Assembly: GCA_902168205.1 (NCBI GenBank)
Contig: CABHOK010000003.1
Coordinates: 806,001 to 870,000 of the forward strand
Length of the DNA stretch: 64,000 bases
Origin: an uncultured Chitinophaga sp.
Lineage (GTDB): Bacteria; Bacteroidota; Bacteroidia; Cytophagales; Cyclobacteriaceae
Direction: 5' to 3'
Below the pieces are notes generated by a model. The model saw only the letters and a program-made list of their open reading frames with translations. It made no database searches and had not been told where the DNA came from. The number at the start of each line of letters is the position of its first letter. Position 1 is the stretch's first letter. Position numbers and translations under genes: made by a program. Below are positions 1-64,000 of the stretch, piece after piece.

Positions 1-2
1 TT

Positions 3-443
3 GCTGAAGCCGCGCTTCGTAACTGGTATACGGGTGAGACTGCGGATGAGCTTTATGAGAAAGCCGTTCGCGAGGCCATGTTGCAGTGGGATCTCATCAG
101 TGGTACCGCCGGTACAATCTCAGAAGATGCCATAACAGACTATATCGATGCGCACCCGTTAGAGACAAGCGCTCCCATCGATGTGCAAATGGAACAGATA
201 TATACGCAGTTCTGGCTGGGTATATTTCCGGATGCGCAGGAAGTATTCGCAAACTACAGGCGTACGGGATATCCGGCATTGGTTCCGAATAATTATCCCG
301 GTAATGCCACCGGTGGTAAAATTTTCAGAAGATTCCTTTACCCGGTAAACGAAGCTACACTGAACACAGCATCCTATAACGAAGCCATCGGGAGACAAGG
401 TCCTGATGATTTCCTGACCCGCGTGTGGTGGGACAAAGAATAG
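3..443 (+). CDS. SusD-like outer-membrane lipoprotein, C-terminal part (partial)
   Basis: The reading frame is open from the left edge of the window (frame from base 3) and ends at TAG 441-443, so only about 146 C-terminal residues are present. The segment has the ending of the SusD-like_2 group: a YRRTGYPAL stretch, then FRRFLYPVNE, and a terminal 'trVWWDKE'. The two complete SusD-like_2 proteins in this window end in similar '...KV(F/W)WD' motifs. SusD proteins are surface lipoproteins that cap a SusC TonB-dependent transporter and capture ligand. A SusC gene would be expected just upstream, outside the window. The gap to the downstream RidA gene is 24 bases, so the uptake pair probably shares a transcript with the catabolic genes that follow. 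Family assignment is firm; the ligand is unknown. Confidence 0.85.
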   Translation, partial: AEAALRNWYTGETADELYEKAVREAMLQWDLISGTAGTISEDAITDYIDAHPLETSAPIDVQMEQIYTQFWLGIFPDAQEVFANYRRTGYPALVPNNYPGNATGGKIFRRFLYPVNEATLNTASYNEAIGRQGPDDFLTRVWWDKE

Positions 444-467
444 ACACTGAATCCAAACTTTATACTC

Positions 468-920
468 ATGAAAGAACAACGCAGAAACGTGTTAAAGAAA
501 CTGACAGCATCACTGGCCGGTATATTAGGGCTTGGTTATGCTGCACAGGCAGGGAATGATACCAGCAAAACTGCTTTTAATGTAACCACCGACCAGGAGA
601 TACCACTATTCTCCGGAGCTGTGAAACATGGTGGTTTTGTATTTATTGCCGGCAAGGGTGCCCATTTTGAAGGTGATATAAAGGCGCATACCGAACATGT
701 TTTAAAAGAACTTGAAAAAGAGCTGAAGAGCGCAGGCTCTTCCATGGACAATGTAGTAAAGGTAAATGTATACCTCAACGATATAAAAGACTACCAGGCT
801 ATGAACGAAGTATACCGCGGCCGTTTTGGCAACAAGCCTCCCGTACGCACAACGGTAGGGGTAGGCGGTGGTGTACCGGGAAATTCGCTGGTAGAGATAG
901 ATTGCATCGCGATCGTCTGA
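468..920 (+). CDS. RidA/YjgF-family enamine/imine deaminase with Tat-like signal
   Basis: 150 residues. The RidA domain starts at about residue 45 and has the family hallmarks: an 'FSGAV..GGFVFIAGKGA' opening, the conserved Arg (about R127, PVRTTV) that binds the carboxylate of the enamine/imine, and the Glu (about E143, LVEIDCIA). RidA proteins hydrolyse reactive enamine/imine intermediates released by PLP-dependent lyases to 2-oxo acids and ammonia. Unusually there is an N-terminal extension of about 30 residues with a twin-arginine motif (QRRNVLKK), a hydrophobic run and an AQA-type cleavage site. This predicts Tat export to the periplasm, whereas standard RidA is cytosolic. The next gene is an exported PLP lyase-like protein, the kind of partner whose product RidA would clear. 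Family assignment is strong; export is inferred from the signal. Confidence 0.9.
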   Translation: MKEQRRNVLKKLTASLAGILGLGYAAQAGNDTSKTAFNVTTDQEIPLFSGAVKHGGFVFIAGKGAHFEGDIKAHTEHVLKELEKELKSAGSSMDNVVKVNVYLNDIKDYQAMNEVYRGRFGNKPPVRTTVGVGGGVPGNSLVEIDCIAIV

Positions 921-978
921 AAAATTTCCCCTCTCACGGGAATGTAATGTGTTAATTTTTTCTTCAGGCTTCTCACGT

Positions 979-1003
979 GCTCTTGCTTGGTTTGGTCAAG
1001 AGC
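979..1003 (+). repeat. Inverted repeat in the ridA-SelA-like gap
   Basis: GCTCTTG (979-985) and CAAGAGC (997-1003) form a perfect 7-bp stem around an 11-base loop in the 176-base gap before the PLP enzyme gene. No T-run follows, so it is not a typical terminator. It may be an RNA-processing or attenuation hairpin inside the operon. The rest of the gap shows nothing recognisable. Confidence 0.35.
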
Positions 1004-1096
1004 CGTGGAAGCTATTGTTTAAAAGATAACTGTGAGCTTCGAGGTGTGAGCTGTGAGATTTTAAAATATAGTTATTACCATGATTAAGATTAAGAT

Positions 1097-2311
1097 ATGC
1101 CTAAACGCAGAGATGTATTAAAACAGATTTCAACGCTGCCTTTACTGGGTGGACTGGCTGCCAGTGTAATGCCGTTGGATATAGTGGCAGCACCACGGTA
1201 TAAAGATTATTTTAAGGAGCTGGGTATCCGTACGTTTATTAATGCTGCGGGTACCTATACTTCCATGACAGGGTCGCTTATGGCGGATGAAGTGGTGGAG
1301 GGTATACAGTATGCGTCCAAAGAATATGTATTGCTGGATGAGTTGCAGGATAAGGTAGGGGAGCGAATCGCGACCCTGTTACATTGTGAAGCCGCAACAG
1401 TTACTTCCGGGGCAGCATCGGCCATTACACTGGCAACGGCCGGTATATTAAGCGGCATGGATGAAAAGAAAGCTGCGATGATTCCTCATCTCGAAGGCAG
1501 CGGCATGAAAACGGAAGTGATCATGCAAAAGGCGCACGATATAGTATATGCACATGCGCTGCGTAACTGTGGCGTGAAAGTAATATTCGTGGAGACACGT
1601 GCCGAGCTTGAGAAGGCGATCAACAGTCAGACGGCGTTGATGTTCTTTGTGAACGCCAATAATTTCGAAGGGAAAATCCGCGCTGAAGAATTTGTGGAAG
1701 TTGCCCGAAAATATAGTATACCTACTATAAACGATTGTGCCGCGGATGTTCCACCGGTAGAGAATCTTTGGAAATATACCCGTATGGGATTCGACCTGGT
1801 GTGTTTCTCCGGGGGAAAAGGTATACGCGGTCCGCAAAGCGCAGGACTTCTGTTGGGAAGAAAAGACCTGGTTGCAGCGGCCCGGTTAAGTGCTCCGCCA
1901 CGCGGTAACACCGTAGGGCGTTGCATGAAAGTAAATAAGGAAGAAATTCTGGGAATGCTGATTGCGCTCGAAGTATACCTTGCCAGAGATCATGCGCAGG
2001 AGTGGAAGATGTGGGAAGCCCAGATCGCTGTTATCAACGATGCCATTAAATTGATGCCGGGTGTGGAAACAAAGATAGATGTACCACCCATTGCCAACCA
2101 TATACCTACACTGAATGTGTCGTGGAATACGAAGCAGGTAAAGCTCTCCGGTGATGAACTGAAGGAAAAGCTTCGAACGGGACATCCGTCAATTGAAGTA
2201 GCCGGTGGCGGTGCCAACAGTGTAAGCATTACAACCTGGATGCTCGTGCCCGGACAGGAGAGAATTGTGGCATCGCGACTTCGCGAAGCGTTGCTTAAAG
2301 CTGCTGTGTAA
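1097..2311 (+). CDS. SelA-like PLP-dependent lyase (D-glucosaminate-6-phosphate ammonia-lyase type), Tat-exported
   Basis: 404 residues, fold type I PLP enzyme of the SelA-related group. The Schiff-base lysine is very probably K241 in the CFSGGKGIRGPQSAG motif. An upstream INDCAADVPP segment supplies the cofactor-binding aspartate. Known relatives eliminate ammonia from hydroxy-amino acids such as D-glucosaminate-6-phosphate to give 2-keto-3-deoxy acids; they are not true selenocysteine synthases. The N-terminus (PKRRDVLKQ, hydrophobic run, VAAP) is a Tat-type signal. This fits a protein that must bind PLP in the cytoplasm and then be exported folded. The stop codon overlaps the next start by one base (TAATG at 2309-2313), showing tight translational coupling to the amidohydrolase. 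In Firmicutes the same two families also sit side by side, but in cytosolic form. The substrate cannot be read from sequence. Confidence 0.82.
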   Translation: MPKRRDVLKQISTLPLLGGLAASVMPLDIVAAPRYKDYFKELGIRTFINAAGTYTSMTGSLMADEVVEGIQYASKEYVLLDELQDKVGERIATLLHCEAATVTSGAASAITLATAGILSGMDEKKAAMIPHLEGSGMKTEVIMQKAHDIVYAHALRNCGVKVIFVETRAELEKAINSQTALMFFVNANNFEGKIRAEEFVEVARKYSIPTINDCAADVPPVENLWKYTRMGFDLVCFSGGKGIRGPQSAGLLLGRKDLVAAARLSAPPRGNTVGRCMKVNKEEILGMLIALEVYLARDHAQEWKMWEAQIAVINDAIKLMPGVETKIDVPPIANHIPTLNVSWNTKQVKLSGDELKEKLRTGHPSIEVAGGGANSVSITTWMLVPGQERIVASRLREALLKAAV

Positions 2312-3600
2312 TGCTTGCTCGATTATCTATACATCGATTGAGACCGATATGGTTGCGTGGTTTGCTTATAATCTTTTTGCTATTGGATAACAGGCTATAT
2401 GCACAAGACTATACGTTGCTGTTAAAGGGCGGTCATATTATCGATCCGAAAAATAATATCAATGGACCTGCCGATATAGCGGTGCGTGCCGATACGATTG
2501 TGGCCATTGGTAGAAATCTCGATGCTTCGCGCGCGCGGCAGGTGATTGATGTTTCGGGTATGTATATATCTTCCGGACTTATCGATCTTCATTCTCATAA
2601 TTTTTATGGCACAGAGCCTGATCATTATTTGAGCAACGGCTTCGAGGCACTGCCTCCCGATGGATTTACCTTTCGGTGTGGCATCACTACGGTAGTGGAT
2701 GCCGGTGGTGCCGGATGGAAAAATTTTACAGTCTTTCGCGATCAGACGATACGACAATCCAAAACGCGCGTACTCTCTTTCTTAAATATAGTAGGTGAAG
2801 GAATGCGCGGTGGTCCGTATGAGCAGAACCTGGCAGATATGGATGCGCGCATGACAGCGCTGGTGGCACAACAGCATCGTGAAATTGTAGGCATTAAAGT
2901 AGCGCATTACTCCGGCAGTGAATGGGAACCGGTGGATCGCGCGGTCGCTGCCGGGAAGATAGCACGTATACCGGTGATGATCGATTTCGGTGGACACATT
3001 CCTCCGTTGTCGCTGCAGGAGCTTCTGGAAAAACACTTACGTCCGGGAGATATATTTACCCATACATTCGCGCGCGTTGCCGGCAGAGTACCTGTTGTGG
3101 ATGCGCAAGGTAATGTCCTTCCATTTGCGCGTGAGGCTCAACAGCGCGGTATACTTTTCGATGTAGGTCATGGCGGAGGAAGTTTTCTGTTTTCACAAGC
3201 TATCCCCGCTATAAAGAACGGATTCTTTCCGAATACTATCAGCACCGATATACATACCGGCAGCATGAATGCCGGCATGAAGGATCTTCTGAATGTGATG
3301 TCTAAATTCCTAAATATAGGGATGAGTCTACAGCAGGTGATTCAATGCACCACGTGGGCTTCCGCTAAAGCTATTAACCGCGATGACTTAGGACATCTGT
3401 CTGTCGGTGCTGTTGCAGATATAGCGGTGTTCACTGTACAGAACGGTAAATTTGGTTTTGTAGATTCTGGCGGGAATAAAATAGCCGGTACTAAAAAACT
3501 GCAATGCGAGCTGACTATACGTGCGGGAAAAATTGTGTACGACCTCAATGGTATTTCAAGTCTGGTATGGATGCCGGAGCAAACCGCTCGTGGTAAATAA
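2311..3600 (+). CDS. Exported amidohydrolase/deacetylase (cog3964, EF_0837-like)
   Basis: 429 residues, amidohydrolase superfamily. Visible features are an N-terminal signal peptide (hydrophobic LLIIFLLL ending at LYAQ), then the small beta domain LLKGGHIIDPKNN. Metal ligands follow as HSHN (about residue 94), a lysine in GIKVAHYSGSEW likely to be the carboxylated bridging lysine, THTF, DVGHGGGSF and the late aspartate in STDIHTGS. Members of this family are often mislabelled dihydroorotase; those tested in vitro remove acyl groups from acetylated hydroxy-acid-type substrates. The neighbouring SelA-like lyase, one-base start/stop overlap and conserved pairing in other phyla suggest it generates the lyase's substrate by deacylation. 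Export puts this step in the periplasm. Family is secure; the reaction is inferred. Confidence 0.83.
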   Translation: MLARLSIHRLRPIWLRGLLIIFLLLDNRLYAQDYTLLLKGGHIIDPKNNINGPADIAVRADTIVAIGRNLDASRARQVIDVSGMYISSGLIDLHSHNFYGTEPDHYLSNGFEALPPDGFTFRCGITTVVDAGGAGWKNFTVFRDQTIRQSKTRVLSFLNIVGEGMRGGPYEQNLADMDARMTALVAQQHREIVGIKVAHYSGSEWEPVDRAVAAGKIARIPVMIDFGGHIPPLSLQELLEKHLRPGDIFTHTFARVAGRVPVVDAQGNVLPFAREAQQRGILFDVGHGGGSFLFSQAIPAIKNGFFPNTISTDIHTGSMNAGMKDLLNVMSKFLNIGMSLQQVIQCTTWASAKAINRDDLGHLSVGAVADIAVFTVQNGKFGFVDSGGNKIAGTKKLQCELTIRAGKIVYDLNGISSLVWMPEQTARGK

Positions 3601-3641
3601 AGAATAAATCTGTAAGGACAACCAACGCAAAGTAGATATAC

Positions 3642-4559
3642 ATGAAGTCAATGATGATGTTGCTGCTGGTGCTTGCACCGGTGGTCGTTTCACTCGCACA
3701 AACTATAGCGCGAGACGAACTTATATTTCTTACCTCAGAGTGGAAAGGCGAACGTTTTACTGACGGCCGACCGAAGTTACCCGATGAACTGCTGGAACGT
3801 GCCAAACACGTTACAATAGAAGAGGCATGGCTTGTGTTGAAGAATGAAGGCTACCGCTGTCAGTTTGAAGGGAACTGGAAGGTTGTGAATCATAACGCAG
3901 TGATGGTTGGGCGCGCGTTAACAGCCATGTATATACCGAGTCGCCCGGATATAGAGAAGAACATCAAAGAGCGCGGTAAAAAGGAAGGCCGCATCGGAAA
4001 TACCAATGCATGGCCCATTGATAAATTAAGCAAAGGCGATATATATGTAGCGGACTGTTTTGGCAAGATACAGGGCGGTACATTGATTGGCGACAACCTG
4101 GCAAGCTCGATCTATGCGAAGTCGGGAAACGGAGTTATCTTTAACAGTGCCGCACGCGACCTCGAAGGTATATCTAATATACAAGGCTTTAACGCGTGGG
4201 TTCGCGACTGGGATCCATCGTACCTGGAAAATGTAGTGTTGATTGGTTTAAATACACCCATACGTTTAGGACAAGCCGTAGTGTTGCCGGGCGACCTCGT
4301 GTTGGCCAAAGAAGAGGGCGTAATTTTTATACCGGCACACCTTGCTCAGAAAGTTATTATCACCGCGGAGTTCCTTTCCCTTCGCGACAAGTTTGCTTAC
4401 GCGATGCTACGTGAAGGCAGATTTACTCCGGGCGAGATTGACAACCAGTGGACAGACAGAGTAAAGGAAGTCTTTTTGCAATGGCTCGATAAAAATCCCG
4501 GAGCACTGCCTATGAAGCGTGCCGAACTGGATGAGTTTATGAAGAACAGAACCTGGTGA
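3642..4559 (+). CDS. RraA-family aldolase/decarboxylase-like protein, exported
   Basis: 305 residues with an N-terminal Sec signal (LLLVLAPVVVSLAQ), then a helical extension and an RraA-fold core. The diagnostic segment is about residues 130-170: GDIYVADCFG, GTLIGDNLASSIYA and FNSAARDLEGI. The GD.LA loop and the Arg-Asp pair are the pyruvate/metal-binding residues of 4-hydroxy-4-methyl-2-oxoglutarate aldolases. These enzymes cleave 4-hydroxy-2-oxo acids or decarboxylate oxaloacetate. Older annotations as RNase E regulator or menaquinone methyltransferase do not apply. The protein is longer than standalone RraA (about 160-230 residues). Placed after a PLP lyase and RidA, which would make a 2-oxo acid, an aldolase/decarboxylase is a logical next step. 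Exact activity is unproven. Confidence 0.8.
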   Translation: MKSMMMLLLVLAPVVVSLAQTIARDELIFLTSEWKGERFTDGRPKLPDELLERAKHVTIEEAWLVLKNEGYRCQFEGNWKVVNHNAVMVGRALTAMYIPSRPDIEKNIKERGKKEGRIGNTNAWPIDKLSKGDIYVADCFGKIQGGTLIGDNLASSIYAKSGNGVIFNSAARDLEGISNIQGFNAWVRDWDPSYLENVVLIGLNTPIRLGQAVVLPGDLVLAKEEGVIFIPAHLAQKVIITAEFLSLRDKFAYAMLREGRFTPGEIDNQWTDRVKEVFLQWLDKNPGALPMKRAELDEFMKNRTW

Positions 4560-4601
4560 GGATTCTTCCTGCGATCAATCAGACTACATTAACTTTTAAA
4601 G

Positions 4602-5738
4602 ATGCTCAGGATATATAGCTATAAAACCTTTTTTTACCTGTCGGCTCTTTGCTTGCTGACAGCCGGTATATTGATATGGACAGACGCAGATAGTGGCTCG
4701 GGTATATTACTGGTGGCGGCTGTGGTGCTGCTGGCATTGGGCTTTCGCCGATATGCTGCGCTGAAGGGATATACCTATACCATGATGGTGATCGCTGCGG
4801 TGATTGCAGCCATGTTTTATCCGCAGTATTTTATTACCGTTGGCGATTTCCGGCTCGACCGCATGATAACGCCATTGCTACAGATCATTATGTTCGGTAT
4901 GGGAACCGCGATGAGTGCGCAGGATTTTATAGGTATCATTCGCATGCCGAAGGGCGTGATTGTAGGTACACTCAATCACTTTACCATTATGCCGCTGCTC
5001 GGTTTTACACTTGCGAATATATTTGATTTTCCCCCGGAGATTGCCGCGGGTGTTATACTCATTGGGTGTTCTCCGTGCGGTATGGCGTCTAATGTTATAT
5101 CGTATCTCGCACGAGCTAACCTGGCGCTTTCCATTACACTTACTACTGTATCAACTTTTCTGGCGCCTATACTTACTCCGTTGCTCATGAAGCTACTCGC
5201 AGGACAGTTCATCGAGATTGATGTTGTGAAGATGATTTGGGACATTACCAAGATTGTAATTCTCCCGGTAGGAGCTGGTTTACTCTTCAATCATCTGCTG
5301 AAAGGCAAAGTGAAATGGCTTGACGAAGCAATGCCACTACTCTCTATGGCAGGCATCGGGTTTATTATACTCATTATTACAGCAGCCGGTCGCGGAAGTT
5401 TGCTGGAGATAGGTATAGCATTGATTGCGTCTTCACTCATTCATAACACTGCAGGATATTTTTTAGGATACTGGTCTGCACGATTGTTCCGTATGCAGGA
5501 ACAGGATTGCCGAACCATTGCCATTGAAGTGGGGATGCAAAACGGTGGTCTTGCTTCCGGTATAGCCCGGGAGATGGGCAAGCTTGCAACCGTAGGATTG
5601 GCGCCTGCTATATTTGGTCCACTCATGAATATAACCGGATCAATGCTTGCAACCTGGTGGCGTGGGCGTCTGATTGAAGATGATGAGGTGAGGAAAGTAG
5701 AGGAGACTGTCAGGGGAAAACTTGAGACAGAGCGTTGA
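4602..5738 (+). CDS. BASS-family (bile acid:sodium symporter-like) transporter
   Basis: 378 residues with about ten hydrophobic segments spread from residue 8 to 360. The BASS signature sits in the middle: GCSPCGMASNVISYLARAN, followed by ALSITLTTVSTFLAPILTP, plus a second crossover region around EVGMQNGGLASGIA. In bacteria these sodium-coupled carriers move organic anions such as pyruvate, ketopantoate or other keto acids; 'bile acid' is only the founding substrate. It lies 42 bases after the RraA-like gene on the same strand and is the last gene before a strong hairpin. In this context it is the likely inner-membrane importer of the acid product formed in the periplasm by the preceding exported enzymes. 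Family secure, substrate inferred. Confidence 0.87.
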   Translation: MLRIYSYKTFFYLSALCLLTAGILIWTDADSGSGILLVAAVVLLALGFRRYAALKGYTYTMMVIAAVIAAMFYPQYFITVGDFRLDRMITPLLQIIMFGMGTAMSAQDFIGIIRMPKGVIVGTLNHFTIMPLLGFTLANIFDFPPEIAAGVILIGCSPCGMASNVISYLARANLALSITLTTVSTFLAPILTPLLMKLLAGQFIEIDVVKMIWDITKIVILPVGAGLLFNHLLKGKVKWLDEAMPLLSMAGIGFIILIITAAGRGSLLEIGIALIASSLIHNTAGYFLGYWSARLFRMQEQDCRTIAIEVGMQNGGLASGIAREMGKLATVGLAPAIFGPLMNITGSMLATWWRGRLIEDDEVRKVEETVRGKLETER

Positions 5739-5751
5739 TATCCATTGAAAA

Positions 5752-5786
5752 ATGATTTCCCGCAGAATGCTTCTGCGGGAAATCAT
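5752..5786. terminator. Strong terminator between convergent genes
   Basis: A perfect 16-bp stem (5752-5767 with 5771-5786) closes a 3-base loop. An A-run at 5747-5751 gives a T-tract on the minus strand, so it best terminates the GH3 gene. It sits exactly between the stops of the converging transporter and GH3 genes and probably blocks read-through both ways. Confidence 0.8.
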
Positions 5787-5792
5787 GAACTA

Positions 5793-7958
5793 TTATTTCT
5801 TTATCGTAAAGCTAGCGACAGCTTTTTCATCTTGTGAGTTGCCGCCAACAAATATAGTATACTTGCCCGGCACAACTTCCCAGGTGCTTTTCTTCAGGTT
5901 CCACTTTTGCAGATCAGCAATCGGTATACTTAACGTTATATCCTGCTGACCACTTTTGGCTATATGTACGCGACTGAATTGCTTCAGCTCCTTTAACGGA
6001 GCACGCTCACCAGTAGGATACTTGATATAGGCCTGAACAACTTCATCGCCATCATACGAACCGGTATTCTTTACTTGCACCGTACATGAAACTATATCTT
6101 TTGCTTTGTAGGATTCGCGTGGTTTTTCTTTCCAGGCGTAAGCGAACTGCGTATAGCTTAGTCCAAATCCAAAAGGATATTGCACCTCGCCCGTAAAGTA
6201 ACGATACGTTCTTCCTTTGGTAGCGTAGCTGTCGTAAGCAGGCAGATCGTTGAATGATTTGTAGAACGTTACTGGCAGTCGTCCTGAAGGAGAAACTTTT
6301 CCGAAGAGTATATCTGCCAAAGCGTTTCCGCCTTGTTCTCCGGGATACCAGGCAAGTATAACGGCATCCGCGTAGGGCTCGATCGCAGCTACATTTATAG
6401 CACTGCCGGCAGTTACTACAGCTATAATCGGCTTCTTGTGTTTCTTGCGTAGTGCTTTTAGAAACGCTATATGGCTGGCCGGTATATTCAGGTCAGCTTT
6501 ATCGCCACCGTGAGCCGCGAGAAATGCATCGCCTTCTTCACCTTCCAGCACAGGCGTAAGTCCTACCACGGCAATGGTAACATCACTGTTCTCGGATGCC
6601 CACAAACCACCGAAATGTACTGAGTCAACATCGTTACAACCCAGGTCATACTGCACAACGGTAGCAGGCCCGGCAGCTTTGGTAATGCCTTCCACGAACG
6701 TGACTACATCCGAAGAAACACCGTGATAATTTCCTAACAACGCATCGAGCGATGCCGCGTTAGCTCCGGCCACAAGTATACTTCCATACGATTCTGATTT
6801 CAACGGAAGTATATTCTTGTCGTTTTTCAGCAGTACCATACTTTGTTGAGCAGCCTTACGCGCATAGTTAACATGGGTTGCGCTACGTATACTCTCTTGT
6901 CCTAAAGACGAGAACGGTACATTTTCAGGGTTGTCGTAGAACCCAAGTTTAAATTGTGTGCGCAGGGAAGGAGCAAGAGCATCATCAATTTCTTTTTCGG
7001 TGATAAGATTTTGCTGAACCGCTTTCATCAGATCATCCTGCAGCATATTGGAGCAATCTAGATTCACACCGGCTTTGATTGCCGCTGCAGCAACGTGTAC
7101 AGCATCGGGCATTACTTTATGACGCAGCCATATATCTTCGAGCGCCCAGCAGTCTGTTACTACATGTCCCTTGAATCCCCATTCTTCACGAAGTATTTTA
7201 TGCAGCAAAGTATTGCCTGTACAACAAGGTTCGTCATTCACACGGTTATAGCCACACATCACCGATTCGACACCGGCACCTACCAGTTCATGAAAAGCAT
7301 AGAGATATGTTTCGCGCAGATCTTTCTCGTCAACAATAGCATTGAACGTATGGCGGTTTGCTTCCGGGCCACTGTGCACGGCAAAGTGTTTGGCGCACGC
7401 TGATGTTTTGAGATAATGCGGATCGTTTCCCTGCAAGCCCTTTACAAAAGCTTTCCCCATGCGCGCTGTGAGGTACGGATCTTCACCGTATGTTTCCTGT
7501 CCACGGCCCCAGCGCGGATCGCGGAATATATTAATGTTCGGAGACCAGAACGTTAGTCCCATATACTGTATCCTGCGATCTTGTTTCACGGCCAGGTTAT
7601 ACTTGGCGCGTGCCTCGGTAGAAATAACATCTGCGATGGAATGTTGCAGATCATCGTTGAACGTTGCCGCAAGGGCAATAGCCTGCGGAAATACCGTTGC
7701 TTCACCGGCCCGTGCTACTCCGTGCAATGCTTCATTCCACCAGTTATATACCGGTATACCAAGACGCGGCACACCTTTGCTGTTAAAACCGAACAGGTGA
7801 ATTTTCTCTTCGAGCGTGAGTTGCTTCAGCAGATCGCGCACGCGATCGTCTGCCGGGAGACTTGCATTCTGGTAAGGTTGCACCGTGCTTTGTGCAGCAG
7901 CAGGCAGGGTGAATAAAATTACACACAGAAACGTGTGTATGAAGTAAAGCGTTCGCAT
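5793..7958 (-). CDS. GH3 family glycosidase (beta-glucosidase/beta-xylosidase type), secreted
   Basis: 721 residues. A signal peptide (FLCVILFTLPAAAQS) precedes the GH3 N-domain, which starts at the conserved LTLEEKIHLF segment. The N-domain contains YNWWNEALHGVA, FPQAIALAATFN, the KHFAVHSGPE loop and the nucleophile Asp at about D269 (VVTDCWA). The GH3 C-domain follows (ILVAGANAA, AWYPGEQGGNALADILFG, SPSGRLPVTF), then a C-terminal fibronectin-III-like domain. The YNWWNEALHGVA form is typical of the subgroup holding beta-xylosidases, alpha-L-arabinofuranosidases and related periplasmic enzymes rather than BglX. It stands alone on the minus strand and does not belong clearly to either neighbouring uptake locus. 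The 241 bases between it and the divergent FecR gene hold both promoters; I could not pin down their elements. Confidence 0.92.
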   Translation of the reverse strand: MRTLYFIHTFLCVILFTLPAAAQSTVQPYQNASLPADDRVRDLLKQLTLEEKIHLFGFNSKGVPRLGIPVYNWWNEALHGVARAGEATVFPQAIALAATFNDDLQHSIADVISTEARAKYNLAVKQDRRIQYMGLTFWSPNINIFRDPRWGRGQETYGEDPYLTARMGKAFVKGLQGNDPHYLKTSACAKHFAVHSGPEANRHTFNAIVDEKDLRETYLYAFHELVGAGVESVMCGYNRVNDEPCCTGNTLLHKILREEWGFKGHVVTDCWALEDIWLRHKVMPDAVHVAAAAIKAGVNLDCSNMLQDDLMKAVQQNLITEKEIDDALAPSLRTQFKLGFYDNPENVPFSSLGQESIRSATHVNYARKAAQQSMVLLKNDKNILPLKSESYGSILVAGANAASLDALLGNYHGVSSDVVTFVEGITKAAGPATVVQYDLGCNDVDSVHFGGLWASENSDVTIAVVGLTPVLEGEEGDAFLAAHGGDKADLNIPASHIAFLKALRKKHKKPIIAVVTAGSAINVAAIEPYADAVILAWYPGEQGGNALADILFGKVSPSGRLPVTFYKSFNDLPAYDSYATKGRTYRYFTGEVQYPFGFGLSYTQFAYAWKEKPRESYKAKDIVSCTVQVKNTGSYDGDEVVQAYIKYPTGERAPLKELKQFSRVHIAKSGQQDITLSIPIADLQKWNLKKSTWEVVPGKYTIFVGGNSQDEKAVASFTIKK

Positions 7959-8199
7959 GGCAGAACCGGGTTAAAATTGATTTGAGGGTTCAAATATTGA
8001 CAGTAAATCATTTTAATGGGACATGCGGCATGGAAAATTTTTTTTATTCTTTTTTCTGCGGTTATTAAGATTAGATTTCCGGGAGATAGTCGTTTAAAGG
8101 GTTCCAGAGTGTAGAGCAGAATAACTTGGAGTATGTTCCATCCCTGTATGGATATACGATTATCATTGTTAAATTTAAGGGATCGATAGATTTATTTAG

Positions 8200-9198
8200 A
8201 TGCGCTATAGTAATTATTCTGCTGAGGATCTTGCATTGGACGACAGTTTTAGGAAATGGGTGCTGAGCCCGGATGATGAGTCTACTCAGTTCTGGAACCG
8301 ATGGCTTGAAAGTAATCCTCACAGAGAAGAAGACATTCATAAAGCTAAACAACTTGTTAAACTCGCTGGCTTGCGCACAGACAACGAGATCACTACTGCT
8401 TTTCTCGATGTGTGGGGAAAGATAAAAGAGAACGCAGAACAAGAGACGCAGCAACAAACACAAAGCACACAGAATTACAGAGCCTGGGCAGCAGCTATAG
8501 CTGCGATGATGGTGCTGGCTGCGATATATGTTTTATGGCCCGCGCAGCAGGCTGATGTTACCTATAGAACTGCCTTTGGAGAAATCAGAGAATTTATACT
8601 TCCGGATGGATCGCGCGTGGCATTGAATGCCAACTCGCAGCTTGTATATAATACCAATTGGACAGGAACGAAACGCAAGGTATTCCTAACGGGCGAAGCT
8701 TTCTTTGATGTAGTACATACGGGCGATAACAAAGAATTTATAGTAGAAACGTTTGAAGATTTTTCAGTGCAGGTACTCGGCACGGAGTTCAACGTAAATA
8801 CTCGTAAAGGAAATACTGCGGTATATCTGCAATCGGGAAGAATCGAGCTGCAGACTGCGAAAGAAAACGTGATATTAAAACCCGGTGATCTCGCGGTGAT
8901 CAAAGACACAAATCCAGTATGGTTCAACCGTGATGCAAAAGCAGAGAATACGCTGGCGTGGAAAAATAATCTCTTCATCTATAATGATACTCCGCTCTCC
9001 GGAATCATTCAGGACATTGAAGATAACTTCGGAGTGCAGGTGCACGTAACCGAATCGGCTTTAATGGACAAACGTGTAACAGCAAAGATATCCCGTAAAA
9101 ATGTGGATGTTTTATTGCAAGTTCTTGGAGAAATATTGGATGTCCAAATCGAGCAAAATAAAAAGCAGATCGTTATAAGTCCCAATCATCAGGATTGA
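8200..9198 (+). CDS. FecR-family anti-sigma factor/sigma regulator
   Basis: 332 residues. An N-terminal cytoplasmic anti-sigma segment (FRKWVLSPD, WNRWLESNPHREEDI) is followed by one membrane span at about residues 98-115 (AAAIAAMMVLAAIYVLW). The periplasmic FecR domain comes next (REFILPDGSRVALNANSQL, KRKVFLTGEAFFDV, VLGTEFNVN), and a C-terminal STN-like segment ends at QIVISP. Such proteins relay ligand occupancy of an STN-bearing SusC to an ECF sigma factor. The SusC directly downstream does have an STN domain, so the relay makes sense. However, no ECF sigma gene lies upstream as it normally would; the neighbour there is the divergent GH3 gene. The sigma partner must be encoded elsewhere. 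Confidence 0.93.
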   Translation: MRYSNYSAEDLALDDSFRKWVLSPDDESTQFWNRWLESNPHREEDIHKAKQLVKLAGLRTDNEITTAFLDVWGKIKENAEQETQQQTQSTQNYRAWAAAIAAMMVLAAIYVLWPAQQADVTYRTAFGEIREFILPDGSRVALNANSQLVYNTNWTGTKRKVFLTGEAFFDVVHTGDNKEFIVETFEDFSVQVLGTEFNVNTRKGNTAVYLQSGRIELQTAKENVILKPGDLAVIKDTNPVWFNRDAKAENTLAWKNNLFIYNDTPLSGIIQDIEDNFGVQVHVTESALMDKRVTAKISRKNVDVLLQVLGEILDVQIEQNKKQIVISPNHQD

Positions 9199-9262
9199 TT
9201 ACCTTTGGTGGAATAGGTTTTCTCTATCCAGTCTCCAAACCCTATAGGTAAACCTCGATCCA

Positions 9263-12200
9263 ATGAGCTGCCAATCACAAAGAGTGATGAAAGCGTTTTG
9301 TGCTTTTGTCGCATGCTATAGCATGGTTGGTTATATCTATGCACAGGGTGCAACTATAAAAAATCGCTCTGCGGTTAATAAACCTCTTCTTAGTCAGTCT
9401 GTTGATAAACCAATTCCTTTAGCCGATGCGTTGCGTAAACTCGAAGAGCGGAATCACGTAACCTTCGCCTATCAGAAAGATTTTCTGGAAAATAAGTTTG
9501 TCACCTATACGGCAGACGAACGTAAATCGCTGGAAGTATACCTTGACGAAATGCTTGCTCCGCACAACCTGGAGTATAAACGGGTGGAAGGTATAGATCA
9601 GACGATCTATGTTATATACCCGAAACGTGAGCGGCTTGCCGAAGCTAAAACACTAACGATATCCGGAAAGGTAACAAACCAGTTTGACGAAGCCATTGCC
9701 GGTGTGAGTATATTCCTGAAAGAAGAAGGCATTGGTACGCTAACCGATATGGAAGGCAATTACTCGATCAGCTTTCCGCAGGATAATGAAAATGTACTGG
9801 TGTTCTCCCATATAGGGTATATGGTGAAGGAAGTGTCCTATACCGGTGAACAGTACGTTGACGTTGTGCTGGCTGAAAACCTGTCGCAGCTTTCGGAAGT
9901 TGTTATCACGGCATTGGGTATTAGCAAAAATCAGAAGGCTCTCGGGTACTCCGTGAGTACGATCAATTCGTCTCAGATCACACAGGCCGGAAATACCAAC
10001 GTTGTGTCCGCCATGTATGGAAAAGCTCCGGGTGTAAGAATACGTACAGCACCCGGCGGTGCTACGAGTGCTGTTACCATGCAGGTTCGCGGTTTAAATT
10101 CACTGAACTATAATGCACAGCCGCTATATATAGTCGATGGTGTTTTGATGCGTGACGGAAACGAGAAGGGCGCACTCGGTGTAAACAATACTGATTACTA
10201 TACCGATGCCCGTATTCGTGGCAATGGTATACTGGATATAAATCCATCGGATATTGAAACGATATCGGTGCTGAAAGGTGCAGGCGCAACAGCTCTCTAT
10301 GGATCCGATGCTGCGAATGGTGTTGTGGTGATCACCACCAAGAAGGGCGATAAGAAAGCAGGGCTCGGTGTAGAGATCGGGTATACTGCCAGTCTCGAAC
10401 AGGTTGCCTTTACTCCGCATTATCAGAATGTATACGGTCCGGGTTTCGATCGCGACCGAAATATATCGCTCGGTGCTGATGCATCCGGTTGGGTTCCGGT
10501 TGATATGGATCAGGATGGTGAAGCCGAAACAAAGCGCCCGTTGTTTGAATCGTATGCACAATTCGGACCGAAGATGGATGGCGAGCAGGTAATGTGGTGG
10601 GATGGTACAAAACGAAATTATAGTCCTCATCCGAACAATTATAAAGATTTTTACAGGCACGGCTATAATTCCTTATTCAATGCCGCCATCAGTAATAAAA
10701 CAGAACGCGTTGCCTATCGATTCTCTTATTCCAGAAACGACTATGCCGGTATACAGGTAGGTGGTAAACTGCAACGCAATACATTTAACCTGAATAACTA
10801 TATCAAGATATCGGATCGCCTCTCGGCCGATGTAGTATTGAATTATTCCAATAGCCGGGTGCACAATCGTCCGTTAAAAATTAATCGGATTACGTCAAGC
10901 TGGGATGGATTTTTCAGCAGGGCAGAAGATATGTCGTTGTTGTCTGAAAAGTATAAAACATCGAAAGGGTATAAATGGGTGCCCTACGATCAATCGCAGC
11001 GAGATCCTGCCGAAACCCTATACTTTACAACACCGCGCGGTTATGAAGTAATGAATTTTTTCTGGAAGCAACTTCGGGACAGTGAAGACGAGAACCAGAA
11101 TCGACTGATCTCCAGTGTCACACTTCATTACGAGATTACACCCAACCTGCATTTTCGTGGTAAGATCGGTAATGACTTTACAAGTCTCTCCATCAAAGGA
11201 AAAGGATATAATGAATACCCGACAATCTTTAATGTTAACAGCAGCACCGGGTCGTATAGTGTGTCCAACGGGCGGTATTCGATTTTATATACCGATGCTC
11301 TGTTAACCTATAGCAAAACCGTATCGCGTGATTTTTCTTTCTCGGTCAACAGCGGGTTCCAATTGCGGGATGAACAATATCGTGATCAGGCCACTGCTAC
11401 GAGCGGAGGATTGGCTGTTGAAAACTGGTTTAGTCTGAATAACTCTTACAACGCTACCAAGATTGCAACAGAAACACAGTCGCTTATTTTAAAGTATGCT
11501 TTTCTGGGTATAGTAAATTTGAACTATAAGGATTTGCTTTTTCTGGAAGGTACAGCGCGGCAGGAGTATTCTTCTACATTGGCACCTGGTAATAACCGGT
11601 ATTTTTATCCATCTGTAAATAGTAGTTTTATTTTGTCAGACGCGGTGACGTTGCCTCGTTTTATTTCGTACGCCAAGCTTCGCGGGTCGTATGGCGTGGT
11701 GGGGAATGCTCCACCCGTTTATGAAGCAAATATACTATATGATCTCACGTCACTGCAGACTACACAAGGTTCTGTGACAGCTGCTTCAACACAGGGAAAC
11801 CTGTACGGTAATAATGCTATCAAACCCGAAAATAAATATGAGACAGAATTCGGTCTTGAGACAAAGCTGTGGGAAGGAAAGATAGGGGTTGACCTGACGT
11901 ACTACGCCAGCCGAATAAAAAACCAGATTCTGAAACTGGATTTACCCACGAGCGTAGGTGCGAGTAAAATGCTGACGAATATAGGTCAGTTGCAAAATAA
12001 CGGTTGGGAGCTGGGACTCAATTCATCAGTAGTAACTTCCGCATTTACATGGACAAGCGCTGTCAATATAGCGTTGAATACATCGAAGGTTCATTCGCTG
12101 GGAAATGGTATTGATAAACTGGTGTTTCGCGATCTGGAAGGAAGCGCTATACAAGTTGTAGCAGAACCTGGGGAGTCGATTGGAAATATATATGTATACC

Positions 12201-12931
12201 CGCGCAAGACAGATAGTAACGGTAACTTTATTATTAATGATAAAGGTGTATATATCATCGATAAGACCCGGTATGTTAAAGCTGGTAACATGCTGCCCAA
12301 AGTAACCGGTGGATTTGTGAATGCTTTACAGTATAAGAATTTCAGACTCGATCTCACGATCGATTACAGCATTGGTGGCCGGATTATTTCGCCTCCTTTA
12401 AAATATGGTATGGGCTCGGGCATGTATACCAGTACACTGCGATATCGTACGGCTGAAGCCGGTGGATTGCCGTACTATATTAACGCCACGGGTACTAAAA
12501 TTCTGCTTGAAGGGCATAATGCAGCAGCTCCGGATGGGAGCACGGTATACCATGACGGTGTTGTATTGAAAGGGGTAACAAACAACGGGTCACCCAACGA
12601 AACAGTTATTGATGCACCAACCTACTACCTGAGTACATACGACTGGGGCAGCAACGCCTGGAACGAGAACGCAGCTATATACGACAACAGCTATATAAAA
12701 ATGCGCGAAGCAGTGCTAAGCTATATGCTGCCGGCTGAGTTTGTTAGCAAGCTGCACTTTCAAAGTATTCGTGTGTCGCTGGTAGGACGAAATCTTTTTT
12801 ACCTCTGGCGCACGTTGGAGAATCTTGATCCAGAATCTACCATTGGTACAAACTGGTTGAATCAGGGTATAGACGAAGGAACCAATGCTGCTACACGAAG
12901 TTATGGCTTTGCACTTAATATGAGTTTCTAA
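9263..12931 (+). CDS. SusC/RagA-type TonB-dependent transporter with STN domain
   Basis: 1222 residues. A signal peptide ends near YIYAQG. An STN domain covers about residues 50-120 (PLADALRKLEERNHVTFAY), a carboxypeptidase-regulatory-like beta-sandwich about 131-205 (TISGKVTNQFDEAIAGVSIF), then the SusC hallmark LSEVVITALGIS. The plug domain includes VRGLNSLN, PLYIVDGVL and GAGATALYGSDAANGVVVITTKKG. A large beta-barrel ends in '...YGFALNMSF' with a C-terminal Phe. It imports oligomers across the outer membrane with TonB energy. The STN domain connects it to the FecR protein encoded just upstream. The next gene, starting 11 bases later, is its SusD partner. Ligand unknown; no degradative enzyme sits in this immediate cluster. 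Confidence 0.95.
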   Translation: MSCQSQRVMKAFCAFVACYSMVGYIYAQGATIKNRSAVNKPLLSQSVDKPIPLADALRKLEERNHVTFAYQKDFLENKFVTYTADERKSLEVYLDEMLAPHNLEYKRVEGIDQTIYVIYPKRERLAEAKTLTISGKVTNQFDEAIAGVSIFLKEEGIGTLTDMEGNYSISFPQDNENVLVFSHIGYMVKEVSYTGEQYVDVVLAENLSQLSEVVITALGISKNQKALGYSVSTINSSQITQAGNTNVVSAMYGKAPGVRIRTAPGGATSAVTMQVRGLNSLNYNAQPLYIVDGVLMRDGNEKGALGVNNTDYYTDARIRGNGILDINPSDIETISVLKGAGATALYGSDAANGVVVITTKKGDKKAGLGVEIGYTASLEQVAFTPHYQNVYGPGFDRDRNISLGADASGWVPVDMDQDGEAETKRPLFESYAQFGPKMDGEQVMWWDGTKRNYSPHPNNYKDFYRHGYNSLFNAAISNKTERVAYRFSYSRNDYAGIQVGGKLQRNTFNLNNYIKISDRLSADVVLNYSNSRVHNRPLKINRITSSWDGFFSRAEDMSLLSEKYKTSKGYKWVPYDQSQRDPAETLYFTTPRGYEVMNFFWKQLRDSEDENQNRLISSVTLHYEITPNLHFRGKIGNDFTSLSIKGKGYNEYPTIFNVNSSTGSYSVSNGRYSILYTDALLTYSKTVSRDFSFSVNSGFQLRDEQYRDQATATSGGLAVENWFSLNNSYNATKIATETQSLILKYAFLGIVNLNYKDLLFLEGTARQEYSSTLAPGNNRYFYPSVNSSFILSDAVTLPRFISYAKLRGSYGVVGNAPPVYEANILYDLTSLQTTQGSVTAASTQGNLYGNNAIKPENKYETEFGLETKLWEGKIGVDLTYYASRIKNQILKLDLPTSVGASKMLTNIGQLQNNGWELGLNSSVVTSAFTWTSAVNIALNTSKVHSLGNGIDKLVFRDLEGSAIQVVAEPGESIGNIYVYPRKTDSNGNFIINDKGVYIIDKTRYVKAGNMLPKVTGGFVNALQYKNFRLDLTIDYSIGGRIISPPLKYGMGSGMYTSTLRYRTAEAGGLPYYINATGTKILLEGHNAAAPDGSTVYHDGVVLKGVTNNGSPNETVIDAPTYYLSTYDWGSNAWNENAAIYDNSYIKMREAVLSYMLPAEFVSKLHFQSIRVSLVGRNLFYLWRTLENLDPESTIGTNWLNQGIDEGTNAATRSYGFALNMSF

Positions 12932-12942
12932 ATATCAGGGAT

Positions 12943-14538
12943 GTGAGGTTCGGAAAAATTATAATAAGTATAGGGCTGTTGATGATCGGTATATCCTGTA
13001 AGGAAGAACTGGATGATCGTTATGAGAATCCGGATCGTACCGCGGATGCAACGATCGATCAGTTTTTTACAGCAATGCTGAACAATAACCGCGTGCGGCC
13101 TCAGTACTGGGAGATGAGTACGTTCATAAACTGGCATATTGGTGTATATACCCAGTCTGTCGGTTTTTTGAATACTGAATATATATACCAGCAGAATGAG
13201 GCCTATATCAGTAATCGTTGGGATGATTTTTACCGCCCGAGTGCAAATGGTTCCGGAGTGATGGCTTTATACCGCGAGATTGAAAAAGCTTATGCGGCCT
13301 TATCAACGGACGAACAGAAGAGTGTGGAAGTATTTGTACAGGCTGCAAAAGTGGTGTTGTATGAACAGGCAGCACAGATGGTTGATATGTGGGGAGATAT
13401 ACCATTCAGTGAAGCTGGCTTGTTGAATAAGACAGGTGAAGTAGTATATCCGGTTTTTGACAGCGATGCCGTTGTGTATGATACCTTGCTGGCAGGTTTG
13501 AAAGAAGCGTCTGAATATTTTTCATCGGCTGAATTGTCGTCCTCTACGCAATCAGTGTTTTCTACGCAGGATATTTTACTGCATGGCGATCTCAAGCGCT
13601 GGCAGCGGTATGCTAATGCACTACGTCTTCGTCTGTTGATGCGCATCTCGTTTGTGAACGAAAGTCGCGCACAAGCCGAGGTAACGGAAATGTTGAGCAA
13701 CCCGGGTGTTTATCCTTTCCCCGGTGATGTAGCCGCACAGTACGACCCCGATAATGATGATGTGTTGTTACAGCCGCTTGTAAACTATACCGATGATCTG
13801 CATATAGCTTTTACCGACTGGACCAATTACCCGGCACCGTACTTTATGCTGGAAGAAGTACTGAAGCCTGTAGAAGACCTGCGGATACCGGTGTTATACG
13901 ATAAGTACGGACAAACCATGAACGGACAATTTGTGCCGAACTCGGGCTACAACGGTATGCCGATAACATATTCGCAAACCGAGCAACAAATAAACCTGGA
14001 GAAGTTCGCTATACTGGATTCAGGTACATTTCTCTACAATTCGAAACTGCCCGGAGTACTAATGACGGCCTCTGAGGTTAATTTTCTAAAGGCAGAAGCC
14101 TATGAACGATGGGGTGGGGGTAGCGCTGTTGATGAATATACCGAAGGCGTTAACAGGTCTGTTGTATTTTATTACTACCTCAACAATCTGAATCAGTCGT
14201 CTGGCAGAAAAATTGCGCCTCCCGCCGATGCGACTATCGACACATTTATAGCCAACGCCATTGCTCCGCTCTATACCGGAACGCAACACGATAAGCTCGA
14301 AGCCATCTGGACTCAGAAGTGGGTACATTTTGGTTTTTTACAGGCTATTCAAAGTTGGTCTGAATTGCGGAGAACGCATCTTCCTCAATTATACTTCTAT
14401 ACATCGCCGCTCACCGGGTATGAATTACCTCCGTCCCGGCTTACCTATCCTGGCAACGAGAAAACGTTTAACAGTAATTATAATGCTGTTGCTGCGAAAG
14501 ATACGCGCGATGGTAAAGTTTTCTGGGATGTGCAGTGA
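12943..14538 (+). CDS. SusD-like_2 surface lipoprotein
   Basis: 531 residues from a GTG start; the nearby ATG at 12941 is out of frame and runs straight into a stop. The signal is lipoprotein type: IISIGLLMIGISC with Cys at the lipobox, then acidic KEELDD. The body is helical and TPR-like, with the SusD-like_2 ending WSELRRTHLPQL, PPSRLTYPGNE and GKVFWDVQ. It should sit on the cell surface as the lid of the preceding SusC. Separation from SusC is 11 bases, so the pair is one transcript. About 600 non-coding bases follow before the next SusC/SusD pair. Confidence 0.92.
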   Translation: MRFGKIIISIGLLMIGISCKEELDDRYENPDRTADATIDQFFTAMLNNNRVRPQYWEMSTFINWHIGVYTQSVGFLNTEYIYQQNEAYISNRWDDFYRPSANGSGVMALYREIEKAYAALSTDEQKSVEVFVQAAKVVLYEQAAQMVDMWGDIPFSEAGLLNKTGEVVYPVFDSDAVVYDTLLAGLKEASEYFSSAELSSSTQSVFSTQDILLHGDLKRWQRYANALRLRLLMRISFVNESRAQAEVTEMLSNPGVYPFPGDVAAQYDPDNDDVLLQPLVNYTDDLHIAFTDWTNYPAPYFMLEEVLKPVEDLRIPVLYDKYGQTMNGQFVPNSGYNGMPITYSQTEQQINLEKFAILDSGTFLYNSKLPGVLMTASEVNFLKAEAYERWGGGSAVDEYTEGVNRSVVFYYYLNNLNQSSGRKIAPPADATIDTFIANAIAPLYTGTQHDKLEAIWTQKWVHFGFLQAIQSWSELRRTHLPQLYFYTSPLTGYELPPSRLTYPGNEKTFNSNYNAVAAKDTRDGKVFWDVQ

Positions 14539-15143
14539 CCTTATGCCTTAATACCAAATATTTTATTGTACGATCCGGTTTTGTTGTGCTAACTGATAAT
14601 GGTATAACATAGTATAATAAATGTTTAACGTATATATAGGTATATTTTTGTGTTAAAAATTGGCTTTTTTAGGTGTATTTATTGCGTTTTTTGTTGATTC
14701 TGTGATTAATGGTTGGTTTGCGATATTATTTTGTAGTTGCGGTGTTTTGTTTATGTAATGATCAGTTTTTGTTAAAAAAATAAAATATTTTTTGGTGAAG
14801 GGGATTAGATTCTGATTAGCCTCCCGTTTAGTAGCAAAACCACCAGAATGGATCATTGCTACAATAATTCATTTGCCTATACCTGCTTTCATATGTTTCT
14901 GCCATATAGACTATATATATATGTCAGAACAGAAATCATACAAGCCATTGCCCCGGTGCGACAGGCCTTATCTGCTCATAAGGTTTATTTAACGTTCAAT
15001 GATTTAGTTTGGGTTAATGCTGAATTTAGAATTTATACTCTAGTCGCACCGGGTCAATCGGGCACGCTCACCAACGCAATTCGCGCTCCTCTCTATAATT
15101 TTTTTGTCGCACAACCTTTTAAACTTAATTATATAATTACTCT
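14539..15143 (+). other. 605-base intergenic region between two SusC/SusD modules
   Basis: This AT-rich stretch separates the first module from the second and must hold the second module's promoter and leader. TATTTTTG at 14643-14650 fits the Bacteroidota -7 consensus TAnnTTTG but lacks a convincing -33 partner, so I do not call it. The right half carries a long-range inverted repeat with a nested hairpin (listed separately). A 99-codon frame at 14848-15147 has no family features, runs through the SusC start and looks fortuitous. No RNA gene is recognisable. Confidence 0.6.
14945..15060. repeat. Long-range inverted repeat with nested hairpin upstream of SusC
   Basis: CCCGGTGCGAC (14952-14962) is exactly complementary to GTCGCACCGGG (15043-15053). 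With two mismatches the arms extend to 14945-14962 and 15043-15060, pairing 16 of 18 positions. Between them, CCTTAT (14966-14971) and ATAAGG (14978-14983) form a 6-bp hairpin with a 6-base loop directly beside the left arm. The GC-rich arms stand out from AT-rich surroundings and end about 84 bases before the SusC start. It could be a structured mRNA leader, a pair of regulator half-sites or the relic of a small mobile element. Confidence 0.6.
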
Positions 15144-18100
15144 ATGATGAAACATCTACGGAAAAGGATGAAGACCTTTTTGGTTTTCTCCCTGTGTTTC
15201 TGTTTCGCCTATGCAGCGCGAAGTCAGAGCGGAACGATAAGCGGTACAGTTACTTCAAATAGTGATGGTGCTCCATTGCCAGGAGTAAATGTGTTGGTGA
15301 AGGGGACAACAGTCGGTACCTCAACAGATTCAGATGGAAAGTATTCTATTGAAGCGAGCAGTAATGCTACGCTCGTTTTTTCCTTTATAGGTTATGCACC
15401 TCAGGAAGTACCCGTTAATAATCAGACTGCGGTTAATGTTGTGTTGGCTGAGGATATATCTCAGCTTGGTGAAGTAGTGGTTACTGCTTTTGGTTTGGAG
15501 CGTGAGAAAAAAGCAATAACCTATTCGGCACAGATGGTTGGAACGAATGAACTTTCTGAAGCTCGTTCGTTGAACGTGGCGAACTCCCTGTCAGGTAAAG
15601 TAGCGGGGTTAAGCTTCTCAACAACCGGTAACGGTGTTGGTAGCTCATCAAGAATTACACTTCGTGGTAACCGCTCACTGACCGGAAACAACCAGCCGCT
15701 TTTTGTTATAGATGGCGTGCCGATGGATAACAATGTGGCTTCTACACCTTCAGCAGATATAGGGGGTACTACCAGCTTCAATGGTATATCCAGTATCAAC
15801 CCGGAAGATATTGCTTCTATTTCAGTATTGAAAGGTCCGTCTGCAGCAGCGCTATACGGAACACGTGCCAGCAACGGGGTTATCATTATCACCACTAAAA
15901 AAGGTACAGCAGGACAGAAAACCAATATATCAGTTTCATCAAACCTGATGTTCTCCAAGGCATATAATTTGCTGAACTTGCAAAATCAATATGGTCAAGG
16001 TAGTGCCGGAGTGTATGATCCTGCATCCCGGAATAGCTGGGGACCTGAGATGAATGGTCAGCAAGTAGCAGCATGGCAACTTTCGTTTAATCCTAATTAC
16101 GCAGGACCTGCAACCTATGCGCTCACGCCACAGCCTAACAACGGCATGGATTTCTTCAAGACCGGGTATAACTGGGCGAAGACCATTTCCGCGTCTATGG
16201 GAAGCCAGACTACACAGGGATATTTTTCCTATACCAATACTTCTTCAGAAGGTATAGTACCCGGAAACGAACTGAACAGACATAACCTGAATTTGAGAAT
16301 TACCAGTGACCTCAGCAGCAAACTGAAACTGGATGTTAAGACCAACTATATATATCAGAAAATAGACAACGCTCTGAATACAGGTGAAGGATCAATAGGC
16401 GAGGGTGTATATACGATGCCCAGAAGTATGCAGTACAGCCAGTACAAGCAATATCAGTATATAGATGACGCGGGACAGATTCAATATAACTGGCCTAATC
16501 CCAACGCTATAAACGGAGTAATGGAGAACCCGGCCTGGCTTGCACACAGAAACCTGAGAATAGACGAGCAAAACAGATTTATCGGGTTTGCTTCTTTGAA
16601 GTATAACTTTACGAATGAACTAAGCTTACAGGTGCGTTCGGGTCTTGATCAGTCATCACTCTCTACAGATGTTTCCCGGTATGCTTCCGTTTCTGTAATT
16701 GCTAATGATTTCGGTAGCTATTCACAATCAAAAGGAACCACACGCGAGTTGAACTCAGATTTCCTTTTGTCTTATAATAAAAAATTTGGAGACTTCTCTG
16801 CTAACATAAGTGCTGGTGGTAACTCACTTATGCAGAAACGATCTACGTTAAGTACAGGTGGTACATTGAGTAAAAGAAACTTTTTTGCAATAAGCAATCT
16901 CTCTACTGCTACCGTAACTTCCGATCCTTATGAAAAGCGCATCAACTCACTTTATGGTTTTGCGCAGTTGGGTTACAAAGATGTTTTGTTCCTGGATGTT
17001 ACGGCTCGTAACGACTGGTCATCAGCACTGCCTGCGAGCAATCGATCTTACTTCTATCCATCGGTAGGTCTTTCAGGTGTATTGACGGATATGCTTAACG
17101 TTGAGTCTAATGTACTGACGTATTTGAAAGTAAGAGGTTCTCATGCTTCTGTGGGTAATGATACTGATCCTTATCGGTTGAGTCAGCAGCTTCTTTACTA
17201 TGGATTTGACGGTGGTGTTGTACAATCATCAACAGTGCTCAACAACCCGAATCTTAAACCAGAGATTTCCTCTTCAAACGAGTTTGGTGTAGATGCCAGA
17301 TTTTTTAACAATCGAATCGGCTTAGATGTTACTTTGTATCAGACCAAGACTAAAAACCAGATCTTTACTATAAACGTGCCTGAGTCTTCCGGATATTCTA
17401 CTCAGGTAGTGAACGGAGGTTCCATTCAGAACAAAGGTATAGAAGTAGTGCTGAATGCAGGTGTTGTAGAAACGGATGCCTTCAGATGGGATGTAACCCT
17501 TAACTATTCAAGCTATAGAACGAAAGTACTTAGCATCATGGAAGGTCGTGATGAACTGTCGATCACAACCGGATATGAGCGATTAGCTCAAACACTTATC
17601 AAAGAAGGTGGTGGCTACGGAGATCTGTATATCAGAGGCTTTGAGCGTACGGACGATGGACAGATCCTGGTAAATGGAACCACAGGTTTACCTGAATTTA
17701 CTTCAGGCTTTGATGTCAAAGCAGGTAACTTCAATCCGAGTTGGTTGGGTGGTATACAAAACAAACTGTCTTACAAAGACTTCTCTCTTAGCTTCCTGAT
17801 CGATGCAAGAGTAGGAGGTAAAGTGATCTCTTATACGCAGTCAAAACTGGCTGGCGTTGGAGCAAGCGATATTACACTTAACGGACGCACCGATGGTTTC
17901 GTAGTGAAGGGTGTTGTTGCTACCCGCGATGCTGACGGTAACATTACATCTACTACACCCAATACAACTTCCATTACAGCAGAAAGTTATTGGACACAGG
18001 TTGCAAGCCGTGACCCAAGATCTGCAGAAGATTTTGTGTTCAGTGCAACCAACGTCCGCTTGAGAGAATTGGTACTCGGATATTCAGTGCCGAAGAAACT

Positions 18101-18287
18101 TTTAGGAGATGGTCCAATTACAGGAGTAAACTTCTCGATTGTCGGAAGAAACCTGTTCTTCCTTGTTAACAAGGCTAAATACTTTGATCCGGAACAAGGA
18201 GTCGGAGTAGGAAACCTTCAGGGTATTGAATCATTCAATATTCCTACTACCAGAGACATCGGGTTTAATGTGAAAGTAAATTTTTAA
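15144..18287 (+). CDS. SusC/RagA-type TonB-dependent transporter without STN domain
   Basis: 1047 residues. A signal peptide (TFLVFSLCFCFAYAARSQ) leads directly into the carboxypeptidase-regulatory-like domain (about residues 30-105, ISGTVTSNSDGAPLPGVNVLVKGT), then LGEVVVTAFGLE and the plug (LRGNRSLTGNNQPLFVIDGVPM, LKGPSAAALYGTRASNGVIIITTKKG). The barrel ends at GFNVKVNF. Unlike the SusC proteins at 9263 and 28170 there is no STN domain, so a FecR/ECF-sigma relay is not expected. Regulation probably acts through the long upstream leader or a regulator encoded elsewhere. It is followed after 12 bases by its SusD partner. Reading by eye, ATA isoleucine codons are rarer here than in the neighbouring SusC genes. 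Confidence 0.95.
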   Translation: MMKHLRKRMKTFLVFSLCFCFAYAARSQSGTISGTVTSNSDGAPLPGVNVLVKGTTVGTSTDSDGKYSIEASSNATLVFSFIGYAPQEVPVNNQTAVNVVLAEDISQLGEVVVTAFGLEREKKAITYSAQMVGTNELSEARSLNVANSLSGKVAGLSFSTTGNGVGSSSRITLRGNRSLTGNNQPLFVIDGVPMDNNVASTPSADIGGTTSFNGISSINPEDIASISVLKGPSAAALYGTRASNGVIIITTKKGTAGQKTNISVSSNLMFSKAYNLLNLQNQYGQGSAGVYDPASRNSWGPEMNGQQVAAWQLSFNPNYAGPATYALTPQPNNGMDFFKTGYNWAKTISASMGSQTTQGYFSYTNTSSEGIVPGNELNRHNLNLRITSDLSSKLKLDVKTNYIYQKIDNALNTGEGSIGEGVYTMPRSMQYSQYKQYQYIDDAGQIQYNWPNPNAINGVMENPAWLAHRNLRIDEQNRFIGFASLKYNFTNELSLQVRSGLDQSSLSTDVSRYASVSVIANDFGSYSQSKGTTRELNSDFLLSYNKKFGDFSANISAGGNSLMQKRSTLSTGGTLSKRNFFAISNLSTATVTSDPYEKRINSLYGFAQLGYKDVLFLDVTARNDWSSALPASNRSYFYPSVGLSGVLTDMLNVESNVLTYLKVRGSHASVGNDTDPYRLSQQLLYYGFDGGVVQSSTVLNNPNLKPEISSSNEFGVDARFFNNRIGLDVTLYQTKTKNQIFTINVPESSGYSTQVVNGGSIQNKGIEVVLNAGVVETDAFRWDVTLNYSSYRTKVLSIMEGRDELSITTGYERLAQTLIKEGGGYGDLYIRGFERTDDGQILVNGTTGLPEFTSGFDVKAGNFNPSWLGGIQNKLSYKDFSLSFLIDARVGGKVISYTQSKLAGVGASDITLNGRTDGFVVKGVVATRDADGNITSTTPNTTSITAESYWTQVASRDPRSAEDFVFSATNVRLRELVLGYSVPKKLLGDGPITGVNFSIVGRNLFFLVNKAKYFDPEQGVGVGNLQGIESFNIPTTRDIGFNVKVNF

Positions 18288-18299
18288 AAGAAAGTCGCG

Positions 18300-19874
18300 A
18301 TGAAAAGAAATAAAATGAAATATATCACACTGGCCATTCTGTTATTGTCGGTGAGCTGCACCAGTGACTTTGATGAGATTAATACCAATCCGAGTACCCT
18401 TACAGCAGATCAATTAGATGCTACCATGGCCGGGCCGTCATTTGCCAATGCCCTATACAAAGGAATTGGTAATGCTTCATGGGCCATTCCGGGAGATGAC
18501 TATGGTACTTATGGGTTGAGCACCATGTTGCATTCCATGCTTTTCTCTCACTACTTCTCTGCTGGCACTCCGAGTTGGGCAACAGAAAGAAACGGAATCA
18601 ACGATGGCTGGAGAAGCCGCGGATGGTTGAGATTCTATACCCTCGCTGTACCTTCTCTGAGAAACGCATATACAGCGTCAGAAGGAAATGCTGAAGCGTT
18701 GGCTATCCTTGATATATGGAAAGTTTTTATGTTCCATAGATTCACGGATTCGTGGGGTGCTGTGCCTTATTCACAGGCAGGAATTGGTGGTGCATCTGTA
18801 GCATATGATTCACAGGAGGAGATGTATGCAGACTTTTTCAAATTGCTTGATGCTGCAAACACTACCTTAAGTGCTTCTGCAGAAACTACCGTAGGTATAT
18901 TTGGAAGCTATGACAAAGTATACGGTGGCGACATTGAAAAGTGGAGAAGATTTGGTAACTCACTCAGATTACGCCTTGCATTGAGAATATCCGGTGTGGA
19001 TGCCTCTACTGCCAAAACTCAGGCTGAAGCTGCCGTAGCTGCAGGTGTTATACAGGCCAATACCGGAAGCGCTTATTTTGCAGTAAGCTCGAACGCATAC
19101 AATAACTTTGTAGATATAGCACGTTACTGGGGATTCTATATGTCAGCCGATTTGGAAAGCATCCTGAAAGGATACAATGATCCAAGGCTTTCAATATGGT
19201 TTGCTGCTAATACAAATGGAGAATTCGTAGGTCAGCCAAATGGTGGTGGAACTGTGCGCGACTGGAGCACCAGTGTCTTAAGTCTGACAAATCAAACTAC
19301 TACGTTTGGAGATCCTAACACAAAGCCTATCGAAATTATGATGGCATCGGAGACCTACTTCAATCTTGCAGAAGGTGTTCTGAATGGCTGGAGCATGGGT
19401 GGCGGAACAGCGCAGACGTATTACGAAGATGGTATCCGCTTGTCGCTGCAACAATGGGGAGTTACTGATACGGATGACATCAATGCCTATATTGCCGGAA
19501 GTACAACTGCAGTACAACCAACTTTGGTTAGTGAGTATGCAGCGGCTGGATTGAGTACAACTCCTCCGGTTGATGTGCCCGTGTCGTGGGCAGGTACTGA
19601 GAGTGCACAACGGAAGCAGATTGCCGTTCAGAAGTATCTTGGACTCTTCCCGGAGTCATGGGAAACATGGTCTGATCTGAGAAGAACAGATGCTAACATC
19701 CTGTATCCTTTACTGCAAACAGAAAACTCTGCTGTTGGAAGAGGAGTGATGAAGAGACTTACTTATCTGCCGAATGAATATAGTACGAACACCGCTGCGG
19801 TTAATGCTGCCGTAAGTACTATAGCAGGCGGACAGGATGTAGGTAGCGCGAAAGTTTGGTGGGATGTTAACTAA
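18300..19874 (+). CDS. SusD-like_2 surface lipoprotein
   Basis: 524 residues. The lipoprotein signal (YITLAILLLSVSC, then TSDFDEINTNPS) is typical of SusD-like_2; the 'INTNP' motif after the lipobox Cys is very common in this group. The C-terminal part has WETWSDLRRTDANILYPLL, MKRLTYLPNEY and the closing SAKVWWDVN. It is the ligand-capturing lid of the SusC encoded 12 bases upstream, and the pair is closed by a strong terminator. No enzyme gene accompanies the pair, so its nutrient cannot be inferred from neighbours. Confidence 0.93.
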   Translation: MKRNKMKYITLAILLLSVSCTSDFDEINTNPSTLTADQLDATMAGPSFANALYKGIGNASWAIPGDDYGTYGLSTMLHSMLFSHYFSAGTPSWATERNGINDGWRSRGWLRFYTLAVPSLRNAYTASEGNAEALAILDIWKVFMFHRFTDSWGAVPYSQAGIGGASVAYDSQEEMYADFFKLLDAANTTLSASAETTVGIFGSYDKVYGGDIEKWRRFGNSLRLRLALRISGVDASTAKTQAEAAVAAGVIQANTGSAYFAVSSNAYNNFVDIARYWGFYMSADLESILKGYNDPRLSIWFAANTNGEFVGQPNGGGTVRDWSTSVLSLTNQTTTFGDPNTKPIEIMMASETYFNLAEGVLNGWSMGGGTAQTYYEDGIRLSLQQWGVTDTDDINAYIAGSTTAVQPTLVSEYAAAGLSTTPPVDVPVSWAGTESAQRKQIAVQKYLGLFPESWETWSDLRRTDANILYPLLQTENSAVGRGVMKRLTYLPNEYSTNTAAVNAAVSTIAGGQDVGSAKVWWDVN

Positions 19875-19893
19875 ACGTTAGAATCTTGAATAG

Positions 19894-19927
19894 AAAAAAG
19901 CGACCATATTATATGGTCGCTTTTTTT
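19894..19927. terminator. Bidirectional rho-independent terminator
   Basis: Perfect stem GCGACCATAT/ATATGGTCGC (19900-19909 with 19911-19920), flanked by an A-run at 19894-19899 and a T-run at 19921-19927. The U-tract is therefore present on both strands. It lies between the convergent SusD gene and serine hydrolase gene and should end transcription from both sides. Confidence 0.93.
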
Positions 19928-19987
19928 ATATATACCGATATATATTATTTAATCGTATACTCAAGAATATAGCAGGAACAGATCGTG

Positions 19988-21418
19988 TTACTTGATAATC
20001 TTGAACTTGACATTCTTCGCACCAAAATTCGAAATCTTAAAGCCAACTATATCTTTTTTGTTCCTTACAAACTCTAATTCAAACTTGAAGGAATTTATAC
20101 CCGTAAATTTACTGTCATCAATTCGGGTAAGTTCTATATCACTTAGTCTGCTGTGAGTTATAATTAATTTATCGTTCCGGAGTGTTACAGTATATCCGGT
20201 GGCGAGCTCATCGCTATAGTAATATCCGGTGAAATCTTTTAGGTTGGAGGTATATTTCTCAGTCTTTGTGGTTGCTAAAGTTGGTGAAGTGTTGTTTGTA
20301 ACAGGTTCAGTGAATTGATTTTTTAGATAGAACTCAACAATCTTTAGTCCTGTACCGAGAATGTCGTAGTGTTCATCGTTGCTTAGGGCGATGATGGAAA
20401 GATTGTGCTCCGGGAATCTTGCTAACCACGCGCGAAAGCCGGCCGTGTGTCCGCCATGCGTAATGGCAGGTATACCGCGATGTTTCCAACGAACTTGTCC
20501 TTTCGCATGATAGGTTGTATCAGTTCCTGATGCGGCCCAGACCACGGGTTTAGTATTGTCCAAGACTGATACCTCGTTGAACGCTGCTATCAGTTGAGCA
20601 TCTCCGATAATGGGATGATAAAAATTGTTTGCCCATTTTGCCATGTCTTCTGCTGTAGTGTGTAAACTTGAAGGACCGGCATCGGCAACGAGTAATTCTT
20701 TCTTGATATACTGTCCATCACTTTTTTCGTATGAATGCGCCCTGTTTTTTATAATGGTGTGATAGTCGTTGTAGAAACGCGTGTTGGTCATCTGTAATGG
20801 CTCGAATATATTTTTGCTGGTATAGTCTGTGAAGGATTGTTGGGTTACACGCTCTACAATTTGAGCGAGCAGGGTATATCCGGTGTTGCTATAGCCAAAC
20901 GCAGTGCCGGGTTCAAAGTTTAACTCCTTTTGTCTTGCCGTTACTTTCAGAATCTGTTCAGTGGTCATAACATCTTCAATGTGCCAACCTGCCAGGGTGA
21001 GCGTGGCTGCGAGGTCTCGTATACCACTGGTATGTGCAAGCAGATGCCGTATCCGTATCGCTTTCCCATAGGACGGCAACTCCGGAATATATTTCCGAAT
21101 ATCATCTTCCAGCGAAAGCTGGCCTTGTTTCGCCAACAGGTAAATAGCAAAGGCGGTAAACTGTTTTGAAACCGATGCGATTTGAAAAACAGTTTCCGGT
21201 GTATTGGCAATTCCGTGTTCCAGGTTGGCGCTTCCGTAACTTTTCTTAAATACTGTTTTACCATCCTTTACAACTACGATGGAGACGCCCGGTGTATGTG
21301 TGTTGTAATGCGCAAACAAACTGTCCATTTTTTTATCAATGTCTGGTACAGACTGACTCAGTCCGGTACGTGTGATGAGCAACAGAATTATAGCAGGCAA
21401 TGCAATCAGTCCTTTCAT
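19988..21418 (-). CDS. Secreted serine hydrolase of the beta-lactamase/penicillin-binding class C fold
   Basis: 476 residues. A signal peptide ends near GLSQS. The catalytic S-x-x-K is S82-V-S-K85, the second motif Y-S-N is in FGYSNTGYTLL, and the third H-G-G is in AITHGGHTAGF. Together these define the class C beta-lactamase-like fold shared with D-aminopeptidases, D,D-carboxypeptidases and esterases. A beta-rich C-terminal extension of about 100 residues (from DFTGYYYSDELATGY) resembles the lipocalin-like tails of such hydrolases. Nothing specific points to beta-lactam hydrolysis; it is more likely a peptidase or esterase acting in the periplasm. It is monocistronic and converges on the SusD gene across a shared terminator. 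Confidence 0.9.
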   Translation of the reverse strand: MKGLIALPAIILLLITRTGLSQSVPDIDKKMDSLFAHYNTHTPGVSIVVVKDGKTVFKKSYGSANLEHGIANTPETVFQIASVSKQFTAFAIYLLAKQGQLSLEDDIRKYIPELPSYGKAIRIRHLLAHTSGIRDLAATLTLAGWHIEDVMTTEQILKVTARQKELNFEPGTAFGYSNTGYTLLAQIVERVTQQSFTDYTSKNIFEPLQMTNTRFYNDYHTIIKNRAHSYEKSDGQYIKKELLVADAGPSSLHTTAEDMAKWANNFYHPIIGDAQLIAAFNEVSVLDNTKPVVWAASGTDTTYHAKGQVRWKHRGIPAITHGGHTAGFRAWLARFPEHNLSIIALSNDEHYDILGTGLKIVEFYLKNQFTEPVTNNTSPTLATTKTEKYTSNLKDFTGYYYSDELATGYTVTLRNDKLIITHSRLSDIELTRIDDSKFTGINSFKFELEFVRNKKDIVGFKISNFGAKNVKFKIIK

Positions 21419-21614
21419 TTCAGTGCGATGTTATGGTTATCAATGAAAGGGCAAAAATCAACGTGGCAGCATCAAAATCCTTTAAAAAACATGATTCTTA
21501 AAGAGAAAGACGCAGATATATAGCTTTCTCTGAATAGGATACCGGGCGAAGTCTGCGGTGTTACAAATTTTTTTCATTGCTCCATCGGCATCTTCAAAAT
21601 CCTTATTTTAATGT

Positions 21615-21998
21615 ATGAAAAACAAAATGACCCATTTTGCCATTCACATTGATAACATGGAAAGGGCAAAGAATTTCTATGAGCAAGTATTTGATTGGGG
21701 ATTTTCGTCTTACGGTCCGCCTGATTTTCTGCAGATAAAGGTTGATAAAACAGAAAACGGGGAGTTGATCGGTGCATTGCAATCAAGAAAATACTCGCCT
21801 GTGAAAGAAAAAGTAATTGGCCTGGAGTGCACCATAACGGTGGCCGATGTTGAAGCAATTATACAGCGGGTAAAGGATTATGGCGGGCAGATTCTTATGC
21901 CCAGAACGGCTATTCCTTACGTTGGCTGGATAACCAAGTTTCTGGATACGGAAGGCAATCTTGTTTGTGCGATGCAAGCTGACAACGAAGCAAGATGA
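21615..21998 (+). CDS. VOC-superfamily (glyoxalase/bleomycin-resistance-like) protein
   Basis: 127 residues matching one complete VOC unit: THFAIHIDNMERAKNFYEQVFDWGF at the start and WITKFLDTEGNLVCAMQ at the end, the usual beta-alpha-beta-beta-beta frame. The His near residue 8 is a candidate metal ligand. These small dimeric metalloproteins include glyoxalases, dioxygenases and resistance-binding proteins; sequence alone does not tell which. The stop overlaps the next start (ATGA at 21995-21998), so it is translationally coupled to the DUF1801 gene. Together they make a two-gene unit of probable stress or housekeeping role. Confidence 0.85.
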   Translation: MKNKMTHFAIHIDNMERAKNFYEQVFDWGFSSYGPPDFLQIKVDKTENGELIGALQSRKYSPVKEKVIGLECTITVADVEAIIQRVKDYGGQILMPRTAIPYVGWITKFLDTEGNLVCAMQADNEAR

Positions 21999-22450
21999 AC
22001 GCAATGGCCGGAGTTCGAAAAATACATCCGCATTTTCTTTACCTGCTGGAGTTTAAAGAACAGAAAGTGATTGATCTGTTTAAAGATCTGCGTTCTTATA
22101 TACTGGAAATTTATCCGGAGAGCAATGAGATACTTTATCATACCCATGCGCTGACAACTGTTTTTTCTGTATCGGATAATTTATCGGATGCTTTTTGCAT
22201 GTTGCCCATTTATACCAATCATCTGAATCTTGGATTTAATAAGGGTACCTTGTTGCAAGACCCTTATAAATTACTGGCAGGTACGGGAAAGCTGATCAGG
22301 CACATTCCTATTGAGACTCCTAAAGATTACAGGAACAAGAAAGTAAAAGAGCTTGTGAAGTCAGCTATAGATTTTGCTGTTAAAGATATGGATAAGCCGA
22401 CTAAATCTGTTGGTGAGACAATCTCTAAAATTAAGTGGACGGGAAAGTAA
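21995..22450 (+). CDS. DUF1801 (YdhG-like) protein
   Basis: 151 residues. The pattern IHPHFLYLLEFKEQKVIDLFKDLR, then EILYHTHALTTVFSVS and GTGKLIRHIPIETPKDYRNKKVKELV, matches the DUF1801/YdhG group of small cytosolic proteins, which have an alpha/beta fold and no settled function. The 4-base ATGA overlap with the VOC gene shows co-translation. A second in-frame Met lies at residue 4, so the start could be 9 bases further down. No signal peptide or membrane segment. Confidence 0.78.
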   Translation: MNAMAGVRKIHPHFLYLLEFKEQKVIDLFKDLRSYILEIYPESNEILYHTHALTTVFSVSDNLSDAFCMLPIYTNHLNLGFNKGTLLQDPYKLLAGTGKLIRHIPIETPKDYRNKKVKELVKSAIDFAVKDMDKPTKSVGETISKIKWTGK

Positions 22451-22565
22451 AATATACTTCCGTGGGTATATATAGGTATAATTGTGCTGTAACGCGCGTG
22501 AGCGATTGAGCGGCCTGTTTGAGCCCGAAGTGGCATGCGGGGGGATTGGCGAGTAGCGAAAGCGC

Positions 22566-22615
22566 GTCCCCTTGTTGCCTTTCGCAGTGCTAACGGAGGA
22601 AGGCAACAAGGGGAC
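22566..22615. repeat. GC-rich palindromic (REP-like) intergenic element
   Basis: Sixteen bases at 22566-22581 are perfectly complementary to 22600-22615 (GTCCCCTTGTTGCCTT against AAGGCAACAAGGGGAC), and the stem extends inward by two further pairs. It sits at the right end of a GC-rich block running from about 22489, in contrast to AT-rich flanks. There is no T-run, so a plain terminator is unlikely. The structure resembles interspersed palindromic repeats scattered in intergenic DNA. Confidence 0.6.
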
Positions 22616-22709
22616 ATGCCCCATCATAATCAATAAACCGTATTAGAATTCGCAAGTATCCTCGTTTGTTAGTTATCTTTTCGCGCTTAATTTGAACTGA
22701 TCTGTGACT

Positions 22710-24164
22710 ATGAAAAAAGCATCGATATATACTCTTCTGTTTGCCGGCTTATTCGTTTTTGCTATACCGTGTGTTCGTGTATATGCGCAGGGCAACATCC
22801 ATCAGCAATCAACAACGTATCAATGGCCGGATGACCCATTGGTGCGCGCCAAACTTGAGACATGGCGCGATCAGAAATTCGGAATGATCATTCACTGGGG
22901 GTTGTATGCTGTGCCGGGTATTATTGAATCGTGGGAGCTGTGCTCGGAAGATTGGATCGGTCGCGACAGCACCATGGCGTATGAAGACTATAAGAAATGG
23001 TACTGGGGATTGAACAAACAATTTAATCCGGTGAACTTCAACCCGGACCAATGGGCACAAGCTGCGAAAGATGCCGGTATGCGCTATGTTGTATTCACGA
23101 CCAAGCACCACGATGGCTTCAATATGTTCGACACAAAGCAAACCGATTTTAAAATTACGAACGGCCCGTTTGCCAATCATCCGAAAGCGAATGTTGCCAA
23201 ATATGTATTCGAAGCTTTCCGCAATCAGCAGATGATGATCGGTGCATACTTCTCCAAGCCCGACTGGCATTGTGAATACTACTGGTGGCCACGCTACGCT
23301 ACGGCTGATCGTAATGTGAATTATGATATACGCAAGAACCCATGGCGCTGGAATAAATATAAAGAGTTTACCTATAACCAGATTGGCGAACTTGTAAACG
23401 ACTACGGAAAGATTGATATACTTTGGCTCGATGGTGGATGGGTGCGTCCGCTGGAGACCGTGAACGATGAAGTTCGCGCGTGGGGTGCTGCTATACCTGC
23501 CTGGAGCCAGGATATAGATATGCCACGCATTGCTACTATGGCACGTAAAGCACAACCCGGACTTTTAATTGTTGATCGTACCGTGCATGGCCCGTATGAA
23601 AATTACCAGACACCCGAGCAGAGCATACCTAAACAAAAACTGGATCACCCGTGGGAGAGTTGCATAACGCTGGGCTATGCTTGGGGCTATGTGCCGAATG
23701 ATCAGTATAAATCAAGTGCAAAAGTTATACATACATTGATTGAAGTAGTAGCCAAAGGTGGAAGCTTGTTGCTGGGCGTTGGTCCCGGTACAGATGGTAC
23801 ATTTAACGCAGCACAAGTGGAGCGTTTGAAAGAAGTAGGAGCATGGCTGCAAAGCAACGGTGGCGCTATATACAATACGCGCACCGCTGATTACTACTAT
23901 GACACAGGCAGTGATACCTACTTTACTACTGGTAAGAGCAATGAGACATTTGCGCTGGTGAGACTGCCAGAAGGTAAAGGTATACCGACCACCGTATCAT
24001 GGTCGGGAAATATACCGCGTAACGGAACACGCGTGAAATTACTTGCCACAGGCGAAACAGTGAAGTGGAAAAAAGATGGCGACAAGGTAGTTGTAACGCT
24101 GCCATCATCTTTTCTGAAAAAGAATAAAGCCTATGCAGCTCTGACGTTTTCGTTTCAGAAATAG
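22710..24164 (+). CDS. Alpha-L-fucosidase, GH29, secreted
   Basis: 484 residues from ATG 22710; a GTG two codons upstream is also in frame, but the ATG is preferred. A signal peptide ends near VYAQGN. The GH29 barrel shows MIIHWGLYAVPG, YVVFTTKHHDGF, MIGAYFSKPDW and the nucleophile aspartate at about D241 (DILWLDGGW). These enzymes release terminal alpha-L-fucose with retention. A beta-rich C-terminal domain (from about residue 390) follows the barrel. It stands alone between the repeat element and a terminator, about 12 kb from a second GH29 at 36829. The two differ in sequence, and this one lacks a lipobox. Confidence 0.94.
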   Translation: MKKASIYTLLFAGLFVFAIPCVRVYAQGNIHQQSTTYQWPDDPLVRAKLETWRDQKFGMIIHWGLYAVPGIIESWELCSEDWIGRDSTMAYEDYKKWYWGLNKQFNPVNFNPDQWAQAAKDAGMRYVVFTTKHHDGFNMFDTKQTDFKITNGPFANHPKANVAKYVFEAFRNQQMMIGAYFSKPDWHCEYYWWPRYATADRNVNYDIRKNPWRWNKYKEFTYNQIGELVNDYGKIDILWLDGGWVRPLETVNDEVRAWGAAIPAWSQDIDMPRIATMARKAQPGLLIVDRTVHGPYENYQTPEQSIPKQKLDHPWESCITLGYAWGYVPNDQYKSSAKVIHTLIEVVAKGGSLLLGVGPGTDGTFNAAQVERLKEVGAWLQSNGGAIYNTRTADYYYDTGSDTYFTTGKSNETFALVRLPEGKGIPTTVSWSGNIPRNGTRVKLLATGETVKWKKDGDKVVVTLPSSFLKKNKAYAALTFSFQK

Positions 24165-24208
24165 CAAGGTGTAAATACACAACATCGGACTCTTTGTCCA
24201 AAAGATTG

Positions 24209-24238
24209 AACTCCGGAGTATGGCTCCGGAGTTTTTTG
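24209..24238 (+). terminator. Rho-independent terminator after the GH29 gene
   Basis: Stem AACTCCGGAG (24209-24218) with CTCCGGAGTT (24224-24233) around a 5-base loop, followed by a run of Ts. It lies 44 bases downstream of the fucosidase stop and ends that transcript before the LytS gene. Confidence 0.92.
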
Positions 24239-24358
24239 TTTTAGAAAAACCGACACATTTGCCTCGCTTGCCGCAATAAACCGATAGTGCCTATATTGTA
24301 TGGTACTTTCGGTCCATATTTGTGATTATCTGAAATGGAGTAACTTGAACGTGAAGCG

Positions 24359-25384
24359 ATGAGCAAACAGAAAAATATTCTCGTGCACACAACGGGGTGG
24401 GTGCTCTTCCTGGTTATTCCGATCCTGTTTTCACCGGCACCTGGCCTTTCCATGGATATGTTCGGCAAAGGCTATATGCAGCGCGAACTCGTAGCGTGTG
24501 CATTGCTGATCGGGTATTTTTATCTGAATACGAATATACTGTTGCAGCAATTTTACTTTGACAGAAAGTATACACTATATATACTGATAATTATCGGATG
24601 CTTCATCGTGACCACGATGGTACCTTTTCTGTTGTTTCAGATTCATCCGCCTCCGCCTCCTGATGGCGGTGGTGGTCCTATGCCGCGTAAACCGGAAGAA
24701 GGATCGATACTGTTTGAGTTTGGACATAACCTTTTCAGATTTTCGGTGGTCACGTTCGTTTCGCTAACGTTGAAGATCAGCAACCGCTGGAAACAGGCCG
24801 AGCAGGAAAAACTGAATGCAGAGCTTTCATACCTCAAGGCGCAGATTAATCCGCATTTTCTTTTCAATACGCTGAATAGTATTTACTCGCTGGCGATTCA
24901 GAAGTCGGATGTTACTCCTTCTGCCGTTGTAAAGTTATCGTCTATGATGCGTTATGTAGTGAGCGAATCTAACCGCGATTTTGTACCACTCGATAAAGAA
25001 CTTAGTTATATTCGTAATTATGTAGAGCTGCAGCAACTTCGGTTTGGCGAGGCTGTGCAGTTATTGTTCTTTGTACATGGTAATGCAGGTAGTAGCAAGA
25101 TTGCTCCGTTGATTTTGATTCCGTTTGTTGAAAATGCTTTTAAGCATGGTGTAAATGCTGAAGACAGTTCGTGTATCAAAATATCAATTGATATTGATAA
25201 TAGTGAGTTGAGACTGGAAGTTTTTAACAACAAGGTTTTCGTCAGGAGAGAAGAAGAGAAGAGCGGACTGGGCATTGAGAATACACGCGGCAGGTTGCAG
25301 TTGCTATACCCGAACAGACACAGTTTGGTTATTACCGATACCGAAGAAAGCTTTTCTGTTTTACTAACCATACGGTTAACATGA
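24359..25384 (+). CDS. LytS/YpdA-type sensor histidine kinase
   Basis: 341 residues. Hydrophobic segments in the first half (VLFLVIPILF, LVACALLIGYFYL, YILIIIGCFIVTTMVPFLLF, FSVVTFVSLTLKI) are followed by the His_kinase domain. The phosphorylated His is about H166 in AQINPHFLFNTLNS, and the ATP-binding N-box is IPFVENAFKHGV. Between the third and fourth spans is a Pro/Gly-rich extracytoplasmic loop (HPPPPPDGGGGPMP). The gene overlaps the response regulator by ATGA (25381-25384), the standard arrangement of this two-component family. Signals sensed by such kinases in Bacteroidota are mostly unknown. Confidence 0.94.
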   Translation: MSKQKNILVHTTGWVLFLVIPILFSPAPGLSMDMFGKGYMQRELVACALLIGYFYLNTNILLQQFYFDRKYTLYILIIIGCFIVTTMVPFLLFQIHPPPPPDGGGGPMPRKPEEGSILFEFGHNLFRFSVVTFVSLTLKISNRWKQAEQEKLNAELSYLKAQINPHFLFNTLNSIYSLAIQKSDVTPSAVVKLSSMMRYVVSESNRDFVPLDKELSYIRNYVELQQLRFGEAVQLLFFVHGNAGSSKIAPLILIPFVENAFKHGVNAEDSSCIKISIDIDNSELRLEVFNNKVFVRREEEKSGLGIENTRGRLQLLYPNRHSLVITDTEESFSVLLTIRLT

Positions 25385-26079
25385 TAAAAGCCATTGCTAT
25401 AGATGATGAGCCGCCTGCATTGCAGGTGATCGAAACCTTTTGTCGCGAGGTTGATTTTATTTCATTGGAGAAAACGTTTATCAAGCCCAACGAAGCACTC
25501 AAGTATATAGGTAAATTTCCGGTCGATCTGCTTTTTCTTGATATCAACATGCCATCGGTAAGTGGTATAGATCTATATAAAGAGGTAAAGCAAAACACGA
25601 TGGTGATCTTTACCACAGCCTATAGCGAATATGCCGTAGAAGGATTTAACCTGAGCGCTATAGATTACCTGTTGAAGCCGTTTACCTTCGATCGTTTCCT
25701 GCAGGCTGTTACCAAGGCCGAAGAGTATCACAACCATATACATCAAAAGAGTAAGCCCGAGCATCAATATCTTTTCATTCGCGCAGATTACAGCCTCATC
25801 AAGATAAATATAGCCGACATTCTTTTTATAGAAGGCCTGGACGATTACCTGCGCATCCACCTGCAAAATCAAAAACCGGTTGTTGCCCGCATGACACTGA
25901 AGGTGATGCTTGAGAAGCTTCCGGCCCAGGCTTTTGTGCGTGTGCATCGCTCGTATATTGTTGCCTTCAGCCGCATCGAACACATTCGTAACAAGATCAT
26001 TACCGTGGCAGGCGAAGAAATTCCGATCGGTACGAGTTATGAAAAAGCCTTCTTTGAAGCCTTTGAAGGAAAACAGTAA
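25381..26079 (+). CDS. LytTR-family response regulator
   Basis: 232 residues. The receiver domain has the acidic pocket DDEPPA, the phospho-acceptor D54 (LLFLDINMP), the conserved T/A switch (FTTAYSEYAVEGF) and Lys in LLKPFTF. The LytTR DNA-binding domain occupies about residues 130-230 (DILFIEGLDDYLRIHL, MTLKVMLEKLP, FVRVHRSYIVAFSRI, IPIGTSYEKAF). LytTR regulators bind pairs of direct repeats upstream of targets. It is translationally coupled to the LytS kinase and followed by 122 bases before the ECF sigma gene, so it could influence the adjacent glycan locus. Confidence 0.95.
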   Translation: MIKAIAIDDEPPALQVIETFCREVDFISLEKTFIKPNEALKYIGKFPVDLLFLDINMPSVSGIDLYKEVKQNTMVIFTTAYSEYAVEGFNLSAIDYLLKPFTFDRFLQAVTKAEEYHNHIHQKSKPEHQYLFIRADYSLIKINIADILFIEGLDDYLRIHLQNQKPVVARMTLKVMLEKLPAQAFVRVHRSYIVAFSRIEHIRNKIITVAGEEIPIGTSYEKAFFEAFEGKQ

Positions 26080-26201
26080 GTGCCGGGATTACTGTGTTCT
26101 ACGCCCCTGAGGTCGCCTTATTTTATTGATTTTCGTAATTTTTGCGGTAGCTCGTGAGGTGGGGGTGTACTGTATATGTAGGGTTTTGATAATAATTTCC
26201 T

Positions 26202-26834
26202 TTGAATTTATTATTAATTTATCCGAAAATTGGCCCCGATTCACCCTCGGACGTTTTGTATATAAATAGCCACCATACCGATGAAGAGTTGTTGCGCCTG
26301 CTGCGCGAAGGCAGTAAAGATGCGTTCGAAGCAATCTTTAACCGGTATTGGAACAGTTTATACCGTATAGCCTATGCGCGATTGAAGTCGCATGAAGATG
26401 CCGAGGAAATTGTTCAGGAGCTTTTGGCTTCACTGTGGAAGAAACGCTCTGAAGTATTGATAACCAATCTGAATCAATACTTATTTGTATCGGTAAAGCG
26501 CAGGGTAATCAGTGCTATACGTCAGCGCATCACGCACGAAAAATACTGGGAGTACTATAAACATTTCCTTCCCGAAGGCACAACAACTACCGAAGAGGTT
26601 GTTGAGTATAACGATCTGAACACCGCTATAGAAAAAGCGATGCAGCACCTGCCGGAAAAATCGCAGCAGGTATTTCGACTGAATCGCCTGCAGGGATTAT
26701 CCATCGCAGAGATTGCTGAAAATCTGAAGATGCCGCGCAGAACGATCGAACATCACTTAACCCGATCGTTACGCGAACTTCGCCTGCACCTGAAGGACTT
26801 CATCTTTTTTATCTGCTTCTGTTTGTTCTTCTGA
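26202..26834 (+). CDS. ECF RNA polymerase sigma factor of the SusC/FecR locus
   Basis: Sigma-70 regions 2 and 4 are clear: DAFEAIFNRYWNSLYRIAYA and DAEEIVQELLASLWKKR, then LPEKSQQVFRLNRLQGLSIAEIA and PRRTIEHHLTRSLRELR. There is no in-frame ATG before the conserved core. The listed start is a TTG at 26202; another TTG at 26256 would give a protein beginning just before HHTDEELLRLL and may be the true start. The C-terminus is a strongly hydrophobic tail (KDFIFFICFCLFF) that could attach the factor to the membrane. It is followed by FecR, an STN-type SusC and SusD, the classical trans-envelope relay, so it probably activates the 26971-33200 operon. Confidence 0.9.
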   Translation: MNLLLIYPKIGPDSPSDVLYINSHHTDEELLRLLREGSKDAFEAIFNRYWNSLYRIAYARLKSHEDAEEIVQELLASLWKKRSEVLITNLNQYLFVSVKRRVISAIRQRITHEKYWEYYKHFLPEGTTTTEEVVEYNDLNTAIEKAMQHLPEKSQQVFRLNRLQGLSIAEIAENLKMPRRTIEHHLTRSLRELRLHLKDFIFFICFCLFF

Positions 26835-26970
26835 GACACGTTTGGCGCTGATTATCAGTCGCGTGGATCACCTTCTTCAAAAAATCTGAAATATTTTTTA
26901 TTCAACCTTGCGGAAAAATCCGGATGGCGCGTCTTCCTGTTGCTGCACGTGGTGTGCACATAGGAATTTC

Positions 26971-27993
26971 ATGGCAATGACATCGAAAGAGTTTGACAAG
27001 ATACTTCACCGGTATAATTCAGGTACCTGTACTGAAGAAGAACGGCAACTGGTGGAGGCGTGGTTTAAAGCCATGGAGGATGGTGAAGACGAAACCTTCA
27101 GCAATAAGACAGAAACTGCTGTAAAAGATCAGCTCTGGAATAAACTGAACGGTGAACTTGATCTTCCGCATTCCGATAAGCCTGGTTTTTCATTTTGGAA
27201 CGTAGGCCGTGTGGCGGCTGCACTTGCATGTATACTCGTAAGTATATTTCTGGTGAAGCGCTATTTTTCAGACACAGTTTCGGAATCGAATACGATCGTA
27301 TCCGCTGGTGGTAAAACAATCCGCTTTGTAAATACAACGAACACTACACATAAACTGGCTTTGCAGGATGGAAGTATCGTTACGCTGCAGCCCGGCAGTG
27401 AATTGAAATATCCGGAAGTATTTACTTCCAAACGCGAAGTATATCTCACCGGTGAAGCATTCTTTGAAGTAGCCAAAGATGCTGAACATCCTTTCCTGGT
27501 ATATACCCACGAAGTAACTACAAAAGTATTGGGAACAAGCTTTCGCATTACAGCCTACGAACAGGAGAAAGAAATTATAGTGGTTGTGAAGACCGGAAAA
27601 GTCTCTGTGTTTACACAACCTCGCATGGACTCCTCTGCAAAAAGTGCCGCGCAGGAATTTATACTCACACCCAATCAACAGGTCGTATACGATCGTAAAG
27701 AAGCACTTGCTGTGCGCAGTGCCGTGCAAAAATCAGCAGGCCATATTGCACAGCAACCTGCGCAGGTGTTGTCCTATACCAACGCACCGGTTGCGTCAAT
27801 CCTGAAAACATTGGAAGAAAGCTATGGCGTAAACATTCAGTTTAATGAACAAGTATTAACCGGATGTACACTTACGTCTGATATGACGGATGAAAATCTC
27901 TACCAGCAGCTTGAGATAATCTGCAATGCATTGGGTGCCCGTTATGAGGTTACGGAAACATCCATTGTTATCGATGCTCAGGGCTGTAATTAA
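26971..27993 (+). CDS. FecR-family anti-sigma factor/sigma regulator
   Basis: 340 residues from ATG 26971 (an in-frame TTG at 26908 would add a cysteine-rich stretch with no family support). The N-terminal anti-sigma part includes FDKILHRYNSGTCTEEERQLVEAWF. One membrane span lies near residues 73-92 (VGRVAAALACILVSIFLV). The periplasmic FecR domain has KLALQDGSIVTLQPGSEL, KREVYLTGEAFFEVAKD and KVLGTSFRITAY. A C-terminal STN-like module (ILKTLEESYGVNIQF) ends near IVIDAQG. It pairs with the ECF sigma gene upstream and the STN-bearing SusC downstream. The 136 bases before the SusC frame contain two hairpins. Confidence 0.93.
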   Translation: MAMTSKEFDKILHRYNSGTCTEEERQLVEAWFKAMEDGEDETFSNKTETAVKDQLWNKLNGELDLPHSDKPGFSFWNVGRVAAALACILVSIFLVKRYFSDTVSESNTIVSAGGKTIRFVNTTNTTHKLALQDGSIVTLQPGSELKYPEVFTSKREVYLTGEAFFEVAKDAEHPFLVYTHEVTTKVLGTSFRITAYEQEKEIIVVVKTGKVSVFTQPRMDSSAKSAAQEFILTPNQQVVYDRKEALAVRSAVQKSAGHIAQQPAQVLSYTNAPVASILKTLEESYGVNIQFNEQVLTGCTLTSDMTDENLYQQLEIICNALGARYEVTETSIVIDAQGCN

Positions 27994-28061
27994 AAAAAAA
28001 CGATTAATAAAAACCTAACGCTGCAATGCCTATGAAGTAAACCCTACGAAAAAAATAATGA

Positions 28062-28123
28062 AGGCCGATAATGTCGCAACCATTACCGGCCTGAGTCAAT
28101 GCATCGTGATTCGGAAAATCACG
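28062..28123 (+). other. Two consecutive hairpins in the FecR-SusC intercistronic leader
   Basis: Hairpin 1: AGGCCGATAATG (28062-28073) with CATTACCGGCCT (28081-28092), 11 of 12 pairs, 7-base loop. Hairpin 2: CGTGATT (28105-28111) with AATCACG (28117-28123), perfect, 5-base loop. Neither is followed by a T-run, so they do not look like terminators. They sit 47-108 bases before the SusC start and could tune SusC expression relative to FecR or mark an RNA-processing site. Confidence 0.5.
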
Positions 28124-28169
28124 CGCATCCAAGTTTTTGCCTAGTGAAAACAAAAACATTATAAATCTA

Positions 28170-31100
28170 ATGATAAAACCTAAACCTGTTAAAAATGGAT
28201 TATTGTTTCTTATGAGAGTGACATTAATTCACATACTGATATCTTCTTTTACCATTGCCATGGCACATGCGGTACCGGGCTTTGGTCAGGAGGTATTGGA
28301 TCGAAAGGTCAGCATTGACGTTGAGGGCGCAAAAGTTCAGAATGTGCTCTTGATGATCAGCCGGCAGGCCAATGTTAAGTTTGCTTACAGTCCTCAACTT
28401 GTCGAGGATGCCAAAGAAGTAACCCTTCACCTGCAGGAAGCGCGTTTAGGCGATGCGCTTGATAACCTGTTGGGTGCTGCCATTGAATATAAAGTATTAG
28501 GCAACCAGATTGTACTGATGCCGATCGGTAAAACATCTTCAGCAGAAGCAAGTGCTTCCGAAGAAGTACCACCGGCAGCTGTAACTATTACTGGTAAGGT
28601 AACCGATGAGTTCGGATCACCATTACCCGGAGTAAACGTTGTGGTAAAAGGTACCAGCACCGGTGTAACTACCGATGCTGATGGTATGTATACCCTGGAA
28701 GTACCCTCTGCCGATGTAACACTTGTGTTCTCTTTTATAGGATACGCTACAAAAGAAGTTGCAGCCAACAATCAAAGCACGGTAGATGTAACGCTTCTGG
28801 AAGACATTCAGTCGCTGGCTGAAGTTGTTGTGGTAGGATATGGCACGCAGGAGAAGAAAGAAGTAACGGCTGCCATATCGCAGGTATCCGGTGAAGAGAT
28901 CAAGAAAAGCTCTGCTGTTTCTATTTCCAACTCACTGGCCGGACGTGTTCCTGGTTTATTTGTGAATCAGACCAACTCAGAGCCTGGTCGTGACGATGCG
29001 CGTATTTTTATTCGCGGTGTCGGTACCACTGGTAACACCGATGCGTTGATCGTTGTGGATGGTATAGCCAACCGCGATGGTATATCGCGTATCGACCCGA
29101 ATGATATTGAGACAATCACTGTATTGAAAGATGCATCTGCTGCTATATATGGAGCGCAGGCCGCGAACGGTGTTGTACTGATCACTACCAAGCGTGGTAA
29201 AACTGGTAAGCCAACCGTTAACTATTCATTTAACCAGGGCTTTGTTAGTCCTACACGCAAAGTAAAACTGGCAGACGCTGCCCTATATGCAAAGAGTGTA
29301 AACACCTGGAACGGTTCACCATTGTTCTCGGCTCAGCAAATCGCTGACTATGAAAGTGGTGTTGCTCCAAGTACAGACTGGATCGATGAAGTATATAAAG
29401 GATACTCCCTGCAGAATCGCCACAGCATTACGCTGAACGGTGGTACCGATAAAGTAAAGTATTTCCTTTCTACCGGTACAACGTATCAGAATGGTTTGAT
29501 CACCGGTGATGAGACAACCAAGTTCAAGCAGTACAACGTGCGTTCAAATATAGATGCACAGATCTCGGAGCGATTCAAGATCGGTTTGAACCTGGCAGGA
29601 AGACGCGAAGATAGAAGATGGTTACAATATGAAGATGAAACTATCTATGGTAACACGATCCGTGCGGCTCCAACCATTCCGGCTACTATCAACGGACTGC
29701 CTACTGCGGGGCGTTCGGAAACAAACCCATTGGCAGTGGCACAAGGCCCGGGTTATCTGAACCTGCAGCGCAATGTGTTGAATGGTACATTGAGTGGCGA
29801 GTATAAATTACCCTATATAGAAGGTCTTTCAGTAGATGGTTTTGCTGCGATCGATATCGTGCAGGACTTCCAGAAGAAATTCTATCAGCCATTTACATAC
29901 TATAAAGAAGAGAATGGAGAGATCGTAGCCGTGAAGGGCGGTCCTACTCTGAACAACACATACCTGAAGCAAGACTATATCGGTACACAATCCGTAACCT
30001 TGCACGGTAAGATCAAGTACGAGCGTACTTTCGGTATGCACAACGTGAACGCGTTTGTTGCTTACGAGCAGAACGAATTCTCGAACAATAACTTTTACGC
30101 ACAACGCTTCCAGTATCAGTCTAGTCGTATAGACCAGCTTTTTGCGGGAAGTGCGAATACAGATTACCAGGGTAACTACGGTAGTGCATCCGAAACGGCA
30201 CGCCAGAATTACTTCGGACGCTTAGCCTATACGTTGAAAGACCGCTATATGCTGCAGTTCCACTTCCGTTATGATGGTTCTTCAAATTTCCCGAGCGACA
30301 AACGTTTTGGTTTCTTCCCGGGTGTATCAGCCGGCTGGAGAATTTCAGAAGAAGCTTTCATGATCGACAACTCGGTGGTAAGCAACCTGAAGCTACGTGC
30401 TTCATGGGGTAAACTTGGTAACGACCGTATCAATCCGTTCCAGTACCTGAGTACCTTCAGCTATCCTACAGCAGGATCACAAGGCTATGTATTGGGAGGA
30501 AACGATGTGAACGTACTGAACCCGGGCGTTGCTGCTAACCCGAACATCACGTGGGAAACCAAGCGCACATTTGACGTAGGTTTTGATGCAGGTTTCTTTG
30601 CGAACCGCTTAACCTGGGAGTTCGATGTGTTCTTCGAAAAACGTAACGACATCCTCGCTCCGCGCAACGTAACCGTTCCGAACTATACCGGGCTGGTGTT
30701 ACCGGATGAAAACATCGGTGAAGTAGACAACAAAGGTTTCGATACACAGATTATGTATCGCAATACGATTGGCGATGTAAATTTCAATATCGGTGGTAAC
30801 ATTACCTATGCACGCAACAAGGTAATCTTCATGGATGAAGGAAATGTATATCCGGAAGACTATCAGAAAGCAGAAGGACACCCGATCGGTTCACGCCTTG
30901 CTTATCAATATATAGGTGTATACCGTACACAGGCTGACCTCGATCAGTATCCGGGCTTGAACGGAGTGGCAGTATTGGGCGATCCAATCTATCGCGATGT
31001 GAATGGTGATGGTGCCGTAACCAATGCCGACAGAACCCGTCAGGACCTCACCAATATACCACAGCTTCAATATGGTATAACACTTGGGGCTAACTACAAA

Positions 31101-31526
31101 GGATTTGATTTCTCAGCCGTGTTCCAGGGACAAGCGCGTGCAGAGCAGTATCTGCGCTATAGCTTCTCCAACGGTAACAACGGTATGGTATATTTCCTCG
31201 AGAACGCTTACGATACAGAAGATAATCCGAATGGTTCATTACCGGCCATCAATCGTGGTAATACCGATGCACAGTATAGCACACTGTGGCTTCAGAATGT
31301 ATCGTTTGTTCGACTCAAGAATATAGAGCTCGGCTATACCATTCCAAACGACCTTGTATCACGCGTTGGCTTGCAACACGTGCGGGTATATGTAAATGGT
31401 TACAACCTGCTCACATTCGACAAACTGAAGAAGGACGGATTGCCTGACCCTGAAAACACGAACGTGGAAGGCTGGCAGTTTCCGCATACGAAGAGTATAA
31501 ACTTTGGTTTAAACCTAACTTTTTAA
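28170..31526 (+). CDS. SusC/RagA-type TonB-dependent transporter with STN domain
   Basis: 1118 residues from ATG 28170; the reading frame runs 33 bases further upstream to a TTG that lacks support. A signal peptide ends around FGQEV. The STN domain covers about residues 45-115 (KVSIDVEGAKVQNVLLMISRQ), the carboxypeptidase-regulatory-like domain about 135-210 (ITGKVTDEFGSPLPGVNVVVKGT), then LAEVVVVGYGTQEKKEVTAAIS. The plug includes VRVPGLFVNQ-like IRGVGTTGNTDALIVVDGI and LKDASAAIYGAQAANGVVLITTKRG. The barrel ends in KSINFGLNLTF. It is the outer-membrane importer of the glycan locus, paired with the SusD that begins 7 bases after its stop. Confidence 0.95.
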   Translation: MIKPKPVKNGLLFLMRVTLIHILISSFTIAMAHAVPGFGQEVLDRKVSIDVEGAKVQNVLLMISRQANVKFAYSPQLVEDAKEVTLHLQEARLGDALDNLLGAAIEYKVLGNQIVLMPIGKTSSAEASASEEVPPAAVTITGKVTDEFGSPLPGVNVVVKGTSTGVTTDADGMYTLEVPSADVTLVFSFIGYATKEVAANNQSTVDVTLLEDIQSLAEVVVVGYGTQEKKEVTAAISQVSGEEIKKSSAVSISNSLAGRVPGLFVNQTNSEPGRDDARIFIRGVGTTGNTDALIVVDGIANRDGISRIDPNDIETITVLKDASAAIYGAQAANGVVLITTKRGKTGKPTVNYSFNQGFVSPTRKVKLADAALYAKSVNTWNGSPLFSAQQIADYESGVAPSTDWIDEVYKGYSLQNRHSITLNGGTDKVKYFLSTGTTYQNGLITGDETTKFKQYNVRSNIDAQISERFKIGLNLAGRREDRRWLQYEDETIYGNTIRAAPTIPATINGLPTAGRSETNPLAVAQGPGYLNLQRNVLNGTLSGEYKLPYIEGLSVDGFAAIDIVQDFQKKFYQPFTYYKEENGEIVAVKGGPTLNNTYLKQDYIGTQSVTLHGKIKYERTFGMHNVNAFVAYEQNEFSNNNFYAQRFQYQSSRIDQLFAGSANTDYQGNYGSASETARQNYFGRLAYTLKDRYMLQFHFRYDGSSNFPSDKRFGFFPGVSAGWRISEEAFMIDNSVVSNLKLRASWGKLGNDRINPFQYLSTFSYPTAGSQGYVLGGNDVNVLNPGVAANPNITWETKRTFDVGFDAGFFANRLTWEFDVFFEKRNDILAPRNVTVPNYTGLVLPDENIGEVDNKGFDTQIMYRNTIGDVNFNIGGNITYARNKVIFMDEGNVYPEDYQKAEGHPIGSRLAYQYIGVYRTQADLDQYPGLNGVAVLGDPIYRDVNGDGAVTNADRTRQDLTNIPQLQYGITLGANYKGFDFSAVFQGQARAEQYLRYSFSNGNNGMVYFLENAYDTEDNPNGSLPAINRGNTDAQYSTLWLQNVSFVRLKNIELGYTIPNDLVSRVGLQHVRVYVNGYNLLTFDKLKKDGLPDPENTNVEGWQFPHTKSINFGLNLTF

Positions 31527-31532
31527 CAGCGC

Positions 31533-33200
31533 ATGAATACGAGAAAGATAGTATATATAGCGGTCGCTGCAGTATCCGGTCTTCTTTGGGCATGTTCCGA
31601 TGATATACTGGATAAGAAACCATTGAATGGTTACAGCGAGGTAGATGTTTTTGCAGACGAGGCGTTGCTGCGTGATTATGTTAACGGTACCTACCGAAGT
31701 ATTCGTTTTCCGTTTGACGATGAGAACTCGTTAACGGATGGTCTTACTGATAACGCCTACAACCAGCACGGAAGTGCAGAGAGCACCATTAAGATATATA
31801 CCCGTGCCGAAGTAAGCCAGGATGATGGCGAAGGTGTAACCCGTAACCTCTGGACACAGGCATATGCCGGCATAAGAAGAGTAAATTTGTTCTTCGAGAA
31901 AACGCAGGACTCTGACCTGGATGCTGAAGCGTTGAAAACGCTGGGCGGACAAATGCAGTTTCTGCGCGCATACCTATATTTCGATTTACTTCGCTGGTAT
32001 GGAAGTGTTCCGTTGATCACCAAGACTTACGGACTGAATGAATCTTACGAAGTTACCCGCGCATCATACGATGAGATTGTAAATTTCATTGTGACCGAAT
32101 GTAACGATGCGATAACAAAGTTACCGTCCATGACTGATGCCGGATATTCTTCCGGTGTAGCTTCAGTTGAAGCAGCGATGGCATTGAAAGCCCGCACACT
32201 GCTATATGCGGCCAGCGCGCTCTACAATACTTCAGCAGATGATAGTAAATGGACAGCAGCTCGTGATGCCAACAAAGCCGTAATGGATTTGGCTGGTGTA
32301 AGCCTGGCAGGAAATGCAACACAATACGGTGCAATGTTCCGCGGCACGAACGCGAACGAAGTAATCTTTGCACGTTACTTCACGCAAACAAACAACCAGG
32401 GTTGGGGTGTAAATGTGTGGCTCTTTCCGAACAGTAATGGCGGATGGGCCACCACTACGCCAACGCAGAACCTGGTAGATGATTACGAATTGACCAACGG
32501 TTTACTGCCTTCAGAAGCTGGGTCAGGTTATAACGATCAGAACCCATATGTGAATCGCGATCCTCGTTTCTATGAAACTATATTGTATAACGGAGCTTCG
32601 TTCAAAGGTGGTATATATAGCCCGTATCGCGATAAGACTTACCCGGACTCTTCATTGCTGGCCGGTAAAGATTCACGCTTTACGATTTCTACCAACTCAC
32701 CACACAACGCTTCGAAGACCGGGTATAATTTCAGAAAATGGTCACAGGAAAGTGAAGCCTGGGATGCCGGTAATAAAGGTCCGTGGATCATCTTCCGCTT
32801 ATCAGAGTTTTACCTGAACTATGCAGAAGCACAAATAGAACTTGAAAATTACGATGAAGCCAGAAATGCAATCAATGCTATCCGTTCACGATTCGGTATG
32901 CCGGATGTAACGGAAAGTGGTGACGAGCTGAAAGAGCGTTACCGCAGGGAAAGACGCATTGAGCTGGCACTGGAAGATCATCGCTTCTTTGATATAAGAC
33001 GCTGGAAGATCGGTCCGGAAGCGTTGGACAAACCTGCGCTGGGTGTAGATGTATACAAAGCAGGCGCTTCGTTCGACTATATCTATGGTATGGTTGCAGA
33101 CAATACCCGCAAGTGGGATGACAAGATGTACTTCCTGCCAATACCGGCTACAGAGATCCAGCGAAGCAACAATTCGCTTACGCAGAACTCGGGGTATTGA
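31533..33200 (+). CDS. SusD/RagB-type surface glycan-binding lipoprotein
   Basis: 555 residues. Lipobox LLWACSDD near residue 21, then ILDKKPLNGYSEVDVFADEALLRDYVNGTYRSI, the classical SusD/RagB N-terminus rather than the SusD-like_2 form seen elsewhere in this window. The TPR-like helices include LGGQMQFLRAYLYFDLLRWYGSVPLI. The C-terminal half holds FRLSEFYLNYAEAQIELENYDEA, RRERRIELALEDHRFFDIRRW and the closing FLPIPATEIQRSNNSLTQNSGY. All are hallmark SusD motifs. It binds glycan at the cell surface for the preceding SusC. A hairpin at 33223 follows. Confidence 0.96.
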   Translation: MNTRKIVYIAVAAVSGLLWACSDDILDKKPLNGYSEVDVFADEALLRDYVNGTYRSIRFPFDDENSLTDGLTDNAYNQHGSAESTIKIYTRAEVSQDDGEGVTRNLWTQAYAGIRRVNLFFEKTQDSDLDAEALKTLGGQMQFLRAYLYFDLLRWYGSVPLITKTYGLNESYEVTRASYDEIVNFIVTECNDAITKLPSMTDAGYSSGVASVEAAMALKARTLLYAASALYNTSADDSKWTAARDANKAVMDLAGVSLAGNATQYGAMFRGTNANEVIFARYFTQTNNQGWGVNVWLFPNSNGGWATTTPTQNLVDDYELTNGLLPSEAGSGYNDQNPYVNRDPRFYETILYNGASFKGGIYSPYRDKTYPDSSLLAGKDSRFTISTNSPHNASKTGYNFRKWSQESEAWDAGNKGPWIIFRLSEFYLNYAEAQIELENYDEARNAINAIRSRFGMPDVTESGDELKERYRRERRIELALEDHRFFDIRRWKIGPEALDKPALGVDVYKAGASFDYIYGMVADNTRKWDDKMYFLPIPATEIQRSNNSLTQNSGY

Positions 33201-33222
33201 TTATAAACAATTAATGAACTAT

Positions 33223-33254
33223 AATAACGGAGGTGAGAGCCTCCGTTATTCTTT
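33223..33254 (+). terminator. Probable terminator after the SusD gene
   Basis: A perfect 11-bp stem, AATAACGGAGG (33223-33233) with CCTCCGTTATT (33240-33250), with a 6-base loop. The T-run after it is short (TTCTTT), so termination may be partial and some read-through to the ASPIC/VCBS gene is plausible. Confidence 0.7.
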
Positions 33255-33302
33255 ACTGGACGTTCTTGCGTAAATAATTATATCGGGAAACCAGACCATA
33301 CC

Positions 33303-36300
33303 ATGACCTGCCAGAGTAAATTCAAAATCCTGTCAATTGCCTTGCTGTTGGTATTGCTTCAGCAATGTGCACAGCCATCGAAACAATTCAGTGAAATGGA
33401 ACCCGGAGATACCGGTATACAATTCCGCAACGATATTGTTGAGACAGAACATAACAACATTCTGACGTATGAATATACCTATAACGGAGGCGGTGTTGCC
33501 GTGGGTGATGTAAACAACGATGGTCTTACCGATATATACTTTTCCGGGAATTCTGTTGCCAATAAACTATACCTGAACAAAGGCGAATGGAAGTTTGAAG
33601 ACATCACACAGCAATCCGGTACAGCCGGTCGTGAACGTGACTGGAAGACCGGCGTAACAATGGTGGATATAAACAGCGATGGCTGGCTGGATATATATGT
33701 TTGCTACTCGGGTAATGCTGAAGGCGAAGGCTATAATCGTCCTGTTATTCGCGAACATCCCAAACGTGCTAACCAGTTGTTCATCAACCAGGGCTGTGAG
33801 AAGGGTGGAATGCCTAAATTTATAGAGCAGGCGAAAGAATATGGTATTGACGCGAAAGGTACTTTTTCAACGCAGGGATACTTTTTTGATTATGATCGCG
33901 ATGGCGATCTCGATTTGTTTCTGCTCAACCACGCCAATATGTTTTACGCAGCCTTCTTCAATGTAAAGCGACTGCGCAACCTGCGACATCCTTACTTTGG
34001 CAACAAACTATACCGCAATGATGCTGGGAAATATTCCGAAGTGAGTGCAACGGCTAACATCCACGGAAGTGGTTTGAATTTTGGATTGAGTGCATCCATC
34101 AGCGATCTGAACGGTGACCAGTGGCCCGATATATATGTTACCAATGATTACGAAGAACAGGACTTCTGCTATATCAACAATCGTAACGGAACATTTTCAG
34201 AAATGTCGCATACCTTGTTTGGACACTTGTCGAAATTCGGTATGGGCTCGGATATAGCTGATGTAAACAACGATGGCTTACCGGAAGTTTTTGTAGCCGA
34301 CATGCTGCCCGAAGACAATTACCGTCAGAAATTGCTGAAAGGCGCTGACGAATATGATAAGTATTCACTCGCGGTGGATAGTGGTTACTACCACCAGTAT
34401 ATGCGCAATACCTTTCAGCTTAATCGCGGTTTCGCTTCGGATAGCCTGCCGCGTTTCAGTGAAGTGGCACAAGTGTCAGGTGTGTCCAATACAGACTGGA
34501 GCTGGGCTCCGTTACTGGCGGACTACGATAATGACGGACGGAAAGATATTTTCGTTACTAACGGTTATCTGCGCGATTTTACAAACCAGGATTTTCTGAA
34601 ATATACCGTGAGTGATATGACGAAGGAAGCAAATGACAACAGTCATCCTGTAAACCTGCTGGAGCAAATCCAGAAAATGTCATCCACGAAAGTGCATAAC
34701 TATATATTTCATAATACCGATGGTTTACATTTTACAGATGTATCAGAAGCCTGGGGTCTCGAACGTAAAAATATTTCCAATGCTGCCGCATATGCAGACC
34801 TTGACAACGATGGCGATTACGACCTGGTTGTTAATAATCTTAATGAAGAAGCAAACATTCTTCAGAACCACCAGAACGAAATTCAGAAGAATAACTATAT
34901 AAAACTGAAGCTGGCAGGAGCGAAACCGAATGTACTGGCCCTCGGGGCGAAAGTATATATCAAGCTGAAGAGCGAAGTGTTGTTTCAGGAAGTATATTAT
35001 ACCCGCGGTTACCAGTCATCGGTAGAACCATTGCTTACGATTGGTGTCGGGAAGAATGCCGTTATTCCGGAAGTAAAGATATACTGGCCCGATGGTCGTG
35101 TTTCGTTACTCACCAACGTTAATGCAAACCAGTTGATAATCGTAAATCAACAGGAAGCAACCCTTCGTGAAAAGCAACAGCCTGTTATTGATCAACCAAT
35201 CATTACTGATAAAACAGGCACTTCGGGTATAGCGTATAAACATGCCGAGAATCCGTTCGTAGATTTCAAAGTTCAGCGCCTGGTGCCGTACCAGCTTTCG
35301 CGATTAGGCGGCAAGTGTAGTGTAGCTGATGTGAACCACGATAAGAACGATGACGTGTTTTTTGAAGGTGCGCACGGTCAGGCGGGTAAACTATATATAG
35401 GGCACAATGATGGTTCCTTTACTGAGTCGGCGGCAAAACCATGGGAAGCTGATAAATATTGTGAAGACCTGGGCTCCGCTTTCTTCGATGCAAACGGTGA
35501 TGGCCATGCTGATCTGTATGTAGTAAGTGGAGGCAATGAATTCTTTCCTGGAGACACACTATACCAGGATCGGCTATATATAGGTGATGGTAAAGGCGGC
35601 TTTAAAAGAGCGAGACATGCGTTGCCTGTAGAGACTGCAAGTGGAGGCACCGTTGCCGCTACTGATTTCGATCATGATGGCGATGAAGATTTATTTGTAG
35701 GCGGCAGGTTAGTTCCGGATCAATATCCATTATCACCGCAGAGTATGGTACTTCGGAACGATTCTCATAGTGGACAGGTAAAGTTTGTTGATGTAACAAC
35801 GGAGCTGAATCCATTGGTGCAAAAGGCAGGTATGATAGCAGATGCACAATGGGCCGATGTAAATGGTGATACGTGGCCGGATTTGATTCTGGCAGGTGAG
35901 TGGATGTCCGTACGAATATTTGTGAACGAAAAAGGCAAGACACTGAGAGAGATCACCACCGAAGCAGGACTTGCTAATGCACACGGATGGTGGAATACAG
36001 TATATACCGGAGATGTTGATAGCGATGGCGATCTGGATATACTCGCAGGTAATGCAGGGGTAAATCTTTCGTTGCATGCTTCCGATAAAGAACCGGTTGA
36101 ATTATTTGCAACCGACATGAACAAGGATGGCAAGATCGATCCGATCATCACCTCCTATACACAAGGTAACCGTTACCCGTTGCCGAGTCGCGATGAACTG
36201 CTGGACCAGGTAACGCCACTTCGCAAGAAATTTATTCGGTATGCTCAATATGCCAATGCCTCAATAGAAGATATACTGGAGGGTGATCTGTTAAAGAATG

Positions 36301-36725
36301 CATCAGTATACCGGGCGACAGTCTTCGAATCAGTATGGTTTGAAAATGACGGACACGGTAAATTTAAAATGCGGTTGTTGCCCGCAATAGCACAGGTCTC
36401 TGCTATACAGTCTTTCGTCTCTTTCGATTTTGATGGCGATGGTGAAGAAGAGATACTGGCTGCCGGAAACTTTTATCCATACCGTGTGCAGCTGGGACGT
36501 TGTGATGCATCCTATGGAACTATACTGAAATTTAAGAATGGTACCGTTCATGTATATAAACCGGAACAACCGGTGTGGTTATCGGGAGACATCCGTGCAT
36601 TAGGTGTTGCACGGTCTGTTCAGGCATCTGCAAGAATTATTGTCTCAAGGAACAATGCTGCCGCAGGAGTTTTTGTGCCAACATCGAAAAACACACCGCA
36701 CACAGAAACAATTACCAAAAAATAA
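33303..36725 (+). CDS. Large VCBS/FG-GAP repeat lipoprotein with ASPIC/UnbV domain
   Basis: 1140 residues. The lipoprotein signal is ALLLVLLQQC (lipobox Cys near residue 22). Many FG-GAP/VCBS calcium-binding repeats follow, with signatures such as GDVNNDGLTDIYFSGN, DINSDGWLDIYVCYSG, DYDRDGDLDLFLLNHAN and DLDNDGDYDLVVNNLN, forming beta-propellers. An ASPIC/UnbV module lies at about residues 530-610 (KLAGAKPNVLALGAKVYIKL, then VEPLLTIGVGKNAVIPEVKIYWPDG), and further repeats follow. Such proteins are widespread in Bacteroidota glycan loci, usually right after SusC/SusD, and are thought to be extracellular binding or adhesion proteins; no enzymatic role is established. Its place between SusD and the fucosidase argues for surface capture of the same substrate. 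Confidence 0.9.
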   Translation: MTCQSKFKILSIALLLVLLQQCAQPSKQFSEMEPGDTGIQFRNDIVETEHNNILTYEYTYNGGGVAVGDVNNDGLTDIYFSGNSVANKLYLNKGEWKFEDITQQSGTAGRERDWKTGVTMVDINSDGWLDIYVCYSGNAEGEGYNRPVIREHPKRANQLFINQGCEKGGMPKFIEQAKEYGIDAKGTFSTQGYFFDYDRDGDLDLFLLNHANMFYAAFFNVKRLRNLRHPYFGNKLYRNDAGKYSEVSATANIHGSGLNFGLSASISDLNGDQWPDIYVTNDYEEQDFCYINNRNGTFSEMSHTLFGHLSKFGMGSDIADVNNDGLPEVFVADMLPEDNYRQKLLKGADEYDKYSLAVDSGYYHQYMRNTFQLNRGFASDSLPRFSEVAQVSGVSNTDWSWAPLLADYDNDGRKDIFVTNGYLRDFTNQDFLKYTVSDMTKEANDNSHPVNLLEQIQKMSSTKVHNYIFHNTDGLHFTDVSEAWGLERKNISNAAAYADLDNDGDYDLVVNNLNEEANILQNHQNEIQKNNYIKLKLAGAKPNVLALGAKVYIKLKSEVLFQEVYYTRGYQSSVEPLLTIGVGKNAVIPEVKIYWPDGRVSLLTNVNANQLIIVNQQEATLREKQQPVIDQPIITDKTGTSGIAYKHAENPFVDFKVQRLVPYQLSRLGGKCSVADVNHDKNDDVFFEGAHGQAGKLYIGHNDGSFTESAAKPWEADKYCEDLGSAFFDANGDGHADLYVVSGGNEFFPGDTLYQDRLYIGDGKGGFKRARHALPVETASGGTVAATDFDHDGDEDLFVGGRLVPDQYPLSPQSMVLRNDSHSGQVKFVDVTTELNPLVQKAGMIADAQWADVNGDTWPDLILAGEWMSVRIFVNEKGKTLREITTEAGLANAHGWWNTVYTGDVDSDGDLDILAGNAGVNLSLHASDKEPVELFATDMNKDGKIDPIITSYTQGNRYPLPSRDELLDQVTPLRKKFIRYAQYANASIEDILEGDLLKNASVYRATVFESVWFENDGHGKFKMRLLPAIAQVSAIQSFVSFDFDGDGEEEILAAGNFYPYRVQLGRCDASYGTILKFKNGTVHVYKPEQPVWLSGDIRALGVARSVQASARIIVSRNNAAAGVFVPTSKNTPHTETITKK

Positions 36726-36760
36726 TACTGTAAAAGTTATAAATGAATATAGTTAATCGT

Positions 36761-36790
36761 TTGATCATCGTACAAACGCATCTATATTTC
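36761..36790 (+). promoter_or_regulatory. Candidate Bacteroidota promoter for the GH29-GH35-sialidase operon
   Basis: TTG at 36761-36763, 19 bases, then TATATTTC at 36783-36790. This fits the TTG-N19-TAnnTTTG consensus except the last base. It lies 39 bases before the GH29 start, within the 103-base gap after the VCBS gene. Confidence 0.45.
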
Positions 36791-36828
36791 GCTCAATCAT
36801 TCTCTAACAATAAGGATTAAATTACCAG

Positions 36829-38280
36829 ATGAAAACACCATTTAAAATTTTTTCTCTTTCTCTGCTCGTGTTGCTGGCAGCATGCGCGAAGAAGGAAGTG
36901 AAGGCTCCACAGGCGGTACTCCCTGTACCGAGTGATGCACAACTTGCGTGGCACGAAATGGAGCTGAATGCTTTTGTACATTTCACCACCAATACATTTA
37001 CCGATAAGGAGTGGGGCTTTGGTGATGAGAAACCATCCGTATTTAATCCTACAGCCGTTGACGTAAACCAATGGGTAACAACATTGAAAGATGCCGGTTT
37101 TAAGGGGGTTATTCTTACGTGCAAACACCACGATGGATTTTGCCTGTGGCCAAGTAAATATACCGAGCACTCGGTAAAGAACAGTCCCTATAAAGAAGGG
37201 AAGGGAGACATCGTAAAAGAAGTATCAGACGCTTGTAAACAGCACGGTCTTAAGTTCGGTATATATATGTCGCCATGGGACAGAAACCGCGCTGACTATG
37301 GTTCGCCTTCGTATGTTGAGTACTACCGTAACCAGTTGAAAGAATTATTTACATCGTATGGTCCGGTATTTGAAATGTGGTTTGATGGTGCCAACGGTGG
37401 CGATGGCTACTATGGTGGTGCGAATGAAAAACGCAGAATAAACGGAGCGACATACTACGACTGGCCGACTACACTCAACCTCGTTCGTGAAATGGAACCG
37501 AATGTAATTTTCTTCAGCGATGCAGGTCCGGGCGTACGCTGGGTTGGAAACGAACGCGGTATAGCGGGAGAGACAAACTGGAACTCGATTACTCCGGATA
37601 CTTTATTTGCCGGTAAAGGAGGCATTGAAGAATTACTCGGTACCGGAAATGAAAATGGTACACATTGGATTCCGGCTGAAGTAGATGTATCGATTCGTCC
37701 GGGATGGTTCTATCATGCGAAGGAAGATTCGCTGGTAAAAACACCACAGCAGTTGTTTGATATATACCTTACTTCTGTCGGACGTGGTTCTACCTTATTA
37801 CTTAATGTTCCTCCGGATAAACGCGGTGTTGTGCACGAGAACGATGTGAAGGCGTTGAAAGACTGGCGCGCTTTATTGGACAGTGAGTTTAAAACCAACC
37901 TCGCTGCCAAAGCAGAAGTGAAGGCAGATTCATACCGCGGTGAAGCCGATGCATACGCAGCTTCGAATGTAGCTGACGGTAACAAGGAAACTTATTGGTC
38001 AACCGATGATAACGTAACAACCGGCAGCCTGGAAATTTCGCTGGGTAAAGTACAGCCTGTAAAGTATATCGTGCTGCAGGAGTATATCAAATTAGGACAG
38101 CGTGTAAAGTCATTCAACGTGGAAGTTTGGAAAGACAACGCGTGGCAGAAAGTAGCAGAAGCTACAACTATCGGCTATAAAAGAATTTTGAAATTTGATC
38201 CTGTAGAAACTGATAAAGTACGTGTTACCATCACAGCTTCGAAAGCGTGTCCGGTAATTTCAGCAGTGGAAGTATATTAA
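36829..38280 (+). CDS. Alpha-L-fucosidase, GH29, lipoprotein with C-terminal discoidin-like domain
   Basis: 483 residues. Lipobox LLAACAKK (Cys near residue 20), so it is membrane-anchored. The GH29 barrel contains LNAFVHFTTNTFTDKEWG, GVILTCKHHDGFCLWPS, LKFGIYMSPWDRN and the nucleophile aspartate at about D186 (FEMWFDGANGG). After the barrel, about residues 365-483 form an F5/8 type C (discoidin, CBM32-like) carbohydrate-binding domain (AYAASNVADGNKETYWST ... ACPVISAVEVY). The E-W-G and histidine-rich motifs match the GH29-B-like group that prefers internal or branched alpha-1,3/1,4-fucose, an inference only. The stop overlaps the GH35 start by one base (TAATG at 38278-38282). Confidence 0.94.
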   Translation: MKTPFKIFSLSLLVLLAACAKKEVKAPQAVLPVPSDAQLAWHEMELNAFVHFTTNTFTDKEWGFGDEKPSVFNPTAVDVNQWVTTLKDAGFKGVILTCKHHDGFCLWPSKYTEHSVKNSPYKEGKGDIVKEVSDACKQHGLKFGIYMSPWDRNRADYGSPSYVEYYRNQLKELFTSYGPVFEMWFDGANGGDGYYGGANEKRRINGATYYDWPTTLNLVREMEPNVIFFSDAGPGVRWVGNERGIAGETNWNSITPDTLFAGKGGIEELLGTGNENGTHWIPAEVDVSIRPGWFYHAKEDSLVKTPQQLFDIYLTSVGRGSTLLLNVPPDKRGVVHENDVKALKDWRALLDSEFKTNLAAKAEVKADSYRGEADAYAASNVADGNKETYWSTDDNVTTGSLEISLGKVQPVKYIVLQEYIKLGQRVKSFNVEVWKDNAWQKVAEATTIGYKRILKFDPVETDKVRVTITASKACPVISAVEVY

Positions 38281-40178
38281 TGTGGGGAGAGTATAGAAAT
38301 CAGAACGTGCAACGAATAATACTAATTATCATGGTAATGCTGGTATGTATAACATCCAGCGTTACGGCTCAAAAGAAAAATCATACCTTCGAAGTAAAGG
38401 ACGGTCAATTTGTGTACGATGGCAAGCCGACCCAGATTCATTCGGGAGAAATACATTATGCACGTATTCCGAAAGAGTACTGGAGGCATCGTTTAAAAAT
38501 GGCAAAGGCAATGGGATTGAACACCATTGCTACTTATGTATTCTGGAACTACCATAACACCGCTCCCGGTGTGTGGGATTTTAAAACCGGCAATCGTAAT
38601 CTTGCAGAGTTTATATCTATAGCGAAAGAAGAAGGGTTACACGTTATACTTCGTCCGGGACCATACGCATGCGCGGAGTGGGAGTTTGGTGGCTACCCGT
38701 GGTGGTTGCAAAAGAATAAAGATCTCGTGATCCGATCCAATAATAAACCATTCCTGGATTCCTGTAAAGTATATATTAATAGACTGGCGAAAGAAGTAAA
38801 GCATCTGCAGATCAGTAAGGGCGGACCGATCATCCTTGTTCAGGTAGAGAATGAATTTGGTTCGTATGTGTCGCAGCGAGAAGATATACCGCTGGAAGAA
38901 CACAAAAAGTACAATGCCGCCATCCAAAAGTTATTGACGGATGCAGGCTTCGAAGGACCTTTCTTTACATCGGATGGTACATGGTTGTTCGATGGTGGTT
39001 CTATAGCCGGTATATTACCAACTGCTAACGGAGAAGGTAACATTGATAACCTGAAGAAGGCTGTAAATAAATATCATAACAATCAAGGTCCCTATATGGT
39101 GGCCGAGTTTTACCCGGGATGGCTCGATCATTGGGCAGAACCTTTTGTCCGGATTGGTGCCAATGAGATTGTGAAGCAAACCGAGAAGTACCTGCAGAAC
39201 AATGTGCACTTCAATTTCTATATGGCACATGGGGGTACAAATTTTGGTTTCACCTCGGGCGCTAACTATAACGATGAGCACGATATACAGCCGGATATAA
39301 CGAGCTACGATTATGACGCACCGATCAGCGAAGCCGGGTGGGCAAGTCCCAAGTATATGGCTATCCGCGAACTGATGAAAAAGTATGTGAAATATACTAT
39401 ACCTGAAATTCCGGAAAAGATACCGGTGTTGAAATTGCCGGATGTGGCTATATCAAAAATGGCTGACTTCTTTGAGTGGAAAAATACAGTGAAGCCCATA
39501 GTGAACGATACACCACTGTCTTTTGAAGATTTAGGACAAGGCCACGGATATGTATTGTACAGTAAATCGTTTAACCAGCCTATACAAGGTTTACTTCAGG
39601 TCAACGGTCTGCGCGATTATGCACTGGTATATGTTAATGGAAGGAAAGCGGGTGAGTTAAGTCGTCAGGATAAAAAGTATACGCTGGAGGTAAATATACC
39701 TTTCAATGGCAGATTGGACATTCTGGTAGAGAACATGGGCCGCATTAACTATGGTGCTGACATTGTAAACAGTACCAAGGGCATTATTTCTCCCGTAACC
39801 ATCAACGACTTTGAAATTACTGGTGGCTGGAAAATGTATAGCCTGCCGTTTGATAAGGTGCCGGATCTTTCAAAGAGCGCTGCTAAAAATGTCGCAGGCC
39901 TTCCGGTATTTTATACCGCTACCCTTGCTGTTGAAAAACCTGGCGATGTTTTCCTCGATATGCAGGGCTGGGGTAAAGGAATTGTCTTTATCAATGGTAT
40001 ACATATAGGACGTTACTGGAAAGTAGGTCCGCAGCAAACACTCTATGTGCCGGGCTGCTGGCTGAAAAAAGGGCAGAACGAAATAGTAATATTTGAACAG
40101 CAGAACGATGTTGTTCAGAAGACCATAAAAACATCGAGTGAGCCTATACTTGAGGCGCTTGCGTTGCCACAAAACTGA
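38280..40178 (+). CDS. Beta-galactosidase, GH35, secreted
   Basis: 632 residues from ATG 38280, which shares one base with the preceding stop; a GTG 33 bases upstream would overlap the fucosidase further and is less likely. A signal sequence (ILIIMVMLVCITSSVTAQ) precedes the GH35 barrel: IHSGEIHYARIPKEYWRHRL, GLNTIATYVFWNYHNT, RPGPYACAEWEFGGYPWWL. The acid/base is about E192 (VQVENEFGSY) and the nucleophile about E276 (MVAEFYPGWLDHW). Two beta-sandwich domains follow (LQVNGLRDYALVYVNGRKAGEL; GWGKGIVFINGIHIGRYWKVGPQQTLYVPG). It releases terminal beta-linked galactose, often beta-1,3, from glycan arms. Tight coupling to the fucosidase and sialidase-like genes supports one glycan-trimming operon. 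Confidence 0.95.
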   Translation: MWGEYRNQNVQRIILIIMVMLVCITSSVTAQKKNHTFEVKDGQFVYDGKPTQIHSGEIHYARIPKEYWRHRLKMAKAMGLNTIATYVFWNYHNTAPGVWDFKTGNRNLAEFISIAKEEGLHVILRPGPYACAEWEFGGYPWWLQKNKDLVIRSNNKPFLDSCKVYINRLAKEVKHLQISKGGPIILVQVENEFGSYVSQREDIPLEEHKKYNAAIQKLLTDAGFEGPFFTSDGTWLFDGGSIAGILPTANGEGNIDNLKKAVNKYHNNQGPYMVAEFYPGWLDHWAEPFVRIGANEIVKQTEKYLQNNVHFNFYMAHGGTNFGFTSGANYNDEHDIQPDITSYDYDAPISEAGWASPKYMAIRELMKKYVKYTIPEIPEKIPVLKLPDVAISKMADFFEWKNTVKPIVNDTPLSFEDLGQGHGYVLYSKSFNQPIQGLLQVNGLRDYALVYVNGRKAGELSRQDKKYTLEVNIPFNGRLDILVENMGRINYGADIVNSTKGIISPVTINDFEITGGWKMYSLPFDKVPDLSKSAAKNVAGLPVFYTATLAVEKPGDVFLDMQGWGKGIVFINGIHIGRYWKVGPQQTLYVPGCWLKKGQNEIVIFEQQNDVVQKTIKTSSEPILEALALPQN

Positions 40179-40201
40179 TTTGACTTAAAACGAAATTCTG
40201 C

Positions 40202-41284
40202 ATGAAGTATACTGCTATAGTGGCAACGGCCCTCTCTGTAATTTTAGCCGTAACGGGATGTAAAAAGGAAACAACAACTGACCATACCGATGCCGTGACT
40301 TTGAAGAAAGATAGTTTAATACTCTCGGAGCAGGATTTCGTTTTTGGTGACGATCGTCCGTTTCCGCAGTGCCATGCTTCAACGCTGGTTCGTACAAACG
40401 ATGATAATTTTCTGGTAGCCTGGTTTGGCGGAACGCACGAGAAGCATGACGATGTAGGTATATGGTTGTCTAAAGGTAAAACCAAACACTGGTCTGCTCC
40501 GATCGAAGTAGCCAAGATACGCGAGGAGCCTCACTGGAACCCGGTGCTTCACAAAACTTCTTCGGGTGATATCATCCTATATTTCAAAGTTGGTAAGCCG
40601 ATTGATGTCTGGGAAACATGGTATATGATCTCGCAAGACAACGGCACAACATGGTCAACACCGAAAGAACTTGTGCCGGGTGATAAAGGAGGCCGCGGAC
40701 CAGTAAAGAATAAACTTATTGTACTGTCCAATGGTACATGGCTGGCTCCTGCATCCAATGAACGGAAGGGTGTATGGAACGCATTTGTTGATCGCAGTGA
40801 AGACAACGGCCAGACGTGGAAGTCAACCCCGTTCCTGACATTCAATCGCGACTCTATTTCGGGCGAAGGTGTTATACAGCCTACACTATGGGAATCGTCT
40901 CCAGGTAAAGTTCACATGTTGTTGAGAAGTTCAGCCGGAGTGATCTGTCGTAGTGATTCTGAAGATTATGGTAAAACATGGTCGCCCGTATATAAAACAG
41001 ATTTACCCAATCCCAACAGCGGCATTGATCTTACAAAATTGGACAACGGTATATTAGCCCTTGTATATAATCGTGATGGAAAGAATTGGGGAAATCGCAG
41101 ACCTGTGTCGATAGCCTTGTCGCATGATAACGGTAAGACATGGCCGGTTATAAAAGATCTTGAGACAGGCCAGCAAGGTGATGAATTTTCATATCCGGCC
41201 ATTATACATTATGGAGATACAATAGCGCTGACGTATACATGGAAACGTCAGCGCATTGCATTCTGGAAAGCGAAGATATTATAA
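40202..41284 (+). CDS. Sialidase-like BNR-repeat exo-glycosidase, lipoprotein
   Basis: 360 residues. Lipobox LAVTGCKK (Cys near residue 20). The protein is a six-bladed propeller of the BNR type: Asp-box motifs at SQDNGTTWS, SEDNGQTWK, SEDYGKTWSP and SHDNGKTWPV, plus the early CHASTLVRTNDDNFLVAWFGGTHE. The latter replaces the usual RIP/FRIP arginine motif of confirmed GH33 sialidases, so true sialic-acid specificity is doubtful. Relatives of this group (BNR_2) include enzymes acting on other sugars. It follows GH35 by 23 bases and ends the operon. The role is probably removal of a terminal sugar from the same glycan; the exact substrate is open. Confidence 0.8.
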   Translation: MKYTAIVATALSVILAVTGCKKETTTDHTDAVTLKKDSLILSEQDFVFGDDRPFPQCHASTLVRTNDDNFLVAWFGGTHEKHDDVGIWLSKGKTKHWSAPIEVAKIREEPHWNPVLHKTSSGDIILYFKVGKPIDVWETWYMISQDNGTTWSTPKELVPGDKGGRGPVKNKLIVLSNGTWLAPASNERKGVWNAFVDRSEDNGQTWKSTPFLTFNRDSISGEGVIQPTLWESSPGKVHMLLRSSAGVICRSDSEDYGKTWSPVYKTDLPNPNSGIDLTKLDNGILALVYNRDGKNWGNRRPVSIALSHDNGKTWPVIKDLETGQQGDEFSYPAIIHYGDTIALTYTWKRQRIAFWKAKIL

Positions 41285-41311
41285 TCAGCGTAAGCTTCCG
41301 GGAACTGGTAG

Positions 41312-43582
41312 CTAGAAGCTTTTCGATACTGCCCAATCTTCTTTAGCAGTGCCCCATGTAGGAGAAGGTTTGTTACCCATCTCGAGTATCATGTCTCCGC
41401 CATTCATAATATCGCTGTAGCGGAAATATGATTTGGTATAGGGCTTGCCATTCAGCGTAACCTGCTGGATATAGATGTTGGCAGCTGAGTTGTTCTTTAC
41501 ATCTATCGTAAATTTCTTTTTCCCCGGAAGGTTGATCACGGCATGATCCATCGCCGGACTTCCAAATATATATATACCATTGGCCGGGTTTGCCTGGTAG
41601 AAGCCAAGCGATGAAAGTACATACCAGGCAGACATCTGTCCTACGTCTTCATTTCCACTGAGACCATCGGGTTTGTCAGTATATAAACTGTCGATGATGT
41701 AGCGCACCTTCTCAGCGGTTTTCCAGGGTTGTCCTGCGTAAGCATAGAGATAAGGTATATGGTGACTTGGTTCGTTGCCATGTGCATATTGCCCGATGAG
41801 CCCCGTGATGTCATTGGATGCTTCTTCGCCCATATCGCCTTGTACGGTAAATAACGAATCAAGCTTTGCCAGGAATGCCTGCTCACCGCCCATCAGTTTT
41901 ATCAGACCTTCTACATCGTGTGGCACAAGCCATGTATATTGCCAGGAGTTTCCTTCGGCAAAATCATCCTTCATGTGTCGCGCAGCAAACGGACTGAATG
42001 GTGTTCTCCATTCTTTGTCCGATATTCTTCCGCGCACAAAGTTTATCGTAGTATCAAAATAGTGTTGATAGTTCTGTCCACGCTTGCTAAAGAATTCGTA
42101 CTCTTCTTTATTTCCAAGTGCCTGCGCTAACTGTGCAGCACACCAGTCATCAATGGAGTATTCAAGTCCTTTTGCTACCGTTTCAGTTTCTGCATTAGCC
42201 GGTATATATCCTTGCTCGCGCACATATTTCAGTCCGCGATCATCGCGCATTACAGAAGCTTTCATAGCCTTTAGCGCGAGGGCTCCATCAAATCCGCGGA
42301 AGCCCTTCAGGTAGGCATCTGCTATAACCGGGAACGCACTGTTGCCGGGCATCGTGTTGGTTTCGTTACCAACCAAATGCCACACCGGAAGTTTACCTTG
42401 TTGTTCGTAGATCTTCAGCATGGAGTTTACCATATCATCTACACGCTCCGGTTGAGTAATGGTATAGAGTGAATGCGCTGCACGATAGGTATCCCACAAT
42501 GAAAATGTAGTGAGATTGGTAAATGTAGTGTCGTGGTATACCTGCTTGTCGGTGCCGCGGTAATCTCCGTTGTGATCATTGAAGATTGAAGGTGCGATCA
42601 TCGTGTGATAGAAGGCTGTGTAGAATTTACGCATACGCTCTTCGCTTGCTTTGATCTGTACCTTGTTCAGCTCCTTGTTCCAGGCTGCATCTGCTTCTTG
42701 CGCAGTGCGGTCAAAATCCCAGTGTGGTATCTCTGCTGCTATATTCTGCAAAGCATTTTCTGTACTTACCGGCGATATACCAACTTTGACGAGCAACGGC
42801 TTTTTAACAGCATTACCAAAATGCAGTACACCTTTTACTTTTTTACCGCTGCCTTTTGTTCCCTGTATCGGTTCTGTGCCCTCGAAAAGATCGAGTTGGT
42901 TTACAGGAGCAGAGAACACAATAGCAAAGTACAGACGCTGATCTTCAGCCCATCCTTTTGAATGACGATATCCGGTAATGGTTGTATCGTTTACCTTCTC
43001 GATGAATGTCTCATACGGCAGATCCCATCCTATACCTTCACGCAGGTCGATCAATACTTTAGCATCGTCTGTTTTTGGAAATATATACTTGTGAAAGCCC
43101 ACGCGTTCAGATGCCGTAAGGGTTACATCAATATTATAGTCTTTTAGTTTTACACTATAGAAACCAGGTTTAACTTTCTCATCTGCGTGCGAGAAGAGTG
43201 AACCATAACCGCTGCCCGTAACACCGGGTTTACCTTTTACTAATTTAGTCTCTCCCGTTACAGGCATCAACAGTACATCACCAAGATCACCAATACCTGT
43301 TCCACTCAGATGCGTGTGAGAGAAACCTATAATGACTGAATCAGAATAATGATATCCGGAGCACCAGTCCCATCCTTCGGATAATTGTGTTGGTCCTACC
43401 TGAACAGCACCAAACGGAACATTTGCTCCGACAAAAACGTGTCCGTGAAATCCGCTTCCGATCAACGGATCAACATATTGAGTAAGATTTAAAGTCGTGT
43501 CTGCCGTGCCTTCCTGCACAGTCTCTTTACACGACCAGAATGTGAGCATCATTAACAATAAAACTCCAGCGCGCATTTTCAT
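41312..43582 (-). CDS. Alpha-1,2-mannosidase-type GH92 glycosidase, lipoprotein
   Basis: 756 residues. Lipobox TFWSCKE near residue 18. GH92 is a calcium-dependent inverting family, and its motifs are all present: YVDPLIGSGFHGHVFVGANVPFG (N-domain), GWDWCSGYHYSDS, GFSHTHLSGTG, HLVGNETNTMPG, SWQYTWLVPHDVEGL, the catalytic-acid segment GNEPSHHIPYLYAYAG and DGLSGNEDVGQMSAWYVLSSLGFYQ. Family members trim alpha-mannose from eukaryotic N-glycans or yeast mannan. It converges on the sialidase-like gene with only 27 bases between stops; a weak inverted repeat (41292-41298 with 41315-41321) lies there. It completes an enzyme set suited to mannose-bearing glycoprotein glycans. Confidence 0.95.
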   Translation of the reverse strand: MKMRAGVLLLMMLTFWSCKETVQEGTADTTLNLTQYVDPLIGSGFHGHVFVGANVPFGAVQVGPTQLSEGWDWCSGYHYSDSVIIGFSHTHLSGTGIGDLGDVLLMPVTGETKLVKGKPGVTGSGYGSLFSHADEKVKPGFYSVKLKDYNIDVTLTASERVGFHKYIFPKTDDAKVLIDLREGIGWDLPYETFIEKVNDTTITGYRHSKGWAEDQRLYFAIVFSAPVNQLDLFEGTEPIQGTKGSGKKVKGVLHFGNAVKKPLLVKVGISPVSTENALQNIAAEIPHWDFDRTAQEADAAWNKELNKVQIKASEERMRKFYTAFYHTMIAPSIFNDHNGDYRGTDKQVYHDTTFTNLTTFSLWDTYRAAHSLYTITQPERVDDMVNSMLKIYEQQGKLPVWHLVGNETNTMPGNSAFPVIADAYLKGFRGFDGALALKAMKASVMRDDRGLKYVREQGYIPANAETETVAKGLEYSIDDWCAAQLAQALGNKEEYEFFSKRGQNYQHYFDTTINFVRGRISDKEWRTPFSPFAARHMKDDFAEGNSWQYTWLVPHDVEGLIKLMGGEQAFLAKLDSLFTVQGDMGEEASNDITGLIGQYAHGNEPSHHIPYLYAYAGQPWKTAEKVRYIIDSLYTDKPDGLSGNEDVGQMSAWYVLSSLGFYQANPANGIYIFGSPAMDHAVINLPGKKKFTIDVKNNSAANIYIQQVTLNGKPYTKSYFRYSDIMNGGDMILEMGNKPSPTWGTAKEDWAVSKSF

Positions 43583-44019
43583 ACCATGTATTTAGTGAGG
43601 GTGCAAGTATATTTAATGATGAGGGAATTTAATTGACAGGTTAGAAATTTAGTTTACCACCGTTGCGTTCTGCTGCACAATGTTGTTAATGGGTAAACAA
43701 CTAATGAGACAGTGTTATGTAATATTGAATCCGTTTATTCAATACCGAAATCAAAAATGTTGTTTTTGGATAGCACTGCTGAAAATATTTTTTGAACACG
43801 GTTGAAGAAAGACACACGACACATCTGCATTAATTCACTCCTTTTACAGCCTTTTGTTACGGAAATGGTGCGTGAGAATTCTGTAATCCCGAAGATTATT
43901 GGGTTATGTAAATAATGTTTGCAATTAGATTTTATTTTTCCCGTTTAAATATCGATTTTGTACTATGTTTCCGCACACGGAGCCATTTATAAGCTACTTA
44001 TAACCCAGATTATAAATAC
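43583..44019. other. 437-base divergent intergenic region
   Basis: AT-rich DNA between the minus-strand GH92 gene and the plus-strand sigma gene. It should hold both promoters, but I find no exact TTG-N19-21-TAnnTTTG match on the plus strand; TAATGTTTG near 43914 has one spacer base too many. No coding potential, RNA gene or clear repeat is visible. Confidence 0.5.
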
Positions 44020-44646
44020 ATGGAAGCTGCCAGACAAATTGATAACGATGCACTCCAGCCAGGGCAGGGGAGTCGTTCAATTTCCATGAATGATTATATA
44101 CTTTGGAAGGAGTTCAAGTCCGGTGATCTTGCTGCGTACGCCATGATATACCGTAAGTATTTTTTCGCGCTCTATAATTATGGCAAGAAGCTTAGTGCAG
44201 ACGAAGATCAGATCAAGGATTGTATACAGGAGTTGTTTGTTAAGATATGGAATAACCGCGAGAACCTGAATGAGACAACCTCGATCAAGTATTATCTCTT
44301 TACATCGCTCAAACGAAAATTACTCGATACGCTGAAGTCGCCACACGTGCGATTAAAAGCCGAAGAAGACTTTACTGATTTTGATGTTGAAGATGGAACG
44401 ATGCAGGATGATGAAGTAATGCATTGGCAAAAGGAGCAAGTGCTCAAAGCGATGAGTTCTTTGTCCGGACATCAACAAAAGTTACTGCACATGAAATATT
44501 ACCGGGAACTCTCGAATAAAGAGATATCAGACGAACTCGGTATTACCATTCAATCGGTTTACAATGCCGTGTTCAAAGCGCTGCGTTCACTACGCAAGCA
44601 AATGCAAACCATTGTGCTTCTGGCACTCTCTTGGTTCATGCTGTAA
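44020..44646 (+). CDS. ECF RNA polymerase sigma factor (no adjacent FecR)
   Basis: 208 residues. Region 2: WKEFKSGDLAAYAMIYRKY, FFALYNYGKKLSADEDQIKD, CIQELFVKIWNNRENL. Region 4: AMSSLSGHQQKLLHMKYYREL, SNKEISDELGITIQSVYNAVFKALRSLR. Like the sigma factor at 26202 it ends in a hydrophobic tail (QTIVLLALSWFML), possibly a membrane tether. Sigma factors of this group are normally followed by FecR, SusC and SusD genes. Here the next plus-strand frame is a GH2 remnant, so the regulatory partner is missing locally. It may serve the orphan FecR at 8200 or control the divergent GH92 gene. Family secure, target unknown. Confidence 0.92.
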   Translation: MEAARQIDNDALQPGQGSRSISMNDYILWKEFKSGDLAAYAMIYRKYFFALYNYGKKLSADEDQIKDCIQELFVKIWNNRENLNETTSIKYYLFTSLKRKLLDTLKSPHVRLKAEEDFTDFDVEDGTMQDDEVMHWQKEQVLKAMSSLSGHQQKLLHMKYYRELSNKEISDELGITIQSVYNAVFKALRSLRKQMQTIVLLALSWFML

Positions 44647-45065
44647 TTATTTACAGTTGCCACGCCTATTTACGGGCAAAGAAAAACTTTTATAATTTTT
44701 AGGTATAGCAGAGTAGAATTATACACCGCTGTCGTTTATAGGCCAGTGCTACCACACAGTTTTGGTAACGTCTGTGTGCGTAGTTGGGTTTGGGAGTCCT
44801 CCTTGTTCTTCTATAAGAAGGGCGGGAGGATTCAAACTTTACAGGCATTTCTTATAATACCCGATGTGCCAGGGATACCGTTCGCGCGTGCTATAGAATG
44901 ATTCAGGTATAGTTGAAGGAGCTATACGAGGCGATTTGATACACTGAACTCATGTGATGTTGAATGATCGATTTTGTTTGCCGGTATCTGAAAGTATACG
45001 CAGTGCGTTATAATACCATAAGCCGCACTGCAGGAGCATTTACAACAGCCTTCGTATAAACCGAT
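44647..45065 (+). other. 419-base region without genes; imperfect hairpin
   Basis: All frames are interrupted. An imperfect hairpin at 44797-44830 pairs TCCTCC and TTCTT with AAGAA and GGAGGA around a CTAT loop; it is followed by only two Ts and might terminate the sigma transcript weakly. Since the next frame is the 3' end of a GH2 gene, this DNA could contain eroded GH2 coding sequence, but I could not recognise any. Confidence 0.45.
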
Positions 45066-45572
45066 ATGCACGCAAAAGATACATTGCTTTCGCAAGTCTT
45101 TGTTGGGATAGAACCCGCAGCCGCCAGAAAGTATTGGGCGTTGAAAGGTATGCTGAATACTTTTCACGGAGGCAATGGTATATTTCTGCAGCTTCAGTTG
45201 CTGGACCTTGACAACCGGATACTCAGTGAGAATTTTTACTGGTTGCCGGTTGATAACGATGCCTATACCGGGCTTAACAATACCCGGGCTGCGAGTATAC
45301 AGGCCGAGGCCCGTTGGTTTGACGGAAAGATTGAATTGAAGCTTTCGAATTTCTCACCGGGTATGGTAGCCTTCTTCAGCAGAATAACCATGATGAACCC
45401 GAATACCCGGAAGCGGTTAATGTCCGGGTTCTACAGCGACAGCTATATATCCATAGCGCCCGGCAGTCAACGTACTATATATCTTGAGTATAATCCTGAA
45501 AAAGATTTCGGTACGCCCCTGGTATCCATCAGCGGGTGGAACGTGAGCGAGGCAACACTCGACACTATATAG
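45066..45572 (+). pseudogene. 3' remnant of a GH2 glycosidase (beta-mannosidase/exo-glucosaminidase type)
   Basis: The 168-codon frame matches only the C-terminal Ig-like domains of large GH2 enzymes such as mannosylglycoprotein endo-beta-mannosidase and exo-beta-D-glucosaminidase. The matching stretches are LQLQLLDLDNRILSENFYWLP, then an AEARWFDGKIELKLSN strand, MVAFFSRITMMNPNTRKRLMSG, YSDSYISIAPGSQRTIYLEY and a natural-looking end at VSISGWNVSEATLDTI. GH2 members are about 850-900 residues; the catalytic barrel, sugar-binding domain and signal peptide are all absent, and upstream frames are closed (an in-frame TAA lies three codons before the ATG). The intact 3' end with a lost 5' end suggests a deletion. 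An alternative is expression as a small binding domain, which I consider less likely. The neighbouring glycan locus makes a former beta-mannosidase role attractive. Confidence 0.6.
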
Positions 45573-45582
45573 TTCAAGATTG

Positions 45583-47616
45583 TCAGAATGATTTTATCCG
45601 GGTATCCCAGGCCGGTTCCATAGAGGCAGCTTCCTTGCAGGCCGGGAGTATAATTTTGAATTCTGTTCCCAGGTATATAGTACTCTCTACAAAAATGCGG
45701 CCGTTTAGTTTGGACAAAGCTTTTTGCACCAGGTGCAAGCCGAGACCGCTTCCTATAGATCGGTCGCTATACCGCGTGTAGGGATTGAATATAGACTTCA
45801 GATATTTCTGTTCGATGCCGATACCATTGTCTTTAAAGACAACCTCGACATGGCCGTTTGCGCGGGTTGACCGAACGGTTATCTCCGGGTCAATCTGGTT
45901 GTTAAATATACAGGCATTCTCAAAGATGTTGATAAAGATGATATCGAGCAGTCTGATGTTGGAGTTTACAAGAATGTCATCTTCCAGGTCGGCATGAAAC
46001 GTTATCTCGGGATAGAGTCCTTTGAACTGCTCCATCAGCGACAAAATATAGTCTTTCATGTTAACCGACTGGATACCTTCAAGTTTATCCAATTCGTAGG
46101 CCATGTGTATTTTAGACAGCATCTTGTCCATATCACGGGCCGTAAGATCGATCTTCTGTTGAATCGCTCTCCGTTCATTCTCATCGTGCGTTAACCCGGC
46201 AAGCTGTCCTAAACCTATAATACTGAGAATAGGTCTGCGAACATCATGAGAAGCGCGGTATAGATATGTGTCGAGTTCGCTGTTGAGTTTTACAAGTTCG
46301 GCCGTGCGGGCTTTTACTTTATTTTCAAGTTCAGCATTGAGTGCACTGGTTTTACGGTAGCTTCTGCGGATGGTATATAGCAGTATACTAATCAGCACGA
46401 GCACAGCGAGAATGGACACGATCAGAATTCTGCTGGTATTTAGTTCACTGCTTCTCAGTTGATTTTCGGCACGAAGCAACGTCAGTTGCTTTTCGAATTG
46501 AAGTTGTTTCTGCAAACGCAGCAACTGCTGGCTCTGCGGACTTTGCACCGAATCGCGCAGGGCTATATATCTTTCAAACGTAAGGTGTGCCGAATCAAAT
46601 TGATGCATAAGCTCGAACCAACTGTGCAGACTTTTAAAGTAATCAAGCCAGATGGATGGTCTTCGTTCAACCCGCATCAAATGCCAGGCGCTATCGTAGT
46701 ATTGTTTGGCGAGATCGTATTGTTTTTGCTCCACATATACTTCTGCCAATCCGGTAAGTGCTTTACCGGCTGCTGCCCGCTCGTTGTATTTGAGACACAC
46801 GGTAGCTTCCTGTGTATATTTCGCTATAGCAGCGCCCAGGTTGCCGCGTATAAAATCAACGCGTGCTATATTTCCAAGAATCAGCCCTTCCCATATATCG
46901 CTGTTAATGTGCCTCGTAAGCGGGAGCGCAGCGCCATAACTTGTCGCAGCACTATCAATATATTTAAGGTGAACATACGACATGCCCATAGTATTGTAGG
47001 CGTTGATGATGTGAAGCGTGTCTTCTCTTTTCAGATCTTTACTTTTCTTGTAGAGCATAACGGCCTGTTTTGCATTTTCGAGCGCGATCTCAAAATTACC
47101 GGTATTAAACTGCAGGTTGGCAATGGACAGACGTTTGGAAGCTGCTTCTTTAGTAATGCCCAGCTCCATCAGAATATCAGCCGACTGATAGGCATCATAC
47201 GCAGCGAGCTGTGCATTGAAATGATTGGTATGTATAAAACTCCGCAGCGATAACAGTATGGCTCGCTCGTATAGGTAATTATAGTCTTCTGTTTCAGGAA
47301 GTATATGGTTGATGATCCGGATGGCTTCGTCACCAAAGTCATTCTCAGAAAGTGCATGTGCTTTTTTATACTGAAGCCAGATCTCTTTTGTTTTGGCAGA
47401 AGGATTTACGGATGTGAGAAAAGAACTGGTATCGTCTGCGGAAGCGCATGCCAGTACTGAATCAGGCGTGCTGTGGCGACACCTGCGTGCGGCTTCATCC
47501 AGCCATGCAAAGACTTTGATTTTCTGCTGCAGGGGAATAATATAGCCATCGTCCTCGCATGCAGATACCATACATGTCAGGAGAATAACAATACATGCAA
47601 ATCTATATGCTTGCAT
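45583..47616 (-). CDS. TPR-containing sensor histidine kinase (lipoprotein-like signal)
   Basis: 677 residues from ATG 47616; an upstream in-frame TTG at 47649 would add 11 residues before the hydrophobic signal and is less likely. The signal ends in a possible lipobox (LLTCMVSACED). Tetratricopeptide repeats fill roughly residues 60-340 (e.g. ALENAKQAVMLYKKSKD, AAGKALTGLAEVYVEQKQYDLAKQYYDSAW). One transmembrane helix (IVSILAVLVLISILLY) and a coiled coil (LNAELENKVKARTAELVKLN) lead to the kinase. The phospho-acceptor is about H457 (RASHDVRRPIL), and the ATPase has IFINIFENACIFNN, DNGIGIEQKYL and GSGLGLHLVQKAL. The periplasmic TPRs are presumably the sensor. No receiver domain is fused; the NtrC-type regulator upstream on the same strand is the closest candidate partner. 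Confidence 0.92.
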   Translation of the reverse strand: MQAYRFACIVILLTCMVSACEDDGYIIPLQQKIKVFAWLDEAARRCRHSTPDSVLACASADDTSSFLTSVNPSAKTKEIWLQYKKAHALSENDFGDEAIRIINHILPETEDYNYLYERAILLSLRSFIHTNHFNAQLAAYDAYQSADILMELGITKEAASKRLSIANLQFNTGNFEIALENAKQAVMLYKKSKDLKREDTLHIINAYNTMGMSYVHLKYIDSAATSYGAALPLTRHINSDIWEGLILGNIARVDFIRGNLGAAIAKYTQEATVCLKYNERAAAGKALTGLAEVYVEQKQYDLAKQYYDSAWHLMRVERRPSIWLDYFKSLHSWFELMHQFDSAHLTFERYIALRDSVQSPQSQQLLRLQKQLQFEKQLTLLRAENQLRSSELNTSRILIVSILAVLVLISILLYTIRRSYRKTSALNAELENKVKARTAELVKLNSELDTYLYRASHDVRRPILSIIGLGQLAGLTHDENERRAIQQKIDLTARDMDKMLSKIHMAYELDKLEGIQSVNMKDYILSLMEQFKGLYPEITFHADLEDDILVNSNIRLLDIIFINIFENACIFNNQIDPEITVRSTRANGHVEVVFKDNGIGIEQKYLKSIFNPYTRYSDRSIGSGLGLHLVQKALSKLNGRIFVESTIYLGTEFKIILPACKEAASMEPAWDTRIKSF

Positions 47617-47796
47617 AGGACAATTTAATGTACAACAATTTTTAAACAAATGCTATGACGAAACTGTTTATGTAAACAGGCCCGGGATATCATTATAACC
47701 TATCTGGAGAAGAAAAAAATAGTAACCGCCTGAAGGATAAATAATTTTGTTTTTCAACAACGCACCACTGTTTGGTATGACAAGCAAAGGGTGCAA

Positions 47797-47824
47797 TAAA
47801 AAAAGCCCGGTGGTGAACCGGGCC
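47797..47824 (-). terminator. Terminator of the NtrC-type regulator gene
   Basis: On the minus strand GCCCGGT pairs with ACCGGGC (47817-47823 and 47805-47811) with a 5-base loop, followed by a T-run (A-run 47798-47804 on the plus strand). It lies 38 bases after the regulator stop and separates it from the TPR kinase gene. Confidence 0.88.
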
Positions 47825-47861
47825 TTGTATACCCAACGGGTATATTATATATGTTTGAAAA

Positions 47862-49232
47862 TCAAATACCGTACTTCTCCATTCTGCGATAGAGCGAAGC
47901 ACGGGTAAGTCCTAATTCATCAGCAGCTTTTGAAATGTTACCGTTGTGCATATTCAAAGCTTTCACAATCGCGGTCTTTTCCACCTCGTCCAGGTTCAGC
48001 GTGTTGCTGTTGGGGTTGGAGGAGACAGTGCGGCTCAAAAGGAAATCACTTTCCTGCAACGTTGCCGAGTCGGTCATGATCACGGCACGTTCAATACCAT
48101 GCTGTAGTTCGCGGATGTTACCCGGCCATGCATAGCGCTTCAGTTTATCAATAGCCTCTGCCGTGATAGACGATACATGCTTGTGATATTTCCTGGCGTA
48201 GTAATTCAGGTAGTGTTGTGCCAGCATGGGTATATCTTCCACGCGCTCGGCCAAAGGCGGAACATGAAGCTCCACCGTATTGATACGATATAATAAATCC
48301 TGGCGGAACGTACCTTCCTGCACCATCTTGTGGAGCGGCATATTGGTAGCACAGATCAACCGGATGTTTACCGGTAATGCCTGGTTGGCTCCAACGCGCG
48401 TTACCTGTCGCGACTGCAGGGCACTGAGTAATTTACTCTGTAAACTCATGCTCAGGTTTCCGATCTCATCGAGGAAGAGCGTACCGTTGTTGGCAAGTTC
48501 AAATCTACCCGGGCGATCTTCACGTGCATCGGTAAAGGCTCCTTTCTTATGACCGAAGAGTTCGCTTTCAAAAAGTGTCTCGGTTATGGCACCCATATCT
48601 ACCGATACAAAGCTGTTGTCTTTTCGAAGCGAGCGTTGATGTATAGCACGGGCTATAAGTTCTTTACCCGTTCCGTTCTCTCCGAGTATAAGTATATTGG
48701 CGTCCGTCTTGGCTACCTTATCTATCAACGTAAATACTTCCTGTATAGCTTTACTCTCTCCTATAATTTCACCGAAAGGTCTGCTGATCTGCTCTTCCAG
48801 CATTTCTTTTGCCTTCTTCAGTTTATCTACTTCGTTATACGATTGCTTCAGGCGTATAGCGGTAGATATAGTGGCAACCAGTTTTTCATTTTGCCATGGC
48901 TTGAGTATAAAATCGGTAGCGCCTGCTTTCAGGGCACGCACGGCCATCTCTACATCGCCAAAGGCTGTAATGAGTATAACAACAGCAGAAGGATCGTGTC
49001 CTAAAATCTGCTCGAGCCAATAGAAACCTTCTTTACCACTCGTAATGTCTTTGCTGAAGTTCATGTCGAGCAGAATGACATCGTAGGTATCGTTATGAAG
49101 TAGAAAAGGAATTTTCTTTGGATTCTTTTCAATGATCACATGATGACCTTGTTTCTTCAACAACATTTTTGCCGCGAGGAGTACATCCTCATCATCATCA
49201 ATCATTAGAATTTTGCCGCCTTCCGGATTCAC
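47862..49232 (-). CDS. Sigma-54-dependent response regulator (NtrC/AtoC family)
   Basis: 456 residues in the standard three-domain order. The receiver has acidic DDDED near residues 12-16, phospho-acceptor D56 (ILLDMNF) and K in FILKPWQ. The AAA+ domain covers about residues 150-390, with Walker A GENGTGKELIARAIH, Walker B FLDEIGNLS and the sigma-54 contact loop GAFTDA, a recognised variant of GAFTGA. Further motifs are FRQDLLYRINTVELHVPPL and the sensor YAWPGNIRELQHGIERAV. A Fis-type HTH lies at the end (ISKAADELGLTRASLYRRMEKYGI). It would activate sigma-54 promoters on phosphorylation. A kinase gene usually follows in the same operon; here the TPR kinase comes after a terminator. Targets unknown. 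Confidence 0.96.
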   Translation of the reverse strand: MNPEGGKILMIDDDEDVLLAAKMLLKKQGHHVIIEKNPKKIPFLLHNDTYDVILLDMNFSKDITSGKEGFYWLEQILGHDPSAVVILITAFGDVEMAVRALKAGATDFILKPWQNEKLVATISTAIRLKQSYNEVDKLKKAKEMLEEQISRPFGEIIGESKAIQEVFTLIDKVAKTDANILILGENGTGKELIARAIHQRSLRKDNSFVSVDMGAITETLFESELFGHKKGAFTDAREDRPGRFELANNGTLFLDEIGNLSMSLQSKLLSALQSRQVTRVGANQALPVNIRLICATNMPLHKMVQEGTFRQDLLYRINTVELHVPPLAERVEDIPMLAQHYLNYYARKYHKHVSSITAEAIDKLKRYAWPGNIRELQHGIERAVIMTDSATLQESDFLLSRTVSSNPNSNTLNLDEVEKTAIVKALNMHNGNISKAADELGLTRASLYRRMEKYGI

Positions 49233-49394
49233 AATACAATAGATTTAGGTGAAACGCTTTTCAGTCAGAAATTTTATGCCAGATTTAGAAATGTGCGATT
49301 TTAAATCATATCAGGTACATTGCCGTTTCTGAAGATGCAAATATGTTCAAAAGTGAACAGTTTCAGAAATCTTTTGCTACGTATCTGAGCTATT

Positions 49395-50234
49395 CTATTG
49401 TGCGCGGTATATTTCAATGATGTTCTTTCGGATCAGGAAGAATCGCTCATCGGTAATGAGCGCAAAGTTACCCTGTGTAGCCAGCTTCTGCTCGCGTGTT
49501 TCGGTAGTGAAGAGATCGAAGAAGCGAAGGGTATCGCCTTGCAGGTAATAGAGCTCTTCGCCCAGGAAGTTGAAGTAACTGAGATTCTTTACAGCGATGG
49601 TTCGGATATGTTTGCCAACACCGTTGAAGATCAGAATTCCTTCGCTTACATCCAGCAGAAACACAAAGCCCTGGTACTCGCGAAGAAAGGTATAGTTTGA
49701 TTTTTGTTTTGATTTCGTTTCTATCACTTCTTCCACCGATAGGGCACCCGTTGTAGTGTTTATTTTCTTGAGTGTCCAATCGGCCACATCGAACAGCCAG
49801 ATGTTATAGTCACCGGATACGCAGGCAAGCCAGGGTTCGGTGGCAAACGATGAGTCGATCGAAAAAGCCTGCACAGCTTCGAACGATGGATTGAGAAAAT
49901 TGTATTGTCTTGATTCACGGAAAAAAGCAAAGAGTCTGCTGCCATCACGCGGATCGAACAGGGTAGGAGCAGGTTTGTCTTTATGGAGGGCTAAGAGTTT
50001 ACCATCGGTATCAAATTTCTGAAGTTGTCCGGAAGTAGTTACAATATATAGCTCACCGGGGCGGTCAACAGCCGCATAGCGAATGGTATCGCTCACTTCC
50101 AGCGTTTTGATCTTTCGGGTTTGGGCTGAAGCGGGAGCGTATAGCAGTATACCGGTCAATAAAAGAACGTATACTTTTATATATACCGGTATAGATGAAT
50201 GATGTCGGGAATATTGTCTTACAGTAAATTTCAC
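49395..50234 (-). CDS. Secreted protein of unknown function, beta-propeller-like
   Basis: 279 residues. An N-terminal signal-anchor/signal peptide (VYVLLLTGILLYAPASAQT) is followed by a chain of short beta-strand motifs: AVDRPGELYIVTTSGQLQKFDTDGKLL, WLACVSGDYNIWLFDVADWTLKKI, FVFLLDVSEGILIFNGVGKHIRTI. The pattern (…LFD…, …KFDTDGK…) suggests a single beta-propeller, but no catalytic motif is visible and I do not recognise the family beyond that. Its start overlaps the stop of lpxH (ATGA, 50231-50234), so the two are translated from one message. A role in the envelope is plausible from export and the lipid A gene next door, but unproven. Confidence 0.75.
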   Translation of the reverse strand: MKFTVRQYSRHHSSIPVYIKVYVLLLTGILLYAPASAQTRKIKTLEVSDTIRYAAVDRPGELYIVTTSGQLQKFDTDGKLLALHKDKPAPTLFDPRDGSRLFAFFRESRQYNFLNPSFEAVQAFSIDSSFATEPWLACVSGDYNIWLFDVADWTLKKINTTTGALSVEEVIETKSKQKSNYTFLREYQGFVFLLDVSEGILIFNGVGKHIRTIAVKNLSYFNFLGEELYYLQGDTLRFFDLFTTETREQKLATQGNFALITDERFFLIRKNIIEIYRAQ

Positions 50235-51001
50235 AAGTCAAATGTTTTAAGCGCTACCGTTTTTCCATCGTACACAGCGTAGGTGCTGAAATTTACCCAC
50301 TCGCCCAGGTTGATATAGCGGCTGTGCTCACCAATGGGCAGATCGAGCGGTAAATGCCGGTGTCCAAATATATAATAGTCGTGATGCTGCTTTTGCTCTA
50401 TCTCACTACAATATACCCAGAGAAATTCTTTTTCATTTTCCTGGTATCCGTCTTCACGTTTCATATTGGTAAGACGACTGCTCTTGGACCAACGATTTGC
50501 AATACCAATGCCAAGATTAGGGTGGAGGCGTGCAAACATCCACTGACAGAAACTGCTGTTGAAAAACTTCTTGAGTATTTTATAAGTATGATCACCCGGA
50601 CCTAAGCCATCACCGTGTCCGATCAGTAATCGTTGCGAGCCCACTTCGAGTACAAGCGGATCGCGATATACCGGTATACCCAACTCTTTCGGGAAGTAAT
50701 CGAACATCCACATATCATGATTGCCGGTAAAAAATACAATGGGTATACCGGCATCGCGAAGCTCGGCTAATTTACCCTGCAGCCTGATGTGTCCTTTGGG
50801 TATAGCGTGTTTATACTCAAACCAGAAATCAAATATATCGCCCAGCAGATAGATCGTGTGCGCTTCATTTTTTATAGAGTCTAGCCATGCAATGATCTTT
50901 TTCTCACGTGCTACACTGGCGTCATGATTTGGCACACCCAGGTGAAAGTCTGATGCGAAGAAGATCTTTTTATGCTGCAGGTCTTGAATTCTTTCAAGCA
51001 T
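50231..51001 (-). CDS. lpxH: UDP-2,3-diacylglucosamine diphosphatase-like metallophosphoesterase
   Basis: 256 residues. The metal-binding calcineurin-like motifs are complete and in order: ASDFHLG (Asp, His), LLGDIFDFWFE (Asp), FTGNHDMW (Asn-His-Asp), IGHGDGLGPGDH (His) and the final FGHRHLPL (His-x-His). This order is that of LpxH, which cleaves UDP-2,3-diacylglucosamine to lipid X in lipid A synthesis on the cytoplasmic side of the inner membrane. The length is close to the usual 240-260. No signal peptide. The gene precedes and overlaps the unknown propeller-like gene by four bases. Bacteroidota LpxH homologues are often more divergent, so the assignment is by family, not by test. Confidence 0.9.
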   Translation of the reverse strand: MLERIQDLQHKKIFFASDFHLGVPNHDASVAREKKIIAWLDSIKNEAHTIYLLGDIFDFWFEYKHAIPKGHIRLQGKLAELRDAGIPIVFFTGNHDMWMFDYFPKELGIPVYRDPLVLEVGSQRLLIGHGDGLGPGDHTYKILKKFFNSSFCQWMFARLHPNLGIGIANRWSKSSRLTNMKREDGYQENEKEFLWVYCSEIEQKQHHDYYIFGHRHLPLDLPIGEHSRYINLGEWVNFSTYAVYDGKTVALKTFDL

Positions 51002-51121
51002 ATCGTTTCGCGGTTACGCAGAAATAGAAAGAACAGTACGCTGCATGGTTGAAAATATAGGCCTGCGGTAAAAGAATAAAGTTGCTCTGTTCATGGCAAA
51101 AGTTGCGTATAGGGGTATCGT

Positions 51122-51165
51122 AAAAAAAAATGGACTCAGGCACTTCGGTACCTGAGTCCAAAAAT
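51122..51165 (-). terminator. Terminator of ftsH
   Basis: TGGACTCAGG (51131-51140) pairs perfectly with CCTGAGTCCA (51151-51160). Inside, an AC-TTCG-GT segment forms a stable tetraloop. The A-run at 51122-51130 becomes the U-tract on the minus strand. It lies about 26 bases after the ftsH stop. Confidence 0.92.
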
Positions 51166-51185
51166 AAGAGTATTCTCTTTAAGTT

Positions 51186-53243
51186 CTATTGATTCGCCAG
51201 CTCATCCGGTTTATCACCCTCCAGGGTAGGAGTAGGGTCAACGCCAGGCTGCTCGCTTTCCTGTTGCTTCTTCTCATATTTACCCTGTCCGTTGGTAAAC
51301 TGCTGGTATGTAGTAAGCTTCTCAAATGGACGCTTTCCGATCAGTCTTTCAAGATCTGCCTGGAAGAGAATTTCTTTCTCCAGCAATTCTTTCGCGATCA
51401 CATCTAAGTGCTGGCGGTGTTGCATTAGCAAAGATCTGGTGCGTTCGTACGCCTCGTCAATGATCTTCTTTACTTCACGGTCAATCTTCTCGGATGTTGC
51501 TTCTGAGTAAGGCTTCTGGAAAGAGTAATCGTTGGCTTTCGAATCGTAGAACGACATGTTACCGATCTCTTTGTTCATACCATAGATGGTAACAATGCTG
51601 TAGGCCATCTTCGTGATACGTTCCAGGTCGCTCAATGCACCCGTTGATATTTTACCGAACACTATATCTTCTGCTGCACGACCACCAAAGGCCATGCACA
51701 TTTCATCCAGCATTTGTTCTGTCTGGTAGAGGAACTGCTCTTTCGGCAAGTACTGAGCATAACCAAGTGCAGCTACACCACGCGGTACTATACTTACTTT
51801 AACCAGTGGATCAGCATGCTCCAGGAACCAGCCTGCCACTGCGTGACCTGCTTCGTGGAAGGCAACGATCTTCTTCTCTTCCGGAGAAATGATCTTGTTC
51901 TTCTTTTCCAAGCCACCGATCACACGGTCGATAGCATCCTGAAAGTCTTGCATATCTACAGCTTTCTTATCTCTGCGGGCAGCGATAAGCGCAGCTTCGT
52001 TACATACGTTGGCAATCTCTGCTCCGGCAAATCCGGGAGTTTGTGCCGAAAGTTTTTTAGCATCTACACTCGGATCAAGTTTGATAGGCTTGAGGTGTAC
52101 TTTAAATATAGCTTCACGACCTACGATATCCGGTTTATCGATACTGATCTGGCGATCGAAACGACCCGGACGAAGTAACGCAGAGTCCAATACATCCGGA
52201 CGGTTTGTTGCAGCCAGTATAATTACTCCAGAGTCGGTAGCAAAGCCGTCCATCTCCACGAGTAATGAGTTCAATGTATTTTCACGCTCATCGTTCGCTC
52301 CGGGTAATTGTCCACGACCACGTGAGCGACCTATAGCATCAATCTCGTCTATAAATACAATACAAGGAGCTTTTTCTTTTGCTTGTTTGAAGAGGTCGCG
52401 AACACGCGCAGCACCTACACCCACAAACATCTCCACGAAATCAGAACCTGATAGTGAGAAGAATGGTACACCGGCTTCACCGGCTACAGCTTTTGCAAGC
52501 AATGTTTTACCAGTACCGGGAGGGCCTACTAAAAGAGCACCTTTAGGAATTTTACCTCCGAGCTTGGTAAACTTGCCCGGGTTCTTCAGGAAGTCTACAA
52601 TTTCTTTTACCTCTTCTTTCGCTTCATCAAGACCAGCAACGTTATCAAACGTGATCTTTACTTTGTTCTCAGCATCAAATAATGCAGCCTTGGATTTACC
52701 AATGTTGAAGATTTGTCCGCCAGGGCCACCGCCTCCGGTCATTCTGCGCATCAGCATCCAGAATCCGAAAAGCAGGAGGAATAAAAGTCCCCATTGGAAA
52801 AGTTGACTTACATAATCACCACGATCTTCTGTATCGTACTCGGGGCGCTGGCTTTGAGCAACCTGCTTATCGAGAAACGTACGGAACTCCTGGTCAAAAT
52901 TACCGGCATCCACTACTTTCAAAACATAGTGCGGACCTGAGTTTCCGGAACTGAGCGGTCCGTTATTGATATCCTGTTTATACTTTGCATTCTGCAGGGC
53001 AGCAGAGGTAAGTGTAACTTCAACAAACTTTTGGTTTTGTATCAATACAACCTTGCGTACATCTCCGTTTTTAACCATCTCTTTGAAGTCATCGTAGCGG
53101 ACGGTTTTAAGACTGCTAGCAGAGTTAAAATACATTACACCAAAGATCACAGCTATCGTTGCGATAATTACCCAGATCTGGTAATTACCTTTCGGTGGCT
53201 TTGTTGGTAACAGCGGTTTATTATTTTCTTTCTTGTCGGCCAT
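51186..53243 (-). CDS. ftsH: ATP-dependent zinc metalloprotease FtsH
   Basis: 685 residues. Two N-terminal membrane spans ([35 protein letters not shown]) flank the periplasmic domain. The AAA+ ATPase has Walker A GPPGTGKT (K246), Walker [36 protein letters not shown]. The metalloprotease site is HEAGH (H463, E464, H467). It degrades membrane and short-lived cytosolic proteins as a membrane-bound hexamer. The C-terminus has a low-complexity tail ([20 protein letters not shown]) that differs between species. Together with rsfS upstream it is a conserved Bacteroidota pair, separated by 65 bases and probably cotranscribed. Confidence 0.98.
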
Positions 53244-53308
53244 TTCTTACGTTCTTATTCAATCAATTTAAAAATATCAAAACATTAACGAGTTAAAAAG
53301 CTTTTGGT

Positions 53309-53683
53309 TCAATCGCCATCAATTTCAGTGATTTCTGCATCGCCCCATAAGCGTTCGAGGGCATAGAATTCTCTGCGGTCTTTTCTGAAAACATGGGCAA
53401 CTACATCCGTGTAGTCGAGTAGCATCCACTCTTTATTGTTTTTTCCTTCAACGTGCCAGGGATTTTCTTTCAGCGCTTTGAAAACTTCTGCGTCAATTGA
53501 GTCGGCAATGGCATCGAGCTGTTTATCAGAATTACCAGAGCAAACAATAAAGAAATCGGCCACAGCATTTTTAACTTTCCGAAGATCCATGATAACGATG
53601 TCCAATGCTTTTTTTTCCTGCATGCCCTTCACAATCACTTCACTCAGTTTTTCTGAATTGGCTCCCTTCCTTTTTTTTGCCAT
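53309..53683 (-). CDS. rsfS: Ribosome silencing factor RsfS/Iojap
   Basis: 124 residues, the usual length. RsfS motifs: VIVKGMQEKKALDIVIMDLRKV, ADFFIVCSGNSDKQLDAIADSI, WHVEGKNNKEWMLLDYTDVVAHVF and a final FYALERLWGDAEI. The factor binds ribosomal protein uL14 and blocks subunit joining when nutrients are scarce. It is encoded just before ftsH and divergent from birA, a common Bacteroidota arrangement. The 48 bases to birA must hold the starts of both transcripts. Confidence 0.96.
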   Translation of the reverse strand: MAKKRKGANSEKLSEVIVKGMQEKKALDIVIMDLRKVKNAVADFFIVCSGNSDKQLDAIADSIDAEVFKALKENPWHVEGKNNKEWMLLDYTDVVAHVFRKDRREFYALERLWGDAEITEIDGD

Positions 53684-53731
53684 TAAACTATATTCGTTTT
53701 TAGATTAACTCTCAAAATTAAACAAAATACC

Positions 53732-54496
53732 TTGTATAAAATTCCTGCCAATACCCTTTTCATGGGCGGCAACTTAGTTTTTGTGCCGGAATGTCACTCA
53801 ACCAACACCCTGGCCCTGCAACTATGCCAGCAGCCTTCAACACCGGAAGGTACTGTGGTAATTACCAATAATCAAACTGCAGGCCGTGGTCAGCGGGGAA
53901 ATTCATGGGAAGCAAAGCCGGGAATGAATCTTACCTTCTCCATTATTCTGAAACCTGTGTTCCTTGATTTGAAAGATCAATTCTTTCTAAACATCATTAT
54001 TTCTCTCGGCATTCATGATTACCTGGTAACAAAGAAAATTTCAAATAGTCACATCAAATGGCCAAACGATTTGATGGTCGGTAAAAAAAAGCTTTGTGGT
54101 ATTTTAATCGAAAACCAGGTGCAAGGTTCGCGTTTTACGGCCTCTGTTGTCGGTATTGGTATCAATATCAATCAGCAGTATTTTAATAACGATACAGCCA
54201 CTTCATTAAGTATAGTTACCGGAACAGAACATCTTTTACAAGAAGAACTTGAGCAACTCCTGCAAAAGGTGGAAGCACGTTATCTGCAACTGCGACAGAA
54301 CTCAGTGGCCAAAATCAAAAATGATTACCTCGATGTTTTATACTGGAAAGATGAAGTACATCAGTTCGCATCGAATGGCGAAAATTTTACAGGTGTTATC
54401 CAGGGGATTGATGATGGCGGCAGACTGAAAGTGCTGCGTAACGATACCGGGGAAGTAAAAACATTTGATCTGAAGGAAATCAGTTATCTGCAATAA
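53732..54496 (+). CDS. birA: Biotin-[acetyl-CoA-carboxylase] ligase (BirA type, no DNA-binding domain)
   Basis: 254 residues from a TTG start; the next in-frame ATG (53762) would remove the YKIPANTLF leader, which looks part of the family pattern. Catalytic motifs: CHSTNTLA, the biotinyl-AMP loop GRGQRGNSWEAKPGMNLTFS, KWPNDLMVGKKKLCGILIE, VVGIGININQ, and a small C-terminal SH3-like domain (VIQGIDDGGRLKVL). It transfers biotin to the carrier domain of biotin-dependent carboxylases. There is no N-terminal HTH, so it does not act as the classical biotin repressor. It is divergent from rsfS and precedes the methyltransferase gene by 33 bases. Confidence 0.94.
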   Translation: MYKIPANTLFMGGNLVFVPECHSTNTLALQLCQQPSTPEGTVVITNNQTAGRGQRGNSWEAKPGMNLTFSIILKPVFLDLKDQFFLNIIISLGIHDYLVTKKISNSHIKWPNDLMVGKKKLCGILIENQVQGSRFTASVVGIGININQQYFNNDTATSLSIVTGTEHLLQEELEQLLQKVEARYLQLRQNSVAKIKNDYLDVLYWKDEVHQFASNGENFTGVIQGIDDGGRLKVLRNDTGEVKTFDLKEISYLQ

Positions 54497-54529
54497 TGCA
54501 GGTGTAAATTATTCAAGCATCTTTGCAGC

Positions 54530-55720
54530 ATGAATGTTTTTTCTGATCGCAGTCGTATCATCATTACGTGCAATAAACGGTTAACGCCCTACCTGGAGCT
54601 GGAGGTAACAGAACTTGGTTTTACGCTTACACGAACCTTTCAAACAGGCGTAGAGCTGGAAGGAACCATGGCGGATTGTATCCGGCTAAACCTCAACTTG
54701 CGTTGTGCCAGTCAGGTGCATTACTCACTCAAAGAATTTCGTGCCGAGCATCCGGAAGAACTATACAATGTACTGGTGCGGATGCCGTGGGAAAATATAC
54801 TTAACAACACAAGCTATATATCGGTTACCTGCACGGTAGATCAACTGACGGTGAATAACGAGATGTTTGTAAATGTTAAAGTAAAAGATGCTATTGTAGA
54901 TAAACTTCGGAGGGAGACCAGTGTACGACCTAACTCAGGACCTGATCTTACCGGAGCCGTGATTCATTTGTACTGGAAGGATGATCGTGCTGAAATATTT
55001 ATCGATACCTCCGGTGAAACACTCGCGAAGCATGGCTATAGAAAGATACCGGGTAAAGCTCCGATGCTCGAAGCACTTGCTGCGTCAACGGTAATGGCTA
55101 CGAAGTGGGACCGTCAGTCACCGTTCATCAACCCGATGTGTGGTTCCGGTACGGTAGCGATTGAAGCTGCACTACTAGCGACCAACCGAAGGCCGGGTTT
55201 ATACAGAACGAATTATTCCTTCATGCACCTGAAAGATTATGATGAGCAGGTATACCTCGCAGAGATGCAAAGGCTGCGCGACCAGATAAAAGAAGTGCCG
55301 GGCTTGCTGGTGGAGGCAACCGATATCAGTGATGATGCGATCAACATCTCCAAAGTAAATGCTGGTATAGCCGGTGTTGAAAATATGATTCACTTCAAAC
55401 GATGTGATTTTGCGCTCACGGATGTTCCCGAAGGTAAAGAAGGCGTTGTTTACTTTAACCCCGAGTATGGCGAACGACTGGGAGATGTAAAACAACTGGA
55501 AGAAACCTATGCACGCATGGGCGACTTTCTGAAACAGAAATGTAAAGGATATACCGGCTATATCTTTACGGGTAATCTTGACCTCGCTAAAAAGATAGGA
55601 CTGAAAGCACGCAGAAGAATAGAGTTCTACAACGCCAAAATTGATTGTCGCTTACTGGAATATGAATTGTATTCCGGCAGTAAAGACAAGGATCGAAGAG
55701 AGAAAGTCAGTCAGGAATAA
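54530..55720 (+). CDS. THUMP-domain class I RNA methyltransferase (RlmL N2-guanine type)
   Basis: 396 residues. An N-terminal ferredoxin-like/THUMP region (about residues 1-160) ends with HLYWKDDRAEIFIDTSGETLAKHGYR. The Rossmann methyltransferase follows: FINPMCGSGTVAIEAALLA (SAM-binding motif), ATDISDDAINISKVNAGIAG and a catalytic NPEYGERLGD in place of NPPYG. This matches the YcbY/RlmL N-terminal half that makes m2G2445 in 23S rRNA; the second RlmK domain is absent, as usual outside Proteobacteria. It follows birA closely and is closed by a terminator. The NPxYG change to NPEYG is conserved in this group as far as I know. Confidence 0.92.
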   Translation: MNVFSDRSRIIITCNKRLTPYLELEVTELGFTLTRTFQTGVELEGTMADCIRLNLNLRCASQVHYSLKEFRAEHPEELYNVLVRMPWENILNNTSYISVTCTVDQLTVNNEMFVNVKVKDAIVDKLRRETSVRPNSGPDLTGAVIHLYWKDDRAEIFIDTSGETLAKHGYRKIPGKAPMLEALAASTVMATKWDRQSPFINPMCGSGTVAIEAALLATNRRPGLYRTNYSFMHLKDYDEQVYLAEMQRLRDQIKEVPGLLVEATDISDDAINISKVNAGIAGVENMIHFKRCDFALTDVPEGKEGVVYFNPEYGERLGDVKQLEETYARMGDFLKQKCKGYTGYIFTGNLDLAKKIGLKARRRIEFYNAKIDCRLLEYELYSGSKDKDRREKVSQE

Positions 55721-55736
55721 CGATTCCGTAAAACAT

Positions 55737-55768
55737 AACCTTCCGTTAATCACAGGAAGGTTTTTTAT
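55737..55768 (+). terminator. Rho-independent terminator after the rRNA methyltransferase gene
   Basis: AACCTTCC (55737-55744) pairs with GGAAGGTT (55755-55762), loop 10 bases, followed by a T-run of about six. It lies 17 bases after the stop and isolates birA and the methyltransferase from the ABC transporter genes. Confidence 0.9.
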
Positions 55769-55809
55769 TTTCAACATCGCGCCTAAATTGAAAACGCAAT
55801 CAGTATGCT

Positions 55810-56445
55810 ATGATTTCAGTTCAGAATCTTTCGTTTCAATATGCTGCCGGAAACGCCATCCAGTTTCCTGATTTTACGGTAACACGTGGCGAGCATTGTT
55901 TGTTGCTGGGAGAATCCGGCAGTGGTAAAACAACCCTGCTTCATTTACTCGGAGGTTTACTTCGTCATTACTCCGGCTCTCTTAAGATAGAAGACACGGA
56001 ATTAGCGCAGTTATCGGAAGCTTCGCTCGATCGTTTTCGCGGGCAAAATATAGGCTTTATCTTTCAACGTAATCATCTCATTAATGCCTTAACCGTTGAA
56101 AAGAATCTGATGATGGCACCTTACCTCGCTGGATTAAAAATAGAAAGCGAACGAATTACAGAAGTACTTTCGGGATTAGGACTGGCCGAGAAACGAAAGA
56201 GTCGTGTTACACAGTTAAGTCACGGACAGGCACAACGCGTAGCGATTGCACGTGCGGTGCTGAATAAACCTTCTATCATTTTTGCCGATGAACCAACGTC
56301 TGCGCTGGACGATAAAAACTGCGAACGCGTTATACACCTGTTAATGGATGTAGCGAATCAACATCAATCTACCTTGCTGGTAGCTACGCACGATCAGCGG
56401 CTCAAGGATAAAATATCAAATCAGGTTTGGTTATCATCACTATAG
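55810..56445 (+). CDS. ABC transporter ATPase, LolD/MacB type
   Basis: 211 residues. Walker A GESGSGKTTLLHLLGG (about residues 35-50), Q-loop FIFQRNHLINALTVEKNLMM, signature motif LSHGQAQRVAIARAV, Walker B IIFADEPTSALDD and H-loop VATHDQRL. The signature has LSHGQ instead of LSGGQ, an accepted variant. These ATPases power MacB/FtsX-like permeases that act on lipoproteins, peptides or, in one zinc-limitation operon type, an unknown substrate. The permease gene follows after 48 bases. Its other neighbours downstream include small CxxC proteins and a COG0523 GTPase, pointing to metal homeostasis rather than lipoprotein sorting. Confidence 0.95.
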   Translation: MISVQNLSFQYAAGNAIQFPDFTVTRGEHCLLLGESGSGKTTLLHLLGGLLRHYSGSLKIEDTELAQLSEASLDRFRGQNIGFIFQRNHLINALTVEKNLMMAPYLAGLKIESERITEVLSGLGLAEKRKSRVTQLSHGQAQRVAIARAVLNKPSIIFADEPTSALDDKNCERVIHLLMDVANQHQSTLLVATHDQRLKDKISNQVWLSSL

Positions 56446-56493
56446 AATGGTTGGCCTGTTTTTATATTCATTGTATACTTTAATAATTGTAGC

Positions 56494-57753
56494 ATGTCTA
56501 TTTTCACACTCGTCTGGAATTATCTCAAGGCAAGACCTCTCAATACAGCGATTAACATTTTGCTGCTTTCACTGGGCATAGCCGTAATAACGATATTGTT
56601 ACTTTTTAATAAGCAGCTTGAACAAAAAATTACCGAGAACGCGCGCGGTATAGACCTGGTAGTAGGAGCAAAGGGGAGCCCGCTGCAACTTATACTTTGC
56701 AATATATTTCATGTTGATTTTCCTACAGGTAATATCAAGCTTAATGAAGCTGAACGTTTTGCCAAACATCGCCTTATAAAAAATGCTATACCGCTTGCAT
56801 TGGGCGATAGTTACCAGTCGTATAGAATTATTGGTACCAGTCAAAAATATGCAGAGCTCTATAAAGCTGAGATACAACAAGGCAACTGGTGGAGGAACAA
56901 CCTGGACGTTACCATCGGTGCCAATGTAGCCACGCTGACACAATTGAAGCTCGGTGATAAATTCGCCAGTGCCCACGGACTTGCTGATGGCGGTCATACA
57001 CACAACGATCATCAATATATAGTCGTTGGTATACTTAAACCCACAAACAGTGTATTGGACAACCTGATACTTACCAACGTAGAAAGTGTTTGGGAAATGC
57101 ACGAAGAGCATGCTGAGGAGGAAGAAGGACATGCCGAACATGAGCATGCCGCTGATTCGAACTTTATACCATCTCCATTAGTGCCTTCAGTAGGGAAAGG
57201 CGATTCACTGAAAGAAATTACTTCCATGCTTATTCAATACCGCTCACCGATGGGTGCTATACAATTGCCAAGATTGGTAAACTCACAAAGCAGTTTACAG
57301 GCGGCATCACCGGCATTTGAGACAGCGCGTTTGTTTTCTATTTTAGGTGTAGGCGTAGATATACTCATGGGTTTTGCGTATGTGCTTATCGTTATATCAG
57401 GGTTAAGTATATTTATTGCATTGTATAACTCGCTAAAAGAGCGGAGGTACGATCTGGCCATCATGCGGTCGATGGGGGCATCGCGGACCAAACTGTTTGT
57501 TTCGATCCTGCTGGAAGGTGGAGTGCTCACGATGTTAGGAAGTCTCATTGGGTTGTTGATGGGACACGGTGTACTCGTTCTTTTATCCGGAATGGTGGAA
57601 GAAACGCAGAAAGCCGGTATCAACGGATTTATTTTCTATCCGGAAGAATGGATAATTTTGGGCGGAAGTTTGTTACTGGGTCTGATATGTGCAGTGATTC
57701 CGGCCATACAAGCGTACCGCACGGATATATCGAGGGTACTGGCAGGGAATTGA
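56494..57753 (+). CDS. MacB/FtsX-type ABC permease with His-rich loop
   Basis: 419 residues. One N-terminal membrane span (AINILLLSLGIAVITILLLF), a long periplasmic domain (about residues 45-285) and three C-terminal spans (LIVISGLSIFIALYNSL, GGVLTMLGSLIGLLMGHGVLVLL, WIILGGSLLLGLICAVIPAIQA) with the FtsX signature YDLAIMRSMGASRTKLF. Within the periplasmic domain, residues about 200-221 form a loop rich in His, Glu and Asp (H203, H206, H213, H216, H218). This is not usual for lipoprotein exporters but resembles permeases of zinc-responsive MacB-like systems such as the Pseudomonas PA4064-PA4066 type. The loop probably binds a transition metal. Stop to next gene is 125 bases and contains a palindromic repeat. 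Confidence 0.92.
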   Translation: MSIFTLVWNYLKARPLNTAINILLLSLGIAVITILLLFNKQLEQKITENARGIDLVVGAKGSPLQLILCNIFHVDFPTGNIKLNEAERFAKHRLIKNAIPLALGDSYQSYRIIGTSQKYAELYKAEIQQGNWWRNNLDVTIGANVATLTQLKLGDKFASAHGLADGGHTHNDHQYIVVGILKPTNSVLDNLILTNVESVWEMHEEHAEEEEGHAEHEHAADSNFIPSPLVPSVGKGDSLKEITSMLIQYRSPMGAIQLPRLVNSQSSLQAASPAFETARLFSILGVGVDILMGFAYVLIVISGLSIFIALYNSLKERRYDLAIMRSMGASRTKLFVSILLEGGVLTMLGSLIGLLMGHGVLVLLSGMVEETQKAGINGFIFYPEEWIILGGSLLLGLICAVIPAIQAYRTDISRVLAGN

Positions 57754-57761
57754 AATTCATT

Positions 57762-57820
57762 CCGCAGAAGGCAGATTTACGCAGAAGAAATTTGCATTTA
57801 AATTCTGTGTCAATCTGCGG
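57762..57820. repeat. Imperfect palindrome of the CGCAGA type between permease and CxxC gene
   Basis: Arms CAGATTTACGCAGAA (57772-57786) and TTCTGTGTCAATCTG (57803-57817) pair at 13 of 15 positions. CCGCAGA (57762-57768) also matches TCTGCGG (57814-57820). The wording (CCGCAGA...CGCAGA...TCTGCGG) resembles a family of intergenic repeats found in many bacterial genomes, but I cannot count copies from one window. Confidence 0.55.
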
Positions 57821-57878
57821 TCTCTGTGGGAAATAAAAGGAACGAATAAACTGGAAGAATATATAAAAGATAAAAACC

Positions 57879-58322
57879 ATGAAGAAGATTAGTTTGCTTG
57901 GTGTATTTATACTTTGTGCAGGAAGTTTACTGGCACAGGGAAAAACGGATATGTGGGAAGCGTTTGCCAAAACCAAGTTCGAACCGAAGTATTATGAAAA
58001 ACTTGGCGAGTATCTTTTCTACCCGACTTTCCCGGCCGAGATCAAAGCACTGGAAGGTAAAGAAATTACCGTGCAGGGATTTTATGTTCCGTTCGCTCCG
58101 GAAGATGGTACCTATATCATCATCTCCAAATACCCGATGAGTCAGTGTTTCTTTTGTGGAGGCGGTGGTCCCGAATCTATAGCAGAAGTAAACTTTGCGA
58201 AAGAACCACGTAAATTTCAGGTAGATGATCTGATCACCGTGAAAGGTAAATTAAAGCTGAATGCCGAAAACCTTGATCACGTGAATTTCATTTTAACCGA
58301 TGCTGTATTGGTTAGTAAATAA
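57879..58322 (+). CDS. Small secreted CxxC protein, DUF3299-like (copy 1)
   Basis: 147 residues. A signal peptide (LLGVFILCAGSLLAQ) leads to a beta-rich domain. The layout is WEAFAKTKFEPKYYEKLGEY, IKALEGKEITVQGFYVPFAPEDG, then a cysteine motif QCFFCGGGGPESIAEV, and VKGKLKLNAENLDHVNFIL. The Cys-x-x-Cys, with nearby acidic residues, could bind a metal or form a disulfide. The 'G+.VTV+GF.VP' opening recalls the DUF3299 lipoproteins encoded beside MacB-like transporters in zinc-responsive operons; this is a weak similarity seen by eye. A clear paralogue is encoded at 59120. It follows the ABC permease by 125 bases. Confidence 0.72.
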   Translation: MKKISLLGVFILCAGSLLAQGKTDMWEAFAKTKFEPKYYEKLGEYLFYPTFPAEIKALEGKEITVQGFYVPFAPEDGTYIIISKYPMSQCFFCGGGGPESIAEVNFAKEPRKFQVDDLITVKGKLKLNAENLDHVNFILTDAVLVSK

Positions 58323-58366
58323 TCGACTGATACAGACGATCGGTTTCTGCTAAAACTATATATAGT

Positions 58367-59032
58367 ATGACGAAACCGAAGATCAAAGAAAAGACAATCA
58401 GTGTACCCGTTTCTGAAAGTATAGGGGCGGTATCAGCTGTTATACTGGAGCCGGCATCATGTACTGCGATGATGACACTCGCGCACGGAGCGGGTGCCGG
58501 AATGAATCACACCTTTATGGTGCGTCTGGCCCAGGCGTTGGCGGAGCGCTCTATCGGTACCATTCGTTTCAATTTCCCTTATATGGAGCAAGGAAAGAAA
58601 CGCCCCGATATGCCACCTACAGCTCACAAAGCTATCGAGGAGGTAATCGAGTATACTTCCAAACATTATCCAGCCCTTCCGTTGTTTGTTAGTGGTAAAT
58701 CATTTGGTGGCCGCATGTCATCGCAATTGCTGGCTAAGAAAACATTCAGTCCGGTGAAGGGTATAATTTTCTATGGCTTTCCGCTGCATCCTGCAGGCGC
58801 GCCCGCTATAGATCGCGCGGACCATCTGCGCGACATTACTATACCCATGCTATTTCTACAAGGTACACGTGATGCATTAGCTGAGTGGAGTCTCATAACA
58901 AAAGTATCCGCATCATTATCTACGGCGAAGCTTGTGTCTTTTGAAGGAGCCGATCATAGTTTCAAAGCAAAAAAAACTGAACTGATTCCCGAACTCGCAG
59001 ACGCTACACAATCCTTCATTCAATCTCTTTAA
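58367..59032 (+). CDS. Alpha/beta hydrolase, KANL3/Tex30-like
   Basis: 221 residues. Oxyanion-side motif AHGAGAGMNHTFM, nucleophile elbow SGKSFGGRMSS (Ser in G-K-S-F-G), acid segment FLQGTRDALAEWS and His in FEGADHSFKAKK: a complete Ser-Asp-His triad of the dienelactone-hydrolase-like alpha/beta fold. No signal peptide, so it is cytosolic. The KANL3/Tex30 bacterial relatives are uncharacterised hydrolases. It lies between the two copies of the CxxC protein genes, 44 bases after the first, and before the regulated promoter at 59074, so it belongs with the upstream transcript. A link to metal handling is not obvious and may be coincidence. Confidence 0.85.
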   Translation: MTKPKIKEKTISVPVSESIGAVSAVILEPASCTAMMTLAHGAGAGMNHTFMVRLAQALAERSIGTIRFNFPYMEQGKKRPDMPPTAHKAIEEVIEYTSKHYPALPLFVSGKSFGGRMSSQLLAKKTFSPVKGIIFYGFPLHPAGAPAIDRADHLRDITIPMLFLQGTRDALAEWSLITKVSASLSTAKLVSFEGADHSFKAKKTELIPELADATQSFIQSL

Positions 59033-59062
59033 TAAAAGATCCTTTTGAGATAAGAAAGTTAC

Positions 59063-59079
59063 TTGCAACTATGTTGCAT
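59063..59079. promoter_or_regulatory. Palindromic operator, copy 1
   Basis: TTGCAAC (59063-59069), TAT, GTTGCAT (59073-59079): a 15-bp core TGCAAC-N3-GTTGCA. It covers the -33 element of the promoter at 59074-59103. A second copy follows 38 bases downstream. The size and symmetry fit a dimeric repressor of the Fur/Zur kind, which is an inference from the genes controlled. Confidence 0.75.
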
Positions 59080-59103
59080 TTAATTTTTATGTTTTTATAT
59101 TTG
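59074..59103 (+). promoter_or_regulatory. Bacteroidota promoter of the CxxC/His-rich/COG0523 operon
   Basis: TTG at 59074-59076, 19 bases, then TATATTTG at 59096-59103, an exact match to TTG-N19-TAnnTTTG. The -33 element lies inside operator copy 1, and the -7 element overlaps operator copy 2. Transcription would start near the beginning of the coding frame at 59120, so the leader is very short. Confidence 0.75.
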
Positions 59104-59117
59104 CAACGTTGTTGCAT
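59101..59117. promoter_or_regulatory. Palindromic operator, copy 2
   Basis: TTGCAAC (59101-59107), GTT, GTTGCAT (59111-59117), the same core as copy 1 with a different 3-base spacer. It ends two bases before the ATG at 59120 and overlaps the -7 element, where a bound repressor would block both polymerase and, if transcribed, ribosome access. Confidence 0.75.
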
Positions 59118-59119
59118 TT

Positions 59120-59566
59120 ATGAGAGCGCTATTGATAATACTATTTCTGTTTGTCCTGGTATCCTTTGGACAAGCTGCTTTGTCGGATGACGGCTGGGAT
59201 ATACTGGCACGGGTAAAATTTACCGAGAAGTATTTCAAGGAAGAGAACGAGTATTACCTCTATCCATTTTTTGATAGTAAGATTCGCGCGCTCGAGGGGA
59301 AGGAGTTTACACTGAAAGGACATTACCTGCCAATGGATCTTGATGATAATCGTATGATCATCCTGTCCAGGTTTCCGTATTCCATGTGTTTCTTCTGCGG
59401 TGGTGCCAGCCCTGCATCAGTAGCAGAGATATACTTTAAAATGAAGCCACCGCGCTTCAAGGCCGATCAGATCATTACCGTAAAGGGTATACTGAAACTG
59501 AACGACAGCAATATCGATCACATGAATTTTATTTTGAAAGATGCTGAACTGATAACAGGTAAATGA
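59120..59566 (+). CDS. Small secreted CxxC protein, DUF3299-like (copy 2, operator-controlled)
   Basis: 148 residues. A signal peptide (LLIILFLFVLVSFGQAA) is followed by the same domain as the protein at 57879: WDILARVKFTEKYFKEENEY, IRALEGKEFTLKGHYLPMDLDD, CFFCGGASPASVAEI, VKGILKLNDSNIDHMNFIL. The CFFCGG motif and strand pattern are conserved between the two, while the loops differ, so they are true paralogues. This copy is the first gene of a three-gene operon under the tandem operators. One explanation is that it replaces or supplements copy 1 when the sensed metal is scarce. Biochemical function unknown. Confidence 0.75.
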   Translation: MRALLIILFLFVLVSFGQAALSDDGWDILARVKFTEKYFKEENEYYLYPFFDSKIRALEGKEFTLKGHYLPMDLDDNRMIILSRFPYSMCFFCGGASPASVAEIYFKMKPPRFKADQIITVKGILKLNDSNIDHMNFILKDAELITGK

Positions 59567-59567
59567 T

Positions 59568-59960
59568 ATGAGCATATACCGCTATATATTGATTGGTGCC
59601 GGTATGCTGGTGGCATGCACGCAAAGCAAGGATGATGATAAACTATTAAAGGAAGCCGCTGCCATTCATAACGAAGCTATACAAACTGCTTTGAAGCTTG
59701 AGGACAGCCTTTATATACTGGCGATGGATACGATAATACAGGATTCCATAAAGCTATATATCGAGGCGATTGAAAACTGGAAGGCCGATATCGTGGAGGT
59801 GCCCGGTAATGAATCAGATCACCACGGTGAATTACATCATCATCATGCACCCGCTGAAATGATACCGATAACAGCAATCGAAATGGTGGTTGTGCAAAGC
59901 GCAATGAAGGTAAAGATTGATTCCATTGCTGCCAGCTTGCGGCAATTTCGCGGTGACTAA
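59568..59960 (+). CDS. Small His-rich lipoprotein, probable metal binder
   Basis: 130 residues. Lipoprotein signal [13 protein letters not shown] (Cys near residue 17), then a helical region ([26 protein letters not shown]). A loop around residues 84-95 has six histidines (D84, H85, H86, H90-H93), a likely binding site for zinc, copper or nickel. The C-terminal helix ([21 protein letters not shown]) completes it. I know no named family. It starts one base after the stop of the CxxC gene and 38 bases before the COG0523 GTPase gene, so the three form one operon. Function as a periplasmic metal store or chaperone is inferred. Confidence 0.7.
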
Positions 59961-59998
59961 AAAATCAATGTCCTTTTAAGAAATATACTCTTTACGAT

Positions 59999-61210
59999 AT
60001 GATGAATCTTTTTAAACCGGGGAAGAAACTTCCGGTAACGGTACTCTCTGGCTTTTTGGGAGCCGGTAAAACTACATTGCTGAACCATGTACTCAACAAT
60101 CGCCAGGGATTGAAAGTAGCTGTGATCGTAAATGATATGAGCGAAGTAAATATCGATGTACGCCTCGTGGCAAATGAAGTGCAGTTGTCGCGCACCGAAG
60201 AGAAACTGGTAGAGCTGAGTAACGGCTGCATTTGTTGTACCCTGCGCGATGACCTGATTCGCGAAGTACAAAAACTTGTAGCGCAACGTAAATTTGATTA
60301 CCTGCTTATTGAAAGCACTGGTATATCGGAGCCTATACCCGTTGCCCAGACGTTTAGCTTTGATGTAGGGGATGCGTTGTATGATTTGTCTGCCATTACA
60401 CGGCTTGATACGATGGTAACCGTAGTGGATGCTTTTAACTTCTTTAAAGATTTTGGCAGTGCAGATACATTGTTGAAACGCAACCTTACCGATGATGCAC
60501 AAGACCAGCGCACCATTGTGAATCTGCTCACCGATCAGATTGAATTTGCCAATGTCATTATACTCAACAAAACCGATCTTGTATCGGCACGCGAACTGAA
60601 GTTACTGGAAGGTATATTGATCAAGCTAAATCCCGGAGCCAGGATTGTCAAGTCGGTGCTGGGTAGAATTGATCCGCGTGATATACTCGATACACGTTCT
60701 TTTAACTACGAAAAAGCATCGCAGGCTGCAGGCTGGATTCGTGCGTTGAACAATGAGCATACACCGGAGACAGAAGAGTATGGAATCAGCTCGTTCGTTT
60801 TCCGAACGCACAGACCTTTTCATCCCGAGCGCTTCTGGCGGTATGTACAAACTGAATTTCCCGGAAACATTGTGCGAAGTAAAGGTATATTCTGGCTGGC
60901 ATCACGACCGGATGATGCATTGGTGTGGAGCCAGGCAGGCGGTTCTTCGCAGGCGGAAGTATATGGCAAATGGTGGGCCTCTGTACCCGAGGTTGAACGT
61001 GTACGCAACCCTGCCTATATACAGGATGAGAAAAGTATTCAGAAAAAATGGAATGCAGAGTGGTGCGATCGTATGAATGAAATCGTATTCATCGGCACGC
61101 AAATGAACGAGCAACAGGTGCGCGATGAATTATATACCTGCATATTAACCGATGAAGAAGTATATACTTTTCATGCCGGTAAAAAATTTAACGATCCCTG
61201 GCCGATGTAA
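59999..61210 (+). CDS. COG0523 (CobW/ZigA-type) metal chaperone GTPase
   Basis: 403 residues. P-loop GFLGAGKTT (G18-T26), the metal-binding motif C77-I-C79-C80 in [11 protein letters not shown], the STGISEP segment, guanine-specificity motif LNKTDLV and a C-terminal CobW_C domain ending in [12 protein letters not shown]. GTPases of this family deliver zinc or cobalt to client enzymes; many are induced by zinc limitation under Zur. In this operon it sits behind a tandem palindromic operator together with a CxxC protein and a His-rich lipoprotein, consistent with metal starvation. A second ATG immediately follows the first. It converges with the patatin gene, whose stop lies only one base away. 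Confidence 0.95.
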
Positions 61211-61211
61211 A

Positions 61212-63419
61212 TCAGAATGTGAAACCGATGTTTACATAGCCGAGAACTTTCTGTGACTGATCGCTATACATCACAGAGAGACTGATGGGACCTATACCAG
61301 AGTCGTACCCGATGGACAATCCGTAACCGGAGAGATATCTTGTCTTTCGATTATCATCCTCGAGAAAATCATATACCGCTCCGTTAATACGGGCAGTGGC
61401 ATATAAACTTTTGGAGATCTGGTATTGAAGGCCAGTCATCAGTACACCAACACTATGCGCTGTAAGCTGATACTCATTGAGACCGGTGAACGGTACCTGG
61501 TTGCGTATAAAATCGTTGATGCCGCCTATATTAAAGAAGTTGAGATAAGCTTCGCGAGGCGAGAAGTTGATGGCAGTGTTGAACTGTGTTAGCAAGGTAA
61601 GACGAGGCGAAAGCGGCTTGAAGTTCTCTGCCTTGAAACGAAACTGCGCGTATCCATGCAGGTTGGTGGTGTCCGATTGTGTAAGCGAGTCGGTTTCGAA
61701 AGCGATGCTTCGCGGCTCCTGCGCGTATACCCATCCTAACTGAGCTTTAACATTCCAGCCGCGCGTGGAGAAGTTTCGCTTGTTCAGCGTGTTGAGCTGA
61801 TAGTATATATAGTTGGTGAGGTAACTGTTGCTGGCTTCTGCGGCAACATCGGCACGCATTTTCGGCTTGATTTTAAAATACTCCAGCGAGGCGCCTATAC
61901 CAAGCGCCTGACTAAACCCGAATGTATGTTGCAGGCGGGCATCAAAATCGGCATAGCGGCTGCGGTATAAATGAGTCTGCTCAAAGTCAGCGTAGATCGG
62001 GAAACGGAAACGCTCGTGATACATGGAGAGTATCAGGTTGTTGTTCTCCGATTCACCAAAGGTTTGGTTGTGCTCAATGAGAAACCGAAAGTTCTCGCTG
62101 ATGTTTGCCTTTACAGTTGTTTTTGATCGATCGAATAACAGGTTTTTGGATGTTACGGCTGCAATGAGTGCTACGTTGCTAAAGGTATGGTAATGTATAC
62201 CTACTTTGAAGTAGGTGAGGGGCTGCTCGATTACATTGAATTTGAGATTGGCTTTGCCGGGTTCGGTGGGTTGCCACTCATAGGCTATACGCCTGTAGTT
62301 CTGCGAACCGTATACTCTGCGAATGGCATTGGCAACTTCAATACCATCATACGCTTTTCCTTTTTCAAGATGCAGACGGTTTATGAACGATGTCTTCGTG
62401 GTGTGATGCAGGCCTTCCACCTTCATATCATCCACCGTTATCTTTTTGATGGTGGGTAAACGTTTGGTGTTCACTTTATACTTCGGGTATACCTGTCGCA
62501 GTGAATCAGCCAGGCGCTTGAACATCGGGTAGAATTTGTTGCCTGTATCTTTACCGCGTTCAATAATACTATCGGCACTGTTGAAGCTGGCCGCAGTAAA
62601 ATCTTTCAGATCAGGTTCAATCAGTATATCACAGAGTTTGCGTTCGCGTTCGAAATCATCAGCATCTTTGTAGAAGCCAATCTGGTATAGTATATCTATA
62701 GCGCTGTGAAGTTCGGTGGCAGGCCGAAGCCCTTGCGACAAGTTTACACCGATGAGTATATCTGCGCCCATCGCTTTGGCATCGCGCACAGGGAAGTTTC
62801 GTACTACTCCGCCATCCACGAGTTTGGTTCCGTTGTAATCAATAGCCGTAAATACAGAAGGTATAGCCATGCTCGATCGTATAGCCGTAACGAGTTCGCC
62901 CTGATCGAGCAACACCGCTTTACCAGTTCCTACATCGGTGGCAATACACTTGAACGGTATTGGGAATTTTGAAAAATCTTTCACATCATACACCGGCAGC
63001 AACAGTTCCTGAAACTTCAGCCAGATCTCCTGCCCTTCAATAATTCCGGAAGCGATCTTGAACTTTCCATTTTCGAACGGTATCTCAATCGCATAATTTC
63101 CAAACTCATTCTTCTCATCAATGTTAACATTACTGATGGAAGGCTTGCCCGAGAAAAGAACTCCCCAGTCCAGGGTGCGGGCAATCTTCTCGATCTCTTT
63201 GCCCGAATACCCGGCCGCATACAACGCACCGATGATGCTGCCCATACTCGTACCGGTCAGGTAATCTACCTTAAGTCCCGCACTATCAATTGCTTCGAGT
63301 ATACCAATGTGCGCCAGGCCCTTTGCTCCGCCACCGCTCAGCGTCAATCCAATTTTAGGTTGGGCCGCAGCGAGACTTGCTATGAACAGAAAAATAACTG
63401 TGATTGGGTACTTCACCAT
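61212..63419 (-). CDS. Patatin-like phospholipase fused to POTRA and outer-membrane barrel (PlpD-like)
   Basis: 735 residues. A signal peptide ends at AAAQ. The patatin lipase domain has the oxyanion GGGAKG (about residues 29-34), nucleophile S58 in GTSMGS and the Asp of the dyad in LVDGGVVRNFP (about residue 210). A POTRA-like segment (KKITVDDMKVEGLHHTTKTSFINRL) precedes a Bac_surface_antigen beta-barrel ending in GYVNIGFTF with a C-terminal Phe. This is the architecture of type Vd secreted lipases, which the barrel exposes on the surface. In Bacteroidota such proteins are common and their lipid targets are mostly unknown. It converges head-on with the COG0523 gene. Confidence 0.93.
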   Translation of the reverse strand: MVKYPITVIFLFIASLAAAQPKIGLTLSGGGAKGLAHIGILEAIDSAGLKVDYLTGTSMGSIIGALYAAGYSGKEIEKIARTLDWGVLFSGKPSISNVNIDEKNEFGNYAIEIPFENGKFKIASGIIEGQEIWLKFQELLLPVYDVKDFSKFPIPFKCIATDVGTGKAVLLDQGELVTAIRSSMAIPSVFTAIDYNGTKLVDGGVVRNFPVRDAKAMGADILIGVNLSQGLRPATELHSAIDILYQIGFYKDADDFERERKLCDILIEPDLKDFTAASFNSADSIIERGKDTGNKFYPMFKRLADSLRQVYPKYKVNTKRLPTIKKITVDDMKVEGLHHTTKTSFINRLHLEKGKAYDGIEVANAIRRVYGSQNYRRIAYEWQPTEPGKANLKFNVIEQPLTYFKVGIHYHTFSNVALIAAVTSKNLLFDRSKTTVKANISENFRFLIEHNQTFGESENNNLILSMYHERFRFPIYADFEQTHLYRSRYADFDARLQHTFGFSQALGIGASLEYFKIKPKMRADVAAEASNSYLTNYIYYQLNTLNKRNFSTRGWNVKAQLGWVYAQEPRSIAFETDSLTQSDTTNLHGYAQFRFKAENFKPLSPRLTLLTQFNTAINFSPREAYLNFFNIGGINDFIRNQVPFTGLNEYQLTAHSVGVLMTGLQYQISKSLYATARINGAVYDFLEDDNRKTRYLSGYGLSIGYDSGIGPISLSVMYSDQSQKVLGYVNIGFTF

Positions 63420-63587
63420 GAGGGCATCAAAATAGTATTATTCATTTATCGGCTAAAGATACGTCCGATAAAGTGTCACTTTTTGGAGGATAGAACTAAA
63501 CAAAAAGCTACCAGAACAATACACCAGATGGGAATTTTGCTTTCAGTTTTGTTATTTTGCGCAACTTTTGCCTAAATCTTAGTTCGT

Positions 63588-64000
63588 ATGATCACTGTTG
63601 GGAACAGAAAATTGTCTGTTGACGATTTCGAAAAATTACTTTATCAGAATGGTAAAGTAGAATTGGACAACACGGCCCGTGAAAAAGTAGTGGTGAACTT
63701 TGACTTTCTGCAGTCCTATGCGCAGAACAAAGTCATCTATGGTATCAATACCGGCTTTGGACCGATGGCTCAATATAAAATCAGTGAAGATGACCAGCGT
63801 CAGCTTCAGTATAACCTCATCCGAAGCCACAGTGCCGGCTCCGGTCAGCCATTCTCGGAAGAGCTTTCGCGTGCTACAATGCTTGCGCGATTGAATAGTC
63901 TGATGCAAGGTGTTTCCGGTGTGCACGTTGAGACAGCGGAACTGATCCGCGACTTGCTCAACAAAAAAATCAGCGCGTGTATTTTTGAACGCGGTGGTGT
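63588..64000 (+). CDS. hutH: Histidine ammonia-lyase family protein, N-terminal part (partial)
   Basis: The first 137 residues are present; the frame runs off the right edge. The conserved YGINTGFGPMAQYKI loop is followed by LQYNLIRSHSAGSGQPF. The RSHSAG segment places a His at the substrate-selecting position as in histidine and tyrosine ammonia-lyases rather than phenylalanine lyases. The MIO-forming Ala-Ser-Gly lies beyond the window, so lyase versus aminomutase cannot be settled. HAL converts histidine to urocanate, the first step of degradation. The start is ATG 63588, the only ATG fitting the family N-terminus. Confidence 0.85.
   Translation, partial: MITVGNRKLSVDDFEKLLYQNGKVELDNTAREKVVVNFDFLQSYAQNKVIYGINTGFGPMAQYKISEDDQRQLQYNLIRSHSAGSGQPFSEELSRATMLARLNSLMQGVSGVHVETAELIRDLLNKKISACIFERGG

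Follow-up and report, generated by a model that had tools for sequence, protein, structure and literature searches.

Positions 1 to 5,738 of the window (the whole 64,000-nucleotide stretch of DNA analysed here, from an uncultured Chitinophaga sp.) hold the tail of a sigma/FecR/SusC/SusD operon that encodes a RidA protein, a DgaE/SelA-like PLP lyase, an amidohydrolase, an RraA-like enzyme and a BASS-family carrier (Table 1). We lean towards reading this operon as encoding exported enzymes for the catabolism of N-acyl 2-amino-2-deoxy-aldonic acids, of which N-acetylglucosaminate (GlcNAc1A) is the likeliest, and the best reading of the cluster is as a periplasmic counterpart of the cytosolic pathways for oxidised chitin (GlcNAc1A) and for glucosaminate. 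Enzymes normally kept inside the cell would then act outside the inner membrane, probably on an oxidised chitin-type sugar. The chemical class of substrate breakdown is well supported, as is periplasmic export of the enzyme set, to judge from the predicted leaders.

Table 1. Features of the operon tail and its downstream boundary (window coordinates)
Feature	Position	Strand	Basis
SusD-type outer-membrane lipoprotein, C-terminal part	1..443	+	Pfam PF12741, 98 bits
RidA-family enamine/imine deaminase with export leader	468..920	+	PF01042, 89 bits
RidA twin-arginine leader MKEQRRNVLKK...YAAQA	468..551	+	Sequence and rule match; end set by eye
SelA/DgaE-like PLP lyase with export leader	1097..2311	+	TIGR01437, 186 bits (cut-off 385)
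Lyase twin-arginine leader MPKRRDVLKQ...DIVAA	1097..1192	+	Sequence and rule match; end set by eye
Amidohydrolase/deacetylase-family metallohydrolase, Sec-like leader	2311..3600	+	NF006689, 442 bits (cut-off 371)
Amidohydrolase probable Sec signal peptide	2311..2406	+	Sequence; end set by eye
RraA-like enzyme with Sec leader	3642..4559	+	PF03737, 54 bits
RraA-like Sec signal peptide	3642..3701	+	Hydrophobicity rule; end set by eye
BASS-family inner-membrane carrier	4602..5738	+	PF01758, 144 bits, above cut-off
16-pair terminator-like hairpin	5752..5786	undefined	Scan, found on minus strand

The gene order and protein families given in the initial annotation are borne out by Pfam and NCBIfam matches across positions 1 to 5,738, as is the one-base overlap that it described between the lyase and amidohydrolase genes, the TAA stop and the ATG start sharing base 2311. 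The start of the SusD gene lies beyond the window edge; the whole gene occupies positions 9899-11443 of locus L002, where SusC, FecR, ECF sigma and LacI genes (the last identified by Pfam) lie upstream of it. The hairpin at the far end separates the convergent BASS and GH3 genes and is likely to mark the end of the operon; an Rfam search gave no match. To call the encoded route complete, as had been done, was too strong: the operon encodes no sugar-oxidising enzyme, and the activities of its products are predicted ones.

Twin-arginine leaders were sought with a rule of our own (RR-x-phi-phi, then a 13-residue window free of D, E, K and R with mean hydropathy above 0.8), applied from every Met within the first 60 residues, control ORFs included. 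The rule matched 51 of 53 lyases and 32 of 36 RidA proteins, those of the window among them, against 10 of 492 other ORFs from the same 48 loci, one of the ten being a cut-short lyase. The leaders thus lie far above chance, a chance origin was rejected, and the Tat signals claimed earlier for RidA and the lyase stand. The NCBIfam Tat model scored 10.6 bits on the window RidA, below its cut-off of 16.7, and matched just two of 27 RidA proteins; it is missing from the matches listed for the window lyase and from the 25 families listed for 26 lyases. Arg4 and Arg5 of the lyase are invariant in all 26 aligned sequences. Across Bacteroidota the leaders drift except in the twin arginines and the hydrophobic stretch, and the same pattern, judged by eye, is present on an Acidobacteriota plasmid; for part of this comparison lyase and RidA starts were placed at the nearest Met preceding the paired basic residues, a choice that favours the motif. 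TatC is encoded in the host genome, so that both the leader and the TatC expected for a Tat substrate are present, Tat-dependent export itself being a prediction from sequence. The Sec signals proposed for the amidohydrolase and the RraA-type enzyme find support in a hydrophobicity rule passed by 45 of 48 amidohydrolase family members, and by the window RraA-like enzyme and 17 of 18 members of its family; the window amidohydrolase, with an h-region of 9 residues, just misses the 10-residue requirement. A second type of RidA, with Sec- or lipoprotein-like starts, occurs in eight loci. The initial annotation had held that homologues lacking the signals while keeping the gene order would tell against export; no such case was found within the exported clade, and the leaderless set of Aminobacter (L094) has a different gene order and a different transporter.

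The lyase scores 156 and 186 bits against curated models, the TIGR01437 cut-off not being reached. Its best solved match, by sequence and by fold, is 7lc0 (D-glucosaminate-6-phosphate ammonia-lyase), first in Foldseek with TM 0.78/0.84 and followed there by 8t7j, titled oxygen- and PLP-dependent Cap15. The fold is as in DgaE, and the PLP lysine (written Lys-217 for DgaE in PMC9529869) and Asp189 are kept in all 53 lyases. Published docking puts Arg301, Arg332 and Arg346 of DgaE at the substrate phosphate (PMC9529869), whereas none of the 53 lyases has an arginine at any of these positions, the window lyase having Thr, Ala and Trp. A phospho-sugar route was rejected on the strength of this loss, which also fits some other substrate. 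Five haloarchaeal lyases compared are likewise without the arginine cluster; Cap15 retains all three arginines missing from the exported set, and is placed outside the exported clade, alongside DGL and rhizobial proteins. The H163A variant of DgaE is still active, yet it releases a free intermediate to solution, read by its authors as the enamine (PMC9529869). His163 is aligned in only one of the 53 lyases, in a loop (His162/163) whose alignment is unstable, the 8t7j residue differing between two alignments. Its near absence from the exported lyases may be a reason for the adjoining RidA, though the link is not strict, since rhizobial relatives retain the His pair and also have a Rid gene.

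Besides its PF01042 match, the RidA protein has Arg127 and Glu143, which we take to be the catalytic residues and which are invariant in all 27 aligned sequences; it scores 76 bits with TIGR00004, below the cut-off of 106, and the NCBIfam model that it fits best carries the name 'Rid family detoxifying hydrolase'. The window RidA is predicted to be an imine deaminase. In eight of the ten annotated plasmid loci fetched, the lyase has an annotated Rid gene nearby, which points to an enamine or imine product. The possession of its own RidA, put forward as a novelty of the exported form, is not special to it, for Rid genes adjoin lyase relatives in rhizobia and haloarchaea. The amidohydrolase scores above the NF006689 cut-off and keeps its metal ligands, with HxH, Lys, His and Asp in 50 of 50 aligned rows, as in the PRK09237-type amidohydrolases/deacetylases (presumably COG3964); a sixth position, guessed as a ligand, is not conserved. 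Open-access literature searches on this enzyme and on the combined operon led nowhere, no paper matching four locus names of the amidohydrolase group. A D-x20-R-D spacing, which we take to be the metal/catalytic motif of HMG/CHA-type RraA aldolases, is found in 15 of 18 RraA-like family members, including that of the window, and is missing in three. The role of the arginine R123 is described in PMC5065237. The fold of the RraA-like enzyme resembles 5x15 and the HMG/CHA aldolase 3noj, and it scores 49 bits against a cut-off of 305 for the HMG/CHA aldolase model TIGR02798; it may be of the class II pyruvate-aldolase type or a keto-deoxy-sugar-acid dehydratase. The carrier has an SBF domain well above the 24-bit cut-off of PF01758, scores 246 bits with TIGR00841 and 242 bits with the PanS model, both under their cut-offs, and is proposed to import the keto-acid product.

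The same set recurs in further Bacteroidota and on a plasmid from the Acidobacteriota. Forty-two loci were chosen by likeness to the window lyase and one (L023), in which no lyase was called, was dropped; the remaining 41 include the near-duplicate pairs L003/L004, L007/L008, L014/L015, L072/L073, L074/L076 and L077/L078, and four loci on short contigs or at contig ends (L016, L020, L021 and L067). Neighbours were assigned to families by phmmer against our own reference proteins, 20 of them (10 + 10) being checked with Pfam. Exported-type RidA was present in 32 of these 41 loci, the amidohydrolase in 37, SusD in 22, BASS in 14, a dehydrogenase-cytochrome c in 18 and an SMP-30 lactonase scoring over 300 bits in 10; some loci are without SusCD, RraA or BASS, and three of the nine in which exported RidA was not seen (those of Daejeonella) have a leaderless RidA. 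Clusters of relatives further encode a sugar dehydrogenase together with cytochrome c, as well as lactonases and CBM9 proteins, and in one genome (G134) the dehydrogenase gene adjoins genes for LacI, a KDG-type PfkB kinase and a KDPG/KHG aldolase. Among 395 genomes, which the p-values computed for these counts treat as independent although they are not, the amidohydrolase is present in all eight lyase genomes and in at least 12 overall, and occurs without a lyase match in four, with the best three or four candidates scored per genome in most, so that amidohydrolase and dehydrogenase counts may be low. A full-length dehydrogenase-cytochrome c (over 700 bits, a cut-off picked after viewing the matches) occurs in at least eight, seven of which carry the lyase, and at E 1e-60 its family extends to at least 51, including seven of the eight lyase genomes; in sequence the dehydrogenase resembles a solved quinoprotein glucose dehydrogenase only weakly (E 0.0028). 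Some of the 14 order-level genomes with a match hold only distant (37-39 %) or broken copies. Further afield, a PIG-L deacetylase, the lyase, glucose 1-dehydrogenase and Rid occur together in three of five haloarchaeal loci fetched (L091, L095 and L098), and one rhizobial relative has as neighbours ABC transporter genes and a gene for an allantoicase/ureidoglycine aminohydrolase.

Of the chain proposed earlier (deacylation, PLP-dependent elimination, RidA, an aldolase-type step and import), the order is plausible; the hydroxy-amino acid suggested as its substrate fits less well than an amino-sugar acid, which is preferred because dehydrogenase-cytochrome c, lactonases, CBM9, a KDG-type kinase and KDPG aldolase are found in relatives. 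We infer the identity of the substrate, the order of the steps, the hand-over to RidA and the cargo of the carrier as follows. The compound or its oligosaccharide would cross the outer membrane via SusC/SusD and lose its acyl group to the exported amidohydrolase; the Tat-type PLP lyase, related to D-glucosaminate-6-phosphate ammonia-lyase but acting on a non-phosphorylated substrate, would then eliminate water to release an enamine, and the Tat-type RidA would hydrolyse the enamine or imine to a 2-keto-3-deoxy acid such as KDG, with release of ammonia. The RraA-like enzyme may cleave or dehydrate part of the keto acid, which would be imported by the BASS carrier into a cytosolic KDG-kinase/KDPG-aldolase route. 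If this is true, reactive enamine chemistry, in the form of a PLP lyase and an imine-handling partner, can sit in the periplasm, Bacteroidota have a route for oxidised chitin-type acids, and a substrate class is offered for several poorly assigned groups, namely amidohydrolases, SelA-like PLP proteins, and RidA and RraA proteins that are exported.

Common amino-sugar catabolism, of GlcNAc and others, is described as starting with phosphorylation and running in the cytosol (PMC9537276). The cytosolic Ong pathway of Pseudoalteromonas prydzensis for GlcNAc1A (OngB, OngC, OngD and KdgK) resembles the proposed route in TonB-dependent uptake, a deacetylase, a PLP deaminase, a RidA protein and a KDG intermediate, the RidA protein OngD being required for growth on GlcNAc1A in a role left open by the authors (PMC9537276). 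Putative functional counterparts of its deacetylase, PLP deaminase and RidA are encoded in the operon, while a KDG-type kinase, scoring under KDG-kinase cut-offs, and a KDPG aldolase lie side by side elsewhere in the window genome. OngB and OngC are predicted to be cytoplasmic (PMC9537276), whereas the set here has export leaders; OngB is like a subtype V D-aminoacylase with a Cys/His/His site (PMC12017989), in contrast to the invariant HxH-Lys-His-Asp of the window family; and the Ong system has an SSS importer of the acid in place of a proposed keto-acid carrier. The dga operon shares the PLP fold and family, the PLP lysine and Asp, and a 2-keto-3-deoxy acid aldolase in its operon type, but the DgaE substrate is phosphorylated by a PTS (PMC9529869), and DgaE keeps His162/163 and the three arginines that are lost or not conserved in the exported lyases. 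A Lacticaseibacillus stretch has a PTS, the lyase and a KDGP aldolase, with no RidA/Rid or amidohydrolase annotated in its incomplete gene table, and on that ground a simple copy of the Firmicute set was rejected. The chitinase clusters of Natrarchaeobius, similar to the three haloarchaeal plasmid loci above, have a deacetylase, sugar dehydrogenase, DgaE-like lyase and RutC/Rid predicted to serve GlcNAc, a prediction in which a kinase step is assumed (PMC12343721); the haloarchaeal type differs in its deacetylase and dehydrogenase families, and the one lyase N-terminus read (L091) has no leader. Tat export of a PLP enzyme had been called unusual, and the leader is indeed there, but PvdN and PtaA are precedents for PLP enzymes exported folded via Tat, albeit in pyoverdine side-chain tailoring and not in catabolism (PMC6206403). 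FlDet, from alginate use in Flavobacterium, is likewise an RraA-like enzyme of Bacteroidota acting on a 2-keto-3-deoxy sugar diacid, but is of about 27 kDa, found in cell extract, and a dehydratase/decarboxylase rather than an aldolase (PMC8563752).

It is rather unlikely that the same exported chemistry serves an N-acylated beta-hydroxy or other D-amino acid instead of a sugar acid. The loss of the phosphate-site arginines is neutral between the two, and both the rhizobial relative beside ureide and ABC transporter genes and the want of any open-access paper for the four amidohydrolase-group names are compatible with an amino acid, whereas the recurrence of sugar-oxidation and KDG-type genes in relatives, and of glucose dehydrogenase with PIG-L deacetylase in three haloarchaeal loci, argues for the sugar acid. 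The rank of 8t7j as second-best fold match, and the existence of PvdN as a Tat-exported tailoring enzyme (PMC6206403), would suit an O2-dependent or tailoring PLP protein in a cluster that modifies and does not degrade its substrate; this is improbable, given that Cap15 retains the three arginines and groups outside the exported clade, that Rid genes lie near the lyase in most annotated plasmid loci, and that the SusCD and BASS import genes fit catabolism.

More improbable still is that the cluster detoxifies or scavenges a reactive sugar-amine product in the periplasm and that import is incidental, although the name of the best RidA model and the loci without SusCD, RraA or BASS would agree with it. 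SusD and BASS recur among the 41 loci at the frequencies given above, and sigma/FecR control next to SusCD typically goes with nutrient uptake. As for the leaders being non-working, with the enzymes cytosolic or the Tat motif a relic, the low score of the curated Tat model on RidA and its absence from the lyase listing lend it some colour, but it is very improbable in the face of twin arginines and a hydrophobic stretch kept from Bacteroidota to an Acidobacteriota plasmid, partners with Sec-type starts, the second RidA type and the presence of TatC.

Beyond the amino-sugar acid route proposed for the window, we suggest tentatively that some Bacteroidota and Acidobacteriota may run an entire unphosphorylated amino-sugar catabolism outside the inner membrane, the window organism having the lower half and taking up pre-oxidised acids. 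A quinoprotein-type dehydrogenase-cytochrome c would oxidise the N-acetyl sugar and pass the electrons directly to the respiratory chain, the lactone would be opened by a lactonase, and the deacylase, Tat-exported PLP lyase, RidA and RraA aldolase would yield small keto acids for BASS import. Scoring of all 13 candidates in the window genome revealed no full-length dehydrogenase-cytochrome c, the best reaching 111 bits and lacking the cytochrome part, and no AA10 LPMO was found in this genome, so that an LPMO-linked chitin locus was rejected there and the oxidised sugar would have to be supplied from elsewhere or by another of the GSDH-domain places, of which the genome has nine. GH20 lies near two of the 41 lyase loci and was rejected as a general neighbour; the closest one in the window genome lies about 111 kb beyond the operon.

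In the window's own genome the operon runs in the order LacI regulator (assigned by Pfam), ECF sigma factor, FecR, SusC, SusD, RidA, lyase, amidohydrolase, RraA-like enzyme and BASS carrier, and the first bases of the window fall within the SusD gene. The order and families given in the initial annotation for the genes behind SusD were recovered: RidA (PF01042), the SelA/DgaE-like PLP protein here called the lyase (TIGR01437, under the cut-off), the amidohydrolase (NF006689, over the cut-off), the RraA-like enzyme (PF03737) and the BASS carrier (PF01758). The overlap it described is also real, the lyase stop and amidohydrolase start having one base in common. A 16-pair terminator-like hairpin probably closes the operon ahead of a convergent GH3 gene. 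With 176 bases between RidA and the lyase, the whole run is likely to be transcribed as one unit. Flanking genes are included in the table.

At their N-termini RidA and the lyase share the motif RR-x-V-L-K, behind which comes a hydrophobic stretch free of charged residues. A Tat rule (RR-x-phi-phi, then a 13-residue window free of D, E, K and R with mean hydropathy above 0.8) was run on every called ORF of 48 loci and matched 51 of the 53 lyases and 32 of the 36 RidAs, against 10 of 492 other ORFs, which bears out the Tat signals originally proposed for these two enzymes. By eye, the RR pair is present in all 53 lyases and in 34 of the RidAs, the other two having RK. In line with the Sec signals proposed for the amidohydrolase and RraA-like enzyme, Sec-type starts are present in 45/48 and 17/18 family members; a second RidA type has such a start in 9/9, mostly lipoprotein-like by eye. 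Curated Tat models gave no confirmation of the twin-arginine leaders of lyase and RidA; TatC is present in the host genome. On an Acidobacteriota (Granulicella) plasmid, inspection by eye found twin-arginine leaders on RidA, on the lyase and on another PLP protein, and Sec-like starts on RraA and amidohydrolase. Because the leaders are conserved, the predicted export signals on the module enzymes are supported.

The AlphaFold model of the lyase (mean pLDDT 84.5, leader below 50) has as its first fold match 7lc0, the D-glucosaminate-6-phosphate ammonia-lyase DgaE (DGL). The PLP lysine and its aspartate are retained in 53/53 exported lyases, and at the position of Arg226, which is placed close to the carboxylate of the substrate, only two have a residue other than Arg or Lys. 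A study of DGL puts three arginines at the substrate phosphate by docking (PMC9529869); these are missing in 53/53 exported lyases and, when two Granulicella proteins are added (n = 55), one of the two retains one of them. All three are lost in five haloarchaeal relatives; a Lacticaseibacillus relative next to a PTS retains all three together with the His pair, and two rhizobial relatives retain the His pair and two of the three. A FastTree phylogeny of 66 proteins groups the exported set in a single clade (support 1.0), which also takes in one Sinorhizobium protein and joins the haloarchaeal set (support 0.998); DGL, Cap15 (8t7j) and the rhizobial and Lacticaseibacillus proteins fall apart from this group.

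The same study reports that the DgaE mutant H163A is still active, but that an intermediate, interpreted as the enamine, escapes free into solution (PMC9529869). Since His163 is aligned in only 1/53 exported lyases, in a loop that aligns poorly, we propose that these enzymes would let the enamine go and that RidA, whose Arg127 and Glu143 are unchanged in 27/27 aligned proteins, would complete the reaction. Against a link between His and RidA, the two rhizobial relatives have the His pair and a Rid gene together. A Rid gene lies near the lyase in 8 of 10 annotated plasmid loci, from 12 fetched (two without annotation) that were hand-picked, not random, among 40 of 239 records listed; none is annotated near the lyase in the plasmid loci L092 and L093.

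Several observations argue for an amino-sugar acid, such as the proposed N-acetylglucosaminate (GlcNAc1A), as substrate. The nearest characterised lyase relative turns glucosaminate-6-phosphate into KDG-6-phosphate, and the phosphate site is lost, as expected where ATP and PEP are absent. Neighbours in relatives point the same way: a protein that combines a GSDH domain with cytochrome c (PF07995, 39 bits; PF00034, 38 bits), SMP-30 and 7-bladed lactonases (PF08450, 152 bits; PF10282, 367 bits) and CBM9. The full-length dehydrogenase-cytochrome c (>700 bits) occurs in 8 of 395 genomes, seven of them with the lyase; the sole lyase genome in this draw without it is the window's own. In genome G134 the dehydrogenase gene lies outside the lyase cluster and adjoins LacI, a KDPG/KHG aldolase over its cut-off and a PfkB kinase that comes nearest to KDG kinases without reaching their cut-offs, again consistent with a sugar acid bearing an amino group. 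So is the pairing of lyase and Rid in haloarchaea with a PIG-L deacetylase and glucose 1-dehydrogenase (L091, L095, L098) or with other sugar-type oxidoreductases (L096, L097). Finally, the Ong pathway for cytosolic GlcNAc1A use follows the same logic, including a RidA protein reported as needed, with no role assigned to it (PMC9537276). Genes in Natrarchaeobius chitinase clusters that resemble those of L091, L095 and L098 were proposed to serve GlcNAc use, with a kinase step (PMC12343721) that the loss of phosphate-site residues would make unneeded. Neither the specific dehydrogenase-cytochrome c nor an AA10 LPMO was found in the window genome, where the GSDH domain matched at nine places, so the organism would rely on acids from others or on another enzyme.

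The module is best read as a predicted compartment-shifted variant of known glucosaminate/GlcNAc1A catabolism. The initial annotation's observation is confirmed, and its interpretation was right in part. Search listings of the open-access literature gave no description of the Tat-type RidA-lyase pair.

For the remaining enzymes, the amidohydrolase HxH, Lys, His and Asp are retained in 50/50 aligned rows (48 family members including the window protein, the window protein again, and 2ogj). The RraA-like model (pLDDT 82.5) matches 5x15, 5ir2 and 3noj, and its D-x20-R-D motif is present in 15/18 proteins, being absent in L006, L007 and L008. It may act by aldol cleavage or by dehydration: an RraA-like enzyme of Flavobacterium is a keto-deoxy-hexarate dehydratase/decarboxylase (PMC8563752). 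The BASS carrier is a putative importer of the keto-acid product, a cargo guessed from its family.

The exported lyase module is a patchy accessory trait. The lyase occurs in 8 of 395 genomes drawn from the phylum (7 of 171 genera), all among the 12 with the amidohydrolase, and 14 of 194 genomes of the order have a lyase match, a few being distant or broken copies. Of 42 loci examined, 41 were used, one having no called lyase. Within these, the amidohydrolase is found in 37, Tat-type RidA in 32, the second RidA type in 8, SusD in 22, RraA and the dehydrogenase-cytochrome c in 18 each, BASS in 14, CBM9 in 13, a strong SMP-30 lactonase in 10, the 7-bladed lactonase in 6 and GH20 in 2, both by Pfam. 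No exported-type RidA was called in 9/41, three of which (Daejeonella) have a leaderless RidA. In four genomes the amidohydrolase is present but no lyase matched; in two of three stretches fetched from such genomes it is a called ORF, adjoining genes of another kind that include one 7-bladed lactonase. In L081 and L083 (from G313 and G352) the amidohydrolase has a signal-like start and again no lyase match, so the family has other partners too.

Features in and around the operon and in related loci
Feature	Locus	Position	Strand	Remarks
Myo-inositol oxygenase gene (PF05153)	L002 (operon with upstream genes)	2216-3145	-	Just upstream of the window; points away from the operon's LacI gene
GH3 glycosidase gene, then second FecR-SusC-SusD set	Window	5793-14538	- (GH3)	GH3-type and FecR genes likewise come after in Ohtaekwangia koreensis (L003)
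Longer PLP subfamily	L079	9171-10847	-	
Longer PLP subfamily	L080	8858-10540	-	
Longer PLP subfamily	L063	11737-13455	-	
Longer PLP subfamily	L089	7698-9296		
Cut-short second lyase copy (226 aa)	L062	8058-8738	-	Adjoins RidA and amidohydrolase genes; another, full copy in the genome
Broken lyase gene	L084	G453:C3:146001-166000 (locus)		Internal stop codons in one matched piece
Leaderless amidohydrolase, RidA, lyase	L094 (Aminobacter plasmid)	3329-7179		After ABC importer

The longer PLP proteins (about 530-570 aa), which lie within the same clusters as the lyase, start with a twin-arginine motif and are extended at the C-terminus; they may be a second lyase or else a racemase. The Aminobacter set is likely a cytosolic counterpart of the exported module.
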